Of a DNA stretch of 64,000 nucleotides, positions 1 to 64,000 are shown piece after piece. The position numbers were made by a program, and so were the translations under genes. The DNA is from Candidatus Aminicenantota bacterium (GTDB lineage: Bacteria > Acidobacteriota > Aminicenantia > Aminicenantales > Saccharicenantaceae). The notes beneath the pieces were generated by a model. The model saw only the letters and a program-made list of their open reading frames with translations. It made no database searches and had not been told where the DNA came from. The stretch spans positions 1 through 64,000 of the forward strand of contig JAPKZD010000010.1 of assembly GCA_026393975.1 (NCBI GenBank), given 5' to 3'. Within the stretch, counting starts at the first letter, position 1. Every line of letters begins with the position of its first letter.

Positions 1-93
1 GACTGGGGAAGTGAGCGCAGCTATATCCGGGAGGACAAGGCCCTTGGTTCCTTGGATAGGCTCCATGAGCTGATGGCTCAAGCGGCTAACTGA
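1..93 (+). CDS. C-terminal end of an unidentified protein (partial)
   Basis: An open frame enters from the left edge and stops with TGA at 91-93, giving 30 C-terminal residues that begin DWGSERSY and end MAQAAN. I do not recognise a family from so short a tail. The frame is plausible because it is open to the window edge and followed closely by mobile-element debris, but there is no start codon to test. Confidence 0.35.
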   Translation, partial: DWGSERSYIREDKALGSLDRLHELMAQAAN

Positions 94-104
94 AGAGGGT
101 TACG

Positions 105-251
105 ATGGCCCCGAAGTTGCGAACGTTAGTTGACACAACCCGGCCGGCGGGGGATGCGGAATTCGTGCGGAAGCTTGAGGAGATCGTGGGGCGAAGGCTG
201 GGTGCGATGCCGAGAGGAAGGCCAAGGAAGGTTGAGATCCGGCAGCAATAA
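105..251 (+). pseudogene. REP-associated tyrosine transposase (RAYT, Y1_Tnp) C-terminal remnant
   Basis: The frame reads TRPAGDAEFVRKLEEIVGRR followed by GAMPRGRPRK. This is the usual C-terminal signature of RAYT/TnpA_REP proteins (TGRPxGDxxFVxxLE...GRxLxxxxRGRPRK). The HUH and catalytic tyrosine parts are absent, so only the last ~40 residues survive, although an ATG at 105 happens to be in frame. A second, very similar tail lies at 3627-3722. RAYT proteins act on short hairpin repeats, and matching hairpins occur further right in this window. Confidence 0.7.
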
Positions 252-263
252 AATGAACTTCGT

Positions 264-304
264 CCCCAAGGCTATCCCTCGGATAATTCGCTTGGGGCTT
301 TTTG
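264..304 (+). terminator. Rho-independent terminator candidate
   Basis: CCCCAAG at 264-270 pairs with CTTGGGG at 291-297 and is followed by a T run (299-303). The 20-nt loop is long. It would end transcription after the transposase remnant, just before the methyltransferase gene. Confidence 0.5.
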
Positions 305-326
305 AGTTCTTGGCTATGGCCGGCCG

Positions 327-1724
327 ATGAAGAATGACGGAATGAAGCTTTCCGGTTCGTTCCGCGACCCGAGCGGGTTCCTTTTCGTCCGGGACGGGGT
401 CCTTTACCGTCAGGTCAACGCCCCCTATCGCCCGCACTACGACCGCCTTATGGAGAGCGGTCTCTACGCGGCCCTGACCGAAGCCGGGCTCCTCGTCCGC
501 CACGAGGAGGTCGACATTCCCCCGGCCGACCCCGCCGCCTCTCCCTACAAGACGATCCGGCCGGAGCGCATCGCCTTTATCTCCTATCCCTACGAGTGGT
601 GCTTCGGCCAGCTCAAGGCGGCGGCGCTCGCCACTTTGAAGATTCAGAAAAAGGCCGCGGAATTCGGGATGGCCCTCAAGGACGCCAGTGCCTACAACAT
701 GCAGTTCGTCGATGGAAAGCCCGTCCTCATCGATACGCTGTCCTTCGAGCGGATTAACGGCTGGGCGCCCTGGATCGCCTACCGCCAATTCTGCCAGCAT
801 TTTCTGGCGCCCCTGCTCCTCGTCGCGCGCAAGGATTTCCGCTTGGCCCAGCTGTCGCGCCTCTTCATCGACGGCGTGCCGCTTGACCTGGCCAGCGCGC
901 TTCTTCCCCGGTCGACGCGGTTCCGCCCCGGCATCGCGACGCACATCCACGCCCACGCCTGGAGCCAGAGGCACTACGCGAAAAAGCAGGTTCAGGTCCG
1001 GAAGCGGCCGATCACCCGCGCCGGCTATCTGGGGCTCATCGACAGCCTGGAAACCCTGGTACGCAAAACGGAATTCCGCCTGGCGAAGACGGAATGGGGC
1101 GCCTACTACGAGGAAACCAATTATTCCGACAGCGCCTTCGCGTGCAAGAAAACGCTTATCGAGGGCTTCCTGGACGAGATCAAGCCGCGGACCGTCTGGG
1201 GCTTGGGTGCCAACACGGGCGTATTCAGCCGTCTCGCCAGCTGCCGCGGTATCCCGACCATTGCGTTTGACATCGATTTTGTCGCGGTCGAGCTGAACTA
1301 CCGGGAAATGCGAGCGAAAAAGGAGGCAAACCTCCTGCCCCTGGTCCTCGACCTGACGAATCCGAGCCCGGCGCTCGGCTGGGCGCACGAGGAACGGGCT
1401 TCCCTTATCGGCCGCGGCCCGGCGGATACGGTCTTCGCCCTGGCCCTGATCCACCACCTGGCCATTTCCAACAACCTGCCTTTCGACAAGATCGCCGCGT
1501 TCTTCGCGACCGTCTGCCGGTCCCTCATCATCGAATTCGTCCCGAAGAGCGATTCCCAGGTCCAGAAACTCCTGGCGACCCGGGAGGATATTTTCCCAGA
1601 TTATACGCCCGCCGGCTTCGAAGCGGCCTTCGGCCGCCGGTTCCGGATCCGGAAAATCGAAAAGATCGCCGACTCCGAGCGATTCCTCTACCTTATGGAC
1701 GTCCCCGATGCCTCCGCGCGCTGA
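327..1724 (+). CDS. Class I SAM-dependent methyltransferase, NoeA-like
   Basis: This 465-residue protein resembles the NoeA-like (nodulation efficiency) methyltransferase group found in polysaccharide loci. The N-terminal half has a kinase-like look with DASAYNMQF near residues 119-127 and DTLSFE soon after. The C-terminal half carries a SAM-binding stretch (WGLGANTGVFSRLA, ~residues 289-302). The substrate is unknown; modification of a surface glycan is an inference from the locus. The ATG at 327 lacks a clear ribosome site and a second ATG lies at 342, so the start is uncertain by five codons. It is the first of three genes (methyltransferase, tiny membrane protein, sulfatase-like) that I recall seeing together in other genomes. 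A long antisense frame over this gene is a GC-bias shadow. Confidence 0.8.
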   Translation: MKNDGMKLSGSFRDPSGFLFVRDGVLYRQVNAPYRPHYDRLMESGLYAALTEAGLLVRHEEVDIPPADPAASPYKTIRPERIAFISYPYEWCFGQLKAAALATLKIQKKAAEFGMALKDASAYNMQFVDGKPVLIDTLSFERINGWAPWIAYRQFCQHFLAPLLLVARKDFRLAQLSRLFIDGVPLDLASALLPRSTRFRPGIATHIHAHAWSQRHYAKKQVQVRKRPITRAGYLGLIDSLETLVRKTEFRLAKTEWGAYYEETNYSDSAFACKKTLIEGFLDEIKPRTVWGLGANTGVFSRLASCRGIPTIAFDIDFVAVELNYREMRAKKEANLLPLVLDLTNPSPALGWAHEERASLIGRGPADTVFALALIHHLAISNNLPFDKIAAFFATVCRSLIIEFVPKSDSQVQKLLATREDIFPDYTPAGFEAAFGRRFRIRKIEKIADSERFLYLMDVPDASAR

Positions 1725-1736
1725 AAAGAAGAGCCG

Positions 1737-1958
1737 ATGAACAACTCATCAAAGCGCATTTTTTTAAAACCTTTTTATTTATGCATCCTCACCTTCATGT
1801 TAATGGGAACGAACCTTTACGCTTATCTTGATGCCGGCACGGGCAGTTATGTAATTCAGGTCATAATCGCGTTCGTTCTTGGCGCTGGCTTTTGGGCTAA
1901 GTCGATCATTCGGCGCATCATCCGTAAGAAAAAAGATAGGATGCACGACGATTCATAA
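1737..1958 (+). CDS. Small membrane protein with YLDAGTGSYVIQ motif
   Basis: A 73-residue protein with an N-terminal hydrophobic segment (residues ~11-28, possibly a signal peptide ending near YAYLD), the motif YLDAGTGSYVIQ, and a second hydrophobic helix followed by a very basic tail (RRIIRKKKDR). Small proteins with YLDPGTGS-type motifs are common next to sulfatase-like and NoeA-like genes in exopolysaccharide loci, but no function is known to me. It starts 12 bases after the methyltransferase stop and is probably co-transcribed with it. From here base composition becomes much more AT-rich than in the methyltransferase gene. Confidence 0.65.
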   Translation: MNNSSKRIFLKPFYLCILTFMLMGTNLYAYLDAGTGSYVIQVIIAFVLGAGFWAKSIIRRIIRKKKDRMHDDS

Positions 1959-2010
1959 ATTACCCAGTAGAGTCTTGTCTCCGGACCCTTCTCGAAGCCA
2001 AGGGAAATTC

Positions 2011-3420
2011 ATGAACTTTTCAAGTTCGAAGTCTTTTTTAATTCCGCTGGCTTTTATTCTATTCCTAATTACCGACTATATCAGACGCACTCTTTATTAT
2101 CCTTCGATCAAAGAGCTCCTGGTGACATCAGGTCTTCTGATCGCCATATCGCTAATTGCTTACTTTGCCTTACGGCAATTAATCAAGAATTCCGATACTT
2201 CAATAACAATTACGACAATCGGATTATTTCTGCTTTTCTGTTACACCCCAATATTTAGTTTTCTTGGGGAATGCGCAAGAAGGGTCGCAGGGGGCGGGTT
2301 TGTCAGGCATCGTTTTATAATGCCACTAACTATAGTTTTGGCCACATGCCTCTCATTATGGGCGCTTAGGAATAAAAAGCATTCGAAAGTCATAAACGCC
2401 TATTTCAGCCTGCTTTTTGCGGCTTTGCTTATTTACAATATTTTTGCAATATTCGGAGTGGACCGCAAGTCAAAGCAAGGGGAAGCTGTTCAAGCCCGAG
2501 TGGAGAATACCGGCAGTGTGGCCTCTGTTGAGCGCATAACCCTAGGCTATAAGCCCGATATCTACTTTATTCTATTGGATTCTTACTGCAGCCCGGCCTC
2601 GCTACGAAAATATTGGCATGTCGACAATTCGCGTTTCGAAGATCATCTTAAAGAACTTGGTTTTTTTATCGCCGAAGATTCTATATCTGCTTATGACTCC
2701 ACCATATATTCGCTATCGTCCACATTGAATATGTCCTCTTATGACGATCAGATATCAGGAACAGATGCGTTCGGATTAATCGAAAAAAACTCTTTCACAA
2801 AGAAACTTATCGAAAACGGCTACAAATTCATTAATCTCTCTATATTCGATATATGGGGGAACCGGAAGTATTATGATAGTTCCTATTTCAACGAAGCCGC
2901 GAATTTAGCGGAACGCATTTTAATGGATTCTTTGATAGGCGTAGTAAAGGCACAATTCATCGACGTTGAAAAAGCGTTGAATGCTCAACAACTTATTGTC
3001 AAAGAGTTAATGGACTTACCGGGACGTAGAAAAATGACACAAAGGCCCATTTTTGCCTACGCCCATTTAATGATCACCCATCCCCCGGCATTCCTTGACC
3101 GGGAGGGAAAAAGAAGAACCTTCGGTTTACTTTCTGCAGCTGGGTATAAACAACAAATTGAATATGCAGGAAAGGTAATCAGCTCAGTTATCGATAGAAT
3201 ATTGACATCTTCTTCTAGGCCTCCAATAGTCATTTTGCAGGGTGACCATGGGTCAAGAATAGGAAAAAAAGAATGGAGGCAGAAGGAACAATTCTCTGTG
3301 TTAAACGCTATATATTTACCGAAAAACGATTACGCACTTTTCAGTGAAAACATAAGCCCTCCGGCAACACTGAAGTTAGTAGCGGCTCAATACCTGAATG
3401 AAGAGACCCCCATCCGGTAA
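2011..3420 (+). CDS. Sulfatase-like membrane hydrolase/transferase (C-terminus probably clipped)
   Basis: A 469-residue protein with several N-terminal membrane helices (~residues 10-150) and a periplasmic sulfatase/phosphoethanolamine-transferase-like domain. The metal-site signatures are ILLDSYCS near residue 187 and LQGDHGSR near 409; STIYSLSSTLNMSS (~230-245) probably holds the nucleophile region. It would modify a surface glycan or lipid, which is an inference. I chose the ATG at 2011 because the upstream frame overlaps the preceding gene and lacks family character. The reading ends in KLVAAQYLNEETPIR, where relatives usually run on by 10-20 residues, and it stops immediately before RAYT debris, so the 3' end was probably replaced at a junction near 3405. 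Codon use is AT-rich compared with the gene at 327. Confidence 0.75.
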   Translation: MNFSSSKSFLIPLAFILFLITDYIRRTLYYPSIKELLVTSGLLIAISLIAYFALRQLIKNSDTSITITTIGLFLLFCYTPIFSFLGECARRVAGGGFVRHRFIMPLTIVLATCLSLWALRNKKHSKVINAYFSLLFAALLIYNIFAIFGVDRKSKQGEAVQARVENTGSVASVERITLGYKPDIYFILLDSYCSPASLRKYWHVDNSRFEDHLKELGFFIAEDSISAYDSTIYSLSSTLNMSSYDDQISGTDAFGLIEKNSFTKKLIENGYKFINLSIFDIWGNRKYYDSSYFNEAANLAERILMDSLIGVVKAQFIDVEKALNAQQLIVKELMDLPGRRKMTQRPIFAYAHLMITHPPAFLDREGKRRTFGLLSAAGYKQQIEYAGKVISSVIDRILTSSSRPPIVILQGDHGSRIGKKEWRQKEQFSVLNAIYLPKNDYALFSENISPPATLKLVAAQYLNEETPIR

Positions 3421-3429
3421 CGCCAGTTC

Positions 3430-3722
3430 AATGGCTGATTCAACAGAAGACGCCACTATTTTGGTCGAGCGGGTCGAAGACTATCCTTGGACGAGCGCCC
3501 GATGCCACGTGAAAGGGGAGCCGGACCCGGTGCTTAGCGTCGGGAGTGATACGGGTCGGGCGTTGAACAGGATGGCAGGCGTCCCTATGTTCCGGGCAAT
3601 CCCCGCTTGGCGTTCATATCTCGCTGCCGGCGGGGGATGCGGAATTCGTGCTGAAGCTTGAGGGGATTGTGGGGAGGCGGCTGGGCGCTCTGCCGAGAGG
3701 AAGGCCGAGGAAATCAACTTAG
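3430..3722 (+). pseudogene. RAYT (REP-associated tyrosine transposase) remnant, frameshifted
   Basis: One frame shows VERVEDYPWTSARCHVKG (about 3463-3520), matching the VExxEDYPWSSA motif of Y1/RAYT transposases. A second frame from 3627 shows PAGDAEFVLKLEGIVGRR then ALPRGRPRKST and a stop at 3720-3722. The frame change near 3620 and the missing N-terminal HUH part make it a pseudogene. It sits between the clipped sulfatase gene and the first gmd fragment, and its tail is nearly the same as the remnant at 105-251. Confidence 0.8.
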
Positions 3723-3917
3723 GCTCTTGAAATCAATCTAGATTCTTAAAAAGAGAATACAAATGAAGAAAGCACTAATTACCGGTATCTCGGGCCAGGA
3801 TGGTTCTTATCTTGTAGAGTTCCTGCTTTCAAAAGGCTGCGAAGTGCATGGCGTCGTCCGGAGGTCCAGCTCGTTTAACCGGAGCCGGATAGACCATCTC
3901 TACGCAAATCCCCATTT
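3717..3917 (+). repeat. Diverged direct repeat, copy 1 (gmd leader plus gmd 5' end)
   Basis: The stretch from the shared CAACTTAGG, through the 40-base leader, into the first ~50 codons of gmd recurs at 5046-5246. By eye the copies agree at roughly 85-90% of positions, so they are alleles of different origin, not a fresh tandem duplication. The repeat brackets the wecB gene at 3954-5051. Confidence 0.75.
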
Positions 3918-3945
3918 TCCTGATGCCCGGCTTTTTCTACTCTAG
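3763..3945 (+). pseudogene. gmd: GDP-mannose 4,6-dehydratase, N-terminal stub
   Basis: Sixty codons encode the Rossmann start of [17 protein letters not shown] (residues 4-17), then [20 protein letters not shown]. The frame meets TAG at 3943-3945 soon after the ~55th residue, where a full enzyme would continue for ~290 more. The stub has the same AAAGAGA leader as the longer gmd at 5092 and presumably marks the left edge of an insertion. A stand-alone 60-residue product would lack both catalytic and substrate regions. Confidence 0.85.
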
Positions 3946-3953
3946 GTGGATAC

Positions 3954-5051
3954 TTGAGAATCCTCTTCGTCGTTGGTGCCCGGCCAAATTTCATGAAGAT
4001 AGCGCCAATCATGCGTGAAATGGCCAAGTATCATAGCGAGTTTGAGCAGATACTAGTGCATACCGGTCAACATTACGACGCTAACATGTCGCAGTTATTT
4101 TTCGATGAGTTGGACTTGCCTAGGCCAGATCTAAACCTGGAGGTCGGTTCGGGCAGCCACGCGTGGCAGACGGCTCAGGTGATGTTAGGTTTCGAACCAG
4201 TATTATTGAATTATAGACCAGACTGGGTATTAGTGCCAGGGGACGTAAATTCTACCCTTGCATGCACGCTAGTAGCCAGCAAACTTGGCTTTAACTTGGC
4301 CCACGTGGAGGCTGGCCTGCGCTCCTTCGATCGTACAATGCCTGAAGAGATCAACCGCCTACTTACGGACCAGCTTGCCGACCTGCTTTTCACTCCTTCA
4401 CGTGATGCCGACGAGAACCTGCTACGCGAAGGTATCCCTCTAAAGAAAATCCATTTCGTTGGCAACTTGATGATTGACACCCTGGTCCGGCTGTTGCCCA
4501 TGGCGGAAGTACGGTGGCCGGTAATGCGGGCGCGCTTCGGGCTGGACCACTACCTTCTTGTGACGCTGCACCGCCCCTCCAATGTGGATGATCCCAATAT
4601 GCTGGCCGAGATCATGGTTGCGCTGGCGGAAATCAGCCGCCAAGTCCGGGTGATATTCCCGATGCACCCACGCACTCGGAGCCGGATCGTCAGCTTGGAC
4701 CTGTCGTTGCCCACAGACAACCTATTGCTGATCGAACCATTAGGCTACATGGATTTTCTAGCCTTGGAAACGCACGCCTCTCTGGTACTGACCGATTCGG
4801 GTGGTGTGCAAGAGGAGACAACCTATCTTGGTGTGCCCTGCCTAACGGTTCGGCCCAATACCGAGCGCCCGGTGACGATCATGAGTGGTACGAATCGGTT
4901 GGTAGCAGGTAAGAGGGGGACGCTAGTACGCAGTGTATTAGAACGCTTGAACGAGGGTGCCCGACAGGCAGCAGCCAATATACATCGTCCAGAATTCTGG
5001 GATGGAAAAGCATCGAATCGTCTTATGCGCATATTATTCAAGACAACTTAG
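3954..5051 (+). CDS. wecB: UDP-N-acetylglucosamine 2-epimerase, non-hydrolysing
   Basis: A full-length (365 residues) member of the WecB/MnaA family, which interconverts UDP-GlcNAc and UDP-ManNAc (or a related 2-acetamido sugar) in the cytoplasm. Visible motifs are GARPNFMKIAPI near the start, HTGQHYD (~36-42), VPGDVNSTLA (~93-102), HVEAGLRSFDR and MPEEINR, HRPSN (~206), MHPRTRS and DSGGVQEE (~282-289). The first codon is TTG at 3954, supported by TAGGTGG a few bases upstream that overlaps the gmd stub stop. It is inserted between two gmd leaders. It is one of four 2-epimerase-family genes here (others at 20984, 30145 and 33732); its exact sugar cannot be read from sequence. Confidence 0.88.
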   Translation: MRILFVVGARPNFMKIAPIMREMAKYHSEFEQILVHTGQHYDANMSQLFFDELDLPRPDLNLEVGSGSHAWQTAQVMLGFEPVLLNYRPDWVLVPGDVNSTLACTLVASKLGFNLAHVEAGLRSFDRTMPEEINRLLTDQLADLLFTPSRDADENLLREGIPLKKIHFVGNLMIDTLVRLLPMAEVRWPVMRARFGLDHYLLVTLHRPSNVDDPNMLAEIMVALAEISRQVRVIFPMHPRTRSRIVSLDLSLPTDNLLLIEPLGYMDFLALETHASLVLTDSGGVQEETTYLGVPCLTVRPNTERPVTIMSGTNRLVAGKRGTLVRSVLERLNEGARQAAANIHRPEFWDGKASNRLMRILFKTT

Positions 5052-5246
5052 GTTCTTGAAATCAATCTAGATTCTTAAAAAGAGAGTACAAATGAAAAAA
5101 GCCTTAATTACTGGTATCACGGGCCAGGATGGTTCTTATCTTGCAGAGTTCCTGCTTTCAAAAGGCTACGAGGTACATGGAATCGTCCGGCGGTCCAGCT
5201 CATTCAACCGGAGTCGGATAGATCATCTCTGCGCAGATCCCCACAT
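5046..5246 (+). repeat. Diverged direct repeat, copy 2 (gmd leader plus gmd 5' end)
   Basis: Partner of the repeat at 3717-3917. It begins with the last codons of wecB (CAACTTAGG), then the leader TTCTTGAAATCAATCTAG and gmd codons 1 to ~50. The sharing of the wecB end and the RAYT end with the same downstream leader points to recombination in this leader. Confidence 0.75.
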
Positions 5247-6092
5247 CAACAGCGTGCGCTTTTTTCTTCACTACGGAGATCTAAGCGATTCCACAAACCT
5301 GATCAAGCTCCTCTACCGCCTGCATCCCGACGAAATCTATCATCTCGGTGCGCAAAGCCATGTCCGCGTCAGCTTCGATATCCCGGAATATACCGCCGAT
5401 ATCAACGCCGTCGGGACCGTACGCATCCTTGAGGCCTTGCGTGAAACGGGCATCCCGTGCAAATTTTATCAGGCGTCGAGCTCTGAGATGTTTGGAAAAG
5501 CCGCTGAAATTCCCCAAACTGAACTAACCCCTTTTTATCCGCGCAGTGCTTACGCGGCGTCCAAGGTTTTTGCCCACTGGATGACGGTCAATTACCGGGA
5601 AGCCTACGGACTCTTTGCCTGCAACGGCATTCTTTTCAATCACGAATCGCCCCGCCGCGGCGAGACGTTTGTGACCCGGAAAATCACTCGAGCTGTCGCC
5701 CGCATCGAAGCCTCCTCGGCAATCTTGAAGCCAAGCGCGATTGGGGATACGCCCCGGAGTACGTCGAAGCCATGTGGCAGATGCTGCAGCTGGACAAGCC
5801 CGACGACTTTGTAATCGCGACGGGTCAGACCCATAGTGTCCAGGAATTCCTCGAGGAGGCCTTCGCTTACGCGGGGCTGGATTGGAAAGCGTATGTTGAC
5901 GTGGATCCATGGTATCTCCGGCCAACGGAGGTGGATATATTGCAGGGGGACTCTTCAAAAGCCCGCAATAAGTTCGGTTGGCGGCCCAAAACCGATTTCA
6001 AGGGGCTCATCCACATGATGGTCGATGCCGATCGAAAAATCCTGGCTCTTCAGCTCCAAGGGAAATCCGAGGAAATATTTCGCGGTCTCTAG
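5092..6092 (+). pseudogene. gmd: GDP-mannose 4,6-dehydratase, frameshifted by a small deletion
   Basis: This copy spans the whole gene. Frame 1 (5092-~5712) gives [45 protein letters not shown], the YAASK catalytic pair, and [17 protein letters not shown]. At ~5712 the family sequence RIEAG...[13 protein letters not shown] loses about 20 bases: RIEA runs straight into [18 protein letters not shown] in a different frame, which continues to the stop at 6090-6092. The result is a truncated 240-residue product missing the C-terminal substrate region. It would have made GDP-4-keto-6-deoxymannose for fucose or perosamine. An assembly error is possible but the missing piece is longer than a simple homopolymer slip. 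Confidence 0.85.
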
Positions 6093-6550
6093 ATGAGCGA
6101 TTTCTTCAAAGATAAATGCGTTGTCATCACGGGTGGCGCGGGTTTTTTAGGTCGATATGTGGTTCGCAAGCTTGAAGGGCGGGGTTGTGCGCGGATCTTC
6201 GTCTCCAAAATCGAAGAGTACGACCTGTATGAGCACTCTTCGATCATCCGTATGTATGAGGAATCAAGGTCCGATATCGTTATCCACCTTGCCGCCGTCG
6301 TCGGCGGCATCGGCGCCAATCCGGGCAAATTCTTTTATGATAACGTCGTCATGGGGATCCATCTTATGAGTATGCCCGACGCTTCGGTGTGAAGAAATTC
6401 GTCTGCTTCGGAACTATCTGCGCCTACCCGGAATTCACACAGGTTCTCTTCAAGGGAGAAGATCTTTGGAACGGATATCCCGAAGAAACCAATGCCCCCT
6501 ACAAAATGGACAAACGTATTTTGCGAATCTTTAGTGGAGTAATTGGATGA
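6093..6550 (+). pseudogene. fcl: GDP-L-fucose synthase, broken and truncated
   Basis: The start abuts the gmd stop and reads VVITGGAGFLGRYVVRKL and HLAAVVGGIGANP, the N-terminal hallmarks of Fcl/WcaG. After GIHLM (~6365) one base is missing: the sequence then reads in another frame as YARRFGVKKFVCFGTICAYP and DLWNGYPEETNAPY. Homology ends near 6502, just before the YxxxK region, and an unrelated tail runs to TGA at 6548-6550 overlapping the next gene. About half of the ~310-residue enzyme is gone. The order gmd-fcl shows the ancestral operon made GDP-L-fucose. Confidence 0.82.
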
Positions 6551-8742
6551 AACAAGTATTGATCCATCGCGGCCAGGTGAGAGTGAACGACGTCCCTGCG
6601 CCATTGGTTGAGCCGGGCCGCGTGCTTGTCGAAATTGCCTACTCGCTCATCAGCACGGGGACCGAGCTGACTAGTATTCAGAGTTCGGGGCAGCCCTTGA
6701 TCAAGCAAGCCTTGGAACAGCCGGAAAGAATTAAGAAGCTTTGGGATCATTTACGAAAACAAGGGATAAAGAAGACAATCGCCGAAGTGCGAGGGCAATT
6801 AGGGCAACCCACTCCGACGGGCTATTCTTGTTCCGGAATTGTAATCCAGGTAGGCGAAGGTGTAACCGAGTTCCAGCCGGGCGAACGAGTAGCCTGCGCC
6901 GGATCGGGGTTCGCTAATCATGCCGAAATCGTTCTGGTCCCGCGCAACCTGGTGGTGAAGGTTCCAGAGGGCTGCGACCTGAAGGAAGCTGCTTCGGTGA
7001 CTATGGGCAGCATAGCAATGCAAGGCGTGCGCCGAGCCGACCCCCGTCTGGGCGAGAGTGTGGCTGTCATCGGGTTGGGACTACTGGGACAGATTACGGT
7101 GCAACTCCTCAAAGCCGCCGGCTGCCGAGTTATCGGACTTGACCTGGACGGGAGGCGAGCGGCATTATCAACCCAGTTAGGAGCCGATAGAGCTTTCGAC
7201 TCGAGTGAGTTGGATGTCAGCAATGAAATTCGCCACCTGACCGGCGATCATGGCGTGGATGCGACCATCATCACGGCGGCCTCACAGAGCGATTCCATCG
7301 TTCAACAGGCTATAGAGATCACCCGCAAGAAAGGGCGCGTGGTCGTCGTCGGCGCGGTGGGCCTGGGGCTGAAGCGCTCGCCCTTCTATGAGAAAGAGAT
7401 TGATTTTTTGATCTCTTGCTCCTACGGGCCAGGCCGCTATGATCCGCGTTATGAGGGAAAGGGCCTGGACTATCCCCACGCTTACGTACGCTGGACTGAA
7501 AACCGCAATATGCAGGAATACCTGCACTTGATTGCTGACGGTAAAGTGAAGCTCGGCTTAATTATAGAGCGCGAGTATCCACTTGCGGAAGCACAACAGG
7601 CGTATGAAGAGTTACATACAGCAGTTGAAAAACCACTGGGAGCGCTTATCTGCTATCCTTTTGATGGGGCACGGTCTCAAAGCGACAAGTTGGATACCAA
7701 GGTAATGCTCAAGACTAGACCCATGAGTGGCAAAATCAACGTTGCGGTGATTGGCGCCGGTGGTTTTGCTAAAAGTATACACCTACCCAATCTGCAAAAG
7801 CTCTCTGATCTATACCACCTGCGCGCTGTGGTGGATATCATAGGCAGCAATGCGAAAGCCACAGCAGAACAGTTTGAGGCGGATTACGCGACGACGAATT
7901 ACGGGGATGTCCTGGCAGACAATAGCGTGGATATGGTCATGATTACCACGCGCCACAATACGCACGCACCGATTACGATAGCGGCAGCGCAGGCCGGTAA
8001 AGCAGTCTTCGTGGAAAAGCCGATGGCTCTAAACCAGGTGGAGTTGGATACACTAGTGGGTATATTGAAGGAAACGCATGTACCCTTTATGGTGGGCTTT
8101 AACCGACGCTTCTCTCCGGCGGCACGGCGGGCCAGGGAGATTATCGGGGAGCGGCAGAATCCCCTGATGATCCTCTACCGCATGAACGCGGGATACCTGC
8201 CGCCAGATCATTGGACACAGACCGAGGAGGGTGGGGGAAGAATTATCGGTGAGGGGTGCCATATCTTTGATTTCTTCCAATTCTTGATCGGCGTGCCGGT
8301 TATGGAGGTGAGCGCCACTGCTATTGCCTCGCAAACCGAGCATATCCTGTCCGGGGACAACGTGTCGGTAACGCTTCGCTACACGGACGGCTCGGTGGCA
8401 ACGCTGTTTTATACGGCGCTGGGGTCTTCTGATCTGGCCAAGGAGTATATAGAACTCTTTGCCGACGGCAAGACGTTGGTGTTGAATGACTATCGGTCCT
8501 TGCGGGTGCATGGTGCAAAGGTGAAAGGGTGGACAGCTTCTGTGCAAGATAAGGGGCATTTGGGGGAATTGCGGGCATTTGCGGCATATTTGCGTGAACC
8601 TGCTAAGCCGCCCATTGCGCTGAATGACCTGATTGAGACATCAAAAATAAGTTTCGTTGTTTTCGGAGGGGGAAATGGGCGCAATCAATGTGCTTCGGTC
8701 ATTGATTCCCAAAAAAATGCGCCCGCCCTTAAAAACAAATGA
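6547..8742 (+). CDS. Bi-domain oxidoreductase: zinc-type dehydrogenase plus Gfo/Idh/MocA
   Basis: A 731-residue fusion. Residues ~1-360 form an MDR (alcohol-dehydrogenase-like) unit with [21 protein letters not shown] (~175-195) binding NAD(P). Residues ~395-710 form a Gfo/Idh/MocA dehydrogenase with [17 protein letters not shown] (~401-417) and the EKP motif ([11 protein letters not shown]). Such fusions are regular members of polysaccharide clusters, often beside heparinase-like genes, but their sugar substrate is unsettled. The family sequence appears to end near [12 protein letters not shown] (~residue 704); the last ~28 residues are junk read out of frame through a gmd fragment, so the true C-terminus was probably lost or replaced at ~8660. 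The start ATG overlaps the fcl remnant stop. Confidence 0.82.
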
Positions 8743-9355
8743 ATCCACGCCTTTCCACCCGCGTAGTCTCTACGGCGCCGCCAAAGTTTACGCCTACTGG
8801 ATGGTCCGAAACCACCGCGAGGGCTATGGCCTGTTTGCCTGCAACGGAATTCTCTTCAACCACGAGTCCCCCCGCCGCAGGGAAGCGTTCGTCACGCACA
8901 AGATTACCTACGGCTTGGCGAGCATCCTCGCCGGCTTGGAAAAGAAGCTCTATTTCGGGAACCTCGAAGCCAAAAGGGATTGGGGTTATGCGCCTGATTA
9001 TGTCGATGCCATGTAGCTCATGCTTCAACAAGAGAAGCCCGATGATTATTTGATGGGCACCGGTGAGCCCCATTCCGTCAGGGAATTCATGGAGGCGGCG
9101 TTTCCTTACATGAACTTGGATTGGCAGGATTACGTGGAGATTGACTACGCTTATTTCCGCCCGACTGAATTCGTAGCGCTGAAGGCGGATTCCTCCAAGG
9201 CGAAGCGCGAGTTGGGCTGGGCGCCGAAGGTTTCCTTCAAGGATCTCGTTAAAATCATGTTGGATGCCGACCTGGAAGCCGCCGGTCTTTCTTCTCCCGG
9301 CGAAGGCAGAAAAATCATCAGCGATAAAGGATTGGCCTGGAACGAACATCGCTGA
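8715..9355 (+). pseudogene. gmd: GDP-mannose 4,6-dehydratase, 3' two-thirds with an amber codon
   Basis: From about [17 protein letters not shown] the frame carries the catalytic YxxxK region, [35 protein letters not shown] and, after a TAG at 9014-9016, LMLQQEKPDDYLMGTGEPHS on to the normal end at 9355. The TAG stands where GMD has Trp (AMW), so it is a TGG to TAG change; both sides are in the same frame. The first ~140 residues are missing and the left part overlaps the tail of the oxidoreductase gene. With the stub at 3763 it could be the other end of one original gmd split by later insertions. Confidence 0.85.
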
Positions 9356-9418
9356 ATGTCGGTTTAAGCAGGCCCCAAAAAATCGGTCTGTAACTGTTAC
9401 ATAAAGGGGATAGTCAAT

Positions 9419-9850
9419 ATGTCAAAAAATCCCAACCTGGAAACCGTCGTTGACGGGCTTGAGCCGATCGCCCTGATTATTCGACGTGACTTCGAAGAGC
9501 CCGGAATCCACTTTTTCACTCCAGACAATTTCTCGCAACAAGTCGCACTCATGAGGCATGACAAGGGAAAAAAAATTGCGCCTCACGTCCACAATCTCGT
9601 CGTTCGTCAGGTTCTTTACACTCAAGAGGTCCTTTTCATCCGCAGCGGCCTGATCAGGGTTGATCTTTACTCCTCGGCTCGTCATTTTCTTTGTTCCAAA
9701 ACCCTCCAATCGGGAGACTTGATCCTACTTTGCGGGGGCGGGCATTCGTTCGAAATGCTGGAAGACACGTCCATGATCGAAGTCAAACAAGGCCCTTACG
9801 CGGGAGAAGGCGACAAAGCGCGTTTCGAAGAAGACAAGGTATGCCCATAA
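9419..9850 (+). CDS. Cupin-fold protein of polysaccharide loci
   Basis: A 143-residue protein with a single small-barrel cupin pattern: HVHNLVVRQVLYTQEVLFI (~residues 60-78) and LQSGDLILLCGGGHSFEML (~99-117), ending VKQGPYAGEGDKARFEEDK. Homologues of this shape are found in O-antigen and capsule clusters, usually annotated only as cupin or hypothetical; a sugar-binding or isomerase role is a guess. AAAGGGGATA at ~9401 serves as ribosome site. It overlaps the aminotransferase gene by 10 bases, indicating translational coupling and a joint role in making or handling a nucleotide sugar. Confidence 0.7.
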   Translation: MSKNPNLETVVDGLEPIALIIRRDFEEPGIHFFTPDNFSQQVALMRHDKGKKIAPHVHNLVVRQVLYTQEVLFIRSGLIRVDLYSSARHFLCSKTLQSGDLILLCGGGHSFEMLEDTSMIEVKQGPYAGEGDKARFEEDKVCP

Positions 9851-11010
9851 TCCCCGTCAACGAACCGCTTATCGGTGAGCGCGAGATCGAATATGTGTCG
9901 GAGTGCCTCCGCACCGGCTGGATCTCCTCCGCCGGCCGTTTCATCGAAGAATTCGAGCTGAAATGGGCCGCCTACTGCGGCATGAAATACGGCATCGCCA
10001 TGAGCAGCGGCACCACGGCCCTTCAGGCGGCCGTCGGCTGCCTCGGCCTCCGGCCGGGCGACAAGGTCATCATGCCGACCTTCACGATCATCTCCTGCGC
10101 CCAGGCGATCATCTACAACGGCGGCATTCCTGTCCTTGTGGACAGCGACCCCCGCACCTGGTGCATGGACGTGGCCCAGGTCCGCGCCAAAGTCGAAGCG
10201 GAGATGAAGAAGGGCGACGGCAAGCTCAAGGCCATCATGCCCGTCCATATCTACGGCCATCCCGTGGACATGGACCCGATCCTGGAACTCGCCAGAGAGT
10301 ACAACCTCAAGATCATCGAAGACGCCGCCGAGGTCCACGGTGCCGAATATCTTTCGGGCCGCAACTCCGCAACCCCCCGATGGAAACGCTGCGGCGGCCT
10401 GGGCCACATCAGCGTCTTCAGCTTTTACGCCAACAAGCTCATCACGACTGGCGAAGGCGGCATGGTCCTCACCGATGACCCCGCCTATGCCGAGAAGGCA
10501 AGAAGCCTGCGTAATCTCTGCTTCCTCCCGCATCGCCGCTTCTATCACACCGAGCTCGGCTATAACTTCCGCCTCACCAACCTGCAGGCGGCCGTCGGTC
10601 TTGCCCAAGTGGAGCGCATGGAGGAGATCATTGCCAGGAAGCGCTGGATGGGGCAGGCGTACACAGAGCGACTGTGTGATCTCTCTCAGATTATCTTACC
10701 TGTAGAAGAAGCCTGGGCCAAAAACGTATACTGGATGTACGGCTTAGTACTAACAGATGATCTCCAATATGATGCCACAGAGTTAGCGCAACGATTAAGA
10801 GCAGAAAGCATTGATACTCGACCTTTTTTTATCGGAATGCACGAACAGCCTGTGCTTCGGCAACGAGATCTATTTGCTGGCGAACAATATCCCGTTGCAG
10901 AACGTATCGCCCGGCGGGGATTGTATCTTCCTTCCGGCCTTGCACTTACTGAAGCGCAAGTAGAGACAGTCTGCCAGGCTATGCACAAAGTTTTGGAGGG
11001 GTCCCCATGA
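9841..11010 (+). CDS. DegT/DnrJ/EryC1/StrS sugar aminotransferase, perosamine-synthase-like; mosaic gene
   Basis: A 389-residue PLP enzyme. SSGTTALQAAV (~59-69) binds phosphate, EDAAEVHGAE (~160-169) holds the PLP-contacting Asp, and Lys199 in FYANKLITTGEGG is the Schiff-base lysine. GDP-4-keto-6-deoxymannose aminotransferases (Per/RfbE) are the best guess because gmd remains lie just upstream and the N-terminus reads NEPLIGEREIEYV...GWISSAG, but the substrate is not proven. I used the ATG at 9841. Base composition changes sharply near 10650: the first two-thirds has G/C-ending codons like the export core, the last third is AT-rich like the genes that follow, so a recombination joint lies inside the gene without breaking the frame. 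Confidence 0.85.
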   Translation: MPIIPVNEPLIGEREIEYVSECLRTGWISSAGRFIEEFELKWAAYCGMKYGIAMSSGTTALQAAVGCLGLRPGDKVIMPTFTIISCAQAIIYNGGIPVLVDSDPRTWCMDVAQVRAKVEAEMKKGDGKLKAIMPVHIYGHPVDMDPILELAREYNLKIIEDAAEVHGAEYLSGRNSATPRWKRCGGLGHISVFSFYANKLITTGEGGMVLTDDPAYAEKARSLRNLCFLPHRRFYHTELGYNFRLTNLQAAVGLAQVERMEEIIARKRWMGQAYTERLCDLSQIILPVEEAWAKNVYWMYGLVLTDDLQYDATELAQRLRAESIDTRPFFIGMHEQPVLRQRDLFAGEQYPVAERIARRGLYLPSGLALTEAQVETVCQAMHKVLEGSP

Positions 11011-11771
11011 CAGTCTTTGGCGAAACATACGCCAATCAATATGACGAACTAGTGCGAGATAAAGATTATCGAGGCGAGTGCGACTTGATTGAAGATGTAT
11101 TTCGTCTCTATGGCCATGGAGAGATTCACACATTAGTGGATTTTGGCTGTGGGACTGGAAATCACTCCATTCCTCTTGCCCAACGGGGCTACCAAGTGAC
11201 TGGGGTAGATCTATCATCCGAGATGTTGTGTGTGGCTCGTAAAAAGTCCTCCGAGGTAGGTGCCAGCGTGAACTGGATTGAAGGGGATGTCCGTAATGTC
11301 CAAGTTGGAGGCCCCTTCGACGCTGGACTATTTATGTACGCTGTGTTCGGCTACTTGTTACTAAATGAAGACGTGATGGCCGCACTCAGCAATGCCCGAT
11401 GCCATATCCGGTCTGGAGGACTTTTGACTTTCGATATTTGGTATGGGCCAGCTGTTCTAACGATCAAACCCTCTGATCGCGTCAAGATTGTTCCGGTCAC
11501 AGACGGCAAGGTGATTCGGATAGTTACCTCCCGATTGGACACCCGCCATCATTCATGTCAAGTACATTACCACTTGTGGCAACTAACTGGCGACCACGTA
11601 GAAGCCGAGAGCGAAGAATTGCATACGGTACGATACTTTTTTCCATTGGAATTAGAGTTAATGTTGAGCCAATCTGGCTTTGCACTAGTCTCACTTACAG
11701 CTTTCCCATCGTTGGATCGTCCTGCTGACGAAACGACCTGGAACGTCTTGGGAGTTGCCCGTGCCGTATGA
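11007..11771 (+). CDS. SAM-dependent methyltransferase
   Basis: A 254-residue class I methyltransferase. Motif I is VDFGCGTGN (residues 44-52), the acidic ribose-binding residue follows in VTGVDLSSEM (~64-73), and a helical cap fills the rest. The ATGA overlap with the aminotransferase stop and the overlap with the next glycosyltransferase show a tight operon. The family is close to N,N-dimethyltransferases of amino-sugar pathways (DesVI-like), which would fit an aminated deoxysugar made by the upstream aminotransferase; that link is inference from order and fold. Confidence 0.75.
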   Translation: MTVFGETYANQYDELVRDKDYRGECDLIEDVFRLYGHGEIHTLVDFGCGTGNHSIPLAQRGYQVTGVDLSSEMLCVARKKSSEVGASVNWIEGDVRNVQVGGPFDAGLFMYAVFGYLLLNEDVMAALSNARCHIRSGGLLTFDIWYGPAVLTIKPSDRVKIVPVTDGKVIRIVTSRLDTRHHSCQVHYHLWQLTGDHVEAESEELHTVRYFFPLELELMLSQSGFALVSLTAFPSLDRPADETTWNVLGVARAV

Positions 11772-13071
11772 CTGTCTCCGCCTGATCTGGTATGTGGCAG
11801 GTACGTTGACCATGGCAGGCGGTGGTGAGAGAGTAATCATGGAAGGCCTCCGGCAATTTGAGGCTAAAGGTCTGGAGGCCACTCTTCTGTTACATACGGC
11901 GATGCAAAATCAGGCTCCGCTATTTGATGGCACTTACTCGCCTAAAGTGTCTAGCGTGAGCAGCTATGAAGCTGGTGATTCGGGGAAGAGATCGCCTTTC
12001 TGGCTGAAAGCGACTCAGCGATTCCGTAAAGCTCAAAGCCTCGTCGCGGCAATATTGTCGCTAAATCCCGATATTATTATTGTTAATGATCCAGAATCAT
12101 GCAGGGTATTGTGGCTTTCCAGTTTGCTTATGCTACGAAAGCCGCCCACCTTTGTGACATTTGTACACGGAAGCCCTTTCCAATTCGTTGATGACCTGAC
12201 CAAGTACTCTCTGATTTTTCGACGCCACTTTGCTGATATCAGAAAGGGCGATTCTGTTTATCGGGAGGTGATTCCGACTGAACTGCCTCCTATTACGCTG
12301 CCCAAACGGATAAGCTTGGAGATTAACTGCTTCTTGAAATACCTAGCATTGCGACATAGCCGATACATATTTGTAATCTCTCAAAAAAACCGACGGGAGG
12401 TCGAGCTACTATATAACTACAGCAATGTTATCGTAATCTCAGCGGGTGGATTCTCCAGCTCTGATTTTACATATCAGCGCCGAAAAGACATGAAAGTAGC
12501 AGTTGGGATCAGAAAGCGGTATGTCATCTTATCGATTTGTCGGTTAGTCTCCAAGAAACGTGTAGACCTTTCAGTTCGTGCGTTTGCAGAATTGATCCGA
12601 AATGGCCAACGTGATGATTGTGTAATGGTGATAGCAGGCGCCGGACCTCATGAGTCAACACTGAGGTCTCTCGCCATCGAGCTACAAATTGAGAACAAAG
12701 TAGAATTCGTCGGTTATGTTCCAGAAGAGCAATTGAGAGATTGGTACTGCAGCTGTGACGTCTTCGTCAGTGCCGACAATGCAGATCATGATCTGTCAGT
12801 GTATATGGCTTTGGCTTTAGGCTGTAAAGTTGTAGTCTCTACCCAGTATGACATTCCAGAGTTCTTAGATAAAGTACGGCGCTTCATCTTCGTGGCCGAG
12901 CCTTCAATACAGGGCTTTGCGCAGACCATGGAGAAGGCAATTCGCATGACTCCTGTCCCACTGAATGCTGCTGATTTCGGTGAGTTGGACAATATGACAT
13001 GGGAGCGATATTTTCAAACCATATTGTCTCTCGCAGAAAAACTTCTTTGTGCTAACAAAGTGACCAATTGA
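11755..13071 (+). CDS. Glycosyltransferase family 4
   Basis: A 438-residue GT-B retaining glycosyltransferase. The N-terminal domain has AGGGERVIMEGLRQF (~20-34) and FVHGSP (~137-142); the C-terminal nucleotide-sugar domain has SICRLVSKKRVDLSVRAF (~260-277), AGAGPHESTLRSLA and EFVGYVPEEQLRDWY. The usual E-x7-E region is altered: HDLSVYMALALGCKVV stands where EGFGxPxxEAMACG is normal, so the first Glu is not evident. The start is TTG 11755 or GTG 11761, both inside the preceding gene. It acts on the cytoplasmic face of the membrane, adding one sugar to the lipid-linked repeat; donor unknown. Confidence 0.78.
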   Translation: MPVPYDCLRLIWYVAGTLTMAGGGERVIMEGLRQFEAKGLEATLLLHTAMQNQAPLFDGTYSPKVSSVSSYEAGDSGKRSPFWLKATQRFRKAQSLVAAILSLNPDIIIVNDPESCRVLWLSSLLMLRKPPTFVTFVHGSPFQFVDDLTKYSLIFRRHFADIRKGDSVYREVIPTELPPITLPKRISLEINCFLKYLALRHSRYIFVISQKNRREVELLYNYSNVIVISAGGFSSSDFTYQRRKDMKVAVGIRKRYVILSICRLVSKKRVDLSVRAFAELIRNGQRDDCVMVIAGAGPHESTLRSLAIELQIENKVEFVGYVPEEQLRDWYCSCDVFVSADNADHDLSVYMALALGCKVVVSTQYDIPEFLDKVRRFIFVAEPSIQGFAQTMEKAIRMTPVPLNAADFGELDNMTWERYFQTILSLAEKLLCANKVTN

Positions 13072-14588
13072 CATTGATGTTTGTTCATCTTCGGCGATTA
13101 TCAGCGCAAACATTAATTTACGGGTTGGGCGAGGTAGCAACGCGCCTGGCTGCGCTACTTCTACTTCCAGTCTATACTCGCATTCTAACTCCGGCGGATT
13201 ATGGCAAACTCGCAATTGTCGCCCTGGTTACAACCGTCGTGGCGATCATCCTGAATTCCGGGCAGAGCTCGGCGTTTTTTCGGTTCTACTTTCAAAATGA
13301 AAGTCAAAATACTCGGCGTAAGCTCACCGGCACAGTGCTCATCTTTCTGCTTGTATCCGCTACTGCAATTTTATTGCCTTTAATATTGTTCTTTGGTCCT
13401 CTAGCAGCTCCACTTTTTAAGGATGTGACCCTCCTGCCGCTGATCAAGATTGCTTTGATCGGCACGTTCTTTGATGTCGGTTCAGTGATCCCTTTCGCCA
13501 CTTTCCGGGCCGAACAACGCGCCGCACGATACGCTAAGTTGTCTGTCTTGCGTTTCTTTATCAATGTCACCCTGAACATCATTGCCGTCGTGGTGTTACG
13601 ACAGGGTGTGATTGGCGTGATCTACGCCAACCTGCTCACCTCCATACTGTTTTTTATGGTCTGTCTGGGACTGACGTTGCGCACCATGGAATGGACAGTT
13701 GACTTAAGCTTATTGAAGCAACTCCTGCGCTTTGGTTTACCGATTGTTCCCGCCAATCTTGCCGGGTGGGCCTTGGCTCTGTCCGACCGGTTTTTTCTGC
13801 AAAGATATTCCGGTCTCGGTCAAGTGGGCATCTATGCAGTGGGCTATTCGATGGCAGGCATCTTGAGTATGTTAACAGGCTGGTTCAACACTGCGTATGC
13901 GCCGTACGTTTATTCTATTTCTAAGCAGTCGGATGCCAAGGTCGTTTATGCACGCGTGCTGACCTACGCGATTACCTTATTCACGCTGGTAGGGTTGGGC
14001 TTGGCTCTTTTTGCTCGCGAGGCCCTGGTTCTGTTGACTAGACCAGCCTATTATGGAGCAGCCAGAATCGTGCCCCTGATCGTGCTCGCGTATCTCTTCT
14101 TTGAAGTGAGTTATCTTATCTCGTTTGGACTTGACCTGACGGGTAAGACCGGGTACTATCCGTTCATCGTCGGCGCGGGCGCTGTTGTCAACTTGTTCCT
14201 TAACCTTGCCTTGATCCCGCCTTTTGGGATGATGGGCGCGGCTGTAGCTACCGTCCTATCCTATATGTTGCTGCCGATCATCGGGTACTTCATCGTCCGG
14301 CGGCTGTATCCGGTGCCCTACGAATGGAGACGATTGCTCAAGCTGGCGTTGGTTAGTGTAGGTGTCTATTTGGCAGGCGTCGTATTGAAAACAGGTAAAC
14401 TCTGGATTGATCTGGGCATGGAAATCATGCTCGTCCTGACTTGGGGTCTGGCGCTATATGGTTGGCGATTCTTCACTCAAAGTGAGCTTGTGACAGCTCG
14501 GTCTACAACGAGCAAAGGCCTACATATTTGCCAAGTACGTCTACGGTGTGGCGTCTCTAAGGTACGGCGAGTAATTGGTAGGTGGTAG
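13068..14588 (+). CDS. wzx: Wzx-type polysaccharide flippase
   Basis: A ~506-residue polytopic membrane protein of the MATE/MOP superfamily with about 12-14 hydrophobic helices. It begins SAQTLIYGLGEVATRLAALL, then VYTRILTPADYGKLAIV, a standard Wzx/RfbX opening, and FGLPIVPANLAGWALALSDR mid-protein. It would flip the undecaprenyl-linked repeat unit to the periplasm. Translation begins at TTG 13068 (overlapping the GT stop) or ATG 13077. The last ~30 residues, after FFTQSELVTAR, are basic, lack family character and run into an IS3 scrap, so the original C-terminus may have been replaced without loss of the transport core. Confidence 0.85.
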   Translation: MTLMFVHLRRLSAQTLIYGLGEVATRLAALLLLPVYTRILTPADYGKLAIVALVTTVVAIILNSGQSSAFFRFYFQNESQNTRRKLTGTVLIFLLVSATAILLPLILFFGPLAAPLFKDVTLLPLIKIALIGTFFDVGSVIPFATFRAEQRAARYAKLSVLRFFINVTLNIIAVVVLRQGVIGVIYANLLTSILFFMVCLGLTLRTMEWTVDLSLLKQLLRFGLPIVPANLAGWALALSDRFFLQRYSGLGQVGIYAVGYSMAGILSMLTGWFNTAYAPYVYSISKQSDAKVVYARVLTYAITLFTLVGLGLALFAREALVLLTRPAYYGAARIVPLIVLAYLFFEVSYLISFGLDLTGKTGYYPFIVGAGAVVNLFLNLALIPPFGMMGAAVATVLSYMLLPIIGYFIVRRLYPVPYEWRRLLKLALVSVGVYLAGVVLKTGKLWIDLGMEIMLVLTWGLALYGWRFFTQSELVTARSTTSKGLHICQVRLRCGVSKVRRVIGRW

Positions 14589-14592
14589 CCGT

Positions 14593-14754
14593 AAGGACAT
14601 TGAGGGGGAGAAGACGATCGCCCATATCGCGAGCGAGTTCAGCGTCCATCCCAAACAAATTCGGCTGTGGCGAAACCATCTGATGAAGCAGCCGCCCGGG
14701 CTTTTTTCCAGTCGCTCGCCGCAACAGGAGAAGGTTCGGGAGAAGCTTTTCTAG
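14593..14754 (+). pseudogene. IS3-family OrfA remnant (plus strand)
   Basis: The frame gives KTIAHIASEFSVHPKQIRLW then RNHLMKQPPGLFSSRS, typical of the helix-turn-helix OrfA of IS3/IS150 elements (TIAELASEYGVHPxQIxxWK...LLExxxxxF). It stops at TAG 14752-14754 with no start and no OrfB. It lies right behind wzx. A second OrfA scrap in the opposite orientation is at 21393-21525. Confidence 0.8.
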
Positions 14755-14794
14755 AATATATTTTGGACAAGAGTGATTTGTTGTCAATAATTCA

Positions 14795-16867
14795 ATGGAC
14801 CAAGCTACACGTTACTTACAGCAATTGAAGTTGCCCCCCCGCGTGGTTTGCCGCAAACTACGGGGCAAGTTAGAGAACCGTCTAAAGCACGACTTGGGCC
14901 GACTGCGAGCACAATTATTTGGGATAGACCTCTCCGATGCGGCGTTCCTACGGGCATTGGATGATCGTTTCACCACGGCACAGGGATTTCTTGACCATCT
15001 GGCTGCCGGAGAAAGGCCCCGTTTCTTCCTGGAATCAAGCCGCCGCCATGAATTTGTGGAGGCTATCCGTAGCGTCTGCCCGGATGCCGCACCGCTTACC
15101 ATCTTCGCCGCCGATCAGGTATGCGACCATGTCTTCGACCTACTGGGCTCCGGCCCCACGCATATGGGGGACAAAATAGATTGGCACGTGGATTTCAAGA
15201 CTGGGCATCGTTTCAATCCGCGCCGGTACTACACCGACGTTCGTCCCGCCTCCTATCCCGGCGGCTACGACATCAAGGTGCCCTGGGAGCTGAGCCGCTG
15301 CCAGCACTTTGTCCGGTTGGGTCAAGCGTATTGGATTTTGGGAGACGAGAAATATGCGCTAGAGTTCGTGGCGCAAGTAGGGGATTGGATAGCCAGCAAC
15401 CCTTGGCCTTGGGGCGTGAACTGGGCCTGCACCATGGACGTGGCTATTCGTGTGGTAAATTGGCTATGGGGATACCATTTCTTCCGGGACTCGCAGAGCT
15501 TATCGGATAAATTCCGGCTTGTCTTCTACAAGAGTATGCTGATCCACGGACGGCACATTTGGCGTAATCTAGAGAACAAAGGATCATTCACCAACAATCA
15601 TTACCTGGCAGATTTGGTGGGGTTGATCTATCTGGGTATTCTCTGCCCGGAATTCAAGGAAGCTGCCGAGTGGCGTGAGTTTGGCTTGCGTGAACTCTGG
15701 CGAGAGATGCCCAAACAGGTCTATTCTGATGGGGTGACCTTTGAAGCCTCTGTCGCCTATCATCGGCTGACGACGGAACTGTTCCTTTCGCCGATTCTCC
15801 TTTGTCGGCTTAACAGTATCCCGGTGCCTGCTGAAGAGATGGCCCGACTTGGGAAAATGCTTGAATTCATCATGTACTATACCAAACCAGACGGTACGGT
15901 GCCGCTGCTTGGCGATGCCGATAACGGCTGTTTATGCCGGCTGGCAGCGTGGGCGGTGCCGGAAAGAGAGTGGCTTGACCATCGCTACTTGCTGGCAATC
16001 GGCGGCGTGCTCTTATGTAGAAACGATTTTGCGCAGGCGGCAGGGGATCAATGGCAGGAGGCGGTTTGGCTACTGGGTCAAGAGGCCAAAGACTTCCGAG
16101 AGGAAATCGAGCGCGAGGGTCTTTTGCCATTGCAGCTTGGCTCCCGCGATTTTGTTGATAGCGGTTTCTATGTGATTCGAGATAATGGATTATACGCGAT
16201 CGTGGACGCGGGCTGGAATGGGCAAGGGGGGAACGGTGGGCATGCCCACAACGATACATTAAGCTTTGAGCTGTACCTTGATGGACAGACCTGGTTATTG
16301 GATCCAGGTACATACACGTATACTGCGGATTACGAAGCTCGCCACCGGTTTCGTTCTACAGCCATGCACAATATTTTGCAGGTGGATGACGAAGAACAAA
16401 ATCAGTGTGTTGCTCGCAAGCCATTTGAAATGAGCGAGGACGCCCGTCCCGTAGTAAATCGGTGGGAGATCTCTGATAAATCCGTTGTTCTGGTGGCAGA
16501 ACACAGGGGCTACTCCAGGTTGGCAAATCCAGTCGTTCATCGCAGAGAGTTCCAATTAAATAAAGCTACAAAGCGGCTAAGCATCATAGATTATATTTTT
16601 GGCACCGGTCGACACAATATCAAAGCTACATGGGTCCTTCCTAGAGAGATAGAGGCGTTGATCTATCCGTCTGAAGTGATACTGAAGAATAAGCAAGGTA
16701 CATCTCTTGTGATAAGTTGGCATGATCATGCCGTCGTGCACATAGAGATGATTGATATATCTCCCAGCTATGGGTCACTTAAAAAAGCCAACTTACTTTC
16801 TCTGACAAAACCAATGTATGATTGCGGCAGTCCTGAACCATGGGTGATTGCGATACATGTTGAGTAG
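14795..16867 (+). CDS. Heparinase II/III-family protein
   Basis: A 690-residue protein with an N-terminal alpha/alpha toroid (~1-400; NHYLADLVGLIYLG ~268-281, ASVAYHRLTTELFLSP ~312-327 with the usual conserved Asn-His and Tyr-His pairs) and a C-terminal beta-sandwich heparinase domain (~440-690) with GGNGGHAHNDTLSFELYL, where the His residues would bind metal. No signal peptide is evident, as is common for the cluster-encoded members. These proteins accompany bi-domain oxidoreductases, as at 6547 here, and may cleave or edit uronate-containing glycan during assembly. The start ATG at 14795 follows the IS3 scrap; the gene is more GC-rich than its right-hand neighbours. Confidence 0.85.
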   Translation: MDQATRYLQQLKLPPRVVCRKLRGKLENRLKHDLGRLRAQLFGIDLSDAAFLRALDDRFTTAQGFLDHLAAGERPRFFLESSRRHEFVEAIRSVCPDAAPLTIFAADQVCDHVFDLLGSGPTHMGDKIDWHVDFKTGHRFNPRRYYTDVRPASYPGGYDIKVPWELSRCQHFVRLGQAYWILGDEKYALEFVAQVGDWIASNPWPWGVNWACTMDVAIRVVNWLWGYHFFRDSQSLSDKFRLVFYKSMLIHGRHIWRNLENKGSFTNNHYLADLVGLIYLGILCPEFKEAAEWREFGLRELWREMPKQVYSDGVTFEASVAYHRLTTELFLSPILLCRLNSIPVPAEEMARLGKMLEFIMYYTKPDGTVPLLGDADNGCLCRLAAWAVPEREWLDHRYLLAIGGVLLCRNDFAQAAGDQWQEAVWLLGQEAKDFREEIEREGLLPLQLGSRDFVDSGFYVIRDNGLYAIVDAGWNGQGGNGGHAHNDTLSFELYLDGQTWLLDPGTYTYTADYEARHRFRSTAMHNILQVDDEEQNQCVARKPFEMSEDARPVVNRWEISDKSVVLVAEHRGYSRLANPVVHRREFQLNKATKRLSIIDYIFGTGRHNIKATWVLPREIEALIYPSEVILKNKQGTSLVISWHDHAVVHIEMIDISPSYGSLKKANLLSLTKPMYDCGSPEPWVIAIHVE

Positions 16868-16893
16868 TGCCCTTAGATAGCCTGCGAATCACG

Positions 16894-18135
16894 ATGAATG
16901 AACTTATCCTAATCTCTTATCACTTTCCGCCAGCCGGAGGAAATTCCGCACCCGCATCAATACGATTGGGTAAGTTTGCACAATATTTGCCAGAATTTGG
17001 ATGGACTCCTCTAGTAGTGTCGGCCAGTCGGGGTAATTTTGATTTCCTAGATGATAGTCTAATGTTTGATCACAATACTGCAGTCAATCGAGTCCGTAAT
17101 TACCTCGGCCGATTTAGGGGGCTTGACAGAATAATGTCATGGTTGCCAGCACCTGGTTTTCTATTGCCATGGACAATCAATGCGGGTTTAACGGCATCAC
17201 ATCTAGCTAAAAGGAAAAAAGTAAAACTGATTCTAGCGTCATCGCCGCCATCGGCAAGCTTTCTTGCCGGTTATTTTGCTCATAAGCTTACAGGGCTGCC
17301 TCTCGTGCTCGATTATCGGGATCAATGGACCCTTTCTCCATACCGTACTGGTCCGCGTTTCTACAGGATATGGGATAGATGGTTAGAAGCGCAAGTGTTG
17401 AAATATTCAAGGCTAGTAGTTGCCTCAAATACCGGTCGACTGGCCGAGCATAATGAATATTGGAAAATTAGTTCGCCAAAAGCAATAGTCATACCAAATG
17501 GTTTTGACCTAAAGGACTTCGAAGGCGTAAGGCCAGATCGAAGTGCAGGATATGACCTCAGGTCTGAGATAGTGATTCGCCATATGGGAGCTATCTATGG
17601 AGCGCGTGCTGCAACGACCCGTTCTTTGCTCAATGCTCTTAACGATTATTTGACAGTTCGTTCTGACGCTCCCACAATTAGAGTTCAATTCACCGGCAGC
17701 GTGCCGAATGTATTGTTGATGCCTCATTCTGCATATTCATCTAAGCTCATTCTCGAACGCCAGAGGCGAGCATCCTATAAAGAAGCCCTTGCTTTGGAAC
17801 TGGGCGCCGATGTCCTCTTATTGCTTATTGGACGGCATGCTCAGTCAAATGCTGAGACTTCCAGTAAGGTCTTTGAATATATAGCAAGCGGTCGCCCTAT
17901 TTTGGTGGCGGGAGAATCGCAACTTCTACGCAAGCTGACAACTGGGCTTGACCGCGTGTTTTTCATCGGTGAAAATCCAAGTCAAGAAGCAATTGCTGAC
18001 TTCTTCCATTGGCTGAATAATCATGGAAAGGGTGATAATTGTGCTCAAGCTTGCTCGTGGTATGATAAATATCTAGGATGCTATAATCGACGGAACATCG
18101 CCCATAACCTTGCTTCGCATCTGGATGTTTTATAA
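16894..18135 (+). CDS. Glycosyltransferase family 4 (WcaI/exosortase-cluster style)
   Basis: A 413-residue GT-B protein starting LILISYHFPPAGGNSAPA, a typical N-terminus of this GT4 subgroup, with LVLDYRDQWTLSPYRTGPRF (~143-162) and the C-terminal donor site SSKVFEYIASGRPILVAGES. GTG at 16867 would extend it by nine residues and overlaps the heparinase stop; I prefer ATG 16894, where homology begins. The gene is AT-rich. It would add a sugar to the lipid-linked repeat; donor and linkage cannot be read. Confidence 0.78.
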   Translation: MNELILISYHFPPAGGNSAPASIRLGKFAQYLPEFGWTPLVVSASRGNFDFLDDSLMFDHNTAVNRVRNYLGRFRGLDRIMSWLPAPGFLLPWTINAGLTASHLAKRKKVKLILASSPPSASFLAGYFAHKLTGLPLVLDYRDQWTLSPYRTGPRFYRIWDRWLEAQVLKYSRLVVASNTGRLAEHNEYWKISSPKAIVIPNGFDLKDFEGVRPDRSAGYDLRSEIVIRHMGAIYGARAATTRSLLNALNDYLTVRSDAPTIRVQFTGSVPNVLLMPHSAYSSKLILERQRRASYKEALALELGADVLLLLIGRHAQSNAETSSKVFEYIASGRPILVAGESQLLRKLTTGLDRVFFIGENPSQEAIADFFHWLNNHGKGDNCAQACSWYDKYLGCYNRRNIAHNLASHLDVL

Positions 18136-18240
18136 ATGCCTATCATTGATCTAGTGTAGTGCGTATAAAACTTATTCACATTTGGTGATCACTGAACGCC
18201 CTATGACACTAAATGATAATTCCAACTTTATGGAGGATTA

Positions 18241-18861
18241 ATGAATAATTCTAGCAAATTAATCTTCATTCATCATACTGCCGAAGTTTCGTCTCTTGCC
18301 GAAATCGGAGAGGGTACGAAAATCTGGCATCATTGCCAGGTTCGTGAAAATGCAGTCATCGGTAGCAATTGTATTTTAAGCATGGGCGTCTACATTGATG
18401 CCGGAGTTCGAATAGGTAATAACGTCAAGGTTCAAAACGGCATCTCCATTTATCATGGAGTAATTCTTGAAGATGGCGTTTTTTGCGGCCCTCATTGTGT
18501 CTTTACCAATGATAAACAGCCTCGCGCAATCAACCCGGACGGAACGCTCAAGAGTGCGGATGATTGGAGCCTTAGCAGAACTTTAGTAAAGGCCGGTGCT
18601 TCAATAGGTGCGCATGCCACAATTGTCTGTGGTGTGACTATTGGTCGGTGGGCAATGGTCGGTGCTGGGTCAGTGATAACGCATGATGTCCCTGACCATG
18701 GGATGGTTTATAGTAATCCTGCGCGCTTGCATGGTTTTGTTTGTGCCTGCGGTGAGAAACTTATGGCAGGCCAAGAACAAAACAATATAATGCACGCTAG
18801 CTGCCCGAAATGTGGAAAAACCATAGAAATTCCAATTGAAACATGGAGGCAAGCTATATGA
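18241..18861 (+). CDS. wbpD: WbpD/WlbB-like left-handed beta-helix N-acetyltransferase
   Basis: A 206-residue acyltransferase with hexapeptide repeats from HHTAEVSSLAEIGEGTKIWH to VGAGSVITHDVPDHGMVYSN. It matches UDP-2-acetamido-3-amino-2,3-dideoxy-glucuronate N-acetyltransferase, which acetylates the 3-amine in the UDP-GlcNAc3NAcA/ManNAc3NAcA pathway. The C-terminal tail has CACG...CPKCGK, a four-cysteine zinc-ribbon-like extension (~162-190) also seen in many WbpD homologues. TATGGAGGA upstream is a good ribosome site. The 105-base gap before it holds no gene. Its stop overlaps the aminotransferase start (ATGA), and wbpE and wbpB follow, which supports the pathway assignment. Confidence 0.85.
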   Translation: MNNSSKLIFIHHTAEVSSLAEIGEGTKIWHHCQVRENAVIGSNCILSMGVYIDAGVRIGNNVKVQNGISIYHGVILEDGVFCGPHCVFTNDKQPRAINPDGTLKSADDWSLSRTLVKAGASIGAHATIVCGVTIGRWAMVGAGSVITHDVPDHGMVYSNPARLHGFVCACGEKLMAGQEQNNIMHASCPKCGKTIEIPIETWRQAI

Positions 18862-19937
18862 TTCCCATTGCCAAGCCCCAAATTGGTGAAGAAGAGAAAA
18901 AGGCTGTTTTAGAGGTTCTTGATTCTGGTACTATCGCACAGGGCCCCTGTGTTAAGGCCTTCGAAGAAAAATTTGCAAGGATGTGTGGGGTCAAATATGC
19001 TATTGCCACAACCAGCGGTACCACAGCACTTCATGTCGCTCTTTTAGCCCATGGCATAGGTCCTGGCGATGAGGTGATTACTTCGCCATTTACTTTCATC
19101 GCTTCAGCCAACAGCGTCCTCTACACAGGAGCCAAGCCTGTTTTTGTAGATATTGATCCCTACACTTTCAATATAGATGCAAAAAAAATTGAAGCAGCAA
19201 TTACAGAGCATACGATGGCTATTATGCCCGTTCACTTATTTGGGTTGCCCTGTGATATGGTGCCCCTTATAGAATTAGCTGAGAAATATAATCTTGTCAT
19301 TATCGAAGATGCATGCCAAGCTCATGGAGCCGAATATAAAGACAAGCGCGTCGGCTCTTTCGGTACTGGAGCCTTCTCGTTTTATCCAACCAAAAACATC
19401 ACTTCGGGCGAAGGTGGCATGATCACCACTAATGCTCCAATCATTGACGAGAAGTGCCGCGTCATCCGCCAGCATGGGATGCGCAAGCGTTATTATCACG
19501 ACGAACTGGGCTACAACTTCCGCATGACCGATATTCAAGCTGCCATTGGAATAGAACAATTGAAGAAGCTTGAGCGCTTCAATGAGATTCGCCAGGCGAA
19601 TGCCAAATTCTTGAGCACCCACCTCAAGGGTGTGGTCGTTCCGATGGTGCCTGAGGGCTGCAAACACGTGTATAACCTGTACACAGTGCGCGTCCCTAGC
19701 GGCAAGCGGGATGCCCTCCGCATCTACTTGCAGGAACGAGGCGTCGGTTCGGAAGTCTACTATCCGGTCCCGATCCATCGGCAGACATTCTACATGAAGG
19801 ACCTTGGCTATAAACAAAGTTTCTATGAGACCGAACGGGCGGCACAGGAACTGCTTTCGTTGCCTGTCCACCCGGCTTTGAGTTCGGCCGATCTTGAGGC
19901 CATAGTCGCGACCATTAACGAGTTCATGGCGGGCTAA
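18858..19937 (+). CDS. wbpE: WbpE-like UDP-sugar 3-aminotransferase (DegT family)
   Basis: A 359-residue PLP enzyme with TTSGTTALHVALLAHGIG (~51-68), EDACQAHGAEY (~147-157) and Schiff-base Lys179 in FYPTKNITSGEGG. It should transfer an amino group to the 3-keto intermediate made by the WbpB-like dehydrogenase, yielding the substrate of WbpD. The ATG at 18858 is preferred over 18843 because GGAGG (18845-18849) is well spaced and gives an ATGA overlap. The 3' half is noticeably more GC-rich than the 5' half, again hinting at a mosaic. Confidence 0.86.
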   Translation: MIPIAKPQIGEEEKKAVLEVLDSGTIAQGPCVKAFEEKFARMCGVKYAIATTSGTTALHVALLAHGIGPGDEVITSPFTFIASANSVLYTGAKPVFVDIDPYTFNIDAKKIEAAITEHTMAIMPVHLFGLPCDMVPLIELAEKYNLVIIEDACQAHGAEYKDKRVGSFGTGAFSFYPTKNITSGEGGMITTNAPIIDEKCRVIRQHGMRKRYYHDELGYNFRMTDIQAAIGIEQLKKLERFNEIRQANAKFLSTHLKGVVVPMVPEGCKHVYNLYTVRVPSGKRDALRIYLQERGVGSEVYYPVPIHRQTFYMKDLGYKQSFYETERAAQELLSLPVHPALSSADLEAIVATINEFMAG

Positions 19938-19966
19938 TTTAAGTGATTTCCAAAGGATATAAGCAG

Positions 19967-20977
19967 ATGATGTTAAAAGCTGCTGTTATCGGTGTAGGTT
20001 CCATGGGACAACACCATGCTCGAATTTATGCGGAATTGCCGGGCGTTGAATTGGTTGGCATTGCCGATACTGACGCGGCAATGTGTGAAAGGCTCGCTCA
20101 TCGGTATCGGCTGCGGAGTTTTGCTGACTATCACGAATTGCTAGAAGAAACTCGACCAGATGCGGTATCGATTGCAGTGCCGACCAGCTTGCATTATAAA
20201 GTAGCGCTGGCAGCGATTGAGCGGGGCGTACACGTATTAATTGAGAAGCCCATCGCTAGAACGGTAGATGAGGCGGAGAGACTCATTATCGCTGCTGAGC
20301 AGGCGCGTGTACGGTTAGCAGTTGGCCACGTTGAGCGATTCAACCCAGTCGTAATAGAACTTAAGCGACGACTCGCGCAAGGTGAATTGGGCCGAATTCT
20401 TAATTTTCGCGCTTATCGGTTAGGACCTCTCCCAATGCAGATCGGAGATGTTGGAGTAGTCATTGACCTAGCTACCCATGATTTGGATTTGATGCGTTAC
20501 TTGACTGGAAGTGAGATCACCCGTTTGTATGCCGAGGTGCAACACGTTTTGCATCTGTCCCTTGAAGACATGTTGACCGGTGTGCTGAAGTTTGCTAATG
20601 GCGCGACCGGTACTTTGGAGCTCAGTTGGTTGACGCCAACCAAGATTCGCGAATTGTACCTAACAGGTGAGCGTGGAATGTTTTTAGCTAGCCTTCTGTC
20701 CCAAGATCTTTTTTTCTTCGAAAATGGTCAATTTACTGATGAAGGCTGGCCCAATTTGCAGATTCTGCGTGGTGTAGGAGAGGGAAGCATGGTCCGCTTT
20801 CGAATTCAGAAGCAAGAGCCATTGCGGAAAGAACTCGAGGATTTTGTAGAAGCGGTGCGTCAGACACGTTCGCCAACCGTGAAGGGAGAAGATGGATTGA
20901 TAGCGCTGAAACTTGCAGAAGATTTGATTCGCTCCAGTCGGGAGCATCGAGTGTTGATATACGGCGAGGAGTCCTGA
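19967..20977 (+). CDS. wbpB: WbpB-like Gfo/Idh/MocA nucleotide-sugar 3-dehydrogenase
   Basis: A 336-residue NAD-dependent oxidoreductase with KAAVIGVGSMGQHHARIY at the start, VLIEKPIARTVDEAE (EKP motif, ~87-101) and VGHVERFNPVV (~113-123). In the Pseudomonas/Bordetella pathway this step oxidises UDP-GlcNAcA at C3 before WbpE acts. The adjacency wbpD-wbpE-wbpB-2-epimerase supports the call. A GTG at 19943 gives eight more residues, but CAAAGGAT sits 8-9 bases before ATG 19967 and the Rossmann strand begins right after it. No wbpA (UDP-GlcNAc 6-dehydrogenase) is in the window. Confidence 0.82.
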   Translation: MMLKAAVIGVGSMGQHHARIYAELPGVELVGIADTDAAMCERLAHRYRLRSFADYHELLEETRPDAVSIAVPTSLHYKVALAAIERGVHVLIEKPIARTVDEAERLIIAAEQARVRLAVGHVERFNPVVIELKRRLAQGELGRILNFRAYRLGPLPMQIGDVGVVIDLATHDLDLMRYLTGSEITRLYAEVQHVLHLSLEDMLTGVLKFANGATGTLELSWLTPTKIRELYLTGERGMFLASLLSQDLFFFENGQFTDEGWPNLQILRGVGEGSMVRFRIQKQEPLRKELEDFVEAVRQTRSPTVKGEDGLIALKLAEDLIRSSREHRVLIYGEES

Positions 20978-20983
20978 ACAACC

Positions 20984-21442
20984 ATGAAGATTGTGTCTCT
21001 TGTTGGTACACGGCTCGAGTTCATACAAGCTTGGCCGGTCAGCCGGGCCTTACGACAGCGCTACACCGAGGTGCTAATCCACACTGGGCAACACTATGAC
21101 TATGAGATGTCCAATGTCTTTTTTGATGAGCTTGAGTTGCCCGAACCAAATTACTCTCTAGGTGTGGGATCCGGATCAAGTGCTGTACAGACCGCGCAGA
21201 TTCTTTTGCATATCGAAAAGGTTCTGATACATGAACAGCCGAATTACGTGATTGTGCGGGGCGATACGAACTCGACACTAGCCGGTGCGTTAGCGGCAGC
21301 CCAATTGAGAATTCCCATTGTCCACATTGAAGCTGGTATGCGAAATATTAGCCGCACAATGCCCGAGGAGGTCAACCGTATCATCGTTGAAAATACTTCC
21401 GGAAGCGCCTCCAAAAGATGCTTACGCCCTTGGCGGACTTGA
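20984..21442 (+). pseudogene. UDP-sugar 2-epimerase (WbpI/WecB family), cut after 137 residues
   Basis: The N-terminal third of a 2-epimerase is present: VSLVGTRLEFIQAWPVSRAL, HTGQHYDYEMS, VRGDTNSTLAGALAA and HIEAGMRN, ending TMPEEVNRIIVE. At ~21395 it runs into the reverse-strand IS3 OrfA scrap and stops at 21440-21442. The two-thirds holding the catalytic His and DSGG motifs are gone. By order this would be WbpI, the 2-epimerase turning UDP-GlcNAc3NAcA into UDP-ManNAc3NAcA. Another 2-epimerase in the window, such as 3954, might compensate, which is speculation. Note GTRLEF where GTRPEF is usual. Confidence 0.85.
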
Positions 21443-21525
21443 TTTGGGTGAACGCGATTCCCCGAAGCGATCTGGGCGATCGTCTTCTCTGTCTTGAGTG
21501 CTTCCAGAGCCACTTTTCCTTGCAG
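21393..21525 (-). pseudogene. IS3-family OrfA remnant (minus strand)
   Basis: Read on the reverse strand the sequence gives GKVALEALKTEKTIAQIA then VHPNQVRQGRKHLLEALPEV, the OrfA start region of IS3-type elements. It abuts the break in the 2-epimerase gene, so insertion or a later deletion from the element removed the gene's 3' part. The remaining 21526-21688 holds no recognisable gene. It lies opposite in orientation to the OrfA scrap at 14593. Confidence 0.8.
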
Positions 21526-21688
21526 GCCGCGTCCTAGGTCTTCCTCATACTCGAATGCATACCATACCTCCTTTTGAAAAATGGCGGGACCAGAATCCAG
21601 TAATGCCGCCTGCCCAGTTTTTTGGGAGTAGCGCAGGCCTGCCATGCTCTCATTAGCCAATTACGGAAATTTCTCTAGTTTTCCTTAA

Positions 21689-22921
21689 ATGCAAAAACAG
21701 CCCAGGATCAGTGTCCTGATCTTGAGCTCTATGTTTCCCAGACCGCAAAATCCGGTATATGGTATCTTTGTCCAAGAGCAACTTGAAAAGCTGTGCTCTC
21801 TGTGCGACATCAGGGCGGTCATTTCGCCTGTTCCCTATGTGCCGCCTCTTCGTGTCTTCGGACGGCGCTACGTATTTTCTCAGATACCCAAGCAACAATC
21901 ATGGCTCAACAGGGTTGTTTATCATCCACGCTACCCTGCAATCCCCAAGATCTTTCGATGGTTAGATGGTTATTCTTACTTTATTCGGATTGTATCGCTA
22001 GTCCGCTCTCTTCAGAAAGTAAGAGATTTTGACATTTTGCATGCACATCAGGCCTTTCCTGATGGTTACGCCGCAATTCTTTTGGGCAAGCTATTCAATA
22101 AACCTGTTGTCACTACCGTCCATGGTGACGACATTAATATGCTGTGCCAGCGGCGAGTGCTCCGGCCGATGATAGCTTTTGGATTGACCCGGGCTAAGAA
22201 AGTGATCGCGGTAAGCCAGGCATTAAGACAGAAAGTCATAGATCTTGGTGTTAAGCCGGATAGAATTATTTGCATTCCAAATGCGGCTAATCACTCTATA
22301 TTTTATTTGGCAGATAAAGGAACGGCACGCGAATCGCAATGCATTCCCGTACATAGGGCAGTTGTTCTGTTTGTTGGAAACTTGGTTTTTGAGAAAGGAG
22401 TCCAGCATCTTCTAAAGGCCGTCGAGCTTCTTCAGAAAGGCGGCCGGGATGTGTTACTGATTGTCGTAGGGGATGGAACATACCGCCCTCAACTCGAAGG
22501 TCAAACGCATGACTATGGAGTGCAGGACTCGGTGCAGTTTGTAGGTTGGAAGGAACGCAAGGATGTCGCTCGTCTTATGGCAGCATGTGATGTTCTGTGT
22601 TTGCCAAGCTACAGAGAGGGGTTGCCGCTTGTAGTCACTGAGGCATTTGCGTGCGGAAGACCAGTGGTCGCGACAAACGTTGGTGGAACACCAGAAATTG
22701 TTGGGCCGGAAAGGGGATTTATGGTTCCACCAGGTGACTCAGTGTCTCTTGCGGACGCATTAGCACGAGCTCTGGATCGGACATGGAATAGCAAGGCAAT
22801 TCATAACTGGGCAGAGCAACATACGCTAGGACACGAAGCCCAAGAGATTGCGAATTTATATGAGAGCGTGTGGCGAGAGATATCGGCGGGGCGTTTAACA
22901 AGGGACAGAATAGATGGCTAG
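21689..22921 (+). CDS. Glycosyltransferase family 4
   Basis: A 410-residue GT4 enzyme. N-terminal domain: LILSSMFPRPQNPVYGIFVQ; acceptor side: HAHQAFPDGYAAILLG and VTTVHGDDINM. C-terminal domain: VGNLVFEKGVQHLLKAVELL, VGDGTYRPQLEGQ, and the E-x7-E motif in REGLPLVVTEAFACGRPVVA (~307-326). It resembles transferases of EPS clusters that add mannose, glucose or galactose; donor unknown. Its stop overlaps the polymerase start by eight bases, so the two are coupled. Confidence 0.84.
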   Translation: MQKQPRISVLILSSMFPRPQNPVYGIFVQEQLEKLCSLCDIRAVISPVPYVPPLRVFGRRYVFSQIPKQQSWLNRVVYHPRYPAIPKIFRWLDGYSYFIRIVSLVRSLQKVRDFDILHAHQAFPDGYAAILLGKLFNKPVVTTVHGDDINMLCQRRVLRPMIAFGLTRAKKVIAVSQALRQKVIDLGVKPDRIICIPNAANHSIFYLADKGTARESQCIPVHRAVVLFVGNLVFEKGVQHLLKAVELLQKGGRDVLLIVVGDGTYRPQLEGQTHDYGVQDSVQFVGWKERKDVARLMAACDVLCLPSYREGLPLVVTEAFACGRPVVATNVGGTPEIVGPERGFMVPPGDSVSLADALARALDRTWNSKAIHNWAEQHTLGHEAQEIANLYESVWREISAGRLTRDRIDG

Positions 22922-24383
22922 TAACAGATCCATAGACTTAGATCGAAGACAGTTCGTGGGGCTTTTTAGCGTTACCCTTACTATTGGTCTGCTAGTAGGA
23001 GTGATTGTCAGCATGGGCTCTGATCTAGTAAAGGTAGCCGTTGCGATATGCGCCGGTATATTATTCTTTATTCTCGCTTTTTTAAAGCCTAAAGGAGTGC
23101 TGTTGATCATTGGCTTTATTATCCCATTAGAGAAGTTCGGAGCTCTTGGAGTTGGGCCTATTGAGTACATTACGGTTGCCAAAGCACTTGGTCTATTATT
23201 GTTTACTAGTGTCGTGGTTCGAAGTCTTGTCCGCCGCAGACCGATCATCACCAAAATGAACTCGCTCGATTGCTTAGTAATCATCTACATTATAGGCGCT
23301 GTGATTCCCTCGCTTTTCAGGTTGTTTCTGAACGATTCATACACAACGAACATATTAGTTCTCACAGTGGCAATATCTTATATATCCCTTCTAGCGTTTT
23401 ATCTGGTTGTTAGATCGCTATGCGACGCTCAGCTTTTGGATAAGCTGTGGCGCGCGGTGTTATTTGGTTTTTTGTTGTCGACAGCAATTTCACTGACGCC
23501 TCTTGGCATGGAGGTAATTAACGGGGTAGCGTTCAGGGCGTCAGGTGGATTCCTAGAAGAAAACAATGCGGGTCTGAACGGTCTGATTGCGTTGGCGATT
23601 GCGATCTGGCTAGCATTCACCAGCAGGAGTAAGAAAGGACAACTGTTTGGTATTCTTTCAGTGGGAGCGAGTCTGATGCTGGTTGTCCGATCTTTCTCCC
23701 GAGGAGCGGCTGTTGGCTTGGCGGTATTGCTCATTCTGTTCCCAGTTATTCTCTGGAAAGAACACAAGCGCCTTGCTTTGTCTAAGAAAAGAATATACTG
23801 GAGGGCAATCCTACTCATATCGTTGTCTGTTTTGATTGTGCTCGGTAGTATGCTGATTACCGACATGTCTCCATACCGCTATTGGGAGCGACTTGCCACT
23901 ATTGCCAACGTGAATAAGGATGCTTCCATTGACTCAAGATTGGCAGCGTGGAAAATCGGCTTGCAGCTGTTTCAGCAATCGCCTGTGTTTGGTACGGGCA
24001 TAGGTAGTATTCCTGTATTCAGCGTTGATATGCTGCCCTCTCGCCTGGTCAATCTTGGAGTAATCGCAATCGGATCTCATAATACTTATATATCTATCCT
24101 GGCTGAGAGCGGTCTTGTTGGGTTTCTACCGTTCGTTGCGATGTTGGTCCTATGTTTCAAGGCTTTTCTTTCATCGGGCGGAAGTCCCAGATCGATAAAA
24201 AGGGCCCTATTTGTTGGGCTCGGAGCTTTCTTGGTCGGAGCGGTGTTTTTGGATTCTCGCACAGAAAAGCTGTTCTATTTGCTAATTGCTTCGGCAGGCG
24301 TGATCGTCAGTTTTGCTGACAAAGCGTTGTCCGACAGAAATATTGGATTTAAAAAATTAAAAATAGTCAGAAACTCTCGATGA
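22914..24383 (+). CDS. wzy: O-antigen polymerase/ligase-like membrane protein (Wzy candidate)
   Basis: A 489-residue integral membrane protein with roughly 11-12 helices. The Wzy_C/O-antigen ligase signature is seen in SRGAAVGLAVLLIL (~262-275), FGTGIGSIPV (~360-369) and GSHNTYISILAESGLVGFLP (~387-406), where the periplasmic His-Asn pair is diagnostic of the family. In a Wzx/Wzy locus this would polymerise repeat units on undecaprenyl diphosphate at the periplasmic face. A second protein of the same fold lies at 46414, so one may polymerise and the other ligate or act on a different chain. Confidence 0.8.
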   Translation: MASNRSIDLDRRQFVGLFSVTLTIGLLVGVIVSMGSDLVKVAVAICAGILFFILAFLKPKGVLLIIGFIIPLEKFGALGVGPIEYITVAKALGLLLFTSVVVRSLVRRRPIITKMNSLDCLVIIYIIGAVIPSLFRLFLNDSYTTNILVLTVAISYISLLAFYLVVRSLCDAQLLDKLWRAVLFGFLLSTAISLTPLGMEVINGVAFRASGGFLEENNAGLNGLIALAIAIWLAFTSRSKKGQLFGILSVGASLMLVVRSFSRGAAVGLAVLLILFPVILWKEHKRLALSKKRIYWRAILLISLSVLIVLGSMLITDMSPYRYWERLATIANVNKDASIDSRLAAWKIGLQLFQQSPVFGTGIGSIPVFSVDMLPSRLVNLGVIAIGSHNTYISILAESGLVGFLPFVAMLVLCFKAFLSSGGSPRSIKRALFVGLGAFLVGAVFLDSRTEKLFYLLIASAGVIVSFADKALSDRNIGFKKLKIVRNSR

Positions 24384-24416
24384 TTAATAACTCATGTAGC
24401 AGGCAAAGCGATTAAG

Positions 24417-25610
24417 ATGCTTAAACCGGGAAATTGTGTATTCGATGTGGTGTTCTTGTCATCTGTGGACTGGGATTTTCATTGGACTCGGATGCATCAA
24501 CTGGCCTCGCGTTTAGCTCTCAGTCGGACAGTGATCTACATGGAGCCTTTCGGCTTGCGCTGCATACGCCTTTCAGATTTGCCTAGGTTGGTTCGAAGGG
24601 TAACGCGGTGGTTCGGCAAGGGCGATACAACGAGATTACGACATGAGCCTGTTTCGCCAAGTCTGCATGTACACAACGCTTGGTATATTCCTTTTCCGCA
24701 AGTTAATTGGGTATGCCAGGTCAACAAGGTGCTTGCTGTCTGGCAAATTAGGAAATTACTTAAGCGCTACAACCTAAAGCAGCCAGTGTTGTTCGTCAGT
24801 GCTCCGTCTAGTGCAGCCGTTGCTTTAGCCGACTGCAACGATTATTCGCTGGTAGTATTCGACTACGTCGACGAATATGCGCGATTAGTACCTGGAAATG
24901 CACAGCGGATCACAGTCGACGAAACAGCGCTGTTGACCAAGTCTGATTTAGTGATTGCAGTATCCAGAGGCTTGTACAATCGTCTCAACCAGGCTAACCG
25001 CCATACATTTCTCGTGCCAAACGCATGCGAGCCTGAACATTTTCGTAGGGCGATCAATGTCGGTCTGCAACTACCTGAAGACTTGTCGAGTATCCAACGC
25101 CCGATAATTGGCTATGTCGGGGGAATCGCTGATTGGTTTGACGATGATTTGGTGCGATTTATTGCGTTCCAACACCCGGATTGGTCAATTGTTCTGATCG
25201 GCCCATGCTATCTATCCCCGCCGAGATCAGTCCAGCCTGGCAATGTATACTACCTTGGCCGCAAATCATACTCACAACTTCCAGATTACATCAAGAGCTT
25301 CGATGCATGTCTCATTCCATTCCGCACGGAAGGGATTGGTGCAACTGTGTTGCCAGTCAAGATGTTTGAGTATTTGGCTGCCGGAAAACCTATAGTATCT
25401 ACAAATCTGCCTGAGGTTAGACCATATGGTGATGTGGTATGCGTGGCTGCCACGCACGTGGACTTTGTGCGGAGAATTGAGCATGCGCTTTTGACGCAAG
25501 ATGATCAAGAAAAGATATCCAAAAGATTGGCTGTTGCGGAACTGAATAGCTGGAATGCGCGTGTCAATACCATAAAGGAACTTATTTGTGAAAGCCTCGA
25601 CAATAAATGA
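24417..25610 (+). CDS. Glycosyltransferase (GT4-like)
   Basis: A 397-residue GT-B protein beginning VVFLSSVDWDFHWTRMHQLA, the opening of a group of EPS transferases, with VFDYVDEYARL (~150-160), IIGYVGGIADWFDDDLVRF (~228-246) and the donor-site segment VKMFEYLAAGKPIVSTNLP (~315-333). Its linkage is unknown. It follows the polymerase by 33 bases and is followed by an 89-base gap without features beyond the ribosome site of the next gene. Confidence 0.78.
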   Translation: MLKPGNCVFDVVFLSSVDWDFHWTRMHQLASRLALSRTVIYMEPFGLRCIRLSDLPRLVRRVTRWFGKGDTTRLRHEPVSPSLHVHNAWYIPFPQVNWVCQVNKVLAVWQIRKLLKRYNLKQPVLFVSAPSSAAVALADCNDYSLVVFDYVDEYARLVPGNAQRITVDETALLTKSDLVIAVSRGLYNRLNQANRHTFLVPNACEPEHFRRAINVGLQLPEDLSSIQRPIIGYVGGIADWFDDDLVRFIAFQHPDWSIVLIGPCYLSPPRSVQPGNVYYLGRKSYSQLPDYIKSFDACLIPFRTEGIGATVLPVKMFEYLAAGKPIVSTNLPEVRPYGDVVCVAATHVDFVRRIEHALLTQDDQEKISKRLAVAELNSWNARVNTIKELICESLDNK

Positions 25611-25699
25611 GTCCACCATATGGGTTCAGCTAATCCAACTACATCGATCAGGGGGAAAGCAGAATATTAGCTGGTAGCCGTACTAGCGGAGGAAGCCTC

Positions 25700-27217
25700 G
25701 TGACAATACGTCATATCAAGCTTGGCCAAAGCCATTTTTATTCGAGCAATACGGTTGCCTATTTGCTGACAGCGATTGTCCTCCTAGCAGGGATACTTTG
25801 GACATATAACCTAGGCTCTTACAGTCTCTGGGGCGACGAGATGTTGAGCATTCTTCATGCGCGATCGTTAACAAGCGTATCATCGATCCTCTCTATGCAA
25901 TTCTTCAATGCCCATCCGCCTTTGTATTTTATACTCTTGCGCGCATGGTTATTTTTAGGTGGTGAAAGTGAAAGCTGGACTCGGCTCCTTTCAGTGTTGT
26001 TTGCACTCTTGACCATCCCATTTGTGTATAAACTGGGAAGACTACTGTTTAGCTCCTCAACGGGAGTAATAGCTTCGTTGTTGTACTCGATAATGCCTCT
26101 GATGTTAATTTACAACCGCGAAGTGCGTATGTACTCGTTGCTCGTGATGCTTTCTTGCCTGTCGCTTTTGTTCCTATTGAGATGTCTTGAAGAAGATCGT
26201 ACAGCAGACTGGATTTTATTCTCTTTATTCACTTTCATGACCCTGATTACACACTACCATGGATTTCTCATATTACTGGCACAGGGGATATTTTTCCTTT
26301 TACGCTTAGCCAGAGTGCATAATCGCTCGCGTTTCATCTTTAAATTCATGCTGGCATCTTTCGTAGCAATCCTTCTATTCATACCCTTCATTCCTGCTTT
26401 ACGGGAAGCGCTTGGTACCACTGGCGAAATGTGGCGATCTGGCGCCAAATCAATTCTCGTTTCTAGAGGCTATCTGATCTTTTCGCTTACACTTGGGCAG
26501 ACGATCATGCCGTGGAATCCTATTGCCCTGATTGGTGGTTTGGGAATTGCGGCCCTATTCGTAAACGGCATCTGGAACAATCGATCAAATCACAATTTCC
26601 TATTATTGTTAGTATCATATGGGTTTGTTGTGTTTGTGGTTGGCCCCGCAATTTCTCACGACATGCCCCGCTACTACCTTTTCATGATACCGCTCATTTG
26701 TATTGGCATAGCTATTGGGATCACGAGCATGAAATCTCGAATCATGTCTCTGGTATTCACCACAATGCTGTTGTTTAGCTGGGTTGTTTCGGGAATCAAC
26801 TACTACACTGGCCATGATTTTCACGTTATGGCCACAGTGGATCCATGGCGCGAGGTAGCCAAGTTTTTACAAGAACATATTGGAGATGATCCAACTAGCA
26901 AGATTATTGTGAATTCTAGCCCCTCGCTCACGAATTATTATCTCCCAAGATATGGCTTACAGAATCGGCTCTTAACAGATACTGCCTCATTTGGCACTGT
27001 AGACATCTGTAAAGCAGATACCCTCTGGCTCGTTGTCGGTAACCCAGTTAATACCATATCTGGCAAGCAACTGCGCCAGGACATTATGAATCAATGTGGC
27101 TTTACCGTAGTCGACACTAACCGGTTTCTTCGTGATCCGAAATACATGAAAAAGAAAAAGTTTTTCAACAAAGAATTCGCAGAATTCCGTGTTGAGATAT
27201 TTAAATTACACAGATGA
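25700..27217 (+). CDS. GT39/PMT-like membrane glycosyltransferase (ArnT-type)
   Basis: A 505-residue polytopic protein of the GT-C fold using a polyprenyl-phosphate sugar donor. The catalytic acidic pair is D46-E47 in YSLWGDEMLSILHAR; NAHPPLYFILLRAW (~75-88) and NREVRMYSLL (~137-146) are further family marks. About ten hydrophobic helices cover residues 18-370, and a soluble periplasmic tail follows. It would add a sugar on the periplasmic side, possibly using the product of the GT2 at 27402, a polyprenyl-phosphate mannosyltransferase-like protein that comes next. GTG 25700 is supported by GCGGAGGAAG upstream. Confidence 0.8.
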   Translation: MTIRHIKLGQSHFYSSNTVAYLLTAIVLLAGILWTYNLGSYSLWGDEMLSILHARSLTSVSSILSMQFFNAHPPLYFILLRAWLFLGGESESWTRLLSVLFALLTIPFVYKLGRLLFSSSTGVIASLLYSIMPLMLIYNREVRMYSLLVMLSCLSLLFLLRCLEEDRTADWILFSLFTFMTLITHYHGFLILLAQGIFFLLRLARVHNRSRFIFKFMLASFVAILLFIPFIPALREALGTTGEMWRSGAKSILVSRGYLIFSLTLGQTIMPWNPIALIGGLGIAALFVNGIWNNRSNHNFLLLLVSYGFVVFVVGPAISHDMPRYYLFMIPLICIGIAIGITSMKSRIMSLVFTTMLLFSWVVSGINYYTGHDFHVMATVDPWREVAKFLQEHIGDDPTSKIIVNSSPSLTNYYLPRYGLQNRLLTDTASFGTVDICKADTLWLVVGNPVNTISGKQLRQDIMNQCGFTVVDTNRFLRDPKYMKKKKFFNKEFAEFRVEIFKLHR

Positions 27218-27401
27218 AGATGTGTTCAATTATTAAGGAGATGGATTTCTGCCGCGCTTGGCCGAGACCGGATTTGGATTTTTCGATTCTTGCGTCGGTA
27301 ATGCGATGCTTTGTAGCAGGCGAGTTGAAAACGCTTGTATTTGTTAACCTTCATATTCACTGCCTGCTCTTTTTATTCTGGAAACCAGAATGGAGAGTTG
27401 G

Positions 27402-28145
27402 ATGCAAAATGGTCGACTCGTCGAATTAAGTATCATTGTTCCTTGCTTGAATGAAAATGATAATTTGCCTATCATCTTGCCTAAGCTCGCCAACCTAATC
27501 TTGGCAAACAGCCTGAATGCCGAATTAGTGATTCTCGATGATGCGAGTACTGACGATACTTATAGATTAGCAGAGAGAATCATGAGCCAGCATACTGAAA
27601 TTAAATGGTCGTTGTACCAACGCCATGAACCGAGACGAGGGTATGGGGCGATAATGCGATTTGGATTAGCCCATGCTATAGGGCGTTACGCGATTCCAGT
27701 GTCAGCCGATGATGTGGATCCAATTGATGTAATCCCAGTATTCCTCGAGCACATGCGCAATGGCGCTGACCTTGTACAATGCTCGCGGTATTCCAGACCA
27801 AAAGATGCTGAGACAATTCCATTCAAATATAAATTTTACCAAACGATATACCGAGCACTCGTGAAATTCTTGATAGGACAGGAGATACGCGATAGCACCT
27901 ATTCGTTCAAAATGCATAATCGAATTCTTATGATGGCGGTTGGTCTTTCGTCGAATCGTTTCAGCATCAGCCCCGAAATCACGTTCAAAACCTTGCTAAC
28001 AGGTGGAAAGATTGTCTATGTGCCCGGAAGTCAGGGGGTTCGTATCTATGGGATCTCTAAGTTTAAGTTCTTGAGGGAGGGTCCCGGATTTGCCTGGGTG
28101 CTGTTTCGAGCTGCTCTACATAGGCTCGGCATACTCTGGTTTTAG
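27402..28145 (+). CDS. GT2 glycosyltransferase, polyprenyl-phosphate-sugar synthase-like
   Basis: A 247-residue GT-A fold protein with LSIIVPCLNENDNLP at the start, VILDDASTDDTYR (~45) and the metal-binding SADDVDP (~105). The layout matches dolichol/polyprenyl-phosphate mannose synthases without membrane helices. It probably loads a sugar on undecaprenyl phosphate for the GT39 enzyme upstream, which is an inference from pairing. ATG 27402 has GGAGAG at good spacing; ATG 27390 adds four residues. The 184 bases between 27218 and 27401 contain a low-quality open frame but nothing I can assign. Confidence 0.8.
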   Translation: MQNGRLVELSIIVPCLNENDNLPIILPKLANLILANSLNAELVILDDASTDDTYRLAERIMSQHTEIKWSLYQRHEPRRGYGAIMRFGLAHAIGRYAIPVSADDVDPIDVIPVFLEHMRNGADLVQCSRYSRPKDAETIPFKYKFYQTIYRALVKFLIGQEIRDSTYSFKMHNRILMMAVGLSSNRFSISPEITFKTLLTGGKIVYVPGSQGVRIYGISKFKFLREGPGFAWVLFRAALHRLGILWF

Positions 28146-28187
28146 TATTAAAAATAATGCGTATATAAAGGAAGAGGCTGAAAACTA

Positions 28188-29078
28188 GTGAAAAATATTC
28201 TTGTTCTTGGCGGCGAAGGTATGCTTGGCCATAAGATGACTCAGATACTTCGGATGAGGTTCCCTAATACAGCATGTTCGATCATAGGATCTTTGAAAGA
28301 AGAATATTATAGGAAAATTGAGTTATTCAGCCAAGGGCCTGTAATTGAGAAATTGAACGCTATGAACCTTCCCGCTTTTGAGAAGTCGATAAGAAGTAAA
28401 AAATGGGACATTATCGTTAACTGTATTGGAATTGTCAAACAGAGGGAAGAGGCCCACAACGCACTGATAAGCATAACTTTGAACTCACTGCTGCCGCATA
28501 AGCTTGCCACGATTGCCTCCGAATGGGGGGGGCGAGTGATCCACTTCAGCACAGATTGTGTATTCGATGGCAAGCGGGGAAGATATACAGAGGAGGATGT
28601 TTCGAACGCTGAAGACCTTTACGGAAAAAGTAAATATCTTGGAGAAGTATCTTGCACATGTAACGTGCTGACAATTAGGACTTCGATAATAGGACGCGAG
28701 TTGAATAAATTCAAGTCGTTACTTGAATGGTTCCTTGCGCAAGATAATAAAATAGTTCGGGGTTTTAAGCGACATATTTATTCTGGTGTCACAACTAACT
28801 ATCTAGCTACTCTTGTTGGAGAATTGATCGAACGCTTTCCTGAGTTGTATGGCCTTTTTCAGGTTGTTGGAGATACAATTTCAAAGTATGACCTATTGTG
28901 CATGTTACGAAATGCTTTTAAGATAGATGTCGAAATTCTTTCGGACGTAACAGAGACCTGTGATCGCAGTATGATTGGAGACAAATTTAGAAACGCTACA
29001 GGTCTTGTCTGTCCGCCATGGATTGAGCTAGCCGCACAATTAGCAAATGATCCGACTCCCTACGGGAAATGGAGATAA
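28188..29078 (+). CDS. RmlD-like SDR reductase, FnlB/CapF functional candidate
   Basis: A 296-residue short-chain reductase starting VKNILVLGGEGMLGHKMTQI (GTG start), with VNCIGIVKQ, STDCVFDGKRG and the catalytic YGKSKYLGE (YxxxK, ~145). It is of the dTDP-4-dehydrorhamnose reductase class and lacks the C-terminal cupin domain of CapF/WbjC. It precedes fnlA and fnlC homologues, so it most likely performs the C4 reduction (with C3 epimerisation) in UDP-L-FucNAc synthesis, the role of FnlB. A G8 run at 28525-28532 lies inside the gene. Confidence 0.77.
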   Translation: MKNILVLGGEGMLGHKMTQILRMRFPNTACSIIGSLKEEYYRKIELFSQGPVIEKLNAMNLPAFEKSIRSKKWDIIVNCIGIVKQREEAHNALISITLNSLLPHKLATIASEWGGRVIHFSTDCVFDGKRGRYTEEDVSNAEDLYGKSKYLGEVSCTCNVLTIRTSIIGRELNKFKSLLEWFLAQDNKIVRGFKRHIYSGVTTNYLATLVGELIERFPELYGLFQVVGDTISKYDLLCMLRNAFKIDVEILSDVTETCDRSMIGDKFRNATGLVCPPWIELAAQLANDPTPYGKWR

Positions 29079-29083
29079 GATAA

Positions 29084-30148
29084 ATGAAACTATTTGAGGA
29101 TCAATGTTTGTTAATAACTGGAGGAACAGGATCGCTAGGCAAGGTACTCATTCGAAAGCTGCTAAGCGGAGAGATGGGTAATCCTAAGAAGATAATTGTT
29201 TTTTCGCGCGATGAGGCGAAGCAGCATTTCATGCGGTTGGAATATCAAAATCGGATGGCTGCAACCGACGAGATCATTTATCGTAATTTTCTACAGAAGC
29301 TGGAATTTAGGATTGGCGATATAAGGAATTATGGGAGTGTTACATCGGTCCTGCCTGGAGTTGACATAGTAATAAATACGGCGGCAATGAAGCAAGTGCC
29401 GACTTGCGAATATTCCCCTTACGAAGCCGTTAGCACCAACGTATTGGGTGCTGAAAACATCGTGAGAGCTATCCAGGAACACAATTTGCCGGTAAAGACC
29501 GTGGTGGGCGTATCAACCGATAAAGCGTGTAAGCCTGTCAACGTTATGGGCATGACTAAAGCGATACAGGAGCGAATATTCGTGCAAGCCAACATGCGTT
29601 GCCCGAGAACCCGGTTTATCTGCACGCGTTATGGAAACGTTCTTGCTTCGCGCGGGTCCGTTATCCCTTTATTTTTAGATCAGATCAGAAAAGGGGGACC
29701 GATAACAATCACAACTCCCGAGATGACGAGGTTTCTTCTCAGTTTGGAAGATGCCGTTACTTTGGTAATTGATGCAATTCAGGCGGCAGCGCCTGGAGAG
29801 ACATGGGTACCGCACGTGCAGTCATCCCTGGTATTAAATATTGCAAAAGCTCTCATGGGCGATAGGGATATTAAGATAATATTCACCGGAATTCGGCCCG
29901 GCGAAAAGGTCCATGAGATTATGATAAGCGAAGAGGAAGTCTCTCGCACAATTGAACGCGGAAATCATTATGTAATCGTGCCGATGCTTCCGGAAGTTAC
30001 TGGAGACAAACCGCTAAAACCGGCGCGCACAAAAGAATATTCTTCCGCCGAAAAAATAATGAGTTTAGAAGAAACGATTCAACTTTTAAAAAGCCGAAAG
30101 CTTATGCTAGAGGATCTAAATCCATATGAGGCGGAGACGTTACGATGA
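29084..30148 (+). CDS. fnlA: UDP-GlcNAc 4,6-dehydratase/5-epimerase (FnlA/WbjB/CapE type)
   Basis: A 354-residue soluble SDR. TGGTGSLGKVLIRKLL (~10-25) binds NAD, INTAAMKQVPTCEYSP (~99-114) and VSTDKACKPVNVMGMTKAIQ (~141-160) form the active site with Met-x3-Lys instead of Tyr-x3-Lys, and TGIRPGEKVHEIMISEEE (~267-284) is the family C-terminal box. The short soluble form that inverts C5 is FnlA/WbjB/CapE, first step of UDP-L-FucNAc synthesis from UDP-GlcNAc. Followed with a 4-base overlap by the 2-epimerase gene. Confidence 0.88.
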   Translation: MKLFEDQCLLITGGTGSLGKVLIRKLLSGEMGNPKKIIVFSRDEAKQHFMRLEYQNRMAATDEIIYRNFLQKLEFRIGDIRNYGSVTSVLPGVDIVINTAAMKQVPTCEYSPYEAVSTNVLGAENIVRAIQEHNLPVKTVVGVSTDKACKPVNVMGMTKAIQERIFVQANMRCPRTRFICTRYGNVLASRGSVIPLFLDQIRKGGPITITTPEMTRFLLSLEDAVTLVIDAIQAAAPGETWVPHVQSSLVLNIAKALMGDRDIKIIFTGIRPGEKVHEIMISEEEVSRTIERGNHYVIVPMLPEVTGDKPLKPARTKEYSSAEKIMSLEETIQLLKSRKLMLEDLNPYEAETLR

Positions 30149-31263
30149 AAATAATGAGTATTGTCGGGACGCGGCCAGAAATAATCAGGTTGAGTCTCAT
30201 TATCAAGTTATTGGACCAATATGCCCAGCATGTTTTTGTACATACCGGTCAAAATTATGACGACCGATTGAGCGCATTATTTTTCCGTGAGCTGCAGGTT
30301 CGGGAGCCGGATGTATACATGGGCGTACGCGGGCGGGGGTTTGCTGACCAAGTCGGGCAGATACTGGCGGGGTGTGAGCCGCTATTTCTTGAGCATAAGC
30401 CTGACCGCCTTCTCGTACTTGGCGACACCAACAGCGGCCTTACCGCACTGATCGCACGCCGACTTGGGATACCTGTTTATCATATGGAGGCGGGGAATCG
30501 CTGCTACGACGACCGAGTGCCGGAGGAAGTAAACCGCCGTGTCATCGACCACTCCAGCAGTGTTCTGATGCCATATACCAATCGGAGCAAAGAAAACCTG
30601 ATTCGCGAGGGAATAGCGGGGGATAGAATATATGTCACAGGAAATCCGATCAAGGAAGTGATCGATTACTTTTCCACGAATATTTCAAGTTCTACTATGC
30701 TTGAGGAACATGAAGTAGAGAAAGGCAAGTATTTTCTGGTCACTATGCACCGAGCCGAGAATGTGGATATCGAGGAGCGATTGAGAAAATTGGTTGAAGC
30801 ATTGGAGATGCTGAATAAGGAATACGGCTATCCGGTAATATGCTCATTCCATCCACGCACAAGGGAGAAGGTCCAGCGTTTTGGCGTAGATATTAAGCAC
30901 AAGGGACTGAAGTTCGTGGAACCTCTTGGCTTTTTCGATTTCGTCAATCTTGAAAAGTCCGCGTTCTGTATACTATCGGACAGCGGTACGGTTCAGGAAG
31001 AGGCCTGTATCCTAGGTATTCCGAACGTAACAATCCGCGATGTCACCGAACGCCCAGAAACAATTGAGTGTGGCTCGAATATACTTTCGGGCTGCGATCC
31101 AAAGACTATATTGAATCTCGTCAACCTTGTGGTCGCCCAGAAGGGTTTGTGGGTACCTCCGGCGGAGTACCTAGCCGATAATGTGTCATGGACGGCAGCC
31201 CGAATCATGCTCGGATATCGATTGCCTGATCTTGCTGAACAAGAGTGGCGGCGAAAGCAATAA
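30145..31263 (+). CDS. fnlC: UDP-2-acetamido-2,6-dideoxy-L-talose 2-epimerase (FnlC/WbjD/CapG type)
   Basis: A 372-residue WecB-superfamily enzyme with IVGTRPEIIRLSLII, HTGQNYDDRLSALFF, LGDTNSGLTALIARR, HMEAGNRCYDDRVPEEVNRR and DSGTVQEEACILGIP. The HMEAGNRCYDDRVPEE variant (not HVEAGLRT...MPEE) is typical of FnlC/WbjD/CapG. It catalyses the last step to UDP-L-FucNAc. Together with 28188 and 29084 it makes a complete pathway, the only intact dedicated sugar pathway in the left part of this locus. Confidence 0.88.
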   Translation: MKIMSIVGTRPEIIRLSLIIKLLDQYAQHVFVHTGQNYDDRLSALFFRELQVREPDVYMGVRGRGFADQVGQILAGCEPLFLEHKPDRLLVLGDTNSGLTALIARRLGIPVYHMEAGNRCYDDRVPEEVNRRVIDHSSSVLMPYTNRSKENLIREGIAGDRIYVTGNPIKEVIDYFSTNISSSTMLEEHEVEKGKYFLVTMHRAENVDIEERLRKLVEALEMLNKEYGYPVICSFHPRTREKVQRFGVDIKHKGLKFVEPLGFFDFVNLEKSAFCILSDSGTVQEEACILGIPNVTIRDVTERPETIECGSNILSGCDPKTILNLVNLVVAQKGLWVPPAEYLADNVSWTAARIMLGYRLPDLAEQEWRRKQ

Positions 31264-31314
31264 AAGATTTAATTATATTCCCTATTTTAGTTGATAGTCA
31301 GTCCCGAATAAACA

Positions 31315-32541
31315 ATGAGAATCCTTATTCTTTCACAGTATTTTTGGCCAGAAGAATTTTTAATCAACGATTTCGCGAAGAACTTGTGTGATCGCGGGCA
31401 TGATGTCGAGGTACTTACTGGATTCCCCAACTATCCATCCGGAAAAATATATCCAGGGTATAGCTTTAGGGGTCCATATCACGATGAGTATAATCGCATT
31501 CAAATCTGGCGTAGCCCGATATTCCCGAGGGGTAATGCATCCGGATGGCGTTTAATTATTAACTATTTCTCCTTTGCACTCTTAGCTGGTATACGGGGCT
31601 TCTTGGCCTGTTGGCGCAGTTTTGATGTCATTCTGGTTTACCAACTCTCGCCCATCACAGTGGGTATACCTGCCCGCGCAATGAAGGCTCTTACAGGAGC
31701 GAAGTTGTTTTTCTGGGTTCAGGACTTGTGGCCCGAGAGCCTTTCGGCTACAGGGGTAATTCAATCAGATTCTATTTTAAAATGGTTTGGTGAACTTACG
31801 CGATGGATTTACAAGGGATGTGATCTTATCCTAGTTCAATCTCGAGCATTCATTGAATCCGTACTTAGGTATGGAGTAGACAGTAAAAAGATACGATATT
31901 TTCCTAATTGTGCCGAAGATTATTTCCGCCCGGTCAATCCTCAAAAGTGCACTTCCGAAAACGCTTTAATGCTTCCGGGATTTCGTGTGATGTTCGCCGG
32001 GAATATTGGGAAGTCTCAAGATTTCGAAACAATACTATCCGCCGCCGAATTGACTCTAGGGAAGCCAGGCATTCAATGGGTAATTCTAGGTGATGGAAGA
32101 CATAGGTTATGGGTTGAGCAGGAAATACATCATCGTGAGTTGAATAACGTGCATTTGCTTGGCCGTCATCCAAAAGAAAGAATGCCAGCTTTCTTTTCAT
32201 TGGCAGATGTTTTGCTGATTACGCTCAAACGAAAACCATTATTTGCTTTGACGGTTCCCTCAAAGGTTCAAGCTTATCTTGCCTGTGGCAAAGCCATTCT
32301 TGCTTCCCTCGATGGTGAGGGCGCCCGTATAATCCAGGAAGCACAGGCGGGCATAACTGTACCTGCTGAGAATCCAAATGAGTTGGCGAATGCAGTTCTG
32401 CGATTGAATGAGCTCGATCAAGAACAGCTTAAGGTCATGGGCCAAAATGCTCGTAAGTATTATGAAATGCATTTTTCTAATACGCATTTATTGGATATAT
32501 TTGAACAATGGCTGGATGAATTTTCCGAGGATTCTGATTAG
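31315..32541 (+). CDS. wbuB: Glycosyltransferase family 4, WbuB-like (L-FucNAc transferase candidate)
   Basis: A 408-residue GT4 protein beginning LILSQYFWPEEFLINDFAKN, followed by VLTGFPNYPSGKIYPGY, FFWVQDLWPESLSATG (~128-143) and the donor site VPSKVQAYLACGKAILAS. WbuB and relatives directly follow fnlABC in O-antigen clusters and transfer L-FucNAc, so the order supports this donor. The last ~20 codons belong to a 155-bp direct repeat whose second copy lies 3.3 kb downstream. Confidence 0.8.
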   Translation: MRILILSQYFWPEEFLINDFAKNLCDRGHDVEVLTGFPNYPSGKIYPGYSFRGPYHDEYNRIQIWRSPIFPRGNASGWRLIINYFSFALLAGIRGFLACWRSFDVILVYQLSPITVGIPARAMKALTGAKLFFWVQDLWPESLSATGVIQSDSILKWFGELTRWIYKGCDLILVQSRAFIESVLRYGVDSKKIRYFPNCAEDYFRPVNPQKCTSENALMLPGFRVMFAGNIGKSQDFETILSAAELTLGKPGIQWVILGDGRHRLWVEQEIHHRELNNVHLLGRHPKERMPAFFSLADVLLITLKRKPLFALTVPSKVQAYLACGKAILASLDGEGARIIQEAQAGITVPAENPNELANAVLRLNELDQEQLKVMGQNARKYYEMHFSNTHLLDIFEQWLDEFSEDSD

Positions 32542-32633
32542 TGATCTATTTAGGTGATAGCCGCCATCCAATCCTGTTGACGGGTGCCCCGGACGCTTTG
32601 GGGAGAAGATCGCTTCGAATGCATCTCTCCGTC
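32479..32633 (+). repeat. 155-bp direct repeat, copy 1
   Basis: Covers the 3' end of the WbuB-like gene and 92 bases beyond (GTGATCTATTTAGGTGATAG ... CTCTCCGTC). It matches 35820-35974 over the same length with about six mismatches by eye, mostly in the gene part. The two copies bracket IS remnants and an AT-rich two-gene cassette. Confidence 0.9.
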
Positions 32634-32708
32634 CCGACTTTCGCCATTATCGTCGGACAGGCCGCTTAATTGATTATATATCATAAGGATACGAGCCGGG
32701 TCGTTGTG

Positions 32709-32845
32709 CTACCTAACCACCTCGATTTCGAGGTCCAACGCTTTTAGGAGCTCTTCCTCGGTGCTACCCAGCTGGCAAAGTTTGCGAATCGGTTTACGGC
32801 TCCCAGGATAAATATAGACGGCCCGCCGGATGGCCCGAAGCACCT
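32709..32845 (-). pseudogene. IS1634/IS4-type transposase, C-terminal remnant
   Basis: Reverse-strand reading gives YIYPGSRKPIRKLCQLGS then EEELLKALDLEIEVVR and a stop at 32709-32711, resembling the C-terminus of IS1634-family transposases. The frame is cut near 32846 by an IS3 OrfB fragment in the opposite direction. A more internal piece of the same kind of transposase resumes at 33565-33693, in the order expected if one IS1634-like gene was split. Confidence 0.6.
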
Positions 32846-32846
32846 C

Positions 32847-33590
32847 CATAAGGTTTATCCCTATCTTTTGAAAGAAGTTACGGTCGATCGGCCGGATCAG
32901 GCGTGGGCAACCGATATCACCTACGTCCGTCTCACCCATGGATTCGTTTATCTCATAGCGATCCTGGAATGGTACAGCCGGCATGTCGTCTCCTGGGAGC
33001 TTTCGACGACACTGGACAGCGGATTCTGTCTGGAGGCGCTGCGGAAAGCGCTCCGGATCTCGAAGCCGGAGATTTTCAACACGGACCAGGCTCAGCAGTT
33101 CACGAGCGTGGATTTCACGCGTTGTCTTCTCGACGAGGGGATTCAAGTGAGCATGGATGGCCGCGGCCGGGTGTACGACAACATCTTCATCGAACGGCTT
33201 TGGCGCTCGGTCAAATACGAGGAGGTTTATCTTCACGATTACCAGACGGTCCCGGCGGCGAGAGCGCACCTTTCCGATTATTTCGGGTTTTACAACACCG
33301 AACGGCCGCATGAGGCGCTGGGATACCGGACGCCGCATGAAGTTTATTTTGGGACGCGGTCGGCCCTGGCGCTGGCCTCGGCGGCCATGGTTTTTAACAT
33401 GGGCCGGATTGAGATCGATGTTCCTAAGGCAAATGGCGAAGCCGCTTTTTCGGGGTTCACGTTAAAATGGCTTTCAGCCTTCAAAATGGATAAAATGCTC
33501 ACGAGAGGCAGGCTTCCGATCCACCTTCAGGAAGCCCCTAAACTGTCCAAAGAATGGGGAGAGGGTCATACATTGGCTGCCAGCGGATGA
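32847..33590 (+). pseudogene. IS3-family OrfB (DDE integrase) remnant
   Basis: From HKVYPYLLKEVTVDRPDQAW the frame carries the rve core: ATDITYV (first Asp), FNTDQAQQFTS (second Asp; HSDQGSQYTS is usual) and YDNIFIERLWRSVKYEEVYL (Glu), then NTERPHEALGYRTP. All three catalytic acids remain but the N-terminal ~100 residues and OrfA are missing, and DQAQQF is a degraded form of DQGSQY. It sits inside an oppositely oriented IS1634-like transposase. The tail after 33400 is not typical IS3 sequence. Confidence 0.85.
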
Positions 33591-33693
33591 GCTCCGGGCT
33601 CTTGGTTTGACGGAAGGCCGTTTCGATCTTGTAGCCGTCCCGATAGGCCAGAACGATCTCATCCGTGCTCCATTCCGTATGGTCGGTGAAAAC
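33565..33693 (-). pseudogene. IS1634-type transposase, internal remnant
   Basis: The reverse strand reads FTDHTEWSTDEIVLAYRDGY and IETAFRQTKSPELIRWQPMY, matching the conserved (F)TDxxxWSxEEIVxAYRxxxxxExxFRQxK block of IS1634/IS4-like transposases. It is the upstream partner of the C-terminal piece at 32709-32845; the IS3 fragment lies between them. Confidence 0.75.
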
Positions 33694-33731
33694 GAAATTA
33701 ATAATATCAATAATTACAAAAATAATCTGAA

Positions 33732-34823
33732 ATGAAAAAAATAATAACTATATTGGGGACAAGGCCGGAAATAACTAAGCTTTCTCCTCTTCTTCCTTTG
33801 CTAGATAAAGAGTTTGAGCACATTATTATCCACACAGGTCAGCATTATTCCTTTAACATGGATAAGATTTTTTTCCATGAGCTAGGCATCAGGGAACCTG
33901 ATTATCGACTAGATATAGGTTCAGGAACACATGCTGAACAAACAGGGAAAATGATGATAGAAATAGAGAAGATCCTATTAAAGGAAAATCCTAATGCAGT
34001 ATTGGTCTTTGCTGATCCTAATACTCCATTAGCAGGAGCTTTGGCTGCAAGTAAATTAAATATTTATTTAGTGCATCTTGAAGCTGGCTGCCGTTCATTC
34101 AACAAAAAAATGCCTGAAGAAATTAATAGGATATTGATTGACCATTGCTCAGATCTATTATTAGCTCCGGACAAAAAAGCTTATAACAATCTGCTAAAGG
34201 AGGGTTTGCCTAAAGAAAGAATTAAGATAGTTGGAAGCACGGCAATTGAGGCTTCTTTAAGAAATAGGGAATTAGCTAGAAATTCCAATATACTTAAAGA
34301 ACTAAATCTACAAAGCGGAAAATATATCTTATGTACAATCCATCGAGCTGAAAATACTGACGACTTAAATATTTTAAGGAATATATTGTGCTCCTTAAAT
34401 GAGATAGCAAAATCCATTCAAATAGTGTTTCCAATGCATCCCAGGACAAAAAAGGCTATATTAAATGATAATAGCCCAATAAACAAAAAAATAAAAATAA
34501 TTGAACCTCAAGGATACTTGAACTTCCTCAAGCTTCTAGATAACTCCTTATTTGTTATGAGCGATTCTGGAGGTATCCAAGAGGAAGCAGCAGCGTTAAA
34601 TGTTCCTTGCCTAATATTAAGAAATGAAACTGAGTGGACTTATCTTACGGATGCAAAAAAAAATATGCTTATTGGAACTGAGCCAAGAAAAATCATTGAA
34701 ACAGTTAAATATTTATTATCAGACAGAAAACAAATTGATGCAATGAAAAAAGTAAATCTAAAGCTAGATAAAGAAGTTAGTAGACATATCTTATGTGAAC
34801 TTAAAAATGAACTTAAACAATAA
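33732..34823 (+). CDS. WecB-family UDP-sugar 2-epimerase with altered GDTN motif
   Basis: A 363-residue non-hydrolysing 2-epimerase homologue with ILGTRPEITKLSPLLPLL, HTGQHYSFNMDKIFFHELG, HLEAGCRSFNKKMPEEINR, TIHRAENTDD, MHPRTKKA and DSGGIQEEAAALNVP. The normally conserved GDTNTPLAGALAA reads ADPNTPLAGALAASK (~93-107), replacing Gly and Thr, which may reduce activity or mark another role. Composition is strongly AT-rich (A-ending codons, AGA/ATA common), unlike anything around it, so it is an import, possibly from an archaeon or low-GC bacterium. It is followed with overlap by an epimerase gene of the same composition. Confidence 0.82.
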   Translation: MKKIITILGTRPEITKLSPLLPLLDKEFEHIIIHTGQHYSFNMDKIFFHELGIREPDYRLDIGSGTHAEQTGKMMIEIEKILLKENPNAVLVFADPNTPLAGALAASKLNIYLVHLEAGCRSFNKKMPEEINRILIDHCSDLLLAPDKKAYNNLLKEGLPKERIKIVGSTAIEASLRNRELARNSNILKELNLQSGKYILCTIHRAENTDDLNILRNILCSLNEIAKSIQIVFPMHPRTKKAILNDNSPINKKIKIIEPQGYLNFLKLLDNSLFVMSDSGGIQEEAAALNVPCLILRNETEWTYLTDAKKNMLIGTEPRKIIETVKYLLSDRKQIDAMKKVNLKLDKEVSRHILCELKNELKQ

Positions 34824-35775
34824 GTCAATAATAGTTACAGGAGGGGCAGGTTTTATCGGAAGCCATTTAGTGGATAGATTGATCTCTGAGCAGCCAAAAG
34901 AGCTCATCGTATGCTCTAATTTCTTTTTAGGAAAAGAAAGCAATTTGCTAGATGCTTTAAGAAAATTCCCAAAACTTAAGATCGTGAAAGTAGATGTTTC
35001 AGACTATGGTGAGATGAGACAGATCCTAGAAAAATATTCTGTAGATATTGTTTTTAATCTGGCAGTAATTCCCCTACCAACCTCTCTGGAAAAGCCTGAA
35101 TGGACATTTTCCGAAAATGTGAACATGACGCTCAATTTATGTAAATTGGCCAGAGAAGACAAATTTAAGTCTCTGATTCAATTCTCTTCATCAGAAGCAT
35201 ATGGCTCAGCGCTTTATTCACCTATGGATGAACAACATCCGATAAATCCTGAGACGCCATATGCTGCAAGCAAAGCAGCTACAGATCATTTAGCATTTTC
35301 TTATGGAAGGACTTTCGGCATCGATGTCAAAATCATTAGGCCATTCAATAATTATGGGCCTCGTCAAAATTGGGGAAATTATGCTGGAATAATACCCTTG
35401 TCAATAAAGAGAATATTAGAAAATGCTCCTCTAACAATATTTGGCGATGGATTGCAGACTAGAGATTACATATTTGTAACTGACACTGCAGAAGCAGCAA
35501 TTGCAATCTCTAAAACAGCAAATGCAAGAAATAAAGTGATAAATGTAGGAACTGGCCAAGAAATAACCGTGCTTAACCTTCTAAAATTAATTGCTGATAA
35601 TATGAATTACAAGAAGGAGTTTATTTTTAAAGAAGCCAGGCCAGGAGATGTTAGACGGCATGTAGCAGACACAAAGTTATTAAAAAAATTAACTGGCTTT
35701 GAGCCTAAAGTAAAAATAGAAGAGGGTATAAAAAAAACAATAGACTGGTATAAGGCAAATATTCCATCAAAATAA
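34807..35775 (+). CDS. NAD-dependent epimerase/dehydratase (extended SDR)
   Basis: A 322-residue extended SDR with IIVTGGAGFIGSHLVDRLI at the start, SSSEAYGSALYSP (~121-133), catalytic TPYAASKAATDH (~146-157) and NNYGPRQNWGNYAG, GDGLQTRDYIFVTDTAEA. It is closest in style to dTDP-glucose 4,6-dehydratase or UDP-glucuronate decarboxylase/GalE relatives; the product is not clear. ATG 34807 is preferred over GTG 34795; it overlaps the 2-epimerase by 17 bases. Same AT-rich codon use as the gene before, so both came in together as one cassette. Confidence 0.8.
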   Translation: MNLNNKSIIVTGGAGFIGSHLVDRLISEQPKELIVCSNFFLGKESNLLDALRKFPKLKIVKVDVSDYGEMRQILEKYSVDIVFNLAVIPLPTSLEKPEWTFSENVNMTLNLCKLAREDKFKSLIQFSSSEAYGSALYSPMDEQHPINPETPYAASKAATDHLAFSYGRTFGIDVKIIRPFNNYGPRQNWGNYAGIIPLSIKRILENAPLTIFGDGLQTRDYIFVTDTAEAAIAISKTANARNKVINVGTGQEITVLNLLKLIADNMNYKKEFIFKEARPGDVRRHVADTKLLKKLTGFEPKVKIEEGIKKTIDWYKANIPSK

Positions 35776-35819
35776 TCCATAAAACAGCTGACGTTTCAGA
35801 AAAGGAAAAAATAGGTGCC

Positions 35820-35974
35820 AATATGCATTTATTGGATATATTTGAACAATTGCTTGATGAATTTACCAAGGATTCTGATTAGTGATCTATTTAGGTGATA
35901 GCCGCCATCCAATCCTGTTGACGGGTGTCCCGGACGCTTTGGGGAGAAGATCGCTTCGAATGCATCTCTCCGTC
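35820..35974 (+). repeat. 155-bp direct repeat, copy 2
   Basis: Second copy of 32479-32633. It starts within what was the 3' end of a WbuB-like gene (LLDIFEQLLDEFTKDSD stop) that has no upstream part here, then the same leader. The copy joins, at its right end, the native sequence leading to the wbpL gene. Confidence 0.9.
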
Positions 35975-36190
35975 GCTCCTCTGCGCTCCGATGCGGAGAT
36001 TGTTGGCAAAGGAGTTAGGCTTTTCGGCCTCGGGCTTCCAGGCTTTAGGGGAACATTGGGCAAGCGCACCGAAGATATGGTTGTTGACGGGCATAGGATA
36101 CAAGACGAAATCGGGTTTAGACCGAAATATGATTTTATCTCTGGATGGAAAGTGCTTATAGAGGAAATGTACGTAAGGGGAGATTTCTAA
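35975..36190 (+). pseudogene. 3' end of a WbpV/NAD-epimerase-like gene
   Basis: In the frame ending at 36188-36190 the sequence reads LGKRTEDMVVDGHRIQDEIG then RPKYDFISGWKVLIEEM, resembling the C-terminus of WbpV-type epimerases (LVVDxSRIRxELGWxPxY...GW), which make UDP-QuiNAc and regularly precede wbpL. The rest of the gene is missing; homology begins about 36010 and the left side is repeat-associated sequence. It is likely the stump of the native gene that was displaced. Confidence 0.55.
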
Positions 36191-36192
36191 GA

Positions 36193-37230
36193 GTGCTGGC
36201 CATTAGTCTTGCCGTTGCATTCGGCGCGCTTGGCATATCGACGCTGTGCGTCGCGGGAGCACGATGCTGGGCTGTCGAACGAATGCTCGATATCCCGAAC
36301 GCCCGAAGTTCTCATACTCAGCCAACTCCCCGGGGAGGAGGGCTAGGCATTGTTATCGGCGTTTTTATCGGTGCCGGGAGCTTATTTATTTTCCGAATCC
36401 TAAGCATGCCGTTTAGGGAGATCGCGGCTATAAGCTTGGGGGGGGGGATCGTTGCATTAGTCGGGTGGCTTGATGATATTCATCGGCTGCCGTATTCAAT
36501 ACGCTTGGTCGTCCAAGGGATAAGTTCGGCGATTATCTTAGTTGCGATCGGTTATTTTCATACAATAACAGTCCCTTTCGTTGGTGATATTCATCTGTAT
36601 TCGATAGGTATCCCGTTCGCGCTTGTATGGATAGTGGGCTTAACCAACGCTTATAATTTCATGGATGGAATTGATGGGATTGCGGGTGGGCAAGCGCTAA
36701 TCGCAGGATTAGGATGGGTAATTATTGGCTTTATGAGCGGCCAATCGTTCGTTGGCCTAATTGGATTGCTCTTAGCCGCGTCCAGCCTAGGTTTTCTATT
36801 CCACAACTGGCCTCCTGCTCGAATTTTTATGGGGGATGTGGGAAGTGCATTTATTGGATTTACCCTGGCGGTTCTCCCCATAATTGGAGGCCAGAGGGAT
36901 CCGCGCTTCATGATCGCAGGAATTCTATTGGTTTGGCCGTTTGTTTTTGATACTTCTTTCACGTTGGCTCGCCGCATGATTAGAAAAGAGAACATTTTCG
37001 AAGCTCATCGGTCCCACATATATCAGCGGCTCGTCATTGCAGGATACAACCATCGTTTTGTAACGCTTATCTATATGGGATTGGCCTTAATAGGGACCTT
37101 CATCGCTTTGCTATGGTATAAAAGAGCGCCTTTTGTTAATGTAGCTGTAATTGTGCTCCCAATCCTGCTCTTCGTTGGGTTGTGGCGATTTGCCATCAGA
37201 GCCGAATCACGCGCACATTCAGGAGCGTAG
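36193..37230 (+). CDS. wbpL: WbpL-type polyprenyl-phosphate HexNAc-1-P transferase
   Basis: A 345-residue integral membrane enzyme of the MraY/WecA/WbpL superfamily, the likely initiating transferase of this polysaccharide. Visible signatures: NARSSHTQPTPRGGGLGIV (~35-53), LGWLDD-like VGWLDDIHRL (~90-99), NAYNFMDGIDGIAGGQ (~151-166), FMGDVGSAFIG (~211-221) and HRSHIYQRL (~272-280). GTG 36193 is the best start: it follows AAGGGGAG at ~36176 and directly precedes the first helix; ATG 36145 lies inside the wbpV stump. A run of ten G (36438-36447) is in the coding region and could slip. Codon use marks the return to native sequence. Confidence 0.85.
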   Translation: MLAISLAVAFGALGISTLCVAGARCWAVERMLDIPNARSSHTQPTPRGGGLGIVIGVFIGAGSLFIFRILSMPFREIAAISLGGGIVALVGWLDDIHRLPYSIRLVVQGISSAIILVAIGYFHTITVPFVGDIHLYSIGIPFALVWIVGLTNAYNFMDGIDGIAGGQALIAGLGWVIIGFMSGQSFVGLIGLLLAASSLGFLFHNWPPARIFMGDVGSAFIGFTLAVLPIIGGQRDPRFMIAGILLVWPFVFDTSFTLARRMIRKENIFEAHRSHIYQRLVIAGYNHRFVTLIYMGLALIGTFIALLWYKRAPFVNVAVIVLPILLFVGLWRFAIRAESRAHSGA

Positions 37231-37286
37231 CGGCTGATTTTATCTGCTAATAGAAAACCAGCAGAACTGATTTAGGGGTTGATGAA

Positions 37287-39206
37287 ATGAATATGCGTTT
37301 ATTGAAATTCAAAGAAGGAACGGCCCGAATTTCGCCGCTCAAGAGGCTCGCGTTTTTCTTCCTCGCCGATTCGCTCTTAATCGCGATCTCGCTATATGTA
37401 TCGTTCTGGTTGCGGTTCGATGGCGCGATCCCAGGCGAGTTTACTCGTAAATTTCCGGATTATTTCGGACTCGCTCTTATCATCAAAGTAGCGTTCCTTG
37501 CTGTTTTCGGCATGTACAAGGTTTCTTGGCGGTTTTTCGGACTTAGCGACTTGCGGAAACTGTTCGCGGCAGTCTCTCTGGCCTCCCTCGGCCTGGCGGC
37601 GATTTTTCTGGGCTTTCGAACCCGAGGGCCGTTTTCCGGGTTTCCTCGGGCTGTAATGCTTGCCGATTATGTCATCACCCTGGGTGCCCTTGGTGTGCTC
37701 CGCATCTCCAAGAGAGCCGTTATCGAATACCTCAGTAAGTCGGGGAGAATGAGGCACGGGCGGTCCCGGGTCCTGATCGTCGGCGCCGGCGATGCCGGCA
37801 GTGCCATCGGGCGGGATATGCTGATCACTAAGAAGTCCAAGTATTTTCCTGTTGGATATGTGGATGACAATTTATCCAAAAAGGGGATGAACATTCATGG
37901 CATTAAAGTGCTTGGGACGAGGAATGATATCCCGGCGCTGTTGAAAACGAACGCGATCGATGAAGTCCTGATTGCCATTCCGTCTTTTCGTTCAGAAGAT
38001 ATCCGGGCCGTTATGGAGATCATCCGAAATTCGGGCGGACCGGCCAAGGTCAAGATTCTGCCGGGGATCCTAGATCTTGTCGACGGGAATATCACCCTTT
38101 CCAATATTAAGGAGGTACGGGTCGAAGATCTGTTGGGGAGGGAAAAAGTCGAGATAGATTTTGCGGCCATACGCGCCTTTTTGAACAAGAAGCGAGTTTT
38201 GATAACGGGGGCCGGTGGGTCCATCGGCAGCGAGCTCGCCCGGACCGTGCTTCAGTATGAACCGCGTGCAGTCGCCTTCCTGGATATCGATGAAACTGAG
38301 CTTTTTCACTTAATGAATCGTTTCCGCGGGACAGGCGTGGAGATCGTTGAAGTGATAGGGGATATACGGGACAGGGTCAAAATGGAGGACGTCTTTGCCA
38401 ACTTCCGTCCTGAAATCATCCTCCACTCTGCCGCCTACAAGCATGTTCCCGTGCTCGAGAGCTATCCTGAAGAAGCGGTAAAAACAAACGTTCTGGGGAC
38501 GAAAATATTGGGTGAGCTGGCCTTGAAATATAAGGTCGAGAAATTCGTCTACATATCGACGGACAAGGCCGTTAACCCCACGAGCGTCATGGGCTCGACC
38601 AAACGGGTGGGAGAGGAGATGCTCAAGGTCCTCAACGGGAGGAATGGAACAAAGTTCATCTCGGTAAGGTTCGGAAATGTCCTGGGCAGTCGCGGGAGCG
38701 TCATCCCGCTTTTCGAAGAGCAGATCAAGAAGGGAGGGCCGGTGATGGTGACCCATCCCGAGATGAAGAGATATTTCATGGCGACATCGGAAGCCGTGCT
38801 TCTCGTGCTCGAAGCGGCGGCGAGCGGAGGGGGGGGCGAAGCCTATGTCCTCGATATGGGCGAGCCCATTAGGATCCTCGACCTCGCCAAGGAAATGATC
38901 AGGCTCAGCGGTCACGAGCCGGATGTCGATATCCCCATCGTATTCAGCGGGCTCAGGCCCGGGGAGAAGCTCTTCGAGGAGTTGCTGGGAGCAGAGGAAG
39001 GGTCGGAACCGACCGAGCATGCCAGGATCTTCAGGGTGCGAAACCCCAAGGTCAGGCCCGAGGACGAAACGCTCCAAAAGATCGAGAAGCTGATCAACGT
39101 ATGTTATGATGGGAGCGATCGGAGGAACATCATTGACGGCCTGGTGGATATCGTCCCGACCTACAAGCCGGGCACACTGGGAAGCGGGCTTAAAGCGGGG
39201 CTTTAA
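37287..39206 (+). CDS. capD: CapD/WbpM/PglF-type membrane UDP-GlcNAc 4,6-dehydratase
   Basis: A 639-residue protein with four N-terminal membrane helices (~20-120), a first Rossmann region (VLIVGAGDAGSAIG ~160-173) and the catalytic SDR domain (VLITGAGGSIGSELARTVL ~301-319; AAYKHVPVLESYPEEAV; STDKAVNPTSVMGSTKR ~423-439). It makes UDP-4-keto-6-deoxy-GlcNAc, precursor of QuiNAc, FucNAc or bacillosamine. In Pseudomonas-type loci wbpV-wbpL-wbpM are consecutive, which is the order seen here. A G8 run at 38829-38836 is in frame. Ribosome site TTAGGGGTTGATGAA precedes ATG 37287. Confidence 0.92.
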   Translation: MNMRLLKFKEGTARISPLKRLAFFFLADSLLIAISLYVSFWLRFDGAIPGEFTRKFPDYFGLALIIKVAFLAVFGMYKVSWRFFGLSDLRKLFAAVSLASLGLAAIFLGFRTRGPFSGFPRAVMLADYVITLGALGVLRISKRAVIEYLSKSGRMRHGRSRVLIVGAGDAGSAIGRDMLITKKSKYFPVGYVDDNLSKKGMNIHGIKVLGTRNDIPALLKTNAIDEVLIAIPSFRSEDIRAVMEIIRNSGGPAKVKILPGILDLVDGNITLSNIKEVRVEDLLGREKVEIDFAAIRAFLNKKRVLITGAGGSIGSELARTVLQYEPRAVAFLDIDETELFHLMNRFRGTGVEIVEVIGDIRDRVKMEDVFANFRPEIILHSAAYKHVPVLESYPEEAVKTNVLGTKILGELALKYKVEKFVYISTDKAVNPTSVMGSTKRVGEEMLKVLNGRNGTKFISVRFGNVLGSRGSVIPLFEEQIKKGGPVMVTHPEMKRYFMATSEAVLLVLEAAASGGGGEAYVLDMGEPIRILDLAKEMIRLSGHEPDVDIPIVFSGLRPGEKLFEELLGAEEGSEPTEHARIFRVRNPKVRPEDETLQKIEKLINVCYDGSDRRNIIDGLVDIVPTYKPGTLGSGLKAGL

Positions 39207-39210
39207 ACAC

Positions 39211-40449
39211 ATGCTTGGACGAAGAGTTCTTGCCGCTGCGATAGTCCTGCTCGTAACGGGCTCAGGCATATCATTCGCCGAAACGTGGAAAGGGCTCGAG
39301 CTTGAGAGGAAATGGCACGACGCCGCTTGGAAGTTCGGGCCGTTCCGTATTCAGCCGTCGCTCGTAATTTCGAATGCCGGAGTAGATTCGAACCTCTACT
39401 ATTCGACGAATGAGCCGATCAAGGACTTTACGATAACCGCGGGGCCGGCGGCGACACTTTACGTCCCGATCCACAGGAAATTCGTCCTGTCCCTATACGG
39501 TTCGCCGCAGTATGTCTGGTACTCCAAGACGGACCGGGAGAGGACATGGAATTATTATTTCAGCGGGGCGGCCCAGCTGAGTTTGAAGAATGTCTTCTTC
39601 AGCCTTGAGGGAAACTACTCTGATGCCCGGGAACGTTGGAACACGGAAATAGATATCCGGCCTAGGAGAAAAGAAGAAGGATACGGCGGCTCGGTCCTGG
39701 TCAAGGCCGCTTGGAAGACATCGTTCTCCCTGGGCTACCGGACGGTCAAATACGACTATCAGAGCGTTGTTTATGGGGATAGTTTCGACGTCCGGGAACG
39801 GCTGAACAGGAAGGAGAGCTACGCCAACTTCTCGCTCTTCTACCAGGCATCGACCCAGAGGCGCTTTTTCCTGGACTTCGAATACGGCCTCTATCAATTC
39901 GAGTTTGCCACCCAGGCGGCTATCGGAAATTCGAGAAGTGGTGCCGCATACGCAGGGCTCGAATTTTCGCGGCTTGGGCGCAGGGTGCGAGGGCGCATCC
40001 GTGTCGGTTATAAGAAGTTCGACGTCCGAGCCGTGAACGGGCCCGACTATCAGGGTTTCGTTGGCGATTCTCAGCTTTGGGTCCGACTTGCCAAACCCTT
40101 CGTCATCCGCGGGTCATATGTTCGCGACGTCCGCTTTTCGCTCTGGTACTCGAACCCCTACTACATCGAGAGCCGGCCGGGCGCTGGCGTGTCGCTTTAC
40201 CCGCTGCGGTTCCTGCGCCTTGATTACGATTATTCGCTAGGGAGGAACAGATATCCTGTAGTCGGGGGAGGCGGGCCGGATGTCAAGCGGCTCGATGAAT
40301 ACTCGATTCATTCGGCCGGAATATACTTCCGGATTAAGAAGAGCGTTGCTCTCGGATTCATCGCCAGTTGGTGGACGCGGAAATCGAACCTCGCCGCGGA
40401 AGATGACAAGAGGACCTTTTTTGGGTTAAACTTGACTTACGACTTTTAA
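39211..40449 (+). CDS. Outer-membrane beta-barrel protein of the export cluster
   Basis: A 412-residue protein with a signal peptide (MLGRRVLAAAIVLLVTGSG, cleavage after FAE-like site ~24) and then alternating aromatic/polar strands, for example FVLSLYGSPQYVWYSKTD and GNYSDARERWNTEIDIRPRR, ending with LNLTYDF, a terminal Phe typical for barrel insertion by BamA. It is of the type often called BBP2-like or putative beta-barrel porin in EPS loci. It could guide chain secretion with the Wza protein; not proven. ATG 39211 lies four bases past the capD stop; a longer frame upstream is overlap. Confidence 0.75.
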   Translation: MLGRRVLAAAIVLLVTGSGISFAETWKGLELERKWHDAAWKFGPFRIQPSLVISNAGVDSNLYYSTNEPIKDFTITAGPAATLYVPIHRKFVLSLYGSPQYVWYSKTDRERTWNYYFSGAAQLSLKNVFFSLEGNYSDARERWNTEIDIRPRRKEEGYGGSVLVKAAWKTSFSLGYRTVKYDYQSVVYGDSFDVRERLNRKESYANFSLFYQASTQRRFFLDFEYGLYQFEFATQAAIGNSRSGAAYAGLEFSRLGRRVRGRIRVGYKKFDVRAVNGPDYQGFVGDSQLWVRLAKPFVIRGSYVRDVRFSLWYSNPYYIESRPGAGVSLYPLRFLRLDYDYSLGRNRYPVVGGGGPDVKRLDEYSIHSAGIYFRIKKSVALGFIASWWTRKSNLAAEDDKRTFFGLNLTYDF

Positions 40450-40470
40450 GATTAAAGAAAAGAGAAGAAA

Positions 40471-40499
40471 GGGGACACGTACAAAAAGTACATGTCCCC
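40471..40499 (+). repeat. GGGGACA/TGTCCCC hairpin, copy 1
   Basis: Left arm GGGGACACGTAC (40471-40482), loop AAAAA, right arm GTACATGTCCCC (40488-40499); one mismatch in 12 pairs. Same family as 47873-47901, 47924-47952 and 54114-54142. It lies between the barrel gene and wza and may act as an mRNA structure or a RAYT-mobilised REP-like element. Confidence 0.9.
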
Positions 40500-40533
40500 T
40501 TATGATGGGACTGAATAGTTGGAGAGGATGAAG

Positions 40534-41394
40534 ATGAATATCGCCGCGCTCGTATTCGCCGTCGCAATCGTAGCCGCACCGGGCCAGGCTCCAGCCCAAG
40601 CTCAAGCTCAGGAGGCACGGGATGTCTTCGTCCGGGCCTACCGGGTCGGGCCGGGGGACCTGCTCGAGCTCAAGGTTTTCCAAGTGGACGAGCTCAGCCA
40701 GACCGTCCGCGTCTCGGAAGACGGCTCGATCACGCTGCCGCTCGTCGGGCGCATTGTCGTCGAGGGCCTGACCCAGGAAGGGGTCGTCCAGAAGCTCACC
40801 GGCCTGCTGCAGGCCAAGTATGTCAAGAACCCCCAGGTGACCATTTTCATCAAGGAGTACAAGAACCAGCAGGTGGCCGTGATCGGGGCGGTCGAAAAAG
40901 CCGGGAGCTACGAGCTCGTCGGCCGCAAGAACCTCCTCCAGATCATTTCCATGGCCGGCGGTTTCAGTGAGACCGCCGGGAATGAGATCTTCATCCTGCG
41001 CGAGGGAACGGATGGCGTGACTTCGAGCGTGGCCATCGACCTCAAGGACCTCCTCGTCAACGGCAACCAGAAGCTCAACATCCCCATCGAGCCTAACGAT
41101 GTCATCAACGTGCCGGTCGATAGAGAGATCCGGGTGTTTGTCATGGGCCGGGTCACCAAGCCCGGGGCCGTCAAGGCCAAGCTCTCCGAGGGCGTGACGC
41201 TCCTCCAGGCCATCGCCGACGCGGGCGGGCTGGCCGAGGGGGCCAAGGAGAGCAAGATAACGATCACGCGCAAGGACAAGACGGGGAAAGAGCAGAAGAT
41301 AAAGGTCAACCTCAAGGACATTATCAAGGGAAAGAAGAAGGACGTCGTGCTCAAAGAGGGGGATGTGGTGTATGTGCCGGAGTCGTTTTGGTAG
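40534..41394 (+). CDS. wza: Wza-type polysaccharide export outer-membrane protein (SLBB)
   Basis: A 286-residue secreted protein with signal peptide (NIAALVFAVAIVAAPGQAPA), a Poly_export domain (YRVGPGDLLELKVFQVDELS ~35-55) and two SLBB domains (VAVIGAVEKAGSYELVGRKN ~115-134; VFVMGRVTKPGAVKAKLSEG ~202-221). There is no lipobox cysteine, so it is soluble or associated with the barrel protein, unlike lipidated E. coli Wza. GGAGAGG at 40521-40527 best fits ATG 40534. It forms the periplasmic/outer-membrane channel with Wzc. Confidence 0.9.
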   Translation: MNIAALVFAVAIVAAPGQAPAQAQAQEARDVFVRAYRVGPGDLLELKVFQVDELSQTVRVSEDGSITLPLVGRIVVEGLTQEGVVQKLTGLLQAKYVKNPQVTIFIKEYKNQQVAVIGAVEKAGSYELVGRKNLLQIISMAGGFSETAGNEIFILREGTDGVTSSVAIDLKDLLVNGNQKLNIPIEPNDVINVPVDREIRVFVMGRVTKPGAVKAKLSEGVTLLQAIADAGGLAEGAKESKITITRKDKTGKEQKIKVNLKDIIKGKKKDVVLKEGDVVYVPESFW

Positions 41395-41407
41395 AGAGAG
41401 GCCATAG

Positions 41408-43708
41408 ATGAAAAACGGTAACGAAATTCAGGTCGCTGATTACGATCTGGGGCCCGAGCAGGAGATCAACCTCCGGGAGTACTGGGAGAAAATCCGCAGG
41501 CGCAAAGGCACCGTCCTCTCGGTCACGCTGGGCGTCTTTATCCTCGGGGCCTTCTGGACGTTCATCCAGAAGCCCGTCTACACGGCGAAATCGACGCTCC
41601 TCATCGAGAAGGAGCCGAATATTCTATCCTTCGACCAGGTCCTCCAGATCGAATCCGGGAGGGACGATTACTACGAAACGCAGTTTAAGCTCCTGAGCAG
41701 CCGGGGCCTGGCCGAAAGCGTTGTCGACAGGCTCAAGCTCTATGAGAACCCGGAGTTCGTCGGCAAGCCAGGCAAGCGGAAAAAGCCTATCGACCCGACC
41801 GACTACGTCTTTCGCGAGGGCCTCGTCGGCGGATTCCTTGGTAGGCTCTCGATCAAGCCCGTGCGCTTGACGCGCCTAGTAGAAGTCTCGTTCTCAGCCG
41901 GAGATCCTAAGCTCGCCGCCGAGTGCGCCAACGAGCTGGCCGCCGCCTTCATCGATCTCAACATCAACATTAAGTACGCCGCGACCGAACAGGCGACGAC
42001 CTTCCTCTCGGAGCAGATCAAGGGGCTCCAGAGCGAGATCGAGCAGAAGGGAAAACAGCTCCAGGGATTCGAGGCCGAGGCCAACATCGTCGCCCTGAGC
42101 GACAACGAGACGACCGTCATCGACCGGCTGAGCCAGCTCAACAAGGCCCTGACCGAGGCCCAGATAGACCGGTCGGACAAGGAGGCCACATGGAACGGGC
42201 TGAAGAACGTCGGCCCCGACTATGTGCCCGAAGCCATCAACAACCCGCTCATCCAGCGTCTGCGCGAGGACTACGTCCGGCTCAAACGCGAATTCCAGAA
42301 GATGGAGGAGCGTTTCCAGCCTGATTACCCTGAGCTCCAACGGACCAAGGTCGAGATGGAGTCGGCCCGCAAGTCGCTCGACGATGAGACCCAGAACCTG
42401 GTTAAGGGGGCCTACTCGGAATACCAGACTGCCCTCAACAGGGAGCGGTCGCTCGAGACCGAGTTCAACGAGCAGAAAAGCGCGGCCTTCAAGATGAACT
42501 CGAGCGCCGTCCTTTACAACGGGCTGAAGGTCGAGATCCAGAACAAGAAAACGCTCCTTGATTCGCTGTTGAGGCGGGAAAGCGAGACGGGGGTCGAGGC
42601 TCGGCTCAAGGGGCTCCGGACATCGAACGTCAGGGTCGTGGACAGGGCCCGAGTACCGGTGCGGCCATCGAGCCCGAACAAGAGGAGGAATTTGATGCTG
42701 GCCCTGATTCTGGGGCTGGGCGGGGGAATCGGGCTGGCGTTCCTGTTCGATTTCCTCGACAACAGCGTCAAGACGAGCGAGGACGTGGAAAGGTATGCAG
42801 GATTGCCGACGCTCGGGGTCGTGCCCAAGTTCAGCCTGGAGGGCGCGAATAAGGCCTATAGCTATGGGCGGAGGTTGAAGGGGAAGAGGGAGCCGAAACA
42901 GCTCGAGGCGGGGACAGGAGAGGCGGTCGAGGCGGGCGCCGCACCGTCGGGGGAGGGATCTGCGGACGTTAGCGCCGGCGCCGCCGTGCCATTCGTGGCC
43001 GCCGTCGAAACCGCCGAGGCGCACCGGGCGATCGAGCTCGTGCCGCATTACTTCCCGAACTCGCGTCTGGCCGAGAGCTACCGCTCCATCCGGACAGCCC
43101 TGCTCCTGTCGTCCGCCGACCATCCCGTCAAGACGATTGTCGTGACCTCGGCCCTGCCCGGGGAGGGGAAAACGGCCTCGACGGCCAACCTGGCCGTCAC
43201 TCTGGCCCAGTCGGGGAAAACCGTTGTCCTTGTGGACGCCGACCTGAGAAGGCCGCGCCAGCACCGTCTCTTCAAGGTCAAGAACACCTTCGGGCTGACG
43301 ACTTACCTCACCGACTCCGTGCCGATAAAGGACGTCATCAAGTCGACCGAGATCCCGAACCTGTTCCTGATTAATGCCGGGCCGATCCCGCCCAACCCGG
43401 CCGAGTTGTTGGGCTCGGAGAAAATGACGCGCTTCATCAAAATGATGGGCGAGGAGTGCGATTACATGCTCTTCGACCTGCCGCCCATGCTCGAGATCTC
43501 CGACGCGCTCGTCCTCGGGGCTAAGGTCGACGGTGTTGTCCTCGTCGTCTGGGGCGACAAGACGTCGCGAGAGGCGCTTAAGAAGGCGCGGGAGAAGCTG
43601 GATATGCTCAAGGTCAGGACGCTCGGCGTCATCATCAACAACGTCACCTTGCCCCATCACGGGGCGTATTATTACAAGGACTCCTATCACAGCTATCACA
43701 GGTCGTAA
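41408..43708 (+). CDS. wzc: Wzc-type chain-length determinant and BY-kinase
   Basis: A 766-residue co-polymerase. Wzz domain from residue ~16, TM1 ~35-53 (VLSVTLGVFILGAFWTF), long periplasmic coiled coil with GumC-type repeats (~190-410), TM2 ~428-448 after RVPVRPSSPNKRRN, then a cytoplasmic BY-kinase: Walker A SALPGEGKTASTANLAVTLA (~579), Walker A' VVLVDADLRRPRQH (~605), Walker B YMLFDLPP (~686). The C-terminus HHGAYYYKDSYHSYHRS has five tyrosines for autophosphorylation. An Ala/Gly/Glu-rich linker at ~500-545 precedes the kinase. It controls chain length and export with Wza; CpsB-type phosphatase follows three bases later. Confidence 0.93.
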   Translation: MKNGNEIQVADYDLGPEQEINLREYWEKIRRRKGTVLSVTLGVFILGAFWTFIQKPVYTAKSTLLIEKEPNILSFDQVLQIESGRDDYYETQFKLLSSRGLAESVVDRLKLYENPEFVGKPGKRKKPIDPTDYVFREGLVGGFLGRLSIKPVRLTRLVEVSFSAGDPKLAAECANELAAAFIDLNINIKYAATEQATTFLSEQIKGLQSEIEQKGKQLQGFEAEANIVALSDNETTVIDRLSQLNKALTEAQIDRSDKEATWNGLKNVGPDYVPEAINNPLIQRLREDYVRLKREFQKMEERFQPDYPELQRTKVEMESARKSLDDETQNLVKGAYSEYQTALNRERSLETEFNEQKSAAFKMNSSAVLYNGLKVEIQNKKTLLDSLLRRESETGVEARLKGLRTSNVRVVDRARVPVRPSSPNKRRNLMLALILGLGGGIGLAFLFDFLDNSVKTSEDVERYAGLPTLGVVPKFSLEGANKAYSYGRRLKGKREPKQLEAGTGEAVEAGAAPSGEGSADVSAGAAVPFVAAVETAEAHRAIELVPHYFPNSRLAESYRSIRTALLLSSADHPVKTIVVTSALPGEGKTASTANLAVTLAQSGKTVVLVDADLRRPRQHRLFKVKNTFGLTTYLTDSVPIKDVIKSTEIPNLFLINAGPIPPNPAELLGSEKMTRFIKMMGEECDYMLFDLPPMLEISDALVLGAKVDGVVLVVWGDKTSREALKKAREKLDMLKVRTLGVIINNVTLPHHGAYYYKDSYHSYHRS

Positions 43709-43711
43709 TTC

Positions 43712-44593
43712 ATGATCGATCTGCACACGCACTTGCTCTGGGACTGGGACGACGGGCCGGATGACCGCGTCCAAGCCCTGGAGATGTGCCGGATGGCCGA
43801 GAAGGACGGGACCAAGGCAATCTGCCTCACGCCCCACCTCTTCCGGGCGAACCGGTACGGCGACAACCTGGAATTACTCCGCCAGAGGATGGTCGAGTTC
43901 GACGAGGAGATGCGCACGTCCGGCATCGGCATCGAGTTCCACTGGGGGGCCGAGGTCTACGTCCATGCCGAGGTTGTCCGGGCGGTCGAGAAATTCAGGT
44001 TCACCGTCGACCAGACGAGCTATGTCTTCCTCGAGTTCGCTGCCGACGGCGTGCCGGTCGGAGCGGCCAACATGCTGGCCCAGCTGATGAGCAAGGGCTT
44101 CGTGCCCATCATCAGCCACCCGGAGCGGAATAAGGGGTTCGCCGCCCGGCCCGAGCTCCTCTTCGAGTTCGTTAATATGGGCTGCGCGGCCCAAGTGACG
44201 GCGGCGAGCTTGACCGGTGAGCTGGGGAAGGAGACGCGGACGACGGCCGGTCTGTTCCTGGTCAATAACCTGGTCCACATCATTGCCAGCGACGCCCACC
44301 GGACGATCGGCCGGCCTCCCGGTCTCAGCGGCGCCGTCGAGGCGGCATCGAAGATCGTCGGCGAGAGCAAGGCCCGGGCCATGGTCACCGAGGTGCCGCG
44401 GGCGATCCTCGACAACAAAGCCCTGCCGGACTGGGGCGAGCCGGAGAACCCGCTCCGGCACAAGACTTGGACCCAGCGGCTCCTCGGGATGCCGCGGCGG
44501 TCGACGAGGCCTGCGGGCTGGGGAGGGGGCGGGGGGCAGCGGACCGGTTCCGGCCACACGACCGTCCTGAAAATCAAAAAAAATAGTACTTGA
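43712..44593 (+). CDS. cpsB: CpsB/YwqE-type PHP tyrosine-protein phosphatase
   Basis: A 293-residue PHP-fold metal-dependent phosphatase. IDLHTHLLWDWDDGP (2-16) carries the first metal ligands; TPHLFR (~38), GAEVY, ISHPERN (~133) and IASDAHRT (~192) supply the rest. It dephosphorylates the tyrosine tail of Wzc, its upstream neighbour. A Pro/Gly-rich tail after ~255 is unusual. LLWDWDDGP replaces the common ILPGIDDGP, but the ligand residues are kept. Confidence 0.9.
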   Translation: MIDLHTHLLWDWDDGPDDRVQALEMCRMAEKDGTKAICLTPHLFRANRYGDNLELLRQRMVEFDEEMRTSGIGIEFHWGAEVYVHAEVVRAVEKFRFTVDQTSYVFLEFAADGVPVGAANMLAQLMSKGFVPIISHPERNKGFAARPELLFEFVNMGCAAQVTAASLTGELGKETRTTAGLFLVNNLVHIIASDAHRTIGRPPGLSGAVEAASKIVGESKARAMVTEVPRAILDNKALPDWGEPENPLRHKTWTQRLLGMPRRSTRPAGWGGGGGQRTGSGHTTVLKIKKNST

Positions 44594-44615
44594 CAGACAA
44601 AAAATGGTGTATAAT
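44590..44615 (+). promoter_or_regulatory. Possible sigma-70 promoter for the Cna-B-like triplet
   Basis: TTGACA (44590-44595) and TATAAT (44610-44615) are both perfect hexamers, but the 14-base spacer is shorter than the usual 17. The site lies at the end of cpsB, and AAGGAG (44622-44627) precedes ATG 44636. Separate transcription of the triplet is therefore possible. Confidence 0.4.
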
Positions 44616-44635
44616 TACCATAAGGAGCCCGAAAA

Positions 44636-45172
44636 ATGTTAAAAGTAACTTCATTTCGTTCTAGGAGTCTGGCCGGAGGGTTGATCGCGGCCTTTGTGCT
44701 CCTTTTGATGCCTTTGCCGAGTTTCTCGCAGGAACAGCCTCAGTCTTACGCGAGACAGGGGTCGCTCCAGGGGAACGTTTACTCGGAAGGGATGAGATCG
44801 CGCGTCACGAACGCCGTCGTCAAACTCAGGAACCTCAACAACCAGAAGGAATATACGAGCCAGCCGACCGACGCCAAGGGCGGCTATAAGATCCTGGGGG
44901 TCGAGGAAGGCTGGTACACGCTCGGCGTCAGCACGGCCGCCGGGGACTTCAACCTGAATTACGGCGTCTACGTCAAGGCCGGCGTGGCGGCCAAGCTCTC
45001 CGTCGCGATGCTCCCCGGGGGGATGCTCGAAGGTAAGGGCGGGAACGGAAGCGGGAAAAAGGGCTTTTTCAAGACGCCGGCCGGGATCCTGACCATCGTG
45101 GCCCTCGGGGCCGGAGTAGGGTTCGGCGTTTATGAGCTGACCAAAGAAAAGGAAGCTTCGCCGGTAAGATAG
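44636..45172 (+). CDS. Cna-B-like secreted one-span protein, paralogue 1
   Basis: A 178-residue protein: signal peptide (~10-30), a carboxypeptidase-regulatory/Cna-B-like beta domain (LQGNVYSEGMRSRVTNAVVK ... GWYTLGVSTAAGDFNLNYGV, ~42-120), a Gly/Lys spacer, FFKTPAGILTIVALGAGVGF (hydrophobic helix ~146-165) and the tail KEKEASPVR. The domain shape (NAVVKLRNLNNQKEYTSQPTDAKGGY) is that of small prealbumin-like folds used in surface proteins. Two more paralogues follow. No function is known to me; its place between the export kinase/phosphatase and the ligase suggests a role at the cell envelope. Confidence 0.75.
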   Translation: MLKVTSFRSRSLAGGLIAAFVLLLMPLPSFSQEQPQSYARQGSLQGNVYSEGMRSRVTNAVVKLRNLNNQKEYTSQPTDAKGGYKILGVEEGWYTLGVSTAAGDFNLNYGVYVKAGVAAKLSVAMLPGGMLEGKGGNGSGKKGFFKTPAGILTIVALGAGVGFGVYELTKEKEASPVR

Positions 45173-45184
45173 GGGAGGCCAAAA

Positions 45185-45724
45185 ATGAGAAAATCTCCAA
45201 TTTTTCGTTCCAAAGTCTTGGTTGTGTTTTTGGCTGCGGCGTTCATCCTGCTGACGATTCCCGTCCGGCAATTCGCCGCGGGGGCGCCTAAAGCGAATGG
45301 GGCGCTTTCCGGCTACATCTACGGCGAGGACATGAGGACACCCATCCGCAACGCCGTGGTCAAGCTCCGTAACGTGGCCAGCCAGAAGGAGTACGAGAGC
45401 GAGCCGACTGATCTCGAGGGGATGTACAGGATCCCCGGGATCGAGGAAGGCCGTTATGTGATGGGGGTCATGTCCGTCCAGGGAGACTACAACTTCCATT
45501 ACAGCATCCTCATCAAGTCGGACGCGCTGGCTAAGCTCTCGGTGGCCATGAAGCCCAACAGCGCCCCCGTACGGATCGAGCAAGGGACGAGCGCGAACGA
45601 GAAAAAAAAGGGGGTCATGGAGTTCTTCAAGTCGCCGGCCGGCATCCTGAGCCTGATCACCGTCGTAGAAGCCACGCTTTTCGCCATCGTCCTGAGCGAA
45701 GGTGAAACTTCGCCGATCCGCTAA
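45185..45724 (+). CDS. Cna-B-like secreted one-span protein, paralogue 2
   Basis: A 179-residue protein with the same plan: signal peptide (VFLAAAFILLTIPVRQFAAG), domain LSGYIYGEDMRTPIRNAVVK ... GRYVMGVMSVQGDYNFHYSI, spacer, EFFKSPAGILSLITVVEATL and tail LSEGETSPIR. It starts 12 bases after paralogue 1 with GGGGAGG as ribosome site. A cysteine lipobox is absent; the C-terminal helix keeps most of the protein outside with a very short inside tail, or the opposite if the signal peptide is cleaved late. Confidence 0.75.
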   Translation: MRKSPIFRSKVLVVFLAAAFILLTIPVRQFAAGAPKANGALSGYIYGEDMRTPIRNAVVKLRNVASQKEYESEPTDLEGMYRIPGIEEGRYVMGVMSVQGDYNFHYSILIKSDALAKLSVAMKPNSAPVRIEQGTSANEKKKGVMEFFKSPAGILSLITVVEATLFAIVLSEGETSPIR

Positions 45725-45775
45725 GCTGCATACGATTCCGGGAGCCCGGGAGGCTCAAAAAAGGGGAGGTTTTTT

Positions 45776-46279
45776 ATGAGAAAATCGGTTTCGAAGTCTA
45801 GGTGGATGATCTGGGGAGCGCTGGCGGCGTTCTCGCTCTTTATCGTCCCGGTCGGCGAAGTGGCCTGGGCGAAGGCCGAGGGCGGCTCGCTCGTCGGGTT
45901 CGTCTATGCGCAGGACTTGAAGACGCCCGTAGTCGGCGCCGTCGTCAAGGTCCGGAATATCGCCAACCAGAAGGAATTCGCGAGCGGCACGACCGACGCC
46001 AATGGGATGTACAAGATCGACGGCGTCGATGAAGGCCGGTACATTCTAGGCGTCACGGCGACGCAGGGCGATTTCAACTTCGACTACGTCATGCTCCTCA
46101 AGGGCGGCGAGATGGCCAAGCTGTCGGTCGCCCTGGCACCCGGGGGGCAGACCACGGGCTCAGACGCACCGAAGAAGAGCTTCTTCAAGTCGCCGATAGG
46201 GATCATCACAGTGGTTGTGGTGGCCGGGGCACTTCTCTTCGTTATCTTCCACGAAGGCGAGACCTCACCGATCCGGTAA
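45776..46279 (+). CDS. Cna-B-like secreted one-span protein, paralogue 3
   Basis: A 167-residue paralogue: signal peptide (WMIWGALAAFSLFIVPVGEV), domain LVGFVYAQDLKTPVVGAVVK ... GRYILGVTATQGDFNFDYVM, spacer, SFFKSPIGIITVVVVAGALL and tail FHEGETSPIR. The last ten residues agree closely with paralogue 2, and FFK(T/S)P(A/I)GI is invariant across the three, so the C-terminal helix-plus-tail is under stronger constraint than the spacer. A terminator follows at 46300. Confidence 0.75.
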   Translation: MRKSVSKSRWMIWGALAAFSLFIVPVGEVAWAKAEGGSLVGFVYAQDLKTPVVGAVVKVRNIANQKEFASGTTDANGMYKIDGVDEGRYILGVTATQGDFNFDYVMLLKGGEMAKLSVALAPGGQTTGSDAPKKSFFKSPIGIITVVVVAGALLFVIFHEGETSPIR

Positions 46280-46299
46280 GCCGCAGAACTCGAAGTCAA

Positions 46300-46362
46300 G
46301 AAGGCATTGGGTCTACGAGATGCCAATTTTGGCATAGCGTAGACTCGGTGCCTTCTTTTTTT
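46300..46362 (+). terminator. Strong Rho-independent terminator
   Basis: GAAGGCA (46300-46306) pairs with TGCCTTC (46349-46355), with further internal pairing GTCTACG/CGTAGAC and TGCCAA/TTGGCA, followed by a T8 run (46355-46362). It closes the operon after the third Cna-B-like gene. Confidence 0.85.
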
Positions 46363-46413
46363 GCCCGATTTTTCATATGATACAGGCTTGGGTGAAACGG
46401 GAATGAGCATAAA

Positions 46414-48618
46414 TTGACCAAGCACATCGTCTTCTGGGGGCTTTGCGCGGTCCTCGTCTTCGTCCCCCTGCCTATCGGCTCGGTCGAGGAGTGGGCCGTT
46501 TTCGTCTTCGAAGCGGCGACGATCGGCCTGTTCCTCGTTTACCTGGGCGGGGAGATAGGCAGCCGAAGAAAACGCCTCATGGAGGACGATCCCCTGGCGC
46601 TTGGTCCGGCCTGCCTTCCTCTCGTCTTCAAGATCCTCCTCGCTGTCTTCCTGGCGGTCTCTTTTCTACAAGTCGTGCCGCTTCCCGCATCAATCGTCAA
46701 GATCCTCTCGCCCCGCGCCTACGGAATCACCCTCGGCCTCGTCCGCGACGGACTCGCCGCACCGTCGGGATGGCTGACGCTATCGCTTACGCCGAGCGCC
46801 ACCCTGTCCGAGCTCGTCCTCATCCTCTGCTACGGGATTTTCGGTTTTCTTGTCCTGCGCACGGTCCGCTCCCGGCGCCAGGTCGAGATCTTTGTTCTGG
46901 TCATCGTCGCCTCGGCCCTCTTCCAGGCCCTCTACGGCATGGCCGAAATGTTCAGCGGCCACGAGATGATTTTCGGCCGCGTCAAGCGCTTTGGGGCCGG
47001 CTCGGTCACCGGGACTTACGTCAACCGCAACCACTTCGCCGGCTTCCTGGAGATGGCCTTCCCGCTGAGCCTGGGCTATCTCCTGGTCAAGGCCCGCTAT
47101 TTCGCCATGGAGAAGGGGCTGTCGCTCCGGAGGAGAATCCTCTGGTTCGGCCAGGAAAGCCTTCAGTGGACGCTCCTCCTGGGGCTCGTGCCGGCATTCA
47201 TCGGGGTCGGCCTTGTCTTTTCCAAATCACGTTCCGGCATTATGGTCCTCGTCGTTACGGCCGTCCTCGCTGCCGCGGCGACCGCTTCGTGGCGCGAATT
47301 CTCCGAGGAGGAAGGAGAGGGGTCCGGGCCGGGCACGAAGCGCCGTTTCGGGAGGATCGTCCGCCTCGTCGTCATGGTCGTCCTGGCCGCGGCGGTCTGG
47401 CTCGGCATCGGTCCGGTCATCGATCGGTTTTCCGAGATGGACATTTCCTACGAGGCCCGGCGCCTTTTTTACGAGAACACACTCCACATGATCGGCGATT
47501 TTCCTTTGGCCGGGACGGGCAAGGGGACCTATGTCGATGCCTACGCCATGTATGAGAAAATCGACGACGGCCTGAAGCTTTCGTACGCCCATAACGACTA
47601 CCTGGAGTTCGCGGCCGAGAACGGGATCGTCGCTGGAGGGGCGCTCGCCGCGGCCGGCATCGGATTGGCCGTCTGGCTCGCCGCGATGTGGCGTCGTCGC
47701 CGGAGCTCGTTCGCCAAGGGCATCGGGCTCGGAGCCATGCTGGGCGTCACGGCCATCCTTATCCACGGCTTCACGGACTTCAACCTCCAGATCCCGGCCA
47801 ACGCGGTCTATTTCACGGCGCTGGCCATGTTGGGGGTGGTTGTGCTGGGAAGAGCGGGACGAAACGAACAGGGGGGACACGTACCCGAGGTACATGTCCC
47901 CAAAGAGGCTGGCGGGAAAGAAGGGGGACATGTACCGCAGGTACGTGTCCCCGGAAAAGCGGGGCGCCTCAAGCGGCTCGGCCCGCCGGTCGCGGTCCTC
48001 CTGGCCTTGGGCCTCTTCGTCGCCGCCTTCCACGACTTCCGCGGCTTCCATTACCTGGGGCAATACCGCCGGGCCCGGAGCGAGGCGAGGAGCGTCGAGA
48101 GCGCTTTCCCGCGGCTCGAAGCTCTCCTCGAGAAGGCCGTGAACGCCTCCCCCCTGTCCGAGTTCCGAATAGAGCTGGCCCGGCTCTACACGGAGATGGC
48201 CCGTGTCGCCAACGACGCCGGCCGCGACGAGGAACGCGAAGCTTTCTGCGACCGTGCCGCCTCGGCCTACGAGCGGGCCATCGCCGCGAATCCCGTCCAC
48301 GCCTTCGCCTATTACGAGACGGGGTTCGTCTATCTCCTCTCCAACTATCCGCTGATGACCTACGCCGACCGGGCCAAGACCTACTTCCGCAAGGCCCTCG
48401 AGCTCAAGCCGGCCGACGATAACCTCAACCTGAACGTCATCTTTCTCTATTTTTCCTGGTGGCAGACGCTCGAGAACGCGGAGAAAGTCTACGCGGCAGG
48501 CCTCTACCGCCAGGCCGTCGCTCGCGACCCCGCTTTCGCCGCCAAGCTCGAGGCCCGCTGGAAGCAGAGCTTCAAGACGGCCGACCGCCTCGCCGCCATC
48601 CTGGCCGAGATGCAGTGA
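46414..48618 (+). CDS. O-antigen ligase-family protein with C-terminal TPR region
   Basis: A 734-residue protein. The first ~470 residues hold about 11 membrane helices with the Wzy_C/WaaL signature (RNHFAGFLEMAFPLSLGYLL ~207-226; FSKSRSGIMVLVVT ~268-281; GTGKGTYVD and SYAHNDYLEFAAENG ~389-403). After another helix (~520-540) come TPR-like repeats (~560-730; AYERAIAANPVHAFAYYETG). It may polymerise or ligate the glycan. TTG 46414 is the likely start. Residues ~485-513 (GGHVPEVHVP ... GGHVPQVRVP) are encoded by two GGGGACA hairpins inserted in frame in the loop before the last helix. Confidence 0.85.
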   Translation: MTKHIVFWGLCAVLVFVPLPIGSVEEWAVFVFEAATIGLFLVYLGGEIGSRRKRLMEDDPLALGPACLPLVFKILLAVFLAVSFLQVVPLPASIVKILSPRAYGITLGLVRDGLAAPSGWLTLSLTPSATLSELVLILCYGIFGFLVLRTVRSRRQVEIFVLVIVASALFQALYGMAEMFSGHEMIFGRVKRFGAGSVTGTYVNRNHFAGFLEMAFPLSLGYLLVKARYFAMEKGLSLRRRILWFGQESLQWTLLLGLVPAFIGVGLVFSKSRSGIMVLVVTAVLAAAATASWREFSEEEGEGSGPGTKRRFGRIVRLVVMVVLAAAVWLGIGPVIDRFSEMDISYEARRLFYENTLHMIGDFPLAGTGKGTYVDAYAMYEKIDDGLKLSYAHNDYLEFAAENGIVAGGALAAAGIGLAVWLAAMWRRRRSSFAKGIGLGAMLGVTAILIHGFTDFNLQIPANAVYFTALAMLGVVVLGRAGRNEQGGHVPEVHVPKEAGGKEGGHVPQVRVPGKAGRLKRLGPPVAVLLALGLFVAAFHDFRGFHYLGQYRRARSEARSVESAFPRLEALLEKAVNASPLSEFRIELARLYTEMARVANDAGRDEEREAFCDRAASAYERAIAANPVHAFAYYETGFVYLLSNYPLMTYADRAKTYFRKALELKPADDNLNLNVIFLYFSWWQTLENAEKVYAAGLYRQAVARDPAFAAKLEARWKQSFKTADRLAAILAEMQ
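47873..47901 (+). repeat. GGGGACA/TGTCCCC hairpin, copy 2 (inside a gene)
   Basis: GGGGACACGTACC, loop CGA, GGTACATGTCCCC: 13-bp arms with one mismatch. It lies in frame in the O-antigen-ligase gene and is translated as GGHVPEVHVP. Confidence 0.92.
47924..47952 (+). repeat. GGGGACA/TGTCCCC hairpin, copy 3 (inside a gene)
   Basis: GGGGACATGTACC, loop GCA, GGTACGTGTCCCC. It begins exactly 51 bases after copy 2, so it keeps the same frame and is translated as GGHVPQVRVP. Confidence 0.92.
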
Positions 48619-48711
48619 CCTCCCGCGCCGGCGCAGGAGCGGTCTGATGAGGATCTGGCGAAATTGATTTTCAGGCCAAAAAAGGGCATACTGATCACAC
48701 GAGGGTAAACA

Positions 48712-48921
48712 ATGAAAAAAGAAACGAAAGTCCAAAAAAACCTGACTCTAATATATTGGAAGGGCAAACGCTACTGGCTGGGAAAACTCGTCGAGAATCC
48801 AGAGATCATGTCCCAAGGCAAGACCCTCAAAGAGTTGATCGAGAACATTAAGGACGCCTATTATCAGATGACCCTCGACGAGGTCCCCGCGGATTACCGA
48901 ACTCTCGAAATCTCCGTATGA
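48712..48921 (+). CDS. hicB: HicB-like antitoxin
   Basis: A 69-residue protein with LTLIYWKGKRYWLGKLVENP and a helical TLKELIENIKDAYYQM segment, as in short HicB antitoxins of the partial RNase-H fold. It overlaps the toxin gene by four bases. Antitoxin-first order differs from the classical hicA-hicB but is common. It would neutralise HicA and repress the operon, although no separate DNA-binding domain is visible in so short a protein. Confidence 0.8.
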   Translation: MKKETKVQKNLTLIYWKGKRYWLGKLVENPEIMSQGKTLKELIENIKDAYYQMTLDEVPADYRTLEISV

Positions 48922-49100
48922 AACGAAAGGAATTTATCCGCCAACTCACTGAAGGCGGTTGTGTTCTATATCGTCACGGTTCCCGTCACGACATCTACAT
49001 AAACGCCATCAACGGTAAAAAACAACCCGTTCCCCGTCATGGGGAAATCGAAGAGCCTCTGGCCAAGCACATTAAGAAGTACTTAGGACTATCCGACTAG
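48918..49100 (+). CDS. hicA: HicA mRNA interferase toxin
   Basis: A 60-residue protein with the HicA dsRBD-like layout: KEFIRQLTEGGCVLYRHGSR then HDIYIN with the catalytic His24 region, followed by PVPRHGEIEEPLAKHIKKYL. HicA cleaves mRNA in a translation-independent way. ATGA overlap with hicB. It opens the toxin-antitoxin island right after the polysaccharide locus. Confidence 0.9.
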   Translation: MKRKEFIRQLTEGGCVLYRHGSRHDIYINAINGKKQPVPRHGEIEEPLAKHIKKYLGLSD

Positions 49101-49352
49101 ACCCGGAGTAGGTTGCTTCTTTTTTGCCCAGAAAACACGGCATTAAGACCGGCGTTCAAAGGATTCGAAACTATGTTTTGGCCCCGGGGTGGGCTGAGAT
49201 CCTGAAATCCGCTTTGATTAACGCGCCGGTTAACACAACCTGAATTGTGGTGTTCTGAGGCCCGGGCGACAATGGATGCGATATATAGTATGTGTTGGAA
49301 TATTTAGAACAAGGCGACCGATCTGTATAACGTCGATTGCTTGACATTCCCA
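49101..49352. other. Intergenic region with a dispersed 28-bp repeat
   Basis: No gene is seen. GAGTAGGTTGCTT (49106) and a 28-base stretch GCCCAGAAAACACGGCATTA... (49126-49153) recur near 49980 and at 50069-50096 with one or two changes. The rest of the stretch shows nothing. Confidence 0.6.
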
Positions 49353-49426
49353 TTTTCGGGTACAGACTCGAAGGCGATCTTTATGTCGCCGAGCCGGAGA
49401 AGGCGCTGTTGGACGAGCTTCAGTAG
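49353..49426 (+). pseudogene. AbiEi antitoxin fragment (duplication scar)
   Basis: Reads FGYRLEGDLYVAEPEKALLD then ELQ stop. It equals the 51251-51443 part of the AbiEi gene with an internal deletion that joins GACGAG to CTTCAGTAG. The stop overlaps the RelE gene end exactly as in the intact copy at 51437, so the left RelE module came with part of its AbiEi neighbour. Confidence 0.88.
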
Positions 49427-49662
49427 CTCTGTTGGCGCGTGTCGGCCGCGACCATGAATACGATCTTTTCCTTGTCATCGACGATATAGAAAAACCGATA
49501 CGATCCGATCCTATATCTCCAGGTTTCGGGTTTGAAACCCTTCAGCTTCTTGATGTTCGTCCCGAAATAGGGTTGCTCGCTGAGTTGGGGATAGACAAGG
49601 CTACTGATTTTCTCGAGGTCGTCTAGGAATTGAACGGTCTCGAAGACCCGGAAATCACTCAA
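49420..49662 (-). CDS. relE: RelE/ParE-family toxin, copy 1
   Basis: An 80-residue toxin: FETVQFLDDLEKISSLVYPQ, GTNIKKLKGFKPETWRYRIG and SYRFFYIVDDKEKIVFMVAA, the standard RelE fold with basic C-terminal residues for RNA contact. It differs from copy 2 (51437-51679) at only a couple of residues (LSEQ/LREQ, VDDK/VNDK). Translation starts inside the antitoxin gene (8-base overlap). Confidence 0.88.
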   Translation of the reverse strand: MSDFRVFETVQFLDDLEKISSLVYPQLSEQPYFGTNIKKLKGFKPETWRYRIGSYRFFYIVDDKEKIVFMVAADTRQQSY

Positions 49663-49897
49663 CGAACCGGCCTTTTCTTTCCTTCGCCTGATTCGTCCCC
49701 GCCTTGATCCTCGCTAGAAGATTTCCGTCGGAGAGGATCCCTTCCGTTTCGAAAGAGTCCGTGAACAGGGTATTCTCGAGTTCCTTCATGGCAAGGGTCT
49801 CAATGGCGTTGGAGATCTTCCGGTTTTCCGTCTGGGCGTATTTCTTGAACGCTTCGTAATGGTCTTCCGAGATGCGCAAAGTGATCGTTTTGGACAT
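49655..49897 (-). CDS. RelB-like antitoxin, copy 1
   Basis: An 80-residue protein starting MSKTITLRISEDHYEAFKKY, a ribbon-helix-helix-like N-terminus that would bind the operator, and an acidic helical C-terminus that would wrap the toxin. I used the ATG at 49897, shared with copy 2, and not the longer frame. Pairs with the RelE gene in one operon. Confidence 0.85.
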   Translation of the reverse strand: MSKTITLRISEDHYEAFKKYAQTENRKISNAIETLAMKELENTLFTDSFETEGILSDGNLLARIKAGTNQAKERKGRFVE

Positions 49898-50148
49898 GAT
49901 GCGTTTATCCTCCAGATGATGCAAATATATTCTAATAGCTTCGCTTATCGCTGTCAAGGCCGGAGTAGGTTGGGCCGGGAGTAGGTTGCTTGGCTGTCGC
50001 AACTATAAGCAATAAAACAAGATCGTCAAAATATCGGCCTCTTTTATTGCCTTAAAGAACTCTTTTTCGCCCAGAAAACACGGCTTTAAGACCGGCTTTT
50101 CGCAATTAAGCAATGCGCAAGGCTTAAGACCCGGTTAATTCTTCACAC
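49898..50148. other. Intergenic region with short repeats
   Basis: No gene. It contains GGAGTAGGTTG twice (49964, 49979), the sequence GGTTGCTTGGCTGTCGCAAC (49985-50004), which recurs in similar form at 53658-53679, and the 28-base repeat copy (50069-50096). These may be pieces of a decayed small element. Confidence 0.5.
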
Positions 50149-50184
50149 TTGACATTATCACATAATTAACATATATGTTAATTA
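50149..50184 (+). promoter_or_regulatory. AbiE promoter with palindromic operator
   Basis: TTGACA (50149-50154), 17-base spacer, TATATG (50172-50177). A perfect 22-base palindrome, TAATTAACATA|TATGTTAATTA (50163-50184), covers the -10 region. AbiEi-type antitoxins repress their operon through inverted repeats, so this is the probable operator. Confidence 0.7.
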
Positions 50185-50199
50185 ACTAGGAATTGCTAG

Positions 50200-50874
50200 A
50201 TGAACCAAAATCTTGCTGAAAGCCTGGCCGAGAGGCTCAAAATCGCTGTCGAACAGGTCGTCAGGGAGGAGTTTGAGCTTTCTCTTCTGAAGAGCCTTTT
50301 CGAATCCGGGATCGGCAAGGCCCTCGTATTCAAGGGCGGGACGGCTCTCCGCATCGCGTTCGGTTCCCCGCGTTTCTCGGATGACCTGGATTTCTACGCA
50401 AGCTTCGCCATCCCCGAGGCGGCTTTCCAGAAGGCCGCCCGGGCGGCTCTGAAAGCCCTGCCCGAGGCAAGCCTCGTAGAAGCGCTGGCCAAGCGCTTCA
50501 CCCTGTTCGCCCTTTACAGGTTCAATGTTCCCTACATCGCGCGTCCCTTCTCAATTAAGGTCGAGGTTTCCACCCGGGAGGAAAGCCGCCGCCAGGCCGA
50601 CGAGTCGGAGCTCCGGCTCCTTTCGAGCGAGGTCACGAATCTCTCGGTCCTCGCCCGGGTCGCGACGCTCGAACGGGCCCTCGAAGACAAGAAGGCCGCC
50701 TTTGCTGCGAGGCGCCAGCCGCGCGACCTATACGACCTGTGGTTCATCTCCCAGAAGCTGGGGCTCCCCTTTAAGGCGGACCTCGCCGGTTTCGACCCGA
50801 GGATCGTCAGGCGGGAGCTCAGGAAATATCTTCCCAAGGCCCACTGGAGCGTCATCGACCAATGGACAGGATAA
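50200..50874 (+). CDS. abiEii: AbiEii/AbiGii-type nucleotidyltransferase toxin
   Basis: A 224-residue nucleotidyltransferase of the type IV toxin family. The active-site block VFKGGTALRIAFGSPRFSDD then LDF (43-65) has the GG and the DxD metal residues, and a lysine/RDLYDLWF segment (~170-180) follows. AbiEii toxins block growth by modifying tRNA or other targets after phage infection. Here the toxin gene precedes the AbiEi gene with a 13-base overlap, the reverse of the classical order. Confidence 0.88.
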   Translation: MNQNLAESLAERLKIAVEQVVREEFELSLLKSLFESGIGKALVFKGGTALRIAFGSPRFSDDLDFYASFAIPEAAFQKAARAALKALPEASLVEALAKRFTLFALYRFNVPYIARPFSIKVEVSTREESRRQADESELRLLSSEVTNLSVLARVATLERALEDKKAAFAARRQPRDLYDLWFISQKLGLPFKADLAGFDPRIVRRELRKYLPKAHWSVIDQWTG

Positions 50875-51443
50875 AGCCGCGGGATATGGACCTCGTCAGA
50901 CAACTGGCCAGGTTCAACAAGCCTTTCTGGTCGGTGGCCGACCTTGAGAAGGTCCTGGGGTACGGGTCCAGGAAGAGCCTCCTCGTCGCGCTCCACAGGC
51001 TGACCGCGTCGGGGATCCTGGAAAGGGTCCGCCGGGGTTATTACCGGGTTTCGACGCGCCCCGCGGACGAGGCCGCCCTGGCCAACGTCCTATACAGGCC
51101 TTCTTATTTGTCTTTCGAGTCGGCCCTGGCACGTCATGGGATCCTGAGCCAGATCCCTTACAGCATGACGTTCGCCACGACCCGGCGGTCCAAGAGGATG
51201 ACGATTGGCGGCCGGGAGGCGGAATTCCGGCAGATCAAGAAGGATCTGTTTTTCGGGTACAGACTCGAAGGCGGTCTTTATGTCGCCGAGCCGGAGAAGG
51301 CGCTGTTGGACGAGCTCTACATGATGAAGAGGGGTAGGACTGCGATTCCGCTCGAGGAGCTGGACGTCGACAGGCTGTCAAAGGGAAGGCTTCGGGAATT
51401 CGCGTCACGCTTCCCGAAAGGAATATTGGCCGAGCTTCAGTAG
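50862..51443 (+). CDS. abiEi: AbiEi-like antitoxin/transcriptional regulator
   Basis: A 193-residue protein with an N-terminal winged helix (KPFWSVADLEKVLGYGSRKS ... ILERVRRGYYRV, ~19-60) and a C-terminal AbiEi domain (LSFESALARHGILSQIPYSM ~84-103; LYVAEPEKALLDELYMMKRG ~138-157). It would repress through the palindrome at 50163 and neutralise AbiEii. A truncated copy of its 3' part lies at 49353-49426. Confidence 0.88.
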   Translation: MDRIKPRDMDLVRQLARFNKPFWSVADLEKVLGYGSRKSLLVALHRLTASGILERVRRGYYRVSTRPADEAALANVLYRPSYLSFESALARHGILSQIPYSMTFATTRRSKRMTIGGREAEFRQIKKDLFFGYRLEGGLYVAEPEKALLDELYMMKRGRTAIPLEELDVDRLSKGRLREFASRFPKGILAELQ

Positions 51444-51679
51444 CTCTGTTGGCGCGTGTCGGCCGCGACCATGAATACGATCTTTTCCTTGTCGTTGACG
51501 ATATAGAAAAACCGGTAAGACCCGATCCTGTATCTCCAGGTTTCGGGTTTGAAACCCTTCAGTTTCTTGATGTTCGTCCCGAAATAGGGTTGCTCTCTGA
51601 GTTGGGGATAGACAAGGCTACTGATTTTCTCGAGGTCGTCTAGGAATTGAACGGTCTCGAAGACCCGGAAATCACTCAA
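51437..51679 (-). CDS. relE: RelE/ParE-family toxin, copy 2
   Basis: An 80-residue near-identical twin of the toxin at 49420. Its stop overlaps the AbiEi stop by seven bases in convergent orientation. The pairing in both copies of the same end-to-end overlap shows that the duplicated unit was AbiEi-3'/RelE/RelB. Confidence 0.88.
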   Translation of the reverse strand: MSDFRVFETVQFLDDLEKISSLVYPQLREQPYFGTNIKKLKGFKPETWRYRIGSYRFFYIVNDKEKIVFMVAADTRQQSY

Positions 51680-51914
51680 CGAACCGTCCTTTTCTTTCCT
51701 TCGCCTGCTTCGTCCCCGCCTTGATCCTCTCCAGGAGGTTCTCGTCGGAGAGGATCCCTTCCATTTCGAAAGAGTCCGTGAACAGGGTATTCTCGAGTTC
51801 TTTCATGGCCAGAGTCTCGATGGCGTTGGATATTTTCCGGTTCTCCGTCTTCGCGTATTGTTTGAACGCCTCGTAATGGTCCTCGGAAATGCGCAAAGTG
51901 ATCGTTTTGGACAT
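51672..51914 (-). CDS. RelB-like antitoxin, copy 2
   Basis: An 80-residue twin of 49655-49897, starting MSKTITLRISEDHYEAFKQY. Differences are scattered (for example ETEGILSDGNLLARIKAGTN against EMEGILSDENLLERIKAGTK), so the two antitoxins have drifted more than the two toxins; cross-neutralisation is likely but not certain. Confidence 0.85.
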   Translation of the reverse strand: MSKTITLRISEDHYEAFKQYAKTENRKISNAIETLAMKELENTLFTDSFEMEGILSDENLLERIKAGTKQAKERKGRFVE

Positions 51915-51994
51915 GATGCATTCTCCCTCTAAATGATGCACTTGTATTCTAATTGCTTCGAAGAGACTTGTCAAGCGATGTTCGATCCGCTCGG

Positions 51995-53641
51995 TTATTT
52001 CCGCGCCGGTTTCAGCAGCAAATCCTGGAAGTCGTAGCTGAAGTCCGTGTCAGGCGAGAAGGCTTTCATCCGGGCCTCGAGGATGGCCCCGTCCGGGTCG
52101 AGCGTGAAGGTGACGTAGGCGTCGGCCCGAAGCGCGCGGTCGCGCCAGCGGACGACGAACGTCTCCCGGCTCCAGTGCTCCATGTCGCCGACCATGCCCG
52201 GCGTCTTGGTGAAGCTCATGACGAGCTTGCCGCCATCGAGCGCGATCGAGATCGGTCCGTACCAGGCGTCCTCGTAGGTCCCGGCGTAGTCCGCGAGCGG
52301 AAGCGACGGCCGGGTCGCCGCGTCCCTCTTCGCCGCCGCTTTCTTCAACGCCTCGGCCGTCCCCGCGATCCCCCTCTCGTTCACCTTCAGGTAGGCCTGC
52401 GCCCAGTCGGTCGGGGGGACGCCCATGGCCTGGTCGAGGACGGCGTAGATGACGGAGTTGTAGGCGTCGTCCGACTCCTGGTTGGTTAGGACGGCGATGC
52501 CCAGCCCGAGCTCGGGGACCATGACCAGCCGGGAGACGTAGCCCGAAAGCCCGCCCGTGTGGCTGACGACCTTGCGGCCGCGGTAGTCGTTGACGCTGAA
52601 GCCGAGAGCGTAGCCGCGGAAGTTCATCCGCTGGGCGGCAAGCTCCGCCGGCGGGTCGGAAATGGGGATCGGCGTCACGAGCGAAGTCAGTTCGCGCTCC
52701 GTTTTGGCCGCGAACAGCCTCGTCCCGTCGGCGAGGCGTCCCTCACCGAGGTGGACGAGCATCCACTTGGCCATGTCCTCGGCGCATGACAGGATCCCGC
52801 CGGCGGGATTCATGTTGTCGTTCTCGTCGGGCGGCACCGGGACGATACCCGTTTCGAGCGAGACGTGGGGGATGGCTACGTTCATGCCCGTGACATCGGC
52901 TGAGTGGCGAGGCCGGCTCCCCGCCATCCCCACTTTCTTCAGGATGCGCTCGGCGACGAAGTCCTCCCACGTCCGGCCGCTCACGGCGGCGATGACCTCG
53001 CCCGCGGCCAGGTAGAGGATGTTGTCGTAGGCGTAGGCGCCGCGGAAACTCGTCGCCGTCTTGACGAAGCGGAGGCGCTCGAGGATCTCGCGCCGGCTAT
53101 AAGTCGACTCCGGAAAGATGAGGAGGTCGCCCGCGCCGAGCCCGAGGCCGCTCCTATGGACGAGGAGGTCGCGGACGGTCATCTCCCGCGTGACGTAAGG
53201 GTCCCACATCTGGAACCAGGGCAGGTAGCGGATGACCGGGGCGTCCCACGCGACTTTCCCCTCTTCGACGAGGAGGCCGAGGGCCGTGGCCGTGAAGGCC
53301 TTGGTGTTCGAGGCGATGCCGAAAAGGGTTTGGGCGTCGACGGGCGCCGGTTCGCCGAGCCTGCGGACGCCGTAGCCCTTGGCCAGGACGACCCGGCCGT
53401 CCTTGACCACGGCGATACCCATGCCGGGGACCTCGAAGGTCTTCATCGCCCGGGCGACGAGGGCGTCGAAACCGGGCGGGAGGACGGCGGCGGCGGTAGC
53501 AGTAGCGGGGGAGCGGAGGGCGGGGGCCGCGGTCGCGCGCGGGGCGGCCTTAGGCGTGGTTTGGGAAGCGGCCGAGGCCGGAATTAACGCCAATGCGACG
53601 ACTAAAACGGCTATGACAAGGGCGACGGTTCGTTTTCTCAT
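51995..53641 (-). CDS. Serine hydrolase (class C beta-lactamase/PBP4* fold) with C-terminal beta domain
   Basis: A 548-residue secreted protein: signal peptide (RTVALVIAVLVVALALIPAS), Ala/Pro-rich linker, and a beta-lactamase-fold domain with the SxxK motif S111-N-T-K114, a Tyr-x-Asn-like YAYDNILYLAAGEV (~207-220) and SHTGGLSG (~359). A C-terminal DUF3471-type domain (LADYAGTYEDAWYGPISIAL ~446-465) follows. These act as D-aminopeptidases, esterases or peptidoglycan hydrolases in the periplasm; the substrate is not known. I start at ATG 53641, directly before the signal peptide. Confidence 0.85.
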   Translation of the reverse strand: MRKRTVALVIAVLVVALALIPASAASQTTPKAAPRATAAPALRSPATATAAAVLPPGFDALVARAMKTFEVPGMGIAVVKDGRVVLAKGYGVRRLGEPAPVDAQTLFGIASNTKAFTATALGLLVEEGKVAWDAPVIRYLPWFQMWDPYVTREMTVRDLLVHRSGLGLGAGDLLIFPESTYSRREILERLRFVKTATSFRGAYAYDNILYLAAGEVIAAVSGRTWEDFVAERILKKVGMAGSRPRHSADVTGMNVAIPHVSLETGIVPVPPDENDNMNPAGGILSCAEDMAKWMLVHLGEGRLADGTRLFAAKTERELTSLVTPIPISDPPAELAAQRMNFRGYALGFSVNDYRGRKVVSHTGGLSGYVSRLVMVPELGLGIAVLTNQESDDAYNSVIYAVLDQAMGVPPTDWAQAYLKVNERGIAGTAEALKKAAAKRDAATRPSLPLADYAGTYEDAWYGPISIALDGGKLVMSFTKTPGMVGDMEHWSRETFVVRWRDRALRADAYVTFTLDPDGAILEARMKAFSPDTDFSYDFQDLLLKPARK

Positions 53642-53657
53642 GACCGGAGGATAACCT

Positions 53658-53679
53658 AGTTGCCTTGGCTGTTGCAACT
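53658..53679. repeat. Short inverted repeat AGTTGC...GCAACT
   Basis: AGTTGC (53658-53663) and GCAACT (53674-53679) around CTTGGCTGTT. It resembles 49985-50004 and may be part of a dispersed small repeat; it lies in the divergent gap between the hydrolase and the cytidylyltransferase gene. Confidence 0.4.
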
Positions 53680-53714
53680 ATTGAAAACGCCCGCAAAAGG
53701 GATATGATAAAGAT

Positions 53715-54101
53715 ATGAAAAAGGTCATCACGTACGGCACGTTCGACCTAATCCACCACGGGCACATCAATATCCTGCGCCGGGCCAAGGCCATGGGCGA
53801 CTACCTCATCGTCGCCCTGTCGACCGACGAGTTCGACGCCGGCAAGGGCAAAGAGGCCTACTACAGCTACGGGGAACGCAAGCTCATCCTCGAGGCCATC
53901 AAGTACGTCGACGAGGTCATCCCGGAAACGTGCTGGGAGCAAAAGGTCGATGACGTCGTCAAACACGGCGTCTCGGTCTTCGTCATCGGCGAAGATTGGA
54001 AGGGGAAGTTCGACTTCCTCACGCCCTACTGCGAGGTCATCTACCTGCCCCGCACCGAAGGCATTTCGACGACCCAGATCAAAAACGACCTCAAGAAATA
54101 A
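53715..54101 (+). CDS. tagD: TagD-like glycerol-3-phosphate cytidylyltransferase
   Basis: A 128-residue nucleotidyltransferase with YGTFDLIHHGHINILRRA (HxGH at 14-17) and RTEGISTTQIK near the end, the two signatures of the cytidylyltransferase family at the size of TagD/GCT. It makes CDP-glycerol from CTP and sn-glycerol-3-phosphate. No glycerophosphotransferase is in the window, so its product's use is unknown; some homologues act in modified capsules. A hairpin at 54114 ends the gene. Confidence 0.88.
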   Translation: MKKVITYGTFDLIHHGHINILRRAKAMGDYLIVALSTDEFDAGKGKEAYYSYGERKLILEAIKYVDEVIPETCWEQKVDDVVKHGVSVFVIGEDWKGKFDFLTPYCEVIYLPRTEGISTTQIKNDLKK

Positions 54102-54113
54102 AACAACAAGAAC

Positions 54114-54142
54114 GGGGACATGTACCGGAGGTACATGTCCCC
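54114..54142. repeat. GGGGACA/TGTCCCC hairpin, copy 4
   Basis: GGGGACATGTACC, loop GGA, GGTACATGTCCCC: 13-bp perfect arms, followed by TTATTT. It lies between the convergent tagD and alpha-2-macroglobulin genes and could serve as a two-way terminator. Confidence 0.92.
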
Positions 54143-54168
54143 TTATTTAATAGACGCCCCGCCCTCTC

Positions 54169-57100
54169 TCACTTGATGGTCACCAGCGCGCCGGCGGAGT
54201 AGGCCGCGAATTCGGGGGCGTACATCGACTGGAGCGTCGCCGGCGCGGCCTTGAACGTCCCGGCCATGGCGCAGCGCATCCGGTGCTTGAGCGTGTACTC
54301 GCCCTCCGGCAGTCCCTCCATGAAGAAGTTCGTCCCGCTGTCGCGGATCTCCTCGTAGCGGACGAGCCCCAGGTCCCACTTGTAGCCCGACGTGAGCGTC
54401 GCCGGCTCGCACCCCGACGGTCGCGGGTCCCTCAAGTGGACGTATTCGGCCTGATGGCGGGCCCGAATCGACAGCTGAACCTCGATCTCGTCGCCCACGG
54501 CGAGCGCCGTGCCGTCCGCGAGCGGCTTCAGGACGACCTCCTCGCCCTTCTTCTCCCGCTTGAAATAGGTCCGTTCGACCGCGAACAGGTCGCCGTCGCC
54601 CTTCTCGGGCATCCTCTCGGTGCTGAAGTGCCAGGTCGCGCTGGCGAAGGCCATTCCTTTGCCTTCTTTTGAGACGCGCACCGTGGCGCACTCCGGCCCC
54701 ATTTTATCGCCCGGGACGACCAGCTGGTTTTTCTTGCCGGTGTACTTGTCCGGCTCGAAGAGGAACACCGTCCGCGTGCCGCAGGCCTCGGCCGCGACCG
54801 ACTCCCGGACGCCCAGCGCGCCCGTTTTCTTCAGAAAATACGCCACCGAGTAGATGACTTCGGACGTGGCCCGGGTCGACTTCCAGTGGTTGAGCTTCTT
54901 GTTGAGGAAGAGCCACTGGACGAGCCCCTCGCTCCGCGTGTCCGTCGGCATGAGCTCCATGAGCGTCCGCAGGGCGAAGGCGTGGGTTTCGATCGTGTCG
55001 TTGTACCAGAGCCAGCCGCGGTCCTCCGGCGCCCAGCTTGTCACGCCGTCGACCGTCGTCTTGGCGCTGTCCATGACGCTCGCCCAGACAAGCGCCGCGT
55101 CCTTCGGCCGCCCGGTCCGCTTGAGCGTCAGGGCCAGGTATCCCTTGAGGTATGGCGCGTGGTCCTTCCAGTGCTTGAACGAGAAGTCGAGCATCTGCTT
55201 CCGGTCGGCGTCGGTGAAGACGCCGCCCGTCCACGACGCGTCGGGAAAATTGCTGATCGTGTAGTTGAGGAAGGTGACGAATTCCCAGCCCGTATCGTGG
55301 GCCATCATCGTCGACACGATCTCGTCGAGGTAATGCCGGTGCAGGTAGGCGAAGGCCTTGACCACCGCCTCCTTGGGCACGTCGACGCCGAACTCGAGCG
55401 CCTTGGAAAAACCCTGGACGATGTAGAGGGTCATGTAGGGCGACGGCGGCCCGCCCGGCCACCACGGGAAGGCGCCGAGCGACGTCTGGGCCTTGAGGAG
55501 CTTGGCCAGCGACGATTCGCGCTGGGCCTTGGCCACGCGCGGGTCGAGCACATTCGCCGCGCCAAAACCTGCGTCCTTGCCGCCCTGCGCCGTTTCGAGC
55601 CAGGGCGTCTCCTCGAGGGCCATCTTCCGGTTCGGGTCGGCGGCGTCGAACGTCTCGTAGATCGTCTCCCGTTTGCTCAGGGCCTGGGCCATCCGCGCGA
55701 CCTGCGGATATTTATCGTAGAGGCTCGTCAGGATGCCCGTCGACAGGAAGCGGTTGAGCGTCTGTTCCGTGCACTCGTAGGGATAGTTGACGAGGTAGGG
55801 CAGGGCTTCGAGGAGCCCGTAGAAAAGCTGGGCGTCAACGGTGACCACGAGCTGTTCGTTGATCCGCGTCGGATCGTCCGTCTTGGCCAGGTCGTCGAAC
55901 CTGAGCTCGCGCGGCTTGCCCTCCTTGACCGTCACGAACCGCGACTGGACGAGGTGCATCCGCCCCGGGAGGACCGGGAGCGGCCGGAGCTCGCCGTCGG
56001 ACAGGGCGCCGGATTTGGCCACGACCTTGAAGGCGACCGTCCCGACGCGCGCCGGCGCGAGGAGCGGGAAGACGACCGTTGCCCCTCCTCCCGCCGCGAC
56101 GCTGAACGCCCTGGCCGGAACGCTCGCCGGCAGTCCGAAGGCCAGGGCCAGGTTCTCGTTCGTCAGCGGGTCGTAAATCTCGAGAGAAACGTCACCCGCG
56201 AGCGCCGCGACCCCGGCGTTGTTGACCATCACCCGGAGCTCGGCCTTGTCGCCTTCACGGAAGAAACGCGGCAGGTACGGCCGGACCATGAGGTCCTTGA
56301 CCGTTCGGGCTTCTGTCTCGAGCGTCCCGCCCAAGAGGTCGCGCGTCACGCCATGCACGAAAACACGCCACCCCGTCACGGAATCGGGCACGGTGAACTC
56401 GATCGTCGCCGTCCCGTCCGCCCCCGTGAGCAGGTGGGCCTGCCAGAAAGCGGTCTCGGCAAAATTCGAGCGGAGCTGCGGCTGTGCTTCTTGCCCGACG
56501 GTCACCGCCTTCTCTTCTTTTGCCAACGCCATATCATTCATGGAAGCGGATTTGGCCATTTGGGGCGAGGGCATTCTCTCTTGGACGACACCGCCCAGGA
56601 CGCCGCCGACGACGCCGCCCAGGACGCCGCCGACCACCCCGCCCTCGACGCCGCCGCGCATCCGGCCGCCCGGGCCCCCGATCCCATAGCCGCCGAGTGC
56701 GAAGAGCTCGTCCGGATTGAAGGTGGGGTAGCCGGGGATGCGGTTCCAGTCGTAATCGAACGTGAAAGACATTGGTGCCGTCCCGAGAGCGGCGTCCCAC
56801 CAGGCCGTGCCCGTCCGTCCGGGATAGAGGCCCAGCAGGCGCGGCGGCCGGTGCGGCGCGAAGAGGTCGAGGCTCCGGTCGTACATGTAGGCCAGGAGCT
56901 CGGCCGCGCCTTGGATGGCCGTTTTCCCGTCCGGAGTCTTGACCGTCACGCGCCAGGTCTCCCGGCCGCCGGGCGTGAGCTTATCGCGGAACGTGGAGAA
57001 GGAGATCCCGAGCTCCTTGTTGTCCCAGGGTACGAAGACCGAGGCCTCTTCGCTCATGAACTGGTGGTCGCGGACGGCCGTGACGCGGGCGCCGAAGCCG

Positions 57101-60100
57101 CCCCTCAGGTCTTCCGTGACGGGCATGTCGATGACGCCGCCGTCCTTTCCAGCCTCGAGCCAGCGGCGCTCCCAGAGTTCGCCGCCGCGGAACGTCTCGA
57201 GGAGGACCGGCTGGCCGTTCCAGCCGCAGTCAACGAAGAGGCGCGCGGTGCCGCCGACCGGCACGGACGATTTTTCGGCCCGCAGGACGAGAGGCAGGTT
57301 GAGCTTGAGGGCGGGCTTCGTGCCGCCGACGACCAGGAAGTCCAGGCTGTCGCGGCAGACGGCCCCGAAATCGTCCTTTGTCTCGTAGAGCAGGCGGTAG
57401 GCTCCCGGCCCGAGCGCCGGGACGGCGACCGTCGCCATCCCCTTGGCGTCGTGATCGGCCGCTCCCTTGGCTGCTTCGCTTCCTTCCTTCCACAGGTGAA
57501 GGATGGCATCCGGAGAGCTTGAATCCCACCGGGCCCGCAGGCGGTCGCCGGGCGTCGGCGGGAACATCGGGTCTTCCGTCCCCGGCTGGGGAGCGGGGAG
57601 GGGCTGGTCGGCCGGCAGGAGCGTCGCCTCGGGCTGGATGAGACGGACGACGTGCCACGCGCCCTTTCCGGCTTTCGGCGTTCCGTTGAGGTCGGAGCGG
57701 GTGACCGAGAAGACGCCCTTTGCGTCGGCGCGGACGAACTCGCTCTCCGCTTCGATGCGGGCCTCTACGCTGACGAAGCCGAGCCTGAACGAACGTGAGG
57801 CCGAGCGCGTCTCGCCGCCCTCGTCGGTGACATCGACCGAGAGCGTGTAGCGGTAGGACAATCCCGATTCCGCCCCGTCCCTTTTTTCTTCAGCGCGGGG
57901 GGTGAATTCGACGTCGAACGCGCCGTCCCCGCCGATCTTCGCCCGTCCGCCGTCGACGGTCTGACTGCGGCCGCCGCCGGTCTCCCACCACCACCAGCGC
58001 GGGTAGACCGGCTGGCGCTTGACCTGCCAGACGGCCTCGCCCCCTGTGACGGGAAGTCCGAAGTAATACCGGGCTTCGCCTTTGAGCGCCGCGGGCCGGT
58101 TCAGGCGCAAGGGCTTTTCCGGGTCCTTGACAGAAACCTCGAAGGTCGGCCGCTTGTACTCTTCGACGCGCACCGCGGCCTGGCCGTCGGGAGAGGAGCG
58201 GAGGCGCCAGCCGCCGAGGGGCCGGCCGGCCGCCGGTACGACGAACTCGCCGCTCGCCGTGCCGAAAGCGTTGGTCGAGGCGGTCGCCTCGGCGACGCGT
58301 TGATTGTTGATGTCCTCGAGCCAGACCGAGACGCCGGTTCCCGCGTCGGGGCTGAGTTTGCCCAGGTCGGCGCGGCCTTTATAGGCGAGGATCTTCCAGA
58401 AGATCTTCTGTCCGGGGCGATAGATGCTGCGGTCGGTGTAGATGAGGGCGGCCCGGGAATCGCGCGGCTCGGGGCCGCCGGAAAGATAGAGGTAGTCGGG
58501 GTCGAAGGCGATATCCCGGCCCTTTTTCGCGAAGAGAAAATAGGGGCCGGATCGCTCGCGAGGAGCGAACCAGACGCGGCCCTGGGCGTCGGTCGTTTTC
58601 GACTCGACCCGGGTGTGGCCCTTTCGCCATTCGAAGGCGTAGAGGTCGACCGTCACCTCGGAGAGGGGGCGGCCCGTCGTGCCGGAGAGGACGAGGACTT
58701 CCTTGCCGCCCGCGATGTCGGCGTTCCGGACGCGGGCCCGGCCGCCGCCGTCGCGCTTGATCATGACCAGGTCGCCGAGGACGACGCTGAGGCCGATCGT
58801 GCGGTTGCCGGACGCGGCGAAATCCTCGCGCGCGGACGCGGCGATGAGGTAGAGGCCGGGTGCGAGTGATTGCGGCAGGACGGCGAATGTGTGGTGGTCC
58901 CGGTAGTCCGAGCTCTTGGGCAGGTCGACGGCCCAGGCGGCGTCGGGGCGGCGGCCGTCGACGATCTTGCGGGCTTCGTCGCCCTCCGGGAAGATGTTGT
59001 AGTCCTGGGCCGTCTTGACGAGCGCCTCGATGTCGAGGGCGTAGGCGCGCAGGAACACCCGGTCGAGGTTGCGGTGGCTGACGCGGACGGAGCGGCGGCC
59101 CGGGGCGTCGATGCGCATCGATTCGATCGAATACTCGGGCGCCTCGATCGATTTGAGGATATGCAGGCAGTGCAGGCCGCCGGGAGAGGAGGGGAAGCGC
59201 TCAACGCCTTCGGCGGCGAGTTTGCGGGCGCGGACGAGGGCGTCGGGGGCGGCCTCCTCCCGGGTGTATTCGGCGAGGAGGGCCTGCCCGACGGCCCACC
59301 AGGCGTGCTTGCGTTGGGAGGGCAGGAATTCGGCTAGGTGCGCGCGGATGGCGGCGCGGCTTTCGTCGGAGTCGAACGCGGCGTAGAGCGCCCGGACGAG
59401 CTCGAAGCGGGCTTCGAGGGCGGCTTCGGGGCGGGAGGCGCGGCGGCTGAAGGATTCGTGCTCGCCGAGGAGGGCGCAGATTTTTTCAACCGGGTGGTTG
59501 GCGGGCGATTCGAGAGCGCGGGCGGCGGCGGTGTCACCGGAGCCGGATTTCCCAGCTTGCGCCAGGAGTTTATCGAGGTCGAGGAGCCAGGTCTCGTTCG
59601 ACTGGCGCGGCGTCCAGAAGCCCGTGTCGGCGAGGAGCCGGGCCATGAGGTAGACGACGCCGTCGCGCAGGGTGTCACGCACGCCGGCCGGGTAGTTGCC
59701 GGCCGTCCAGAAGTCGGGGAACTCGCCGGTCTTGTGGGCGGCCAGGCGCTCGCGGTCCTTCCAAACGCGAAGGGCCGACTTCCAGGCCTCGTCGAAGATC
59801 TGGTCTCTCGTCCAGGACTTGAGGTCGATGGGGCCTTTGGCCTCGACGCGCTCGCGGCGGTCGATGTCCCAGGAGTAGGCCTGGTAATAAACGACGAGAG
59901 AATGGCCGAAGAAAAGATCGAGCATGTCGCGCTCGAGAGGGGAGTCCGGCCAGGCCTGCTCTTTGAAGAACCGGACCGCCGTTTCGTAGCCGTGAAGCGC
60001 CGCTCGCAGCTGGCCCTCTTTGATCAGGGCCCAGGCCCAGAGGGAGTTGTCGCCGGCTTTCTTGGCCTCTTCGCGGACGCGGGCGGCTTCCTCGGCCGCG

Positions 60101-60411
60101 GCTTCGAATTTCTGTTCCGCGACGAGCTTTTCGACGGCCTGGCGGGCGGCCTTGAGCTTCGATTGGGCTTCGGCAGCCATGGATGTATCCTTGGTATCGT
60201 CGGTTCGTGGCGCCCGGGTCGATACCGAAAGAGGGGTCAACGAAGAAGGGGCCACGCGTCCCGCGGACAGGGGGCAAGGGCGGTTGGCGATGATTGCGAA
60301 GAGACCGGTGGCAAGGACGGCGGCCAGGACTGCTGCCGCGGCGACGACCGGAAACCGCTTCCGGGAGCGATCTTTCGTCGGGGATTTCTTGTCGGGTTCT
60401 TGGCTGTTCAT
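54169..60411 (-). CDS. Bacterial alpha-2-macroglobulin with thioester motif
   Basis: A 2080-residue protein. An N-terminal membrane helix (FPVVAAAAVLAAVLATGLFA) anchors it to the periplasmic side; there is no lipobox. Helical N-terminal region (~60-450), then MG domains including the MG1/MG2-like LIYTDRSIYRPGQKIFWKIL. The A2M domain (FTVPDSVTGWRVFVHGVTRD ~1335) and the thioester PYECTEQ with Cys1547-Gln1550 follow, and a toroid TED and C-terminal MG domains end it. A2M proteins trap attacking proteases by a bait region. A Gly/Val-rich repeat (GGVVGGVLGGVVGGVLGG) sits near residues 1245-1275. No pbpC partner is next to it. It is longer than common bacterial A2Ms (~1500-1900). Confidence 0.9.
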   Translation of the reverse strand: MNSQEPDKKSPTKDRSRKRFPVVAAAAVLAAVLATGLFAIIANRPCPLSAGRVAPSSLTPLSVSTRAPRTDDTKDTSMAAEAQSKLKAARQAVEKLVAEQKFEAAAEEAARVREEAKKAGDNSLWAWALIKEGQLRAALHGYETAVRFFKEQAWPDSPLERDMLDLFFGHSLVVYYQAYSWDIDRRERVEAKGPIDLKSWTRDQIFDEAWKSALRVWKDRERLAAHKTGEFPDFWTAGNYPAGVRDTLRDGVVYLMARLLADTGFWTPRQSNETWLLDLDKLLAQAGKSGSGDTAAARALESPANHPVEKICALLGEHESFSRRASRPEAALEARFELVRALYAAFDSDESRAAIRAHLAEFLPSQRKHAWWAVGQALLAEYTREEAAPDALVRARKLAAEGVERFPSSPGGLHCLHILKSIEAPEYSIESMRIDAPGRRSVRVSHRNLDRVFLRAYALDIEALVKTAQDYNIFPEGDEARKIVDGRRPDAAWAVDLPKSSDYRDHHTFAVLPQSLAPGLYLIAASAREDFAASGNRTIGLSVVLGDLVMIKRDGGGRARVRNADIAGGKEVLVLSGTTGRPLSEVTVDLYAFEWRKGHTRVESKTTDAQGRVWFAPRERSGPYFLFAKKGRDIAFDPDYLYLSGGPEPRDSRAALIYTDRSIYRPGQKIFWKILAYKGRADLGKLSPDAGTGVSVWLEDINNQRVAEATASTNAFGTASGEFVVPAAGRPLGGWRLRSSPDGQAAVRVEEYKRPTFEVSVKDPEKPLRLNRPAALKGEARYYFGLPVTGGEAVWQVKRQPVYPRWWWWETGGGRSQTVDGGRAKIGGDGAFDVEFTPRAEEKRDGAESGLSYRYTLSVDVTDEGGETRSASRSFRLGFVSVEARIEAESEFVRADAKGVFSVTRSDLNGTPKAGKGAWHVVRLIQPEATLLPADQPLPAPQPGTEDPMFPPTPGDRLRARWDSSSPDAILHLWKEGSEAAKGAADHDAKGMATVAVPALGPGAYRLLYETKDDFGAVCRDSLDFLVVGGTKPALKLNLPLVLRAEKSSVPVGGTARLFVDCGWNGQPVLLETFRGGELWERRWLEAGKDGGVIDMPVTEDLRGGFGARVTAVRDHQFMSEEASVFVPWDNKELGISFSTFRDKLTPGGRETWRVTVKTPDGKTAIQGAAELLAYMYDRSLDLFAPHRPPRLLGLYPGRTGTAWWDAALGTAPMSFTFDYDWNRIPGYPTFNPDELFALGGYGIGGPGGRMRGGVEGGVVGGVLGGVVGGVLGGVVQERMPSPQMAKSASMNDMALAKEEKAVTVGQEAQPQLRSNFAETAFWQAHLLTGADGTATIEFTVPDSVTGWRVFVHGVTRDLLGGTLETEARTVKDLMVRPYLPRFFREGDKAELRVMVNNAGVAALAGDVSLEIYDPLTNENLALAFGLPASVPARAFSVAAGGGATVVFPLLAPARVGTVAFKVVAKSGALSDGELRPLPVLPGRMHLVQSRFVTVKEGKPRELRFDDLAKTDDPTRINEQLVVTVDAQLFYGLLEALPYLVNYPYECTEQTLNRFLSTGILTSLYDKYPQVARMAQALSKRETIYETFDAADPNRKMALEETPWLETAQGGKDAGFGAANVLDPRVAKAQRESSLAKLLKAQTSLGAFPWWPGGPPSPYMTLYIVQGFSKALEFGVDVPKEAVVKAFAYLHRHYLDEIVSTMMAHDTGWEFVTFLNYTISNFPDASWTGGVFTDADRKQMLDFSFKHWKDHAPYLKGYLALTLKRTGRPKDAALVWASVMDSAKTTVDGVTSWAPEDRGWLWYNDTIETHAFALRTLMELMPTDTRSEGLVQWLFLNKKLNHWKSTRATSEVIYSVAYFLKKTGALGVRESVAAEACGTRTVFLFEPDKYTGKKNQLVVPGDKMGPECATVRVSKEGKGMAFASATWHFSTERMPEKGDGDLFAVERTYFKREKKGEEVVLKPLADGTALAVGDEIEVQLSIRARHQAEYVHLRDPRPSGCEPATLTSGYKWDLGLVRYEEIRDSGTNFFMEGLPEGEYTLKHRMRCAMAGTFKAAPATLQSMYAPEFAAYSAGALVTIK

Positions 60412-60548
60412 GCGTTCCTCCCGGCGGTCCGCCCGCCGTCATCTCGAGCGTTGATGGGCAACGGCCTCATCGATAGATACAACCGTCGAAAAAAAATAGT
60501 CCCCTGAGTTCGATTTTTCATGCCCGCGAAGTAGGAATTTATTCGGGA

Positions 60549-60881
60549 TCACGGCAGTGGTTTTCCGGTCCGACGGGGTCTCAGCCGGGGTTGATATAGC
60601 CTCTCTTTTTCTTCCTGGGGGACAAATGTGAGGGACTTTTCCAGCAAGGCCTCAAGCTCTTTTTTGAATGGGTAGCGGGGATTGAACCCGAAGAGTCGGA
60701 CTTTACCCCTGAGCTTGCTGAAAAGGACCCCGCCCATTTCTAATTTCAGTAGCTGATATTGCACCGCATTGGGGTAGAAACCGAATTCCCTAGCAATCTC
60801 CCGACCATATGATTCTCCGTGCGTGTAGACGTAGAGGAGCACTTGGCTCTTTATCGGAGATTCAAAAAGCGGCTCTAGCAT
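60549..60881 (-). CDS. Winged-helix transcriptional regulator
   Basis: A 110-residue protein with one winged helix: LFESPIKSQVLLYVYTHGES then YGREIAREFGFYPNAVQYQL and the wing GGVLFSKLRGKVRLFGFNPR. The C-terminus is basic (RPRRTGKPLP). Similar small regulators often pair with nucleotidyltransferase genes, but none is adjacent. ATG 60881 is preferred over the longer frame because GAGGA lies six bases upstream. Self-regulation through the palindromes at 60907-60935 is likely. Confidence 0.75.
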   Translation of the reverse strand: MLEPLFESPIKSQVLLYVYTHGESYGREIAREFGFYPNAVQYQLLKLEMGGVLFSKLRGKVRLFGFNPRYPFKKELEALLEKSLTFVPQEEKERLYQPRLRPRRTGKPLP

Positions 60882-60906
60882 GGAGTCCTCACAACCGACC
60901 AGAACC

Positions 60907-60935
60907 ATTGGCCATATGACCAATAATGTTGGTCA
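60907..60935. promoter_or_regulatory. Palindromic operator upstream of the winged-helix gene
   Basis: TGACCAA-TAATG-TTGGTCA (60917-60935) is a perfect 7-bp inverted repeat and overlaps a near-perfect 18-base palindrome, ATTGGCCATATGACCAAT (60907-60924). The two share the half-site TTGGTCA, so three half-sites stand in a row in front of the gene. Confidence 0.7.
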
Positions 60936-61029
60936 AATATTAGGACAGAAAAACGCGCCTGTCAAGCGACATATTGGAATTGACCGCGGCGAGTCGGCTG
61001 GCATAGAATGAGCCCGAAGGAGGGCACGC

Positions 61030-62268
61030 ATGAACAAACGACACTTCCTCCAGGCCGGCCTGGCCGTCCTCGCTTTGGCCGTCTTTGTCTTGGCCGGGGC
61101 CCCGGCCTTGCCAGGACCGGGACTGCCGGTTTCCAGCACCGGCACTGCAAAGCCGGTGGGAAGCCCGGCCCAGGACGAGAAGAAATTCAACGGCATCGGC
61201 ACGGGCCTCGGCAACTTGTCGCGCCTCTCGAAGGCCCAGACGCGGTCCATCAGCCCGGAGAACTTCACCGGGGAGAAGGGCAAGGCCGGCATGTCGACCG
61301 ACGGCCCGGCCATGAAATCGGCCCGCGACCTCGGACAGGGTTGGAAAGTGTCGCCCTACGTCCGCGTTCCGCCCAAGGAGACGTTCGTCATGGCCGACGT
61401 CAAGGGCGAGGGCGCCATCCAGCAGATCTGGCTGACGCCGGCCGGCAACTGGCGCTTCGCCATCCTCCGCTTTTACTGGGACGGCGAGACCGAGCCCTCG
61501 GTCGAATGCCCCGTCGGCGACTTCTTCGCCAGCGGCTGGGGCCAGTACGCCCAGATCTCGTCGCTCCCCGTCTGCGTCAATCCGGGCAGCGCCTTCAATT
61601 CGTACTGGGAGATGCCCTTCCGCAAGGGCTTCAAGATCACCATCGAGAACCTCGCTGACGACATCTTCACGGTGTACTACCAGATCAACTACGCCCTGAC
61701 GAGCGTCCCCGACGACGCGGCCTATTTCCACGCCCAGTTCCGGCGCGTCAACCCGCTTCCCTATAAGGACGTCTACACCATCCTCGACGGCGTCAAGGGC
61801 TGGGGCCACTATGTCGGCACTTACATGGCTTGGGGCGTCAACAACAACGGCTGGTGGGGCGAGGGCGAGATCAAGTTCTTCCTCGACGGCGACACGAAGT
61901 TCCCGACGATCGCCGGCACGGGCACCGAGGATTATTTCTGCGGCTCCTACGACTTCGACGCCAAGGCCCCGGACGGCTCGATCCAGTACCACGAGTTCAC
62001 GACGCCGTACACGGGCCTCTCCCAGGTCATCCGCGGCGACGGGCACTACCAGGTCCAGCAGAGGTTCGGGCTGTACCGCTGGCACATCACCGACCCCATC
62101 CGCTTCGAGAAGGACCTCAAGGTGACGATCCAAGCGCTGGGCTGGCGGACAGGCGGGCGCTACTTGCCCCTCCAGGACGACATCGCTTCGGTCGCGTTCT
62201 GGTACCAGCAGGAGCCGCATGCCAAGTTCCCCAAGCTCCCGGACAAGGATTACCTGGAGATCATTTAG
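61030..62268 (+). CDS. DUF2961 glycoside hydrolase (GH172)
   Basis: A 412-residue secreted protein: signal peptide (QAGLAVLALAVFVLAGAPAL) and a DUF2961 double jelly-roll domain. FNGIGTGLGNLSRLSKAQTR (~54-73) and the highly conserved GTGTEDYFCGSYDF (~297-310) carry the acidic active-site residue of GH172. Known members act on difructose dianhydrides or alpha-fructo/arabinofuranosides. GAAGGAGGGC is the ribosome site. It stands alone, with no sugar transporter around it. Confidence 0.88.
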   Translation: MNKRHFLQAGLAVLALAVFVLAGAPALPGPGLPVSSTGTAKPVGSPAQDEKKFNGIGTGLGNLSRLSKAQTRSISPENFTGEKGKAGMSTDGPAMKSARDLGQGWKVSPYVRVPPKETFVMADVKGEGAIQQIWLTPAGNWRFAILRFYWDGETEPSVECPVGDFFASGWGQYAQISSLPVCVNPGSAFNSYWEMPFRKGFKITIENLADDIFTVYYQINYALTSVPDDAAYFHAQFRRVNPLPYKDVYTILDGVKGWGHYVGTYMAWGVNNNGWWGEGEIKFFLDGDTKFPTIAGTGTEDYFCGSYDFDAKAPDGSIQYHEFTTPYTGLSQVIRGDGHYQVQQRFGLYRWHITDPIRFEKDLKVTIQALGWRTGGRYLPLQDDIASVAFWYQQEPHAKFPKLPDKDYLEII

Positions 62269-62277
62269 CAGAGCGGC

Positions 62278-63597
62278 TCAGTTGTCGCGGCCTTCGACCT
62301 GATCGAGGACGGCCTTGACGTAATTGCCGGAGGCGACCATCCGGACTTCGAAGGCGTTCTTCAGGGCCGTCAGCTCTTTCAGGAAGGGCCGGAAGTCGGA
62401 GGGGTCGCTCCAGTTGGCCATCGTCAGCCGCTCGATGATTTCCTTCATGCCCTGGGCGCTGACGACCTCGGCGAGGGTCTCGGGCAGCTTGCCGTTCTCC
62501 TTATCGCAGAACCGGACGACGCGGAAGAAGACCTTGCGCAGGACTTCCTGTTGGTTGAGGATCTCCTGCTTGAGCAGGAAGAGGTCCTTCACCGATCCGG
62601 TCTTGTCGAGCTGGGAATGGAGATGGCCGGCGCTCTCGACGATCTTGCCGACCGCCGTCATGAAGGATTCGGCGTCGAGGACGGCGCCGGCCTCGGCCGC
62701 GAAAAAGCCGAGCTCGATGCCGTTGTTCACGGGCTCGGTCCGGCGGTAACGGGCCAGGGAGGCGAGGCAGAATTCGCGTTCCGCGTCCGGAGCCGGCGCG
62801 GCCGGCTCGACATCGGGCTGGGGCTCGGCGGGCAGGACAGCGGCTTCCTCGTAAGGCTCTTCGGCGAGAACCGGTGAGACCGTGACGTTCCCGGCCTGGC
62901 TGCTGGGGATGTCGCCCCAGGCGGGGTTAGAGTCGACGAACTCGACGTCGTCCCGGACCCCGTCGTCTTCCGCGGACACGGGGGACGCGAAGGTCTCGGG
63001 GATGGCGGACGGTTCGGGCATCACGGCCTCGGGCGCCGGGGCGAATTCGGCCTGCCGGAGCGTCGACAGGAGGTCGCGGACCTTCTTCAGCTTGAGCACC
63101 TCTTCGTTCCAGTCCACGCCGCTCGCCGCGCTATCGGTGGGCGCGGGGATCCGGGCAGCGATGCCGGCGTATCCGGCGAGGTTCTTCCTGATGTTCTTGT
63201 ATTCGTCCTCGGCCCGCAGGCGGATCTTTTCGAGGTCCTGGTTGAGGCCGGCGATCCTTTCGAGCTCGTCCCCGGCCAGGCCGGCCGCGTTCTCCATCAT
63301 CTTCTGGAAATTTGCGGCGCGGTCGAGGTGCCCCCGGATCTGGCCCCGGATATTCTCCTCAGCCCCCTGAAGCTCGGCCATGACCGACTTGTGCTCGTCG
63401 AGGAAGCCCCGGACCTGGGCGAATTCCTGGTTGACGGCCTCGATCTTCCTGAGCGCCTCTTCCTTCTCGCGGGTGATCGTTTCGATGAGGCCCTGTTCCA
63501 CCTCGGTTTTCTGGGCCGAGAAGATCTCGCTGACGCGTCGTTCGATGTCGTCGAGGAAGGCTGTCGGCTCGGTGCGGTGTTCGGCGATATGATTCAT
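62278..63597 (-). CDS. Coiled-coil protein of unknown function
   Basis: A 439-residue cytoplasmic protein (no signal peptide or membrane helix). Residues ~20-140 are long coiled coils (TREKEEALRKIEAVNQEFAQ; GAEENIRGQIRGHLDRAANF), the middle (~190-290) is acidic and Pro/Ala-rich, and the C-terminal part is again helical (LDKTGSVKDLFLLKQEILNQ). I do not recognise a family. It is 11 bases downstream of the PilZ gene on the same strand, so a joint role, such as in c-di-GMP-linked motility or cell-surface control, is a guess from order. Confidence 0.7.
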   Translation of the reverse strand: MNHIAEHRTEPTAFLDDIERRVSEIFSAQKTEVEQGLIETITREKEEALRKIEAVNQEFAQVRGFLDEHKSVMAELQGAEENIRGQIRGHLDRAANFQKMMENAAGLAGDELERIAGLNQDLEKIRLRAEDEYKNIRKNLAGYAGIAARIPAPTDSAASGVDWNEEVLKLKKVRDLLSTLRQAEFAPAPEAVMPEPSAIPETFASPVSAEDDGVRDDVEFVDSNPAWGDIPSSQAGNVTVSPVLAEEPYEEAAVLPAEPQPDVEPAAPAPDAEREFCLASLARYRRTEPVNNGIELGFFAAEAGAVLDAESFMTAVGKIVESAGHLHSQLDKTGSVKDLFLLKQEILNQQEVLRKVFFRVVRFCDKENGKLPETLAEVVSAQGMKEIIERLTMANWSDPSDFRPFLKELTALKNAFEVRMVASGNYVKAVLDQVEGRDN

Positions 63598-63608
63598 GGG
63601 GAACTCCT

Positions 63609-63980
63609 TTAGGCCTGGACGGTCGTCGGGACGTTTTGGCCTTTTCCATAAAGATGGGTGATGAGGACCAGGACGCCGGTGGGGATGCCGTGTTCGAATT
63701 CGACCCCGATCTCGTAGAGGCCGTCTTCGATCATCCGGGTCCAGCGGACATCGGCCCGGACCTTGGTGATCTGTTTCGATTTGGATAGGTAAAGCGTCAT
63801 CCGGAGAGAGGAACCGACCTCGAAAAGCTTGTCCGTGACGATCCGCGCGCCGCCCAAGGAGAGGTCCTTGGTCAGGGCGTTGATGACGCGGGAGTCGGGA
63901 GAGGTGGGCGCACCGGGGAGCTCGATGGCGACCCTGTTTTCCTCGGTGAGTCTCTTGTCTTTTCTGCTTTCGCGCATCAT
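63609..63980 (-). CDS. PilZ-domain protein
   Basis: A 123-residue single PilZ domain. The c-di-GMP contact residues appear as R6-x3-R10 (RKDKR) and DLSLGGARI (D/NxSxxG, ~39-47). It is the size of stand-alone PilZ receptors that pass the c-di-GMP signal to a partner, perhaps the coiled-coil protein encoded next. The start is one of two consecutive ATGs with AAAGAGAG upstream. Confidence 0.85.
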   Translation of the reverse strand: MMRESRKDKRLTEENRVAIELPGAPTSPDSRVINALTKDLSLGGARIVTDKLFEVGSSLRMTLYLSKSKQITKVRADVRWTRMIEDGLYEIGVEFEHGIPTGVLVLITHLYGKGQNVPTTVQA

Positions 63981-64000
63981 GCGCTCTCTTTCCGGACCTT

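Follow-up and report, generated by a model that had tools for sequence, protein, structure and literature searches.

P1, P2 and P3, three tandem genes in a polysaccharide locus of Candidatus Aminicenantes (phylum Acidobacteriota), are genuine genes and belong to a hitherto undescribed, Acidobacteriota-wide family of small membrane-anchored envelope proteins. The family is probably in partnership with the enzyme encoded downstream of the triplet, a Wzy_C-superfamily protein with a C-terminal TPR part. The fuller reading that we favour, in which P1–P3 are dedicated envelope partners of this enzyme, their C-terminal tail is recognised and the tail Ser/Thr serves as a glycan acceptor, is put forward tentatively as a whole, at somewhat under an even chance.

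The triplet and its locus

The window, by which we mean the whole stretch of 64,000 nucleotides analysed, holds the following features.

13068..14588, plus strand: Wzx-type flippase (PF13440/PF01943)
22914..24383, plus strand: candidate Wzy polymerase, a further Wzy_C protein that stands alone in the sugar-assembly part (PF04932, E 4.1e-20, no TPR)
36145..37230, plus strand: WecA-like initiating HexNAc-1-P transferase (GT4; PF00953, E 3.6e-38)
39211..40449, plus strand: probable outer-membrane beta-barrel and OPX partner, from its place beside OPX and by analogy (PMC9603273, PMC9601211)
40519..41394, plus strand: short Wza-type OPX protein (PF02563 and two SLBB; compare class 3 OPX, PMC9603273)
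41408..43708, plus strand: Wzc-type polysaccharide co-polymerase/tyrosine kinase, assigned from sequence and syntenic across loci
43712..44593, plus strand: CpsB/CapC-type PHP phosphatase (PF19567, E 1.4e-47)
44590..44615, plus strand: promoter-like TTGACA-N14-TATAAT, read directly, 5' of P1 and overlapping the CpsB end
44636..45172, plus strand: P1, 178 aa, ATG start; signal peptide, prealbumin-like domain, FFKTPAGI helix, tail EASPVR
45185..45724, plus strand: P2, 179 aa, ATG start; P1-like architecture, tail ETSPIR
45776..46279, plus strand: P3, 167 aa, ATG start; P1-like architecture, tail ETSPIR; AlphaFold2 mean pLDDT 85.7
46298..46362, plus strand: strong intrinsic terminator (hairpin and U-run) between P3 and the Wzy_C gene
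46414..48618, plus strand: Wzy_C protein (O-antigen ligase/O-OTase/Wzy superfamily; PF04932, E 3.6e-19) with C-terminal TPR, proposed functional partner

The first-pass annotation had placed the triplet between the Wzc/CpsB pair and a ligase, and this is the arrangement found, with CpsB before it and the TPR-bearing Wzy_C gene after it. It had also credited the triplet with its own terminator and perhaps a promoter, and both suggestions hold up. The region 46280-46372, with the hairpin and U-run, folds at -46.3 kcal/mol (z = -8.2), and the promoter-like element just 5' of P1 is conserved in the genus, with TATAAT kept in all five aligned members and CTTGAC in four of the five. Its spacer of 13-14 nt is atypically short, which is why a generic promoter scan omits it. 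Going by these two signals, P1–P3 appear to form a transcription unit of their own. Searched against plasmids, the terminator region had no match.

The barrel reading frame was called from 39106, with the likely start at ~39211, and had no Pfam match; no Wza_C match, which would mark the outer-membrane helix domain, was found by Pfam in the OPX protein. The two Wzy_C proteins of the window fit a polymerase plus a ligase, and these roles may be split between them, with the TPR-fused protein as the candidate ligase. Initiating transferases of the WecA-like family would make the reducing-end residue of the glycan an acetamido sugar.

The window has several other features of note. A heparinase II/III-like protein (14795-16867) is encoded in the polysaccharide assembly locus, together with four UDP-GlcNAc 2-epimerase-like (MnaA/WecB) frames recognised by eye, one of them truncated (3954-5051, 20984-21442, 30145-31263 and 33732-34823), and a transposase/integrase-like ORF inside this locus (32868-33590, also by eye) suggests a past insertion. 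Beyond the triplet lies an AbiEi/AbiEii-like pair (50200-51443, within the region 49420-51974), flanked by two near-identical copies of a small minus-strand gene pair (49420-50002 and 51437-51974) that by eye looks RelE-like/antitoxin-like. On the minus strand at 54169-60411 is a protein of 2080 aa that looks alpha-2-macroglobulin-like by eye and carries a low-complexity GGVVGGVLGGVV stretch. The palindrome GGGGACAYGTACC-N3-GGTACRTGTCCCC occurs at 40471-40499, 47873-47901, 47924-47952 and 54114-54142, where none is expected in shuffled sequence, and at several other sites in the genome. The Wzy_C-TPR gene contains two of these copies; they are in frame, fall between the part that encodes the membrane region and the TPR part, and add a GGHVPxVxVP-type repeat.

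Architecture and fold of the family

As first described, the three paralogues share a signal peptide, one prealbumin-like domain, a helix that starts FFK(S/T)P(A/I)GI and a tail that ends SP(I/V)R, with the reading frames exactly as called then. P2 and P3 are 46-47% identical to P1, and the linker between domain and helix is variable. All three N-termini are hydrophobic, and inspection by eye suggests a signal peptidase I site in each. The triplet is old: in a tree of the genus the P1 and P2 orthologues each fall into a supported clade of their own.

Sequence matches of the domain to CarboxypepD_reg, SdrD_B and SpaA were weak to borderline, and PF13620 exceeded its cut-off in P3 alone (32.7 versus 32.3 bits). 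A search of solved structures by sequence with the family returned nothing significant. AlphaFold2, run for P3 on a 46-sequence alignment, predicted a confident beta-sandwich at residues 37-115, with pLDDT of 86-98 over most of the domain, and a helix at residues 140-159. The nearest solved fold to this model is the carboxypeptidase D transthyretin-like domain (VIA-align Z 11.1, rmsd 2.0 over 80 residues); CnaB2, the BcpA pilin and transthyretin were further close matches by Foldseek and VIA-align. Both the model and these matches put P3 in the prealbumin-like (CarboxypepD_reg/transthyretin) fold, a seven-stranded beta-sandwich. Of the earlier label "Cna-B-like" the prealbumin fold stands, but the nearest folds are carboxypeptidase D transthyretin-like domains and the Lys/Glu/Asn isopeptide triad is not visible by eye in the family alignment, which has no conserved first-strand Lys, last-strand Asn/Asp or matching Glu.

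A LONG subfamily of ~260-290 aa carries an extra domain, inserted after the prealbumin-like domain and ahead of the helix. This domain matches the one found at the C-terminus of U32 peptidases (4he6/4he5, rmsd 1.1-1.2); it alone is interpreted here, since the predicted structure is poor in the helix and tail. A LONG paralogue (G000:C17, L069:8448-9230) lies in a second polysaccharide locus with the order barrel, OPX, Wzc, Wzy_C-TPR, LONG.

The family follows a Wzy_C-TPR enzyme

Searches for the family covered Acidobacteriota, in which many of the genomes are fragmented. Members were found in 46 of 60 related genomes and in 83 of 297 genomes of the phylum at E 1e-5, where some matches are long open frames sharing the domain alone. 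A scan of genome contigs found a single close relative. Literature searches for such a family in exopolysaccharide loci returned nothing relevant.

Family genes are encoded with Wzx, Wzy, Wzc and OPX genes, that is, in Wzx/Wzy polysaccharide loci. In the taxonomic order to which the window belongs the family gene usually lies between CpsB and the Wzy_C gene, and in other taxonomic classes it is often directly 5' of the barrel gene or adjoins Wzy_C. An OPX, Wzc, CpsB or Wzy_C gene was found within 6 kb of 39 of the 47 members from that order, and of 35 of the 50 members from elsewhere. The proposed link to polysaccharide export is thus real for most copies, but some lie outside such loci.

Within these loci the closest association is with the enzyme. 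When presence of the family was set against presence of the downstream Wzy_C homologue, 46 of the 60 relatives had both, none had the family alone, three had the enzyme alone and 11 had neither (Fisher p 1e-9, a nominal value since the relatives are not independent). In two of the three enzyme-alone genomes the contig breaks at the expected place; in G057 the contig stops shortly after the TPR gene, and in G056 there is a fragment that bears the tail. The corresponding counts for the Wza-type exporter OPX were 40, 6, 6 and 8 (p 0.0018, likewise nominal), a weaker association. Three OPX/barrel/Wzc loci that lack a Wzy_C-TPR gene (L217, L218 and L219) had no family member and no SP-tailed ORF, and the only Wzy_C in L217 and L219 is TPR-less and lies elsewhere in the region. 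A tight link to OPX/Wzc as such was accordingly rejected. Co-occurrence with Wzc/CpsB loci or with a specific protease/transferase had been put forward as a test; the family is indeed tied to polysaccharide loci, but most closely to the Wzy_C-plus-TPR "ligase" and not to Wzc/CpsB or Wza. Both a Wzy_C core and a TPR partner were present in 42 family loci, and in a further eight Wzy_C was present with no TPR partner detected.

The enzyme itself has the motifs HNDYLEFAAENG (H393) and SRSG (R273), which are usual Wzy_C family residues and by themselves do not separate a ligase from a polymerase. Its TPR matches are weak, up to E 0.1. Neither PglL_A nor Wzy_C_2 was found in it by Pfam, which sets it apart from PglL and PglS; both domains are also absent from TfpO and TfpM (PMC12645811), with which its domain content agrees, but its neighbour is a non-pilin.

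A conserved Ser/Thr-Pro tail as candidate acceptor

The tail is an intrinsic and strongly conserved part of the family. It contains SP in 96 of 119 distinct members and TP in a further nine ([ST]P in 105 of 119), and several of the remaining members still hold a Ser at the equivalent place. Only four columns are invariant in the alignment of 46 sequences from across the phylum, and the tail Pro is among them; the Ser comes close to this, and in two tail alignments it is the invariant residue. A hydrophobic segment with SP in the last 14 residues was seen in 84 of 103 family ORFs versus 13 of ~2,630 other ORFs, the 13 being mostly spurious reading frames, so the tail is not a product of chance. 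Typical ends are EEASPSKK, ETSPIR and NNASPSAP-like, acidic, disordered and rich in Ala, Pro and Ser, with the Ser usually fifth from the end. The tail is kept across very divergent members, also where the ectodomain changes, as in the LONG paralogues. It was proposed at first pass that helix and tail are better conserved than the linker, and the invariant Pro and nearly invariant Ser beside a varying linker agree with this.

On the favoured reading, the Wzx/Wzy locus uses a short OPX and probably a beta-barrel translocon. Sec export would bring the prealbumin-like domain into the periplasm, and the C-terminal helix would hold the P protein in the membrane beside the Wzy_C enzyme. The enzyme, or its TPR part, would recognise the tail, whose Ser/Thr might be a docking or acceptor site to which the enzyme could transfer a lipid-linked glycan, giving a protein-linked or anchored polysaccharide.

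Several reports make such a role conceivable. The O-OTases are Wzy_C-superfamily enzymes, and the genes for TfpO, TfpM and PglS often adjoin that of the acceptor, as the present family is adjacent to or co-occurs with a Wzy_C-superfamily enzyme; TfpO and TfpM glycosylate a Ser/Thr at the C-terminus, and for Acinetobacter PglL the target is Ser close to Asp/Glu in disordered stretches rich in Ala and Pro (PMC12645811). In AniA a nearby Pro helps glycosylation (PMC3643930). TfpO and PglL favour glycans whose reducing-end sugar is an acetamido one (PMC12645811), as we would expect from the WecA-like transferase of this locus. The sharing of the tail with a few FecR and Big_1 proteins, described below, would suit a portable recognition site. 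Counting against the proposal are the copies far from Wzy_C, the tailed FecR and Big_1 proteins outside export loci, the non-terminal position of the Ser and the eight loci with no TPR detected. By analogy with these O-OTases, glycosylation of the tail itself is attractive as a specific mechanism but doubtful, and a phylum-wide system in which the Wzy_C-TPR enzyme covalently links Wzy-made polysaccharide to the Ser/Thr-Pro tail of small carrier proteins seems to us unlikely at present.

Topology of the tail and a possible scaffold role

Proteins with a signal peptide and a C-terminal helix normally adopt the N-out/C-in layout, which would make the tail cytosolic and inaccessible to a periplasmic ligase, whereas the acceptor idea depends on a periplasmic tail. 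The main rival explanation builds on this layout. P1–P3 could be type I inner-membrane proteins that act as a scaffold, with the prealbumin-like domain holding Wzc, OPX and Wzy_C together or binding the nascent polymer, and with the [ST]P tail contacting Wzc, CpsB or another cytosolic partner. The conserved place of the gene between CpsB and Wzy_C, or directly 5' of the barrel gene in the other classes, would suit such a role, and the fold resembles domains frequent in carbohydrate-related proteins, for example rhamnogalacturonan lyase and the SusC N-terminal extension.

The charges flanking the helix point the other way for most members outside the window's class, where they are more positive before the helix than after it in 51 members versus 6. 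In the window's own class the bias is weak (33 versus 23). As a topology predictor, flank charge would thus speak against a cytosolic tail outside the window's class and only weakly within it. A scaffold for the exporter is also at odds with the Wza/Wzc/barrel loci that have no family member and with the association of the family with Wzy_C rather than OPX. We regard the scaffold as a serious possibility, and lean against it on balance.

The tail beyond the family

The tail had originally been suggested to be a recognition or anchoring signal, and a profile of the C-terminal tail was run across genomes. The tail is present in the homologues, is real and conserved, and is retained when the ectodomain changes; what did not stand is a general sorting signal. 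Among the 60 relatives strong matches to the tail-only profile were confined to the family, and in 119 genomes of the phylum nearly all of its matches were family members. The exceptions were one FecR protein (L169) and two Big_1 proteins (L172 and L182), with ectodomains unrelated to the family. A survey showed that the tail is rare among FecR proteins, most of which lack it. Neither a dedicated protease for the tail nor a matching sortase or exosortase was found.

FecR and Big_1 proteins with a closely similar helix-plus-tail end, e.g. KEDEEASPSRP, were seen in other Acidobacteriota at L228:9499-10638, L229:8295-9305 and L230:9346-10371. No polysaccharide export genes were found near the tailed FecR and Big_1 proteins.

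These few proteins are the best argument for a second alternative, in which the tail is a CTERM-like anchoring or sorting module, shared among several envelope proteins and acted on by some processing enzyme, with the polysaccharide link secondary. In known sorting signals the motif precedes the helix and the end is basic, whereas the motif of this family follows the helix. With the tail so nearly confined to the family and used only rarely elsewhere, a module of this kind is improbable.

Copies outside polysaccharide loci

Copies far from any Wzy_C gene occur at L040, L045, L046, L053, L060, L132-L134, L140 and L144. Among the non-polysaccharide copies (L132, L133, L140, L134 and L137), three pairs adjoin a response regulator, with GGDEF in the one that was scanned, and at least two of these pairs also adjoin an M42 peptidase. 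Two further copies (G159) lie beside histidine-kinase-like genes, and some orphan copies are near nothing recognisable. That the family has a structural role in the envelope or at the surface, as an S-layer-like or adhesive protein, and merely hitch-hikes in polysaccharide loci could be argued from the orphan copies beside GGDEF regulators or histidine kinases, from a weak similarity to the Kustd1514 S-layer glycoprotein and from prealbumin-like adhesin domains, but the small single-domain size, the strongly conserved tail and the strict co-occurrence with Wzy_C make this very improbable.

Implications and comparison with known systems

A family that tracks one Wzy_C-TPR subtype is either a new protein acceptor or an overlooked obligate subunit of the enzyme. 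Either would assign a function to Acidobacteriota genes that now match just generic "carboxypeptidase regulatory-like" models, and both touch on two open problems, namely how Gram-negative bacteria retain exported polysaccharides at the surface, and how polymerases, ligases and protein glycosyltransferases are told apart in the Wzy_C superfamily. If the acceptor reading is true, the product would be a protein-anchored capsule or exopolysaccharide.

With PEP-CTERM, GlyGly-CTERM and LPXTG proteins the family shares a tripartite-looking C-terminus of motif, helix and short tail, but its most conserved motif comes after the helix and its tail is acidic instead of basic. The likeness to Cna-B, SpaA and CarboxypepD_reg proteins lies in the fold; the family differs in having, by eye, no isopeptide triad, in its single domain, in its Gram-negative envelope and in its helix and [ST]P tail.

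The locus resembles the class 3 (short) OPX systems that export through an 18-stranded beta-barrel (EpsY-EpsX, WzaX-WzpX) in pairing a short OPX with a probable beta-barrel and in having a Wzc-type co-polymerase, but no prealbumin-like helix-and-tail component is named for those systems in the searched passages of the two reports (PMC9601211, PMC9603273). The family also tracks the Wzy_C-TPR gene and not the translocon.

Compared with TfpO, TfpM, PglS and PglL, the candidate acceptor here is no pilin but combines a prealbumin-like domain with a C-terminal helix, with the Ser usually fifth from the end, and the enzyme has TPR and lacks PglL_A and Wzy_C_2. What the systems have in common is a gene for a Wzy_C-superfamily enzyme next to that of a small protein, exported by Sec and anchored in the membrane, with a candidate Ser/Thr acceptor near its C-terminus, in an acidic tail rich in Ala and Pro (PMC12645811, PMC3643930).
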